From a virus: a stretch of DNA of 26,687 nucleotides. Positions 1 through 26,687 of the stretch are shown here, piece after piece. Under the pieces are notes generated by a model. The model saw only the letters and a program-made list of their open reading frames with translations. It was not told the DNA's origin and searched no databases. Position 1 is the first letter of the stretch, and every line of letters starts with the position of its first letter. Where the stretch lies: IMG/VR virus record IMGVR_UViG_3300020436_000074, positions 1-26,687 of that record, one strand, 5' to 3'. A program made the translations under genes and the position numbers.

Positions 1-545
1 CTAACACTATGTATAGCGGGGTGACTAACATCAAATTCAAAATTTCTACATTGACCATACCACGCACCATCAATATGAACTGGTATTTGATGTTCTTCAC
101 AATGATCTAACAATAAAGAAAAATCTTTATGATAATTTGTGGTTATACAACTTGGATAACTTACAATAAAAACATCACCAAATTTCAATTCTTCAAAACT
201 TTTAATTTGTTTCACTTTAAAATCTGTCAATCTTCTATGATATTTGTATTCACCTTTATATGTTGCGATTCGTCCTTTATGTAAATGATGCAATTCATCT
301 AACTGATGAGTTGTTCCCAATATTGCATCTTTTCTTTTGAAGTTGTTAAGTCCATGATATTTAACACGTTTATGTGATTTTATCCAATAATCAATGTATT
401 CTAAAAATTCTTTTGTATATCCATGTGGGTCATCAGGATAAGTTTTCATGTCCATATTACTTCTAAATTTTTTAAATTCACACACCATCATCGGACGCTG
501 ACGTTTTGTTCCCAGCATTTCAAATGTTATATCTTCATATTTCAT
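1..545 (-). CDS. PLP-dependent aminotransferase-like protein, 3' end cut by window edge
   Basis: An open frame starts at ATG 543-545 on the minus strand and runs off the left edge after 181 codons without a stop, so only the N-terminal part is seen. The stretch IVSYPS, followed about 20 residues later by IPVHIDGAWYG and SHPAIHSV, resembles the middle of fold-type I PLP enzymes (aminotransferases and relatives), where the Asp of the IDxAW/Y motif pairs with the PLP ring nitrogen. The GTTHQLDELHHL segment fits the usual cofactor-phosphate loop region. The Schiff-base lysine would lie beyond the edge. The gene begins 18 bp after the methyltransferase stop and ends the radical SAM operon. It may aminate a keto intermediate made by those enzymes. 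The fold is fairly sure, the reaction is not; a decarboxylase or lyase of the same fold is possible. Confidence 0.7.
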   Translation of the reverse strand, partial: MKYEDITFEMLGTKRQRPMMVCEFKKFRSNMDMKTYPDDPHGYTKEFLEYIDYWIKSHKRVKYHGLNNFKRKDAILGTTHQLDELHHLHKGRIATYKGEYKYHRRLTDFKVKQIKSFEELKFGDVFIVSYPSCITTNYHKDFSLLLDHCEEHQIPVHIDGAWYGQCRNFEFDVSHPAIHSV

Positions 546-563
546 AATTGTTCTATAATAATT

Positions 564-1184
564 TTATTTCTTCCATAATTGTATTTTTTTACCTGCTTCA
601 GATGAAACAAATTTCATACTTGATGAGTTTAAAATATCCTTCATCAACTCAGAATGATTGAAATAATGGTTGCCGATTTTTAGAGTTTTTGTTATATTCA
701 TATTTCTTACAACAAGAAATCCATCATCTTTTAAAAAGTTATATGATTTATTAATAACTGCATGCCAATCAACAATAGAACTAATTAAACTCAAGACAAT
801 TATATCAAATTTTTCATTTGTATCAAATTCCTCAAAATACGTTTTATGTCCTTCAGCAAATGGACAATAATGTATAAAATCTTCCTCTTTAACAATTCTA
901 TCTAATAAGTTTCCTGGTTTGAAATAATCCGCATTCCAATCCTTCACAAAATGTACTCCTTGATCTTCCCACGGATCTACTCCAACATATTTCCAATGCG
1001 GAAATTTTTCATATAAACATGAAAATAATTTTCCTGTAAATGCACCAACATCTAATATTTTTTTTTCAAACCCCTTGGCCCATTGTGGTGTATGTGATTT
1101 TATAGATATGTTTTCCATAAGATCATGAATTATAGAAATTTCATCATCTTTAATCCATCCAGGCACAGTTAATTTATTATCCAT
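564..1184 (-). CDS. Class I SAM-dependent methyltransferase
   Basis: The protein has the SAM-binding motif I KILDVGAFTG near residues 42-51, followed by the acidic loop YVGVDPWED about 20 residues later and a FDIIVLSLI strand near the middle, the usual order of a Rossmann-fold methyltransferase. The C-terminal DDGFLVVRNMN segment matches the strand-6 region of this fold. I chose the start at 1184 because AAGGA lies just upstream of this ATG. A longer frame opens at 1217 but would overlap the radical SAM gene, which stops at 1192. The result is 206 residues, a normal size for a single-domain enzyme. It is the fifth gene of the minus-strand operon, seven bases behind the last radical SAM gene. 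The substrate is unknown; a small molecule, sugar or peptide are all possible. Confidence 0.82.
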   Translation of the reverse strand: MDNKLTVPGWIKDDEISIIHDLMENISIKSHTPQWAKGFEKKILDVGAFTGKLFSCLYEKFPHWKYVGVDPWEDQGVHFVKDWNADYFKPGNLLDRIVKEEDFIHYCPFAEGHKTYFEEFDTNEKFDIIVLSLISSIVDWHAVINKSYNFLKDDGFLVVRNMNITKTLKIGNHYFNHSELMKDILNSSSMKFVSSEAGKKIQLWKK

Positions 1185-1191
1185 ATTTTCC

Positions 1192-2085
1192 TTAATTCCA
1201 TTTTTCCACAATAGCATCTAATTTACATGGACAAGCATCATAATCACAAACAATTGGTTCATCAGGTAAAGTATATGTATCAAACAAATTACCCAAACTA
1301 CCGCCAACTCTTTTTGTACATCTTAAAATATTTCCATTTGACTCAACAAATAATCTCCTAATTCCTGCAGTGCAAGTATATCCTTTGAATTTATGTAAAT
1401 TTTGATCCAATACTTTCATAAAAGAAATTGGTTCTCCATCATAATGTAACATACGAGGAAATGTCCAATCAATACCAAAAGGTTTCATTTTATTATATTT
1501 GTTATTTTTTATCCATTCCCTTTGTTCATCAGTATATTTAAAATAAGTTGTTCCACCTATTTTTGTTCTTGTAAATTTTGGAGTAATTTCAACATTCAAA
1601 TCTTTCAATCTATAAAATAGTTTTTTTGCTCTTTCAAAATTTTCTGGTATGATCATGAGAGGAATACTAACACTTGCTTTATGTTGCATAATTTCCGCTA
1701 CCTTATAGAAATGATCATCGTCTGCACTTTCATAATGCCAACTTAAAAATGCAAAAGCTCTATGAGTTCTAAATTTTTTCCAATAATTTAAAGTTCTACT
1801 AGCGTTAGTACTAAATTCAACAAATACATTATCTTCACTTATAGTATCAACAAAATCTTGAAACTTAGGCCAAAGGGTTGGTTCACCACCAAGAACTTCA
1901 ACATACAAATACTTATTATTTTTTTTAATTCTTTCAATCAATTCAAAATAAGGTTTCCAATCATCTCTCCATCTATCAGATCCATCTCTATGATAATCAT
2001 CACAATAACTACATCTATAATTACAAACATTATGTACAAATAAAGTAACTATACAACAATCTAAATTTTCACTTGTTATGTGCAT
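1192..2085 (-). CDS. Radical SAM protein with C-terminal auxiliary Cys cluster (SPASM/twitch-like)
   Basis: The N-terminal CNYRCSYC is the CxxxCxxC motif that holds the SAM-cleaving [4Fe-4S] cluster, and LGGEPTL further on is the GGE motif that contacts the methionine part of SAM. The C-terminal third contains YTCTAG, ILRCTKR, a GNLF segment and CDYDACPC, which looks like a SPASM or twitch domain binding one or two extra Fe-S clusters. The start at 2085 gives 297 residues and overlaps the upstream gene by 17 bp. A frame opening at 2112 adds nine residues (MFLNLKVYL) and is less likely, since the conserved strand LDCCIVTLF needs no such extension. SPASM/twitch enzymes include peptide-maturing enzymes and small-molecule dehydrogenases. 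Which applies here is not visible. Confidence 0.85.
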   Translation of the reverse strand: MHITSENLDCCIVTLFVHNVCNYRCSYCDDYHRDGSDRWRDDWKPYFELIERIKKNNKYLYVEVLGGEPTLWPKFQDFVDTISEDNVFVEFSTNASRTLNYWKKFRTHRAFAFLSWHYESADDDHFYKVAEIMQHKASVSIPLMIIPENFERAKKLFYRLKDLNVEITPKFTRTKIGGTTYFKYTDEQREWIKNNKYNKMKPFGIDWTFPRMLHYDGEPISFMKVLDQNLHKFKGYTCTAGIRRLFVESNGNILRCTKRVGGSLGNLFDTYTLPDEPIVCDYDACPCKLDAIVEKWN

Positions 2086-3430
2086 TAAATAAACTTTCAA
2101 ATTGAGGAACAACTTCTAAAACATTTTGATTTCTTATTTTATCTAAATTTATTGTTAGATGTACAAATTCTTGAAGCCACGTTCTACCAGTATAACATTG
2201 GCCATCTGTGTAACTTTCACTTAACATAAATTTTTGAACATTATTTAAATATTTTGTAAAAGTTTTTTTAACATAATCATTATGATCAGATTTATCTATC
2301 CATTTTTTGTACTTTGTGTAATGATCAACAACCTTTTCTTTTATATCTTGAGGTAATACTTTTATATTATAGTATTTTGGACTATGACACATATGAAAAC
2401 TAACAATAGGTCTTACTCCACTCAATGGATTAAATTTTGTAAGTTCACTTTCTTCTAATCTCCATTTCATAAATTCAGGAAAATGAAAAACATTGAATGG
2501 TGTAATGGTGAAAGCAAACCAACATTTAAAATTTATATCATTATTGTTTTGTATTTTGTTTAAATTTTTCCAAACACGTTCCCAATTAGTTCCATACCTT
2601 TGATATTCAAAAACATTTTTACAACCATCAATACTTGCTCCTATCCTTATTTGTTTAAAATGTTTCCATAGTTCTAATATGCGAGTTGATACTGTAGTCA
2701 AATTTGAATTATATTCAATTTCAATATTTTTAGCAGAACCATTATCAATTAATAACTGCAAACTATCAATATGTTCTTCTATAATTAATGGTTCTCCACC
2801 AACAATGTAAAGTTTTTTTGCATCTTTAGTATATTCTTTAAAGTTTTTCCAAAAAACATTATCATCTTTAAACCAATCATATTGATTAGTTGTCCATTTT
2901 CCTTTTACATCTTTTATCAACTTTATTTGTTCATGTGTATCTTTGTATTCTGTTTTATTATAAATTTTTACATAGTCATCATACCATTGATCACTATCTG
3001 TTGGTCCACACATTCTACATTTTAAATTACAAAAATTACCATAGCGTATATCAAAATAATCTAAAGGATGATCATCAACATTTATTGTTCCATCTTCATC
3101 TGTTGTTTGCCACGCCTTTTCATAAGTAAGATCCCAATCCTCAGATTCCATAATTCTTCTACTTCTAATACCATTTTTTTCTTCTTGCCTACATCTTTCA
3201 CATTCACTATGCCATTCACCTTTAAGCATTGTTGATCTTATTTCTTTACTTAAATCACTATTTCTGGCGTCTTTTAAATTATCAATTTTTGCATTATAAG
3301 GGGTATCATCTTCTTTACGAATGATACCTCTATTTTTTGTATAACTATTGGCGTTACAACAAATTCTAAGATCACCATTATTTCTTATGTTAATGCTATT
3401 CCAAGGTAAGGGACAAAATGTTTTACTCAT
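2069..3430 (-). CDS. Twitch-type radical SAM protein with N-terminal Cys-rich segment
   Basis: The radical SAM motif is C134-C138-C141 in NFCNLKCRMCGP, with a GGE motif in YIVGGEPLI. Ahead of it sit further cysteines, C6 in FCPLPW, C24-C25 in RICC and C77-C80 in CERC, which probably bind an auxiliary Fe-S cluster. This places the auxiliary cysteines before the barrel, not after it as in standard SPASM proteins. The 453-residue protein is a paralogue of the gene at 3423-4826: both open with SKTFCxLPW and share the Cys pattern, the GGE site and the following YNSN segment. The start ATG lies inside ATGAGTAA, so it overlaps the preceding stop by 8 bp and is probably translated by coupling. Proteins of this architecture are known from marine phages and lack an assigned substrate, as far as I know. 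Confidence 0.87.
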   Translation of the reverse strand: MSKTFCPLPWNSINIRNNGDLRICCNANSYTKNRGIIRKEDDTPYNAKIDNLKDARNSDLSKEIRSTMLKGEWHSECERCRQEEKNGIRSRRIMESEDWDLTYEKAWQTTDEDGTINVDDHPLDYFDIRYGNFCNLKCRMCGPTDSDQWYDDYVKIYNKTEYKDTHEQIKLIKDVKGKWTTNQYDWFKDDNVFWKNFKEYTKDAKKLYIVGGEPLIIEEHIDSLQLLIDNGSAKNIEIEYNSNLTTVSTRILELWKHFKQIRIGASIDGCKNVFEYQRYGTNWERVWKNLNKIQNNNDINFKCWFAFTITPFNVFHFPEFMKWRLEESELTKFNPLSGVRPIVSFHMCHSPKYYNIKVLPQDIKEKVVDHYTKYKKWIDKSDHNDYVKKTFTKYLNNVQKFMLSESYTDGQCYTGRTWLQEFVHLTINLDKIRNQNVLEVVPQFESLFNAHNK

Positions 3431-4826
3431 TTAATAAATCTTTCATTTCAGGAAAAGTATTTGCAAAATTAGTCTTACGAACCTTATCCATTATTGTAAT
3501 ATATTCTTTAAATTCAATCATTCTATTTGACCAATCTTCTGATTTCATAAACGATATCAAACCTTTAAGTCTTTTTATTCCATAATTAGCATTTTTCCAT
3601 TCTTCCAAAGTAATTTCATTTTTATGCCAAGAAGGAATACCCTTCTCCCAATTTTTTTCCCACCATGAATAAAAATCAACATATTTTAAATGACAATCAT
3701 CTTTAAACCATTTTGGTAAAATTTTAACATTTAATTGTGGCGGATGATAAACAAAATGATAATTTACTCCCCCTGCCCCAAAAGGCCACATATTTATTTT
3801 TTTAAATCCTTCATTCAATTTCCATTCTATAAAGTCTGGTATATAATATATGTTTAATGCTTGAACTGCACACGCAAGAGTAACCTCAACATTATCATCT
3901 GTATTATCAAGTAGATGCATTTGTTTTACTTGATGATCCCATTTACTAGGATATCTTATATAATCATTCATAACACCAATAGAATCAATACTATAATGAA
4001 ATCTAATCCTTCTAAATTTTTTCCACAATTCAAACAATCTATCAGGCATTTCAACACCATTACTATTGTATCTCAATTCAATCTGTTCAGAATATCCCAT
4101 TTCAATTACTTTTTCAAGTAAAGTATAATGTTCCTCTATAATTGTACTTTCTCCACCAGCAAAGTATAATTGATAAATGTTAGGTATCTGACTATATAAA
4201 TCATCCCAAAACTTAGGATTGTTTTTGTACCAATTATATGTTGCTCCGTGTTGATCAACTCCGCCACCGTGCCATTGTGAAGTATATTTAAGTGACTCAC
4301 TTTTTACTTGTGGATAATATTCTTTCCAATCTGGTATCCACGCAGATGAGTCATGTGGACTACACATAATACATTTTAAATTACATTTAGAACCTAAACG
4401 TAAATCAATATATCTAATTTTTGGCGGAATTTCACCATCTTCTTTTGTCTCTCCTATTATGTCATCTAAAGTAAATCTTTCCAACCAATATGCAGTTTCC
4501 CATTGTCTTTTACTTCTATGTCCTGCATCTTCTTCTTTAAAACATTTCATGCAACTAGCAGGTTTTTCTCCCGCTAACATTTGTTTTCTCACATTTTTCA
4601 TGTAAGAGTTATTCCAAGATTCATTTAAACCAACTACATTTAAATTAGCAGGTTTTCCATCTTCAGTTCTCAATTCTCCTAATTTTCCACCATGTTCTTT
4701 ATGATCTGTCTTACCCACAGAAGACGCATTTGCAGTACAGCACACCCTCATCGCACCATCAGGTCTTGTACTAAGGTGCATCCAAGGTAATGCACAAAAT
4801 GTTTTACTTGGTAAATTTATTGCCAT
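3423..4826 (-). CDS. Twitch-type radical SAM protein with N-terminal Cys-rich segment
   Basis: The 467-residue protein carries C148-C152-C155 in SKCNLKCIMCSP as the radical SAM cluster site and AGGES as the SAM-contacting GGE motif. The N-terminal region has C11 in FCALPW, C29-C30 in RVCC and C92-C95 in CMKC, matching the paralogue downstream. The shared spacing shows that the auxiliary cysteines are under selection. It overlaps the upstream radical SAM gene by 10 bp (ATGGCAATAA) and the next gene by 8 bp, so the three are one translational unit. The C-terminal 150 residues are rich in Trp, Tyr and Lys and have no motif I recognise. The pair could act as a heteromer or on successive positions of one substrate; this is inference. 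Confidence 0.87.
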   Translation of the reverse strand: MAINLPSKTFCALPWMHLSTRPDGAMRVCCTANASSVGKTDHKEHGGKLGELRTEDGKPANLNVVGLNESWNNSYMKNVRKQMLAGEKPASCMKCFKEEDAGHRSKRQWETAYWLERFTLDDIIGETKEDGEIPPKIRYIDLRLGSKCNLKCIMCSPHDSSAWIPDWKEYYPQVKSESLKYTSQWHGGGVDQHGATYNWYKNNPKFWDDLYSQIPNIYQLYFAGGESTIIEEHYTLLEKVIEMGYSEQIELRYNSNGVEMPDRLFELWKKFRRIRFHYSIDSIGVMNDYIRYPSKWDHQVKQMHLLDNTDDNVEVTLACAVQALNIYYIPDFIEWKLNEGFKKINMWPFGAGGVNYHFVYHPPQLNVKILPKWFKDDCHLKYVDFYSWWEKNWEKGIPSWHKNEITLEEWKNANYGIKRLKGLISFMKSEDWSNRMIEFKEYITIMDKVRKTNFANTFPEMKDLLNE

Positions 4827-5887
4827 TGTGCTTTGTACGCATCAAATCCTGTACCACATTTGTTAGCACAGACTTTTAATCTACCTTCTTTTACACTAGA
4901 ACATGACCAAGAATTTTCAATCATATTAAAAAAATTTCCTTCAATTATATCTTTCAGTTCATTATATATAGCGTTGATATTATTTGGATCTTTGATCATA
5001 TTCCATATTGGTGCTTCTTTTGGTTTCCAATACCATTTATATTGCTGTCCACCCAGCCAACAACAAGGGAAAACATGACCTTCAGCAGTGACAAATATTT
5101 CTGATTTTTCAATAGATTTACAATTAATATCAGTAACATCATAGTAATGATCCATACTTCCATACTTATTAACAAGATTCTTTTCTTGCTTTAATGCATT
5201 ATTAATATACTCATCTTTTGGTTTTTCTAATTTTTGTGTTTCTTGTCCTTTTCTATTCATTCCTTGATGAGATTCTTTTCCTTCATGTTTAACAGTAGAA
5301 AAAAATCTTCCTGTTTTCTTTGTTCTAAAATCATCAAACCTCATCTTTTTCGCTAACTCTCTTGCTTCTTCTATCTGATGTTGATTGTGGTCAAATATGA
5401 TGAATTCCCAACGTGCTCTACCACCTTTAGAAATAAATGCAGCAGAATTTTTCATACAGTTTTCCCAATTAACACCTTGTCTATATAAATGATTTGTATC
5501 ACCCAAACCGTCAAAAGAAAAAGTAACATGACCTTTTCTTCCCATGATAATTGCTAACTCTTTCCACCATTCAACATCTTGTGCACCACCATTTGTATTC
5601 ATTGAAAGATGCATATTATTATTCTCAATTCTAAAATATTCTAAGCCATAAATACTGTCATGTGAAATACATGGATCACCAAGATTACCACACATATACA
5701 TATGATCCAATTGTTTAATAAATTCTTTTCTAAATATTATGTGATAGTCTAATGTACTTAATTCTGCACCTGTGAGATATGGATTATCTTTACCACCATT
5801 TATGTTACGATCACATTGTAGACATGCTGCTTGACATTTTTGAGTTGGTTCAATATGAACACTTTTAATATTAGAATATTTTAACAT
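4817..5887 (-). CDS. Radical SAM/SPASM-like protein, first gene of the minus-strand operon
   Basis: The radical SAM motif is C18-C22-C25 in QKCQAACLQC. Where most members have GGE, this protein has GNLGDP (residues 67-72), a variant SAM-contact motif. The C-terminal region holds C256, C275-C276 in VFPCCW, C329, C340 and C344, consistent with a SPASM domain with extra Fe-S clusters. The SMNTNGG stretch near residues 95-101 and SFDG near 124-127 fit later strands of the TIM barrel. The 356 residues are typical for the family. The start ATG at 5885-5887 overlaps the start of the divergent glycosyltransferase by two bases, and no clear ribosome binding site is visible. The gene leads a run of six coupled genes. 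Its reaction is unknown. Confidence 0.86.
   Translation of the reverse strand: MLKYSNIKSVHIEPTQKCQAACLQCDRNINGGKDNPYLTGAELSTLDYHIIFRKEFIKQLDHMYMCGNLGDPCISHDSIYGLEYFRIENNNMHLSMNTNGGAQDVEWWKELAIIMGRKGHVTFSFDGLGDTNHLYRQGVNWENCMKNSAAFISKGGRARWEFIIFDHNQHQIEEARELAKKMRFDDFRTKKTGRFFSTVKHEGKESHQGMNRKGQETQKLEKPKDEYINNALKQEKNLVNKYGSMDHYYDVTDINCKSIEKSEIFVTAEGHVFPCCWLGGQQYKWYWKPKEAPIWNMIKDPNNINAIYNELKDIIEGNFFNMIENSWSCSSVKEGRLKVCANKCGTGFDAYKAQWQ
5831..5859 (+). promoter_or_regulatory. Possible sigma70-type promoter for the plus-strand cassette
   Basis: TTGACA at 5831-5836 is a perfect -35 hexamer, and 17 bp later TATGAA at 5854-5859 matches the -10 consensus at four of six positions. Transcription would begin about 20 bp before the ATG at 5886. 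The site lies inside the opposing radical SAM gene, over the codons of its CxxxC motif, so the -35 box may owe its sequence to coding needs. There is no intergenic space, so some promoter for the cassette has to lie in this coding sequence. Confidence 0.3.
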
Positions 5888-6638
5888 GACAAATTTTTTT
5901 TGTTTAAAATGGGGAACAAAATATTCACCAATATATGTAAATAGATTATTTAATTCACTTAAAGTAAATTACAATAATTCTTTCAATTTTCATTGTCTTA
6001 CTGATGATTCAGAAGGTTTGAATAAAGATATTGAAATAAAACCAATTCCTAAAACATTTTCAGAATATCCTAGAACACAAATTTTTACTTCTGAAAAAAT
6101 GTGCTATTTTAATGACTATGCATATTTATCTGGTAAAAAAGCATGGTTTGACTTAGATATACTTATACAAAAAAATATTACAAGTGAAATAGAGAAAGAA
6201 CATACTAAAGTAAAATTTATATGGAATCATTGGAGAGATCCTCGTGCTTCAATTGTAAATTATGGATTTTTAACTTGTAATATTAATTCATCCTTTGTTG
6301 CTTGGCAAGATAGTATTGGATATAATTTATATGAAGATCTTATAAAAGTGAAAGAAAAGGCATTTTTTTCATATCCATCATTTGACAAATATATTTTCTA
6401 CCAATGTCATAGAAAAAATCAAATAGATTTTTGGCATGATAAAATTGCATATAATTATAATATAGGTGGAATTTTTCCTAAAGACAATCAGCCAAAGAAA
6501 TATAGAAAAGATTATAATTTATGTTTGTTCAATACCTCACATAAAGCATGGGCAAAAAGAGAAGAAACACAAATAGAGCTACATGAAACTAATGATTGGG
6601 CTAAAACATTATGGGAAAAATATGACAACATCTTATGA
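5886..6638 (+). CDS. Glycosyltransferase-like protein (GT-A type, DxD motif)
   Basis: The N-terminus NFFCLKWGTKYSPIYVNRLF and the later AWFDLDILI (DLD at 89-91) have the pattern of nucleotide-sugar-dependent transferases of the GT-A fold, where the DxD motif holds the metal and the sugar nucleotide. This resembles GT8-like enzymes, with a first strand, a helix of NRLFNSL type, then a HCLTDD strand. The 250-residue length suits a single catalytic domain; no signal peptide or membrane segment is seen, so it should be cytoplasmic. It is a distant paralogue of the protein at 7846-8514: both have FDLDILI and a C-terminal CLFN. It is the first gene of the plus-strand cassette and shares bases of its start codon with the divergent radical SAM gene. 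Donor and acceptor are unknown. Confidence 0.72.
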   Translation: MTNFFCLKWGTKYSPIYVNRLFNSLKVNYNNSFNFHCLTDDSEGLNKDIEIKPIPKTFSEYPRTQIFTSEKMCYFNDYAYLSGKKAWFDLDILIQKNITSEIEKEHTKVKFIWNHWRDPRASIVNYGFLTCNINSSFVAWQDSIGYNLYEDLIKVKEKAFFSYPSFDKYIFYQCHRKNQIDFWHDKIAYNYNIGGIFPKDNQPKKYRKDYNLCLFNTSHKAWAKREETQIELHETNDWAKTLWEKYDNIL

Positions 6639-7158
6639 AACGTTAATGAAAAATCAAAAAGATGATTATAGATATCTTATTGATTATTCTAATAATGATG
6701 ATGTAAAAAAAATATCATGGAGAATTTATGATGAAATAATGATTCATTTTGATGAAGAAATTGTTCATTTTTTATGTAGTTGGTATTGTCATTTAGAAGT
6801 TGATGATTTTGAACCATTTGGTTATGAATGTTATTATTATGATATAGATCCTCTTGTTTGTCAAGCAAATAAAAAAATAACAAAAAATGTAATCAATAAA
6901 GATATTATATTTGATGATATAAAAATTAATGAGAGTATTATTGTAAACAAATATTGTGAGGTATGTTATCCTGTTGGTAAAATCTTCAAAGGAAAATTTG
7001 CTTTGATTGGATCTGATAATCCACATTTAGCATGTATCAATCCAATAAAAAGTTGTCAACAATTAATAGATCAAAATGAATTGTCTAAAGTTTATTATAA
7101 AACAAAAATTGAAGGCAGACACAATTATTACATGGTATTAGGATGCAATCAAGTATAG
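6622..7158 (+). CDS. Methyltransferase-like protein with degenerate SAM motif
   Basis: The 178-residue protein starts at 6622, where GGGA lies a few bases upstream; longer frames from 6583 would overlap the glycosyltransferase further. It is a paralogue of the next gene: SWYCHLEVDDF (residues 53-63) lines up with GWFGCPLIDLL there, YYYDIDP with FYEIDE, and both end in YMVLG/YMVIG. In the partner, GGWFG looks like the glycine loop of a class I methyltransferase followed by the acidic residue on strand 2. Here the loop reads CSWYC and lacks the glycines, so SAM binding is doubtful. It may be a non-catalytic partner of the neighbour, or the shared fold may serve another purpose. It overlaps the previous gene by 17 bp and the next by 16 bp. 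Confidence 0.6.
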   Translation: MTTSYETLMKNQKDDYRYLIDYSNNDDVKKISWRIYDEIMIHFDEEIVHFLCSWYCHLEVDDFEPFGYECYYYDIDPLVCQANKKITKNVINKDIIFDDIKINESIIVNKYCEVCYPVGKIFKGKFALIGSDNPHLACINPIKSCQQLIDQNELSKVYYKTKIEGRHNYYMVLGCNQV

Positions 7159-7853
7159 AAAAATTAAAAAAACTTGAAAATAAGATTTCAAAAAGAACAA
7201 AAAAAATTAAAGAAAAATTAGCAAGTGTAAGAAAACAAAATAGTAATGATATAAGAAAAATAAATCATTTGCCATATCATAAGGTACATAATTGGATTCT
7301 TAATAATCAAATAAAAAGTATCGACAGTTATCATGATTCATTATCATATGGTCAATTATCATCAAAAATGTGGTTGATAGATCAATTGCCAGAAGGGAAA
7401 GAATTATACATTGAAATAATTGGTGGTTGGTTTGGATGTCCTCTCATAGATCTTTTAAATTCAAAATTAAATATTAAAAAAATTGATTTTTATGAAATAG
7501 ATGAATCTTGTAAAAAAGTTTTAGCACAATATCTTAATCATTTTAAATTCAATTTTAAGGTATCTGTGTTTGGAGATTTTTTTGAGAGAAAAGAATTAAG
7601 ACGTAGAGATTTAATAATAAATACCTCATCAGAACATATGCAAGACATTACAAAAATGAAACAATATTTTAAAGGAAATCCTGCTATAGCTATTCAATCA
7701 AATGATTATTTTGAATTAGAAGAACATACTAATTGCGTAAATGATATTGAGGAATTAATTTTAAAAAATGAAATAAAAAAAGTATGGTATAAGGGAAAAA
7801 AAGAATTTGAAAAATATAATAGATACATGGTGATAGGACAATGGTATGACTAA
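7143..7853 (+). CDS. Methyltransferase-like (Rossmann-type) protein with basic N-terminal helix
   Basis: The first 35 residues are a strongly charged helix or coiled coil rich in Lys. The following domain has IEIIGGWFGCP (motif-I-like, GGWFG at 94-98), FYEIDE (116-121) as an acidic loop, and DLIINTSSEHM (156-166) in the place of the fourth strand. This order is that of class I SAM methyltransferases, but the glycine loop is not the canonical GxGxG. It is a paralogue of the gene before it, so the pair looks like an old tandem duplication. The stop overlaps the start of the next gene (ATGACTAA). A SAM-binding enzyme is the best guess; a related nucleotide-binding fold with another job remains possible. 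Confidence 0.62.
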   Translation: MQSSIEKLKKLENKISKRTKKIKEKLASVRKQNSNDIRKINHLPYHKVHNWILNNQIKSIDSYHDSLSYGQLSSKMWLIDQLPEGKELYIEIIGGWFGCPLIDLLNSKLNIKKIDFYEIDESCKKVLAQYLNHFKFNFKVSVFGDFFERKELRRRDLIINTSSEHMQDITKMKQYFKGNPAIAIQSNDYFELEEHTNCVNDIEELILKNEIKKVWYKGKKEFEKYNRYMVIGQWYD

Positions 7854-8514
7854 ATTTGCAGTTGCTTGTATTTGTGTAGGTGACAAATATAATATCAATG
7901 ATGTCAAAAAACTTGAAAAAATGGTTTTTGATAATACATCTTTAGATATTAATTTTAGAGTATTTGATGAACCTATACTATACAAATGGTGGAACAAAGT
8001 TTTATATTTTTCTCCACTAATAGAACCATTTAAGGAAGATGTTGTCATAGCTTTTGATCTAGATATATTGATAAAGAATAATATTGATGAATTGTTTGAA
8101 TGGGCTACAAATGTTAATGGCCTTGGTTTAGTTTGGGCAAAATGGAGACACTCAGGAAATATTGTTCCATATGAAGATTTAAAATATGGATTACGAAACG
8201 AAACTACTTTTGAAAATAATAGAAGAAATAGAAGACCAAGCACTCCATATAATTCATCAATCATGTGCTGGAAACCAAATACTATGAATGAAATATGGGA
8301 TAGATTTAAATTTGAATATCAATCTAAATGGCCTGGTTTTGATTATTATGTATGGATGGATTATCATACATTGGACAAAATACCAAATAAATTTTATTAT
8401 TCAGCTTACTTTGAAAATTATAAAGATCTAAATTATCCTATATGTTTATTCAATCAAATAAAAAATAAAAAAGAAATACCAAATTTATGTCCTTGGATAA
8501 AAAAATATGAATGA
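7846..8514 (+). CDS. Glycosyltransferase-like protein (DxD motif)
   Basis: The 222-residue protein has an N-terminal strand FAVACICVG and VVIAFDLDILI with DLD at 71-73, the metal- and donor-binding motif of GT-A transferases. A later PYNSSIMCW segment and the D-rich FDYYVWMDYH stretch fit the acceptor half of such enzymes. It shares FDLDILI and the C-terminal ICLFN with the first gene of the cassette, at 5886-6638, and is therefore a second copy of the same family at low identity. No transmembrane helix is seen. It overlaps its neighbours by 8 bp on each side, pointing to coupled translation. Donor and acceptor cannot be told. Confidence 0.72.
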   Translation: MTKFAVACICVGDKYNINDVKKLEKMVFDNTSLDINFRVFDEPILYKWWNKVLYFSPLIEPFKEDVVIAFDLDILIKNNIDELFEWATNVNGLGLVWAKWRHSGNIVPYEDLKYGLRNETTFENNRRNRRPSTPYNSSIMCWKPNTMNEIWDRFKFEYQSKWPGFDYYVWMDYHTLDKIPNKFYYSAYFENYKDLNYPICLFNQIKNKKEIPNLCPWIKKYE

Positions 8515-9175
8515 AATGTTAAAAGATTATTTTATGGATCTATCTAAAAAAAATGCTAAAAAAGCTTTAGATTATTTTATTATGGGTAAAATATATCCTT
8601 ATGAAATACAATATGCAAATGAAATGACATATAGATGGATTGTAAAATATTGTTATGAAGTATGTAAAATAATAAGTGAAGAACATCCTAATAAATCATT
8701 TTTAGATTTTGGTTGTGGTATAGGTGCTATAGAATATTTTAATGATTTATTTTTTGATTGTAATATTGATAGTTGTGATTGGATTGATAGAGATCAAATC
8801 TATAATGAAATGCAATTAAAAGAACCAAAATTTAATTGTTCCGATTGGTTAAGTAATGATTTTAAAATATTTAATTGCAATATAAAATATGATGCAATTA
8901 TAATTATGAGAAGTATTCTTCTCCATCAACTTCCAGAAGATAAGAATTTACCAAACACTTTTGAAAATTTTATTAGACTTTTAGAAAAAATATTACCATA
9001 TCTAAATGAGAAAGGTGAAATAATTTTACTACAACCTAGAGAGAATTTTATAACAGAAATAAAAGATTTTTTGGTAAGTAATAACACTAAGTTTTTCAAT
9101 AAAAAAATACCTGGTGAAGGTGATGTATATAGTTTAAAACCAAGCTCCATTGAGACTTTTATTAGTCAATTTTAA
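8507..9175 (+). CDS. Class I SAM-dependent methyltransferase
   Basis: SFLDFGCGIGAIEYF (residues 64-78, glycine loop G69-C-G-I-G73) is a canonical motif I, followed by the acidic loop CDWIDRD and by YDAIIIMRSILLHQL, where motif IV and the start of the next helix are expected. ILPYLNEKGEIILLQP is a typical strand 6 region after the hairpin. The 222-residue length is normal for a single-domain enzyme. The ATG at 8507 overlaps the glycosyltransferase stop by 8 bp; an in-frame ATG three codons later is an alternative. The gene closes the plus-strand cassette, and its last 42 bp overlap the convergent oxygenase gene. It is the most intact methyltransferase of the cassette. The substrate is unknown. 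Confidence 0.8.
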   Translation: MNEMLKDYFMDLSKKNAKKALDYFIMGKIYPYEIQYANEMTYRWIVKYCYEVCKIISEEHPNKSFLDFGCGIGAIEYFNDLFFDCNIDSCDWIDRDQIYNEMQLKEPKFNCSDWLSNDFKIFNCNIKYDAIIIMRSILLHQLPEDKNLPNTFENFIRLLEKILPYLNEKGEIILLQPRENFITEIKDFLVSNNTKFFNKKIPGEGDVYSLKPSSIETFISQF

Positions 9176-9820
9176 ATCGTATTTCAACATTTCTTCTATT
9201 TCTGGTCTGTCAATATATAACTCATCTGTTAAAACGAATGCAACAGACATTCTATAACAATTAGTATACATAGCATGCCAACTATAACCAGTTTCTTTTG
9301 CTTCAAGATGACTATAAAATTTTAAAGACTTGACATTCCACCCTTTTGAATCATGATAATCTTCCCAATTATTTAACTTATTGTTATATAATCTGAAAAT
9401 ACCATCACCTTTTTCAGACCATGAAAATAAAATATTTCTCCCAGGGATATCTCCATTATGATGCCAACCAATATAACCGCCTGGCGGATATAAAGTCATT
9501 AATGCGGGCCTTCTGCACATTACTGATGCCCCCAATTTTTCAAAAATTTTAATTACATTTACTATTGAATTATTTTTATCTTCTTTTAATTTTCCATTTG
9601 TCCAATCTATAGATTTTAAATATCCTGGTTTGCCACTATGCCAAGGCCCAGAAGATTCAATTATATTAGATAATAATTCTTCTGATACAGAATATTCTGG
9701 AGCAATTTCATGAAGTCCAAAATCGGTTTTATTTACTTTGATATTTTTTATATCAGGAATGTATTTTTCTATATCTTTTAATATGTCCAAATAATATTTT
9801 GGAATGTCTTTTTCTACCAT
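9134..9820 (-). CDS. Probable 2-oxoglutarate/Fe(II) oxygenase, Asp/Asn hydroxylase-like
   Basis: The central part reads YPPGGYIGWHHNGD, then RNILFSW, then SWHAMYTNCYRMSVAFVL. This is the layout of jelly-roll 2OG oxygenases: a first His (H120 or H121), a distal His (H182) and an Arg eight residues later (R190) that would bind the 2-oxoglutarate carboxylate. The usual Asp/Glu two positions after the first His is Asn or absent, as in Asp/Asn beta-hydroxylases that manage with two histidines. The 228-residue length fits. The gene overlaps the glycosyltransferase upstream by 7 bp, and so belongs to the fibre operon transcribed from the right. It may hydroxylate a fibre residue, a lipid or a sugar. 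The fold assignment is moderately sure and the substrate is unknown. Confidence 0.6.
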   Translation of the reverse strand: MVEKDIPKYYLDILKDIEKYIPDIKNIKVNKTDFGLHEIAPEYSVSEELLSNIIESSGPWHSGKPGYLKSIDWTNGKLKEDKNNSIVNVIKIFEKLGASVMCRRPALMTLYPPGGYIGWHHNGDIPGRNILFSWSEKGDGIFRLYNNKLNNWEDYHDSKGWNVKSLKFYSHLEAKETGYSWHAMYTNCYRMSVAFVLTDELYIDRPEIEEMLKYDLKLTNKSLNGAWF

Positions 9821-10527
9821 CTTGGATAACTATAAAAAATTATTTCATCTCTTGTAAATCCTTCAAGTTTTTCATCATATCCTTGAATAAAATTCCATTT
9901 AGCGTCATCATTTTTATTTGTATCAAAATACCAATTCCATTTTATATCATCTCTATACCAAGGATCATCTTTATCAAATAACATTAAGTGTAAAGGAAAT
10001 TGATCCCATCCATTTACATTTTTAGGATCGTACTTATCCGTCCATCTTTCATGCCATTGATTGTTGGATTTCCATTGCCAATTATTCCACCACTCACTCA
10101 TAAATGTTTTCATTCTATTATTATTATTCCAGACAAATGAGCCCCCATGTGGTCTGTATTCCTCATTAACATTCCACCATACTTTTGCAGCGTTATATGT
10201 TCTTATTTTTGTAAAAACAATGTCATTATCCATTAATGAATTAAATACATTATCAGCTTCATTAGAAAGACATATCATATCAGCATCAAGAAAACAAGTT
10301 ATATCATAAGGAGTTTTAGTCAATCCCCATAATTTTGCTCTAATATCATTTGGTGCACCACCAACAACGTTATCAAATATTCGATTTCCTAAATCATTAA
10401 CCCATCTATCTTCTGTGACTAATGTAATTGGATATGATGAATATTCTTTAATACTATCTGCTAAAAGTTGAGTGGCGGATAAATAAAATTTATTTTTTGA
10501 TGCAACAGTTAAAAATCCTTTATTCAT
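9814..10527 (-). CDS. Glycosyltransferase-like protein (DxD motif)
   Basis: The 237-residue protein opens with GFLTVASKNKFYLSA, then PITLVTED, and has ITCFLDADMICL with DAD at 81-83, the metal-binding DxD motif of GT-A glycosyltransferases. The NDIRAKLWGL helix before it contains the basic residues often found near the donor site. Later HGGSFVWNNN and WDQFPLHLML are consistent with the acceptor-side loop and a conserved Asp. It is not closely similar to the two transferases of the plus-strand cassette. The start overlaps the stop of the 140-residue gene by 8 bp and its own stop overlaps the oxygenase start, which places it in the late fibre operon. Fibre or surface glycosylation is a reasonable inference; the donor is unknown. 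Confidence 0.72.
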   Translation of the reverse strand: MNKGFLTVASKNKFYLSATQLLADSIKEYSSYPITLVTEDRWVNDLGNRIFDNVVGGAPNDIRAKLWGLTKTPYDITCFLDADMICLSNEADNVFNSLMDNDIVFTKIRTYNAAKVWWNVNEEYRPHGGSFVWNNNNRMKTFMSEWWNNWQWKSNNQWHERWTDKYDPKNVNGWDQFPLHLMLFDKDDPWYRDDIKWNWYFDTNKNDDAKWNFIQGYDEKLEGFTRDEIIFYSYPRW

Positions 10528-10942
10528 CCTCTTGAGGAATACTTTCTAATAATATAGCAGTAACCCACGCATTTAATTCAATCATATTTTGTGATTTTCT
10601 GATCTTTGATCTAAGAAATTTATTTTCAGAATTTTTTACTTCTTCTATTTCAAATGCTTTTAATTTTGCTTCAAATAAATCTTTTAACGCGTCTTCAGTT
10701 TTATTTTTTTGTTGTTCTTTTTTTTGATCGACTATATGTGCTTGTTTATTTTTTTCAGTAAAATAGTCTACATCGGTAGGTTTAAACTTTTCAAAAAATC
10801 TATCCCATAATCCAGTGTCTTCACTTGTATTAAGAGTATATTGACCTTCTTCATCATTTCTCAATAAAACTGTAATATTAGTTTTAATATTTTCATTTTC
10901 CCAAATACCTTCCAGTATTTCATCTTTAAACATATCACCCAT
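10520..10942 (-). CDS. Unknown acidic/coiled protein after the fibre genes
   Basis: The 140-residue protein is not recognised. The first half is mixed beta (ITVLLRNDEEGQYTL) and the second is highly charged and likely helical (KKEQQKNKTEDALKDLFEAKLKAFEIEEVKNSE interrupted by short turns), ending in an acidic PQEDE tail. AGGA eight bases upstream supports the ATG at 10942. It lies 21 bp behind the Tyr-rich fibre gene and overlaps the glycosyltransferase by 8 bp. Small charged proteins right after fibre genes are often fibre assembly chaperones in T4-like phages, so that role is possible, but no motif confirms it. Confidence 0.75.
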   Translation of the reverse strand: MGDMFKDEILEGIWENENIKTNITVLLRNDEEGQYTLNTSEDTGLWDRFFEKFKPTDVDYFTEKNKQAHIVDQKKEQQKNKTEDALKDLFEAKLKAFEIEEVKNSENKFLRSKIRKSQNMIELNAWVTAILLESIPQEDE

Positions 10943-10963
10943 AATAAAAATCCTATTTAAATG

Positions 10964-12157
10964 TTATCCTATTCGTCTCCAAAGATAATAAATTGTGCTT
11001 GAATGTGTTGATTGAACTGTATCACCTGCAAACTGTCCTGTATACTGGGCTGAATAATTTCTTTGAAAATTTCCAGTATACTGTTGTGAAAACAACTGAC
11101 TTGCATATCCTGTGTAATATGGACTATACCTAGCTCCTCCATAATTTCCATAATGTGTTCTAAATTGACCAGAATAATTTCTTTGAAAATTTCCAGTATA
11201 CTGTTGTGTAAAAAACTGACTTGAAAATCCTGTAAATTGACTAGAATACTGTTGAGAACTTACATTAGCTATCTTATCTTCAAATGACCCCATTTGTGTC
11301 CATGTTCCACCAGAAGGAGCACTTGATGAAGTTGTTAATGAATATGATCCAATAGTTCCAACAACAGTAGACCCAATTGTTCCTTGATCTGCTAAAAGAA
11401 AATTTCTCCATTCATTTACTAATGTTTCTACATCAGCGTCAGTCATTTGTCTTATATTTCCTGCTACACCACTTTCTGTCGAAGTTTTACATGGAATATA
11501 CGCATTGCCAGAAGATAATGTTGAATCAGTACTTCCACTATCAGCAGTTTTTCTATAAAGATAATGAGGGGTATTAGCATCAGTATAACCTGGTGACAAA
11601 CCGAATAATCTGTGAGTTTCATTAAATGAGGTAATTACAGTTCCGGTTCCTCCACCATAACCGTAACCAAGACTGTCCATAGTTCCCGCAGTAGTCCAAG
11701 TTCCACCTAAATTCGGAATGCCTGATCCAAAAAAATATGAACCAACACCAGTACTTGTTCCTGTTTGTCTCCACACCTCTGCGCAACATCTTAAAATATC
11801 TGTTTTTAATTTTGTAGAGTTCATTTCATGAATGACACCAGACCCCTCCCAATTAACTGGCCATGTCGGGGCAGATGAATTTGCACCAACTCTTTGAGTA
11901 AATGAAAAATTAGCTGTTGAAAATGCAGTTGGATTAGATCCATGATAACCAACATCATTATTTCTTATTGTATTACTACCATTACCAATACCACCTGATA
12001 AATCATGTCCTGTATTAAGATGTATATTTCCTCTAAGACTAGTACCAGCTTCTTGTGCAAATTTATCTAAAATTAAAGGAACTATTCGTCCTTTAATTTC
12101 AGCATCAGACATTTCTGCCAAATCACTTGTGTTTAAAACTCTTAATGGTCTTCCCAT
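10964..12157 (-). CDS. Tail fibre or tip protein with Tyr-rich C-terminal repeats
   Basis: The N-terminus MGRPLRVLNTSDLAEMSDAE, preceded by AAGGA six bases upstream, resembles the start of virion structural proteins in marine T4-like phages. The middle is rich in Gly, Ser and Thr, as in beta-structured fibres. From about residue 300 the protein turns to aromatic repeats: SQFFTQQYTGNFQRNYSGQF recurs 40 residues later as SQLFSQQYTGNFQRNYSAQY. Such YTGNF/NYSG runs suggest a repetitive distal tip or receptor-binding surface. The last ten residues, STIYYLWRRIG-like, are basic and aromatic. The gene sits behind two other fibre genes and ahead of an unknown 140-residue gene and a glycosyltransferase. 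A virion role is likely; adhesion to the host is inferred. Confidence 0.75.
   Translation of the reverse strand: MGRPLRVLNTSDLAEMSDAEIKGRIVPLILDKFAQEAGTSLRGNIHLNTGHDLSGGIGNGSNTIRNNDVGYHGSNPTAFSTANFSFTQRVGANSSAPTWPVNWEGSGVIHEMNSTKLKTDILRCCAEVWRQTGTSTGVGSYFFGSGIPNLGGTWTTAGTMDSLGYGYGGGTGTVITSFNETHRLFGLSPGYTDANTPHYLYRKTADSGSTDSTLSSGNAYIPCKTSTESGVAGNIRQMTDADVETLVNEWRNFLLADQGTIGSTVVGTIGSYSLTTSSSAPSGGTWTQMGSFEDKIANVSSQQYSSQFTGFSSQFFTQQYTGNFQRNYSGQFRTHYGNYGGARYSPYYTGYASQLFSQQYTGNFQRNYSAQYTGQFAGDTVQSTHSSTIYYLWRRIG
11052..11103 (-). repeat. 120-bp-spaced direct repeat, copy nearer the gene's 3' end
   Basis: A 52-bp stretch recurs exactly 120 bp away at 11172-11223. The first 37 bases are identical between the copies and the rest differ at a few places. 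It encodes the QYTGNFQRNYS unit of the fibre protein. The in-frame 120-bp period points to duplication of a 40-residue unit. Confidence 0.85.
11172..11223 (-). repeat. 120-bp-spaced direct repeat, copy nearer the gene's 5' end
   Basis: This is the partner of the repeat at 11052-11103, with 37 identical bases at 11172-11208. The near-perfect DNA identity suggests recent duplication or gene conversion within the fibre gene. Confidence 0.85.
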
Positions 12158-12169
12158 ATTATATCCTTA

Positions 12170-13282
12170 TTATGGTCCTAATCTTGTTCCAGATGAATCA
12201 AATACACCAAATGAAACATATGATAATAATCCATTAGCATCCGATTTTAACATTTTATTAGCACCAGCACCAGAAGTTACTTTCAATGTTGCTGATTGCA
12301 TTTGGGCAGGTACAGTGACATTTTCACTATCATCCATTGTGATGGTTGTTGTACCTTCAGCATTTTTAATTACATTTCCTTTTACTATTAAATCTCCTAC
12401 ACCATCAGAATTGTTTGATCCTGTACCAATTGTCACATTTTGATTCGTGTCCATTGTAATGGTGTCTTCACCAGCTGAATTCAATAATTTATTTCCACCC
12501 AATTGTACGGATGTAGAAGTTAATGTTAATTTACCATCTGTAGTATTATTAATAGATTCACCATTACCAAATGTTAAAGTATTACCACCAACTGTTACAT
12601 TACCAGTTGTTTTTAAATTAGCAAGATGATCACCAGCTTGTCTTTGAAATAAAAATCCACCAGTTGTTTCATCATATGCCATAATGTTATTTGATGTTCC
12701 ATTATTAACAAAAATACCAGAACCAGTAGCAGTAGATGTGCTTGGTGATCCAGTTTTTGATACTTCAATTAATTTATCAGCAGTAGTAACTTCAGTTGAT
12801 GAAATTGTTGTGGTTGTTCCAGAAACAGTTAAGTTTCCAGAAAGTACTGTATGTGCAGCATTTATAGCAAGATGAGAAGCGCCTATAGTGTGCGTTCCTG
12901 TTGAAGTTGTAATTTGAGTTGTATTAATTGTCATTTTTTGTTGACCGTCAGTATCATTGCCTACAAAAAACTTTAACTCATCTTCATCATTGCCCCACGC
13001 TTGATGAACTGTAATTTTAGTATCACCATCTTTATCTCTTAGATCACTAAAATTTATCCACTCAGCTTGATGATATCCTTCATATTTGTTAAGAGTTGTA
13101 TTATATCTTATCATACCACCTTCAAGACCAGATGCTGGCCTTTGAGCATCTGTTCCTGCAGGTATTCTTAAAAATCCAGTACCATCAAATGAAAGATCAC
13201 CAGAAATAGAAGTATTACCGGTAATAGTTATATCACCATCTTCATCAGTTATTTTTGCTAATTCAAATGCTCTTGAAGTCAT
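12170..13282 (-). CDS. Tail fibre-like structural protein
   Basis: Around residues 36-75 the protein contains FLRIPAGTDAQRP, GGMIRYNTTLNKYEGY and AEW, followed by DKDGDTKI; this module recurs in fibre proteins of marine T4-like phages and twice in the 799-residue fibre here. Near residues 148-172 it has VSGTTTTISSTEVTTADKLI, another beta-strand fibre unit shared with the larger protein. The remainder is Gly/Thr/Asn-rich with repeated GNVTVGGN and TITMD units (TITMDTNQNVTIG, TITMDDSENVTV), as expected for a trimeric beta-helix shaft. GAGGAAC shortly before the ATG gives a good ribosome binding site. It lacks the C-terminal IEESDYLTL segment of its larger neighbour. The 370 residues could be a short fibre or a distal part. 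Virion location is inferred from family and context. Confidence 0.8.
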   Translation of the reverse strand: MTSRAFELAKITDEDGDITITGNTSISGDLSFDGTGFLRIPAGTDAQRPASGLEGGMIRYNTTLNKYEGYHQAEWINFSDLRDKDGDTKITVHQAWGNDEDELKFFVGNDTDGQQKMTINTTQITTSTGTHTIGASHLAINAAHTVLSGNLTVSGTTTTISSTEVTTADKLIEVSKTGSPSTSTATGSGIFVNNGTSNNIMAYDETTGGFLFQRQAGDHLANLKTTGNVTVGGNTLTFGNGESINNTTDGKLTLTSTSVQLGGNKLLNSAGEDTITMDTNQNVTIGTGSNNSDGVGDLIVKGNVIKNAEGTTTITMDDSENVTVPAQMQSATLKVTSGAGANKMLKSDANGLLSYVSFGVFDSSGTRLGP

Positions 13283-13296
13283 TGTTCCTCTATAGT

Positions 13297-13830
13297 TTAT
13301 TCGTTATTATCTTCAATATCTCCATAATCTATAAAGTCTGCTGCTTGTTCAATTAAAGAACAAGACATACTATTAAATGGATTGTTAGACCAAATATTAA
13401 CTTTTTTTAAATCTTGAATACTTAGTTTTAAATTTTCAGATTGTATTCTTTCATTATTTAAAGTATTTAGTTCATTTTGAAATTGTTGTTGAACTTCAGG
13501 AGGAATGATCCAATTATCAGAATTTTGATCATAAGATCCATATTTTTGTGCTATCTTTTGTGTTTGGATTTGTTTTTCATTGATATGATATCTTATTTCA
13601 GCAATCACAGAACTAAAACGATATTTTAAATGAAAATTTTCATTGTTTGAAACATGAACTTTTTCTGTCCAAATTTGTTCAATAAAATCAATAAAATCAG
13701 GATTAGAAAAAGAACTATAATCAAGAACTACATAATTGTCATTAATTATAGGTTTTGGTTTTTCAATTTTATTTTTTATAACTTTAGTTTTTGGTTTTCT
13801 AATTAATCCTTTAGTTTTCGCTTCAGCCAT
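13297..13830 (-). CDS. Unknown protein between two fibre genes, Lys-rich N-terminus
   Basis: The 177-residue protein has a basic N-terminus (about ten lysines in the first 27 residues), a central region with NENFHLKYRFSSVIAEIRYHI, a Gln/Asn-rich helical stretch (QQQFQNELNTLNNERIQSENLKLSIQ in short turns) and an acidic end, IDYGDIEDNNE. GGAG five bases upstream supports the start. It differs in character from the beta-rich fibres on both sides. Candidate roles are a fibre assembly chaperone or a fibre-connecting protein, both by position only. I recognise no domain. Confidence 0.75.
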   Translation of the reverse strand: MAEAKTKGLIRKPKTKVIKNKIEKPKPIINDNYVVLDYSSFSNPDFIDFIEQIWTEKVHVSNNENFHLKYRFSSVIAEIRYHINEKQIQTQKIAQKYGSYDQNSDNWIIPPEVQQQFQNELNTLNNERIQSENLKLSIQDLKKVNIWSNNPFNSMSCSLIEQAADFIDYGDIEDNNE

Positions 13831-13846
13831 AATATCTCCATATTAA

Positions 13847-16246
13847 TTAATCAGGAAGTTCCTCCATCAATAGTTTAAATCTTTTACCAGTATTATTATT
13901 TGTTAATGTTAAATAATCAGATTCCTCAATAACAGTCCAACTTCCTCTTTCATTTGTTAAGTTCAAGTCAGAAGTATATATGTTTGCCCATCTTGCTCCA
14001 TCAGCACCTAAGTTTCTAGTGCCATTACCATCAGGAACAAAATGTGAAGCAACTTGTCCATTAAATGTCATATTACCAGTAAATGTTGATGTACTAGAAA
14101 ATGTTGCTGCATCATCAGCTTCAAGTCCACCAACGTGTAATTTTTGATTATCTGTTATTGTCATATTACCAGCGGCAGTTCCATCATCACCTGCTGTACA
14201 CATGACAAATTCATCTGCTGACTCATCCCATATAATAGCAACGTTAGCTTGAGATGATCCTCTTACCATCAATAATCCAGTATCGTGAGTACTATTAGAT
14301 GGAACAGAACTATAATTATTAAGTACAATTAATGGATCAGTAACAGTCATAGTTGAAGAATCAACTGTTGTTGTAGTTCCTGTTACTTGTAAATTACCAG
14401 CAACTATCATATTTTTAGATGGTGTGATTGTCAAATCTCCATCTGCCGCAACTGCAAAAGTAGTATTTGCTGCAAAACTATGACTTAATTTTAATTGATT
14501 TGTTTCTGCTTTATGAACATGAAGTCCTGCTTGGGGAATTTTAATTCCTACACCAACTCTATTATTTGTAGTATCTACTGCTAATGCGGCATTTGCTGCA
14601 GTGGTCACATCAACATTAATATATGTATTTGCTTGAACAGATATGGAACCTGCTGTATTTGCCCAATTACTTTTTGTGTAAATGTCAGTATTTTCAAATG
14701 CGGTAAATGCTAATGTTTCTACAATTGTTCCGGTAGATTGTGCTGGAATTGTAAATGAGGTTCCATTTGTTGCTGTAACACTATTTTGATCTATTTTTGT
14801 ACCGCCAGAATAAACTTCTAATAATCCAACTGTATATCCATTTGATGTTGTAAATGATGTTTGTCCATCAGTTGCAACAAATCTTTCTCTTGTAAATGCC
14901 GCTTTTGATACATCTGTTACTGAAATAGAATCAACATCAACAATATCACCAGTATTAACTGCGGTTCCTAAAACTATTGCAGTACCACTTGTTGAAGTAT
15001 AGTCACTATTGTCTAACTTAATACCATTTAAAAATACTTGAACAAAATCTGGATTATAAGTTGCTGTTATGCTAGTTGTTGATCCAGAAACAACGTGTCT
15101 TGTTCTATATGTTGCAGCAGATGATTGTATATTATACCATTGCGTTCCTGCTGCTGAATAATATTCTATTGCTCCTTTACCACCATCCTTTTCAGTATTA
15201 AATCTTATCATACCTGCAGCAAGATCTGTGGTAGGTCTTTGAGCAGTTGTTCCTGTTGGAAGTGTTAATGAACTTGTTGCATCTCTACCAACAAATGTAT
15301 GAGCAAAAACATTGTTTGCATAAATTTCTTTAACTCTTTTAGCATTAGTTCCAATATCAAAAGTATTATTTTCTGCAGGAACAAAATTTCTATTTGCAGC
15401 ATTATTTCCTATTGTCCAACAAGCAGTTCCTTCTGTTTGAAAAGTAATTGTATCTTCATCAGATCCAGAAGAAGTTTCTAATGTAATTTTTGTATCTTGA
15501 TCAGCATCAACTGCTCCACCCAAACCTACATAAGTGTTTGCTGTATGATTATAACCTTCATATCTTGAAAGTTGATGATTATATCTTATTGAACCCCTAA
15601 GACTAGAGTTTCCAGGCCCATGATCAGCACCAGAACTTAAAGAAGTAATTGTTGGTGCTTCCGCAGTTGTACCAGAAGGTATAATTAAACTTGAAGTATT
15701 ATTTGCTCCAACTGTCTGCCAAAATCTACCATACTTCCATCTTTTATTACCATACTCTCCATCACCAATAGAATGTGAGGCATTGGCAGTTGCTCCTTCA
15801 GGGGCAACATCACTATTAACATCAGCACCTAAAACTACAGTATCATCTTCATCACCAGTGCTTCCCAATTGTATATTTCCTTTTGCATTAACTTCACCAG
15901 TTACAAAAACAGAACCACCAACATTTAATCCTTTTGTTACAGATAAACCACCTGTCAATTGTACTTGTCCAGTACCGAGATCGTATTGTGTAACATCTGC
16001 CGCTGGTTGGCCTGATACCCCAACAGATAATGCAGCAGAAGACGCATGAGTATGATTAAATGAAACTTGCCCATTTGCAACAAGGGCATCAACCCTAATT
16101 CCACCATGTCCAGTATTGTCTCGTCTAACTAATGCATTAGATAAACCGGCGTCTGTTGATGTATTTACGTCTTGAATTATTTGATTTGTTCTTACTCTCC
16201 AAGTGTCAAATGAGTCAGTAAGTGCTACGTTCGCGAATGTTGGCAT
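13847..16246 (-). CDS. Large tail fibre protein
   Basis: The 799-residue protein starts MPTFANVALTDSFDTWRVRT, a common opening for fibres of marine T4-like phages. It carries two copies of the fibre module: IIPSGTTAEAP with GSIRYNHQLSRYEGY near residues 186-230, and LTLPTGTTAQRP with GGMIRFNTEKDGG near 325-350. A VTGTTTTVDSSTMTVTDPLI unit lies near 620-640. Repeated FVPAENNTFDIGTNAKRVKEIY and FVPDGNGTRNLGADGARWANIY segments are a further internal repeat with the pattern FVP..N.T..IG....R...IY. The protein ends in GSWTVIEESDYLTLTNN and KRFKLLMEELPD, a C-terminal segment shared by several such fibres. AGG seven bases upstream supports the start. The mosaic of modules suggests growth by duplication and exchange. 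Confidence 0.85.
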   Translation of the reverse strand: MPTFANVALTDSFDTWRVRTNQIIQDVNTSTDAGLSNALVRRDNTGHGGIRVDALVANGQVSFNHTHASSAALSVGVSGQPAADVTQYDLGTGQVQLTGGLSVTKGLNVGGSVFVTGEVNAKGNIQLGSTGDEDDTVVLGADVNSDVAPEGATANASHSIGDGEYGNKRWKYGRFWQTVGANNTSSLIIPSGTTAEAPTITSLSSGADHGPGNSSLRGSIRYNHQLSRYEGYNHTANTYVGLGGAVDADQDTKITLETSSGSDEDTITFQTEGTACWTIGNNAANRNFVPAENNTFDIGTNAKRVKEIYANNVFAHTFVGRDATSSLTLPTGTTAQRPTTDLAAGMIRFNTEKDGGKGAIEYYSAAGTQWYNIQSSAATYRTRHVVSGSTTSITATYNPDFVQVFLNGIKLDNSDYTSTSGTAIVLGTAVNTGDIVDVDSISVTDVSKAAFTRERFVATDGQTSFTTSNGYTVGLLEVYSGGTKIDQNSVTATNGTSFTIPAQSTGTIVETLAFTAFENTDIYTKSNWANTAGSISVQANTYINVDVTTAANAALAVDTTNNRVGVGIKIPQAGLHVHKAETNQLKLSHSFAANTTFAVAADGDLTITPSKNMIVAGNLQVTGTTTTVDSSTMTVTDPLIVLNNYSSVPSNSTHDTGLLMVRGSSQANVAIIWDESADEFVMCTAGDDGTAAGNMTITDNQKLHVGGLEADDAATFSSTSTFTGNMTFNGQVASHFVPDGNGTRNLGADGARWANIYTSDLNLTNERGSWTVIEESDYLTLTNNNTGKRFKLLMEELPD

Positions 16247-16254
16247 ATCTTAAC

Positions 16255-16464
16255 CTATTTTTCTAAAAATAATTGTTTAAGTTCTTTCATTTCTTCTTTG
16301 ATATCAGAAATTTCTTTTCTCAAGGTATTTATCTCATCTTGTTTATATTGAAAATTTTTAATCATTTTTCTATGACTTTTTAAAGATTCTATATCAGTCC
16401 TCAATATTGCATTTGTATTCAAATCTTTGACAAATCCTGGTGCATCAGTTTTAACATATGACAT
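16255..16464 (-). CDS. Small coiled-coil protein, conserved position after the giant structural gene
   Basis: The 69-residue protein starts MSYVKTDAPGFVKDLNTNAI and continues with a heptad-like charged helix (KQDEINTLRKEISDIKEEMKEL in overlapping turns), so its second half is probably a coiled coil. The ATG lies one base after the stop of the 2002-residue gene, with GGA eight bases upstream, and the fibre gene follows after 8 bp. The first part, VKT..PG.VKD...NAIL..D, resembles short proteins I recall from T4-like marine phages at a similar place. It may link fibre and baseplate or assist assembly; this is not shown. Confidence 0.75.
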   Translation of the reverse strand: MSYVKTDAPGFVKDLNTNAILRTDIESLKSHRKMIKNFQYKQDEINTLRKEISDIKEEMKELKQLFLEK

Positions 16465-16465
16465 A

Positions 16466-19400
16466 TTATGAATCCAATGCTATTACTCTAAGATCTTTTA
16501 CTTGTGGAACATTTGAACCGTCAGATGAAGAAAGAACAATTTTAATTGCAAATGTTTTAAAATCTTTAAATGTTGTTGTTCCAACTGAATATTCTGCTGT
16601 TTCATTAGGAGTTTTATAAACATAGGTTATAAAATCTGATTCATTTGCAGAAAACATATTACCATCAGTTTCTTGTGAAAATTTCTTCCAAGATTTATTA
16701 TCAAATATTTCACTATCATTTCCACTAAGGACTTTGTAATATACGTGAATATTTGAAACACTTGGTTTATATGCTCTTAAATATACTTTTAAATCTTGTG
16801 CATCAAAACCATCTTCTAAAGATACCCTTCTTGTAATATATCTCACTTTATTATTACCACCAGATTGTCCAAGTTCGGATGCTATATTGATTACCGCACC
16901 AGAACCAGAAGGTGGTGTAATTGAAATATCATCAAAATATCCAGACCCCGCTGAAGATACTGTAGCTGAAGTTATAACCCCACCAGTGACTCCTATTGTC
17001 ACAACTCCACCAGTTCCAGAGGTTCCAGTAACATTTACAGTTCCTGCTGAATATCCTGTTCCCCCTTTAATAATTGAAATATCACTATCAGAAATTTCTC
17101 CATTACCAATAATATTTTCTACTGTTATCAAGTTTAATCTATCTAAATCAATAGCAGGAGAAACATTTGAATCTGCAGTAGCCATTTGTGCTTGAATTAA
17201 GGTATCTGGTAAATTACTGACAAAATTATTTGTTCTAATTTTCTTTGTATTATCAAATATTAAATTTTTATTATTTGAAAATTTAGTAAATGTTGTATCT
17301 CTTGCTGATTCAGAATTTTTTGTATTTTGATAAAGATATTCTAAAACGGTATCAGAAAATTTAAGATCAGAAGAAGACAATTTCATAACATCAAATTTAG
17401 TATCAGATGTAGCTCCAGATAATGGAGATGGTTTAATATTAAATTGACAAAGATTTGCATCTGATGTTGTCAATTGAAATGAACATTTTTGTAATTTAAA
17501 CATCATACTTCTATTCTTAATATTTGTCCATTCACTTGAATTTTGTGTAATAAAAAATTTACCAATTTCTGGTGTTCTTCCTGCTTTAGTATTTGATGTT
17601 GTAGAATTTGTAACAATTCCACCATCTACAGAAGTATATACTTGATAAAACCGGCTATTGGTTAAAACAACTATAGCGTGCTCTCCAGGAGGTAAATAAA
17701 CTGGTGATGGAAATTCAAATTTAGTTCCACTAGAAGATAGTGCTGCATTAGGTGAAGTTGTATCTTTGTATACTTGATCAGGAACCAAAGTTTTTTCTGC
17801 GAATGGAAAGACTGCAGAAGAACTAGGAACTCCACTTACCATTGGTCTTATTTGAACAGTGATGGGACTATAAGCATCTTTGTCTAAAAAGTAAAGAGTT
17901 AAATTTCTTAAAAATATACCATTCTTATATTTTGTTTCATCTACAAAAAATGATTGTGCCATTGGATTAACAAAATTAACAGAAGAAGATTTTCTAGAGA
18001 CAGAATCTTTTGTAATTGTATTTGATTTTATATCTTCTCGTCTTGCCAACGCTGACCGAGTTGAAACTATAGATCCATCTGTTGTATTTTCCATTCCTTT
18101 AATATGAAATGTTTTTTCAGCAACAGATTCATTAGATGACAATGTATTATCTACTGAATCAGTAATTCTAACCAATCTTTCACCAGTTCTAAATTGTCCA
18201 GCTGTTAAAGTCATGCTACCAGCTAAAACTCCATTTACATCTGAAGTAAAATTTGTATTTGCTGCTGTTACAGAAAGAGCGGCATTTGCTGTAGTGCTAC
18301 CTCCACTTGTTACATAAGTAGCTTGAACTACTGTTGAAGTTCCTGTAGATGCCCAATCGCCATTTGTATTAGCAATTAATAATGTTGAATTTCCTTGATA
18401 ATCTGTATGAATTAATGTTCCATTTATTGCTGGTGTATCTTTTACACTTACAGTTACATATTCTCCCTCATTTGCAACAAATGTAGAATCACCGGGATTA
18501 GTTAATGATAATTTATAAGCAGATTGTGAGGAATCTCTCATTTTTACATCGTCAATATAAATGTAATGTTCTGTACTTGGTTTTAATCCTTCAGCTTTGA
18601 ATAATATAGTTTGTTCTCTGCTATAAGGTACTATTGTTTCATTAACAATTCTATTATTTACAGTTTTCTTAATTGTTTCTGGTTGGTTTTGTGAAAGAAT
18701 ACCTTCTCTTGAAATTGTTTGTTCAATTGTTTTTGCAGTTCTCGAAATTGTTGTTACTGATCCTTTTTTTCTAATTTTTGTAACATCATCATTATTAACT
18801 TCTACACCACTCCAATTTTTAGACCAACTATCCCATTGTGTACCAAAACCTTTTGTTGCTGCACCAGACGCCCAATTGTCATTTTGTCCTTCTAAATTTA
18901 CCAAAACATCAGCATATTTGTCTTGATAAAACCAAGTATCACTTGATGGGCTTAATGTTAAAGTTCCATTAAAAGACGTTGCTCCATATGGATTTACATA
19001 TTCAGTTCTTGTGGTTGTTGGTTGAGTTATAAAATCAGAATCCGTATATGCAAGTGTAACTAAGCTACCAGTTTTTTTAATATTTGAACTACTAACAGAA
19101 AAATCAAATTTAAAATTTTCTGAATTAAATGATGGTCTTAATGTGGATTGATCATAATCTATTGAAACTTTATAATCAGAATCAACAACATCACCTATTG
19201 AATGTCCTGAAAATTGATCAACTAAAATACCATTTTTAAAACGTTCAACACCCGCATCAGTAAAAATTGGTTGATCTTTTGCATCTTTTTCTAAAAATGA
19301 TAATGAAGTATAATATTCTAATTGCTCTATTCTTTTTTCCAATTTACCAATATCTCTCATGGTAAATCTTTTATTTTCAATATATTGTAAAGTTATATCA

Positions 19401-22400
19401 GTCACATTGAAAGTATATTCAGGAACATCTGCAATATATAAAGTCATTGAATCTTCATCATCAGCTGGTACTACTGGATCAACTGAAGGGATACCCTCTA
19501 TAATATCAAATTCTCTATTTTTAGACAATACTATTTTATCTTTTCTTGGTAAATAAAATTCAACATCAGTATTCAAAACAACATCCGCATCTGGAATAAC
19601 TGGTAATATTGTTGTTTTACCATTAATGCTTGAAGTATCTAAAGCAAAATTTGTTGCTACATCACCATTTGTTCTTTTTGGCCTAAAATCTAAACAATTT
19701 CTTAAATTTACTGTACGACCTGTAGTAGGACTAAGAAAAGTTGGAATATCTGCAAATGCTACACCCGCAGATGCTCCCAGATAAGTATCAACTGTAAATG
19801 GTGCGTTTTCTGTACCATGAGTAAAATAGTCAAAAACTGCGACAATTGGTGTTACTGGTGCAGATTCACCAGGTTTTAATGTTATTGATCCATGATCATA
19901 ATAATTGTCTTTTTGTCCACTATTAAAAGTATATTTTGATGTAATATTATTTGTGTCAGAATCACTCGCACAGGCCGCAGCAAATAATGAACTAGTTAAA
20001 CTAGAAAATGTTGTGGTGGGTGCTTTTACAACTGCTTTAAGAGATTTAATATCAGATGTTTTTAAACTAATTGTTGTGTTAGCAGCATCACCAGTTGTAA
20101 TCAATGCAGCATATTGACCTTTTCCTCTCAATGTAGATTCATTATTAGTAGAATCAAATGTAGTTGTATTTGCATTAACAATAGTTTTTGTCCTAAAACC
20201 AGTTGCTGCAGTATCAAAAACAACTGTTGCAACAATTGAAGCTCTAAAAGTATCACCAGAACCCCCACCAGTATCAAGATTTAAAGATGTACCACCAGCT
20301 GGTATTTTGCTACCAGAACTAACTACACATGGCACAATATCACCATTTTTTCTAGCGGTACTTTGTTTATCATGTACCGCAACAATATAATTATCTAACA
20401 AATCTGTTGTTGATAATGATACTTCAGCTGATCCTCCTGGTTTAAAAATACCCGGTGCAGCAGACAACCCTTCCATTAAACCATTGGTAAATTGGACAGT
20501 TGAACTATCACCAGAATATAATCTTTTTACAGTATAACCAAAATCAGATCCAGTTAAAGGTTTTAATGTTTTTACTACTGATTGAGGAAGTTCGTAAACT
20601 AATGAATTTCTTGTTGTTTCAAATATTTTTGTATCACTAGTTACATCTAATGTATCAACTTTACCTAATCGAGAAATTTCACAATGTTTATCAATAGATC
20701 CACCGCCATTTGATTCAATAATACTTTCTATTTCAGTTGTAGCAAAGTCAATTTGACAAGTATCTGTTGAACCAATATCTGTTAAAAATGCTTTATCAAC
20801 TGTAATAGTATGTCCTGATTGTGCTGTAATATTTCTTATTTGATTAACAGCAAGCCCACTTGTCATTTTTATTTTTCCACCAACATAAGCAGATGCCACA
20901 TTTGATGAAGTTCCATTATGTAATTCTACTGTTAATGTACCCGCGGAAGTTGAAGATCCTGTTGCTACATTTGATTTAATACTTGAAAAACTAGTATCAT
21001 AAACATATAAATCATATGTTCCACCACTAGTTCCTGGAGTACCAGAAAAATAATCAACTTGTCTTACTCTTGTTGTTCCTATTTTTGTTTTATTGTAATT
21101 GGCTACAGATCCAGTAACAATATCTACTCTTGATACACAATGTAAATCAACAACATTTTGTGTTGCAATATTAAATACATTATTGGCGCTATCAATTCTA
21201 AAGTAATTACCAAAGTTTGTATTAACAACAAAATCAACTGCAGTATTTGTATCTCTACCTTTTCTTATATCAACAAATTCAGTTGCAATACTCTCATATT
21301 CATAACCTCTCACATACGCTTTACCTGGTTCTAATCCAACAGATACTTTGTCATTATTCAAAATTGTTTGTGTTTGACCAGAACCAATAGCTGGATTGAT
21401 AGTCATCGCTGTATTGGATGATATCGCAGTAATTGTCGATGATGCAGAAGTCACTGAACCATTTGTTAATTGAATTGTATCTCCAACCCTAAATTCATTT
21501 TTAAATTTTGTAGATAACCCATCTATTGTTGTTGTAGAACTAGCTGTAGTTGTTCCAGTTGCTCCTTTATGTTCATTAAGATTTGCTAAGAATGGTCTTA
21601 CTGAATAATTACCAGACTCATCAAAAGTTCTTCTTGCTAAAGTATTATCTAACTCTGAATATAAAGGATAATTTACAATTTTAGTTGGTGTTCCATTTTC
21701 AACTCTTAAAATTTCAACAAAACTTGCATCAGAGACATTTGTAATAGCTTTTTTATCCAATACTAAAGAAATCTTGTATCTATTAGCACCAGATGCATTA
21801 ACGTTATAAGAACCTGCTGCATTATCTAATAAAGTTGTATCATCAGAACTTGTTGTAACTGACTCTGTTATTGTAAGTCCAACTTTATATGTTGGAGTCG
21901 CACTTTGTTTTTCTAAGACAAGGGTTTGTGTATCAACAATAACAAAAAATCCATTTACATAATAAATTCCTTCAGCAATTGTTGCTATTGATGCTAATCC
22001 AGTAATTGTTCCAGATGTTTGAGTAGTTGTACTTGTAGATGTATCACCAACAATATGAATTGTTGTACTTGTTCCACTTATTTGTGCTGATCCATTATAC
22101 CTAACAATTAACATAGGATCATCAGTTCCAACCGCAGCAACTGACGCGATCACATCAGCAGTGACTGTTGGTTGATTTAATACTTGTATTTTTTGATTTA
22201 CAAAATTTGCTAATGTCGTATTTGTGGCTACTCTTATATAATGAACATTAGTATCCAAACTAACCTGACCGCCAGTTACTAAACTTCCATCTTTATAAAA
22301 TGCATCACCAAATCTTGATATTTGATTTTGAAGAATAGTTTGTAATTGTATTAATTCTCTTACTTGAATTGATACAGAAGGTTGAAATAACATTCTGAGA

Positions 22401-22474
22401 AACTTTTTAGTTTCATCATAATCATCAAAATATGGTGATTGCTGTAATGTAGATAGTAAACTTAATGTAGCCAT
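16466..22474 (-). CDS. Giant virion structural protein, DUF4815-type N-terminus
   Basis: The N-terminal PYFDDYDETKKFLRMLFQP and IQVRELIQLQTILQNQISRF segments, then FGDAFYKDG, match the opening of DUF4815 proteins, found in many phages near the baseplate. The 2002 residues are dominated by Thr, Ser, Asn and Val strands. A block near residues 1050-1150 (TLQYIENKRFTMRDIGKLEKRIEQLEYY in parts) contains a helical coiled segment followed by LSFLEKDAKDQPIFTDAG. A C-terminal GGTGYSAGTVNV...AGSGYFDDISITPPSGSGA unit near residues 1803-1860 is a Gly-rich beta module also seen in the two proteins upstream. It lies immediately behind the gp8-like gene, the region where T4 has gp9 to gp12. A baseplate or proximal-fibre role is likely; a homologue of T4 gp10 is conceivable but not shown. 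Confidence 0.82.
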   Translation of the reverse strand: MATLSLLSTLQQSPYFDDYDETKKFLRMLFQPSVSIQVRELIQLQTILQNQISRFGDAFYKDGSLVTGGQVSLDTNVHYIRVATNTTLANFVNQKIQVLNQPTVTADVIASVAAVGTDDPMLIVRYNGSAQISGTSTTIHIVGDTSTSTTTQTSGTITGLASIATIAEGIYYVNGFFVIVDTQTLVLEKQSATPTYKVGLTITESVTTSSDDTTLLDNAAGSYNVNASGANRYKISLVLDKKAITNVSDASFVEILRVENGTPTKIVNYPLYSELDNTLARRTFDESGNYSVRPFLANLNEHKGATGTTTASSTTTIDGLSTKFKNEFRVGDTIQLTNGSVTSASSTITAISSNTAMTINPAIGSGQTQTILNNDKVSVGLEPGKAYVRGYEYESIATEFVDIRKGRDTNTAVDFVVNTNFGNYFRIDSANNVFNIATQNVVDLHCVSRVDIVTGSVANYNKTKIGTTRVRQVDYFSGTPGTSGGTYDLYVYDTSFSSIKSNVATGSSTSAGTLTVELHNGTSSNVASAYVGGKIKMTSGLAVNQIRNITAQSGHTITVDKAFLTDIGSTDTCQIDFATTEIESIIESNGGGSIDKHCEISRLGKVDTLDVTSDTKIFETTRNSLVYELPQSVVKTLKPLTGSDFGYTVKRLYSGDSSTVQFTNGLMEGLSAAPGIFKPGGSAEVSLSTTDLLDNYIVAVHDKQSTARKNGDIVPCVVSSGSKIPAGGTSLNLDTGGGSGDTFRASIVATVVFDTAATGFRTKTIVNANTTTFDSTNNESTLRGKGQYAALITTGDAANTTISLKTSDIKSLKAVVKAPTTTFSSLTSSLFAAACASDSDTNNITSKYTFNSGQKDNYYDHGSITLKPGESAPVTPIVAVFDYFTHGTENAPFTVDTYLGASAGVAFADIPTFLSPTTGRTVNLRNCLDFRPKRTNGDVATNFALDTSSINGKTTILPVIPDADVVLNTDVEFYLPRKDKIVLSKNREFDIIEGIPSVDPVVPADDEDSMTLYIADVPEYTFNVTDITLQYIENKRFTMRDIGKLEKRIEQLEYYTSLSFLEKDAKDQPIFTDAGVERFKNGILVDQFSGHSIGDVVDSDYKVSIDYDQSTLRPSFNSENFKFDFSVSSSNIKKTGSLVTLAYTDSDFITQPTTTRTEYVNPYGATSFNGTLTLSPSSDTWFYQDKYADVLVNLEGQNDNWASGAATKGFGTQWDSWSKNWSGVEVNNDDVTKIRKKGSVTTISRTAKTIEQTISREGILSQNQPETIKKTVNNRIVNETIVPYSREQTILFKAEGLKPSTEHYIYIDDVKMRDSSQSAYKLSLTNPGDSTFVANEGEYVTVSVKDTPAINGTLIHTDYQGNSTLLIANTNGDWASTGTSTVVQATYVTSGGSTTANAALSVTAANTNFTSDVNGVLAGSMTLTAGQFRTGERLVRITDSVDNTLSSNESVAEKTFHIKGMENTTDGSIVSTRSALARREDIKSNTITKDSVSRKSSSVNFVNPMAQSFFVDETKYKNGIFLRNLTLYFLDKDAYSPITVQIRPMVSGVPSSSAVFPFAEKTLVPDQVYKDTTSPNAALSSSGTKFEFPSPVYLPPGEHAIVVLTNSRFYQVYTSVDGGIVTNSTTSNTKAGRTPEIGKFFITQNSSEWTNIKNRSMMFKLQKCSFQLTTSDANLCQFNIKPSPLSGATSDTKFDVMKLSSSDLKFSDTVLEYLYQNTKNSESARDTTFTKFSNNKNLIFDNTKKIRTNNFVSNLPDTLIQAQMATADSNVSPAIDLDRLNLITVENIIGNGEISDSDISIIKGGTGYSAGTVNVTGTSGTGGVVTIGVTGGVITSATVSSAGSGYFDDISITPPSGSGAVINIASELGQSGGNNKVRYITRRVSLEDGFDAQDLKVYLRAYKPSVSNIHVYYKVLSGNDSEIFDNKSWKKFSQETDGNMFSANESDFITYVYKTPNETAEYSVGTTTFKDFKTFAIKIVLSSSDGSNVPQVKDLRVIALDS

Positions 22475-22484
22475 GTATTATCTT

Positions 22485-24257
22485 TTAAAATTCGATTATA
22501 AGTTTAATGTCTTCTGTTTGGTCAGAAGCTCTTGCGACGGGAGAACGATTTTCAACATATAAAATAGAACCAGAATATGGATCAAGTTCTCCTGCTGTTA
22601 GCGCATTAATTGTTGCTGTACTACCACTACAAGTAACACTTTCAGAAATTTGAAATCCTCCTGGTTTTCCAGTTATAGCAGTTCCACCATCAGGAGCAGT
22701 TAAATTACTACCAGTTGCTGCTGCAGTGCCAGTAAGTTTATTAGCAGAGGTTGGTCCCAACTCGGTTGATATTATTCTCAAATCTTTATAATTTACACTA
22801 TTTACAACAACATCTGTTACATCAACTATTCTTGCTTGTGCACCAGATGTTCCTCCAACAACAACATTATCTGCTAAAAAATTAGAACCAGTAACAGATC
22901 CGACTCTCATTGTTACTGCTTGAGTAACTGCAGTTGCGACTGATCTATGGGTAGCATTAGCATAATTTGGATTTTTAATTAACCCAATTTTTCTGAAATC
23001 ATTTGATGTTGTAAATTTTCCACTTTCACTTTGTTCTAATCTTGTATTAATCATAACAAAATTACCACCAAGTTCAGAAATTAAATCATATCCATGACCA
23101 CCTTTTGGTCCAATTACCGGTGAAATTGCTGCACCAGATCCAGTAGCACCAGTTCCATTTTGTATAACTGAAACTGTTGCTGAAGTATAATTAGAACCTA
23201 CTTCGCCAGCAAATACTGCACCAATTGTTCCAGAAGTTGATCCCTCCGCACATCTAGCAGTAGCACCAGTTCCATCACCATAAACTTTACATTGGGGAAA
23301 AATAGAAAATGATCCAGAGGCTGTAGCGGATAACGCCGAATCTAATGTAAATTGTCCTCTACTATTACCATCATCATAAACATAGGCTGTTACTTTTTTA
23401 ATTGTATTGTTAATGTAAATACCAGAATTATTATAAATTCCGTCAGCGGTGTCAAGAGAACCATCACCAGGATTTGTTACTTCAAGAAATGTGGTAGTAG
23501 CAGTAGCATTTAGAACTGATCCTGAAAAGAATTTATAATTAGATCCTGCATTAGTTATTTGATAAACATCTAATCCACCGTCAACTGAATTTTTTTCTAT
23601 ATCCCATTGATTGGATCCGTCATCTGTTCCCATTCCGGTTGTTGCTGATTGTCCTATTGCGTTAGCATTTCTTAGTGTTTTAACAGGGATATAATTAGGA
23701 GTTACAAACTTTAATGCCTCTGCTGCAGTAATTGTGTACAAATATTTCCATTTGTAATTATCAGTTCCATACTTGTCATCAACTGCACTTGCTTCTGTGC
23801 TAACAGAAATTGGTTGTGAAGTAGAAGATGAATTATTTGCATTATCCAAACATTTATATACATTAAAATCTGTAGTCATCACTACCATAGGATTTGATGT
23901 ATTAGAATGTAATTGATAACTACCATCCGCATATTCTGAATAAATTGTTCCAGAAGTCCAATTATATCTTGGAATAACATGGGAAACATCTGAACTTAAA
24001 ACTTTTTTTGCAGCAATCATAGAGTTCCATGATTCATATGTATTTTCTTGTTGTGTATCAAAAGGTGAATCTGGATTATTATCATCACTCCATGATGATG
24101 TTTTTCCAATGTACAAATAATAATGATCATCTAGAGAAGTACTTCCTTCAGGAGTCCCTGTTACTGTAGAACCACCCCAACTAGAAGTTTCATCTATACT
24201 TTCTTTGAATTGTTTAGCATTATGTACTCTAAAATTTCTTGTGACTAAAGCAGGCAT
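22485..24257 (-). CDS. gp8: Baseplate wedge protein, T4 gp8-like
   Basis: The C-terminus SILYVENRSPVARASDQTED with KLIIEF matches the T4 gp8 end (YMENRPP...DQTEEINILF). The N-terminal half also fits: YLYIGKTSSWSDD, a PDSPFDT loop, MIAAKKVLSSDVSHVIPRYNW, VYKCLD and YKWKYLYTI correspond in order to the gp8 segments around FGRSEPWSS, KVLPSMLDAVIPRRDW, VYRCLD and YVWEYLFEI. T4 gp8 has 334 residues, whereas this one has 590. The extra length lies in the second half, with Gly-rich beta units such as ITNAGSNYKFFSG and EVGSNYTSATV. gp8 is part of the baseplate wedge that joins gp7 and gp10. TAGGAG six bases before the ATG is the strongest ribosome binding site in the region, and a late-promoter-like box lies ahead of it. 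Confidence 0.85.
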   Translation of the reverse strand: MPALVTRNFRVHNAKQFKESIDETSSWGGSTVTGTPEGSTSLDDHYYLYIGKTSSWSDDNNPDSPFDTQQENTYESWNSMIAAKKVLSSDVSHVIPRYNWTSGTIYSEYADGSYQLHSNTSNPMVVMTTDFNVYKCLDNANNSSSTSQPISVSTEASAVDDKYGTDNYKWKYLYTITAAEALKFVTPNYIPVKTLRNANAIGQSATTGMGTDDGSNQWDIEKNSVDGGLDVYQITNAGSNYKFFSGSVLNATATTTFLEVTNPGDGSLDTADGIYNNSGIYINNTIKKVTAYVYDDGNSRGQFTLDSALSATASGSFSIFPQCKVYGDGTGATARCAEGSTSGTIGAVFAGEVGSNYTSATVSVIQNGTGATGSGAAISPVIGPKGGHGYDLISELGGNFVMINTRLEQSESGKFTTSNDFRKIGLIKNPNYANATHRSVATAVTQAVTMRVGSVTGSNFLADNVVVGGTSGAQARIVDVTDVVVNSVNYKDLRIISTELGPTSANKLTGTAAATGSNLTAPDGGTAITGKPGGFQISESVTCSGSTATINALTAGELDPYSGSILYVENRSPVARASDQTEDIKLIIEF

Positions 24258-24263
24258 TAATGA

Positions 24264-24269
24264 CTCCTA
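24264..24269 (-). promoter_or_regulatory. Strong ribosome binding site of the gp8-like gene
   Basis: TAGGAG on the minus strand lies six bases before the ATG at 24257. It is a much better Shine-Dalgarno match than those of the neighbours and fixes the start of the gp8-like gene. Confidence 0.7.
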
Positions 24270-24275
24270 ATTATT

Positions 24276-24298
24276 ATAAATATCTTGTTTTTATTTAT
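24276..24298. repeat. AT-only inverted repeat between two baseplate genes
   Basis: ATAAATA at 24276-24282 and its reverse complement TATTTAT at 24292-24298 flank a 9-base spacer in the 37-bp gap between the two genes. The stem has no G or C and no U-tract geometry, so a terminator is unlikely. Both arms carry the core of a T4-type late promoter, one on each strand. Confidence 0.6.
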
Positions 24299-24299
24299 G
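24292..24299 (-). promoter_or_regulatory. T4-type late promoter-like box ahead of the gp8-like gene
   Basis: The minus strand reads CATAAATA, seven of eight matches to the T4 late consensus TATAAATA. It overlaps the stop codon of the upstream baseplate gene and lies about 35 bp before the gp8-like ATG, leaving a leader with a strong ribosome binding site. On the plus strand TATAAATA at 24275-24282 is a perfect match but points into the convergent antisense direction. In this AT-rich DNA chance matches are expected, so this is a suggestion. Confidence 0.4.
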
Positions 24300-26687
24300 T
24301 TCTATTCATTGTGGAAATATTATTTAGAGAAAATGATTGATAGTCATCACTTCTATTATTTATTTCCCAATTTACAAATTGATTTAAAGTAATTTTATTT
24401 GAAGAAACTGAATTAACTGTATAAAATTGATAATCTTCTTCAAACAATCTCCATTCAGTGTTATATTTTGCTACTGAACCTTCTGTACTGATTGTATCTG
24501 AAATTGATTCTGTTTCAATAAAATTTCCATCCTCCATTAATAATTCTTCATCCAATGATATATATTTTCTATCTACAATAAAATCATTTCCAGCTGAGTA
24601 GATATCTGTTAAACTATTTATAGTGTGATCAAAATTATAATCAGAAATTGATAATGCTGTTGTTGTATAATATCCAATTTTTTGATCTTTTAACATATTA
24701 ATTTGACTCGTAGACCAAAGATCTTTACTCATTCTAAAAATTTGTCCCGATGAAGAAGAATATGATGAATAATCATGTCTTAAAGGTGTTCCATCTTCTT
24801 GTAATAAAGTTATATTATTTCCTGTTGAAAGTTTAATTTTAAATTTTTGATTATGAACTTGATCACCAAAGGTATGTGTTCCTGGTGTTTGTGTATTTGA
24901 ACTAACATCTATTAAATATACATAATCATTTTCATTTAAATAATTGTCAACTACAGGTATTTTAATATAACTTTCAATTACTTTAATTTGTTCAGAATGA
25001 TTTTCTGAAGCAGTTATTGGAATTGTAAAATCATTACCATCAGTTTGAATTATATCTGAGTAATTAATCAATTTATCATCAATGTAAATATTTAAAGTTC
25101 CTGGCTCGTATGATTTAACAATATTTACTGTCGTCGCAGAACCTGATATTGATAAATCTGCTAAATCAAAAGTTGATATTTCATATTTTGTTGTGATAGC
25201 GGAAGACCAAGAATATCTTTGCATATCAGACCAAAATCTCACACTGGGATATGATTTTTGAATACTATTTTCTTTCTTAATTTGATCTGTTACCACTCTA
25301 TTAGCAGCAACTGTTGAAGTAGTTCCATCTTTCAAAAGAATGCCGTCAATATAAGTTTCACCTTCTGTTTCTAATTCAGTGTCAGTAACTATTGAGGAAT
25401 GTTCAACATTTGTATTGATTATTAACTGTCTTAACAAACTTCTATAAATCGCAGATCCATCAGGGTTTAATGAATTGATGTCAGATAAACCTTTATTCAT
25501 CATTATCGCATTTAAATCATTTCTAATGATGACTTCTCCAAACAATTCCATTCCTCCAGGATGAATTGTATTCAGAACTAAATCTTTATATCTTCCTATA
25601 GATGTATCTGATTGTACTACATAAGAAAAATCTTGATAATATTTACTATCTTGAATTTTTTTCTGTGAACTTAATTGACCATCTGCTCCCCTATAAAAAC
25701 CTTCATAAAATCTCACCGCATCCATTCTGACAGTACCATTTGCGAGACCATCACCACTTCCAGAAAAATCAATTGTTGGTACAGTTGCTCCAAACGCAGC
25801 ACCAGGATTATCAACGGCAACTGATGTAACACCTCCACCCATAGATTTTACAAAAATAGAAGCGTTGTTTCCAATAGGACCAGCCGCATTTTGAATATTA
25901 TCATTATTTTCTTGATAATAATTATTTGTTTTTACTGAAACGGTTGGTGTTCCATCATATCCATCTCCAAATCTAGTAACATTAATGGTATTAATAGTTC
26001 CAACTGTTTTGTTTGAAAAATTAAATGCAGAATTTAAAAATGTTGATGAAGTCCTATTAGTAAATATTGGGACATGATTTGTATTAGCAGAATTACTCCC
26101 ATAGTCACCATTTCCAATAGTGATATCATTTGTGAATGCTGTACTAGTATGAGAAACTGCTGTATTTAATGTAGGTGAAAATGCAAAACCGTCATCTCTA
26201 AATGCATTTACGATATCTGAGGTTGTGAAAGTATCTCCTAAAGTAGAAGCATATCTTATAATTGTATTACTAATTGCTTTGACAACAACTCCACGTTTTG
26301 TTGAATATGTAGCATTATCATATATGTGATAATTTGATAATAAAAATCCGTCTCTAATAGGAATATCTGTATTAGTTGATAATGTCATAACATGGGTATT
26401 TGTTAATTCATATACTTTTTCATCATTAACAGATATTATATTAGTATCAGATATCGTCGCGACTTCAGCCATTGCGCTGGTAGTTGGATTATTAGAAGAA
26501 TTATCAAAATCAATTTTATCACCCACTTGATATCCTGATCCACCTTCGTTAGTTATTGGTTCAACAAATACCACTTGATCATTTGTTGTAGATCCAACTC
26601 TTAAAGAAGCACCGACTCCTTCTGTCTGTGATAGAGGTAGATTTTGATCTGCAACATAACCATTACCTTGTGCAGTAATAGTCACTG
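24295..26687 (-). CDS. Large baseplate-associated structural protein, 5' end cut by window edge
   Basis: The frame is open to the right edge; the GTG at 26683-26685 is merely the last possible start, so the true N-terminus probably lies outside. About 796 residues are visible. The N-terminal part has Gly-rich beta units (GGSGYQVGDKIDFD, RFGDGYDGTPTVSV, NPGAAFGATVPTIDF). In the middle is KYYQDFSYVVQSDTSI with KDLVLNTIHPGGMELFGEVI, a helix-strand pattern I recall from large tail proteins of marine T4-like phages. The C-terminal third is mixed and ends SLNNISTMNRT. Its place directly before the gp8-like gene is that of gp7 in T4, so it may be the wedge counterpart of gp7. I cannot show sequence homology to gp7, so the name is by position only. 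Confidence 0.75.
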   Translation of the reverse strand, partial: VTITAQGNGYVADQNLPLSQTEGVGASLRVGSTTNDQVVFVEPITNEGGSGYQVGDKIDFDNSSNNPTTSAMAEVATISDTNIISVNDEKVYELTNTHVMTLSTNTDIPIRDGFLLSNYHIYDNATYSTKRGVVVKAISNTIIRYASTLGDTFTTSDIVNAFRDDGFAFSPTLNTAVSHTSTAFTNDITIGNGDYGSNSANTNHVPIFTNRTSSTFLNSAFNFSNKTVGTINTINVTRFGDGYDGTPTVSVKTNNYYQENNDNIQNAAGPIGNNASIFVKSMGGGVTSVAVDNPGAAFGATVPTIDFSGSGDGLANGTVRMDAVRFYEGFYRGADGQLSSQKKIQDSKYYQDFSYVVQSDTSIGRYKDLVLNTIHPGGMELFGEVIIRNDLNAIMMNKGLSDINSLNPDGSAIYRSLLRQLIINTNVEHSSIVTDTELETEGETYIDGILLKDGTTSTVAANRVVTDQIKKENSIQKSYPSVRFWSDMQRYSWSSAITTKYEISTFDLADLSISGSATTVNIVKSYEPGTLNIYIDDKLINYSDIIQTDGNDFTIPITASENHSEQIKVIESYIKIPVVDNYLNENDYVYLIDVSSNTQTPGTHTFGDQVHNQKFKIKLSTGNNITLLQEDGTPLRHDYSSYSSSSGQIFRMSKDLWSTSQINMLKDQKIGYYTTTALSISDYNFDHTINSLTDIYSAGNDFIVDRKYISLDEELLMEDGNFIETESISDTISTEGSVAKYNTEWRLFEEDYQFYTVNSVSSNKITLNQFVNWEINNRSDDYQSFSLNNISTMNRT

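Follow-up and report, generated by a model that had tools for sequence, protein, structure and literature searches.

A conserved radical SAM gene cassette in a T4-like ocean phage, with a partial counterpart in Bdellovibrionota

The DNA analyzed here, called the window, is a stretch of 26,687 nucleotides (positions 1 to 26,687 of IMG/VR record IMGVR_UViG_3300020436_000074) and is a fragment of a T4-like phage, an ocean virus of bacteria. A cassette at positions 1-5887, on the minus strand, encodes four radical SAM proteins (RS1-RS2-RS3-RS4), the methyltransferase MT1 and a partial aminotransferase-like protein, AT. Six consecutive minus-strand genes had been proposed for this region in a first-pass annotation, and the open reading frames were confirmed at those positions. 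The genes overlap or lie no more than about 20 bp apart, with overlaps of 10 bp for RS1/RS2, 8 bp for RS2/RS3 and 17 bp for RS3/RS4. MT1 overlaps RS4 if its start is at 1217, and 18 bp separate MT1 from AT. The cassette and the genes around it are as follows.

3..545, minus strand: AT, N-terminal 180 aa of a PLP fold-type-I aminotransferase-like protein, the gene being cut by the record end
564..1217, minus strand: MT1, 217 aa, class I SAM-dependent methyltransferase (PF13489, E 7.7e-8)
1192..2085, minus strand: RS4, radical SAM protein without an N-terminal twitch domain (PF04055, 48 bits)
2069..3430, minus strand: RS3, 453 aa, second N-terminal-twitch radical SAM protein (NF033640, 369 bits)
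3423..4826, minus strand: RS2, 467 aa, N-terminal-twitch radical SAM protein, highly conserved (NF033640, 422 bits)
4817..5887, minus strand: RS1, 356 aa, radical SAM protein, CX3CX2C at 18/22/25
5886..6638, plus strand: p250, putative glycosyltransferase-like protein with an FDLDILI (DxD-type) motif, divergent from RS1
6583..7158, plus strand: p191, short p236 paralogue (profile-profile match to p236, 94%)
7143..7853, plus strand: p236, core-associated protein (GWYG and NTSxEH motifs in relatives)
7846..8514, plus strand: GTa222 (GTa), putative glycosyltransferase-like protein with an FDLDILIKNNI motif (profile-profile match to p250)
8507..9175, plus strand: second methyltransferase-like protein (PF13489, E 0.007, under the cut-off)
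9134..9820, minus strand: putative 2OG-Fe(II)/Asp hydroxylase-like protein (weak profile match to an Asp_Arg_Hydrox-type cluster, 49%)
9814..10527, minus strand: GTb237, GT8/glycogenin-like glycosyltransferase (glycogenin profile match, E 1.9e-5)
16466..22474, minus strand: VrlC homologue, 2002 aa (35% identity to the Mosig VrlC ORF, E 8e-85)
22485..24257, minus strand: baseplate wedge gp8 (phrog_438, E 5e-101; Pfam Gp8, E 7e-13)

The cassette lies downstream of the VrlC homologue, which matches HTVC008M VrlC in size and position, and of tail-fiber genes. In pelagimyophages VrlC anchors a "host recognition cluster" in which LPS-type GT8 genes have been noted (PMC7029224). Like such a cluster, the window locus follows VrlC and contains tail fibers; the neck gene gp14 bounds the cluster on its far side, and toward that side the record ends inside AT. 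A scan for the late-promoter motif TATAAATA, with one mismatch tolerated, gave no match near the RS1 start; the scan was uninformative because at this stringency the window contains 108 copies of the motif.

All four radical SAM proteins retain the CX3CX2C motif and additional cysteines that are invariant across relatives, bearing out the earlier claim of extra Fe-S cysteines in each. In RS1 the invariant positions over 116 aligned rows are C18/22/25, C66, C256, C275, C276, C340 and C344, the last five forming a C-terminal SPASM/twitch-like set. RS2 carries C11, C29, C30, C92, C95 and C148/152/155, with C11, C29, C92, C95 and C148/152/155 invariant across its aligned rows. Over 41 rows of RS3 the invariant cysteines are C6, C24, C25, C77, C80, C134/138/141 and C348, and over 33 rows of RS4 (start ATG at 2085, alternative TTG at 2112) they are C10, C21/25/28, C238, C256, C280, C285 and C287. 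The description of RS2 and RS3 as twitch-type paralogues was correct, the domain being N-terminal; in RS1 and RS4 the SPASM/twitch-like cysteines are instead C-terminal. Both RS2 and RS3 belong to NCBIfam NF033640 (N_Twi_rSAM, curated cut-off 170 bits) by score, CX3CX2C motif and N-terminal auxiliary-cluster cysteines, whereas RS1 (36 bits) and RS4 (27 bits) fall under the cut-off and are not members. The family model names no reaction. PF04055 matched four sites in the window, above its cut-off for RS3 and RS4 and below it for RS1 and RS2. No NF033640 member was found in 14 control genomes at E<=1e-20. Collections could not usefully be scanned with an alignment of 24 varied N_Twi proteins, whose divergence was too great.

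The assignment of AT as a PLP fold-type I enzyme could be sustained only through its full-length homologues of about 300 aa, in which an Asp and the Lys of an SLSKG motif are conserved; since the record ends within the gene, the PLP lysine falls outside the window. The best profile match of AT was to aminotransferases, weakly (E 0.02), and neither Pfam nor NCBIfam gave a match to a sugar-aminotransferase family.

Conservation of the cassette was assessed in 108 loci, comprising 87 RS2-bearing viral loci and 21 loci on bacterial contigs. The order RS1-RS2-RS3-RS4-AT, on one strand, recurs in 16 other independent viral contigs, giving 17 loci with the window included, at 48-80% identity. One 518-kb viral contig has the order RS3-RS4-MT1-AT. 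A smaller core, consisting of a p236-like gene, RS1, RS2 and the GT-A-fold protein c3, is present in most of the viral loci, with RS1 cluster members in 82 of 87 and the p236 cluster in 61 of 87 (10 of 21 on bacterial contigs). The conserved set also continues on the plus strand beyond the divergent junction. In the closest relatives, L007 and L011, RS1-RS2 is accompanied by p250, p191, p236 and GTa (5886-8514 in the window), and p250 orthologues (78-84%) likewise adjoin RS1. Inter-locus protein distances are correlated for pairs among RS1, RS2, RS3 and AT (Mantel r 0.46-0.62, p<=0.001). The suggestion of one common pathway is thus much strengthened by order, strand and correlated distances, except that MT1 is not a constant member, its relatives adjoining AT only in some loci (L183, L195, L201, L212).

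These genes might instead be unrelated auxiliary functions gathered by recombination in a hypervariable region. The rest of the island differs greatly among phages, many RS1-RS2 loci lack RS3, RS4, AT and MT1 orthologues (RS4 homologues, at 58-81% identity, occur in 21 viral loci), and RS4 distances correlate weakly with those of the other cassette proteins. Against this stand the five-gene order and the retention of the core outside phages: the core is largely present on Bdellovibrionota chromosomes, and the 15 RS2 orthologues from these chromosomes form one clade in the RS2 tree. We consider the absence of any single pathway very improbable. Because the order recurs in viral contigs and the core is shared with Bdellovibrionota, the viral genes do not show the scattered, singly occurring pattern that the first-pass annotation had named as evidence against its proposal.

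Of the 77 GT2 genes in five Bdellovibrionota genomes, 12 are located no more than 5 kb from an N_Twi gene, where 1.5 would be expected (Poisson P 8.5e-8, a value that is too optimistic because GT2 genes cluster); this excess speaks for a glycan role. Six contigs (L035, L038, L047, L050, L051 and L053) were rejected as bacterial since their RS2 sequences fall among viral ones in the tree; they are probably phage contigs binned into MAGs and were left out as evidence of chromosomal location. Phages and Bdellovibrionota are two unrelated killers of Gram-negative bacteria. We propose only tentatively, and rate as somewhat unlikely, that phages and these predators share a pathway (p236, RS1, RS2, an RS4a-type enzyme and c3) whose product, a glycan tailored by radical SAM enzymes or some other surface modification, is of undescribed chemistry, and which marine phages elaborate with up to 17 N-terminal-twitch enzymes.

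Given an order shared among marine viruses and in part with predatory bacteria, one unusual modification is very probably made. The chances that the cassette tailors a surface or virion glycan in several steps are, in our judgment, about even. The glycosyltransferase neighborhood and the tail-fiber location count for such a role. The c3 model (pLDDT 92.5) had glycosyltransferases as nearly all of its leading Foldseek matches, at probability near 1 and a TM score of only about 0.4; PDB sequence-profile searches with c3 and p236 gave no matches. For p250 and GTa no structure match was obtained, nor for p250 a family match. In relatives, the islands carry genes for a PseF-like CMP-sugar synthetase, UDP-glucose dehydrogenase, a NodU-type carbamoyltransferase and hexulose-phosphate enzymes, together with APS kinase, sulfotransferase and Asp hydroxylases, and L011 has a NodU homologue situated between p250 and RS1. 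The window itself shows no sugar-nucleotide enzyme; this inventory comes from relatives, in a region often rich in glycan genes anyway.

In the proposed scheme, the four radical SAM enzymes, the PLP enzyme and the methyltransferase would work sequentially on a single substrate. This would most likely be a sugar belonging to a surface or virion glycan that the adjoining GT-A-type glycosyltransferases build or attach. The radical SAM enzymes would take hydrogen from unactivated C-H bonds of the bound sugar to oxidize, deoxygenate or epimerize it, AT could transaminate the resulting ketone, and the new group might be capped by MT1 or p236. Optional neighbors in related phages (carbamoyltransferase, QueC-like amidotransferase, sulfotransferase, dioxygenases) may add further decoration. 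The benefit could be a changed host surface that shuts out competitors, or a decorated tail fiber. A precedent comes from the butirosin pathway, where BtrN, a twitch radical SAM enzyme, oxidizes an aminocyclitol before a PLP aminotransferase acts. The analogy is one of working, from twitch radical SAM oxidation to PLP transamination, with kinship claimed only at the level of the radical SAM superfamily.

Counting against a glycan substrate, the nearest solved relatives of RS2 by profile and fold are the maturases SkfB, CteB and anSME, and SPASM/twitch enzymes act mostly on peptides. SkfB was the sole PDB match to the RS2 profile (E 1e-7), and the folds nearest to its AF2 model (mean pLDDT 89) were SkfB, CteB, anSME and MoaA, also SuiB, although TM scores to the maturases among them were low (0.3-0.4). 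SkfB and CteB, which are sactipeptide maturases, have a C-terminal SPASM domain, whereas the auxiliary-cluster domain of RS2 is N-terminal and a precursor peptide was not found for it. Because of these structural neighbors the main rival explanation, which we judge unlikely, is that the target of the radical SAM enzymes is a peptide or protein, for example a tail fiber, baseplate or host protein, which they would alter by cross-linking, epimerization or thioether formation, with the glycosyltransferases acting on the same protein. The adjacent tail-fiber genes would fit, as would the resemblance of RS1 to a tungsten-oxidoreductase maturase family (E 1.6e-10, though far under the family cut-off).

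Several candidate substrates were considered. A 74-aa conserved protein, to which searches assigned no family, is encoded in 41 of 87 viral loci, in many just upstream of RS1, but was rejected as a universal substrate because neither the window nor its nearest relatives nor Bdellovibrionota encode it. In most loci where they occur, peptides ending in DPFIY[DKE] are encoded directly beside NodU carbamoyltransferase genes and are for that reason more likely a carbamoyltransferase partner than a RiPP precursor. The Tyr/Phe-rich repeats of the protein at 10964-12157 were discarded, as they occur in no other fetched locus and no phage record. A small-ORF search over the 108 loci gave none shared between viral and Bdellovibrionota loci in a precursor role, and no RRE/PqqD-like leader-binding domain from Pfam or NCBIfam was detected among the window proteins scanned.

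A diffusible small molecule or modified nucleotide (an aminoglycoside-like or guanidino-like compound, a 7-deazaguanine DNA base or a viperin-type nucleotide) is an improbable product. Relatives do carry amidinotransferase-like (recognized from sequence), carbamoyltransferase and QueC-like genes, and Campylobacter phages combine radical SAM genes with a glycine amidinotransferase (PMC2853527). RS4, however, was rejected as a QueE-type DNA-base enzyme or viperin, scoring far under both cut-offs (35 versus 206 bits and 32 versus 180 bits). The QueD, FolE and DpdA families are not among the island families listed, and the vicinity of tail-fiber and glycosyltransferase genes favors a surface target.

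Radical SAM gene arrays in phages are already known. Several such genes in one phage were termed highly unusual in 2010 for Campylobacter phages; the virulent phages CP220 and CPt10 encode 11-12 radical SAM proteins per genome, with an exchangeable module of five radical SAM genes (PMC2853527). Both these phages and the window have radical SAM modules, yet similarity is weak (22-27% over part of the protein), and a glycine amidinotransferase stands where the window cassette has AT. Arrays of 10-17 genes have since been reported in phages or were seen in the present loci. Twelve radical SAM genes are reported in the T4-like virus TARA_ERS488813_N000010 (PMC5332604). In this virus and the pelagimyophages (PMC7029224), radical SAM cassettes and GT8 genes occupy the same place behind VrlC among tail fibers; the sections of these two sources available to us report presence only and do not mention the p236-RS1-RS2-RS3-RS4-AT order or a Bdellovibrionota counterpart. 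None of the papers retrieved describes the conserved cassette or its link with Bdellovibrionota.

Phage radical SAM arrays have thus been noted since 2010 without a function. With a fixed five-gene order, a small core and a Bdellovibrionota counterpart, the problem shrinks to a few genes that can be co-expressed and assayed. Should a glycan or modified fiber prove to be the product, it would bear on how abundant marine phages recognize or lock their hosts, and also on untapped radical enzyme chemistry. Some of the islands exceed 45 kb and take up a large part of the phage genome, so they must bring a considerable benefit.

All six genes that the first-pass annotation had placed in one minus-strand operon, encoding four radical SAM proteins (RS1 to RS4), a methyltransferase (MT1) and an aminotransferase-like protein (AT), were found as described and tightly coupled. 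The radical SAM identity of RS1 to RS4 was upheld. RS2 and RS3 belong to the NCBIfam N-terminal-twitch family N_Twi_rSAM (NF033640; N_Twi below) by its curated cut-off, and RS1 and RS4 represent other types of radical SAM protein. The extra cysteines proposed for all four are likewise present, with CX3CX2C and the additional Cys kept without exception among related rows. The proposed PLP aminotransferase gene is there, but it is cut by the record end and its profile match to aminotransferases is weak (E 0.02); AT homologues are about 300 amino acids long, with the Asp and the SLSKG lysine. Searches of cultured phage records with RS1, RS2, RS3 and RS4 returned no close relative of any.

Related viral loci, all on metagenomic fragments, were fetched using RS2, RS3 and RS4. 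By the annotation, a common pathway would be refuted if related phages had the genes singly and in no fixed order; instead, RS1, RS2, RS3, RS4 and AT co-occur in 16 other independent viral contigs, at 48-80% identity to the window and invariant in order and single strand. An MT1-like methyltransferase adjoins AT in some of these, and RS3-RS4-MT1-AT is present in a 518-kb contig (L195, L205). Protein distances correlate for most pairs (Mantel r 0.46-0.62 among RS1, RS2, RS3 and AT), and weakly for pairs involving RS4. That the genes share no common pathway is considered very unlikely. Among 87 viral loci selected by RS2, whose presence is thus built in, RS1-cluster proteins occur in 82, p236-type proteins in 61 and the GT-A-fold protein c3 (226 aa in L171) in 49. 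A further protein, of 74 aa, occurs in 41, frequently immediately upstream of RS1. It is highly conserved along its full length (LRxLQKESARALSTMxATNNNI...GDLPSxxGPGKDVKLV; L115:2107-2331, L146:6361-6585 and 42 other loci) and had no family match. A p236-type gene lies across the divergent junction from RS1 in the window and in its two closest relatives (L007, L011). The start codons of RS1 (minus) and p250 (plus) abut at 5886/5887, so each divergent promoter must sit within the other gene or farther off.

The window is an entire IMG/VR record of 26,687 bp with a G+C content of 30%. Two genes of its right-hand part are:
24257-22485, minus strand: gp8 baseplate gene (Pfam Gp8, phrog_438), near the right end with baseplate genes
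22474-16466, minus strand: VrlC homologue of 2002 aa (35% identity to an ORF of Pelagibacter phage Mosig annotated VrlC)
The latter matches HTVC008M VrlC in size and place. From the right end, baseplate genes are followed by the VrlC homologue, tail-fibre-like proteins and a block of small enzyme genes, the same layout as the pelagimyophage host recognition cluster (PMC7029224). A fibre-like protein (10964-12157, minus strand) has C-terminal Tyr/Phe/Gln-rich repeats (QYTGNFQRNY) absent from every other fetched locus.

RS2 orthologues at 53-66% identity were found outside viruses in a scan of genome contigs. Fifteen of them group in a single clade (94/98) within viral diversity, and nearly all of these carry a Bdellovibrionota label; one lies on a 936-kb contig, so its location is chromosomal. 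Six other bacterial-labelled contigs (L035, L038, L047, L050, L051, L053; MAGs of various bacteria) interleave with viruses in the RS2 tree and are probably mis-binned phage contigs. The conserved local set in Bdellovibrionota is c3, RS2, the RS4-like RS4a and RS1. Of 114 Bdellovibrionota genomes sampled, 30 contain N_Twi genes (up to 13 per genome), whereas the 14 control genomes have none. A GT2 gene no more than 5 kb from an N_Twi gene was counted 12 times where 1.5 were expected, with a P value (8.5e-8) that is too small because the test ignores GT2 gene clustering.

This enrichment, independent of the phage region, counts towards tailoring of a glycan, a reading given about an even chance. 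Also counted are the c3 model (pLDDT 92.5), whose leading Foldseek matches are nearly all glycosyltransferases (probability near 1, TM about 0.4), a glycogenin-like window gene adjoining the fibre genes, and islands of relatives encoding, among others, a PseF-like CMP-sugar synthetase, UDP-glucose dehydrogenase, NodU carbamoyltransferase and sulfotransferase. Modification of a protein or peptide is possible but doubtful: RS2 is nearest SkfB and other maturases by profile and fold, but a search for a conserved precursor found none. The window repeat protein was rejected as substrate, not being common to other loci. The one candidate precursor family, basic short peptides ending DPFIY[DKE] (L113:2239-2355, L179:1602-1703, L159 near 6097, L082 near 2519, minus strand), adjoins NodU-type carbamoyltransferase genes in most of the loci encoding it; these peptides may instead be partners of the carbamoyltransferases, of the kind that other carbamoylation operons have among their small proteins. 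A diffusible compound or nucleotide as product is unlikely. The standing of these three readings, and of no common pathway, follows from the glycan and peptide evidence. On a glycan, radical SAM oxidation would precede transamination by AT and methylation by MT1, an order modelled on butirosin biosynthesis.

Radical SAM proteins number 11-12 in Campylobacter phages CP220 and CPt10, which also possess an exchangeable module holding five radical SAM genes and an amidinotransferase (PMC2853527), and 12 in a Tara T4-like genome (PMC5332604); pelagimyophage host recognition clusters differ from one another in their radical SAM cassettes (PMC7029224). The available portions of this open-licence literature on phage radical SAM arrays mention no function, fixed gene order or Bdellovibrionota counterpart. 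MIP18/SufT-like small proteins, recognised from sequence, lie beside islands in several viral records (L107:5080-5382, L112:5508-5813), which agrees with the Fe-S assembly genes that PMC5332604 reports in viruses of this kind. Several large cassette-bearing viral records (L107:3462-3800, L110:4548-4850, L117:2307-2630) also encode small ClpS-like proteins with the motif NDDYTPMDFV, again recognised from sequence.

PF04055 matches number 17 in one 99-kb record and 16 in another record, and N_Twi genes 17 in a 242-kb record and 16 in the 518-kb one. A single 1,417-aa open frame (G005:C1:62148-66401; L005/L021) has two complete N_Twi domains, a case in which enzymes consecutive in the island are fused in nature. 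The cultured giant Vibrio phages K566 (L017) and K567 carry a distant island with several radical SAM genes and are a possible laboratory model.
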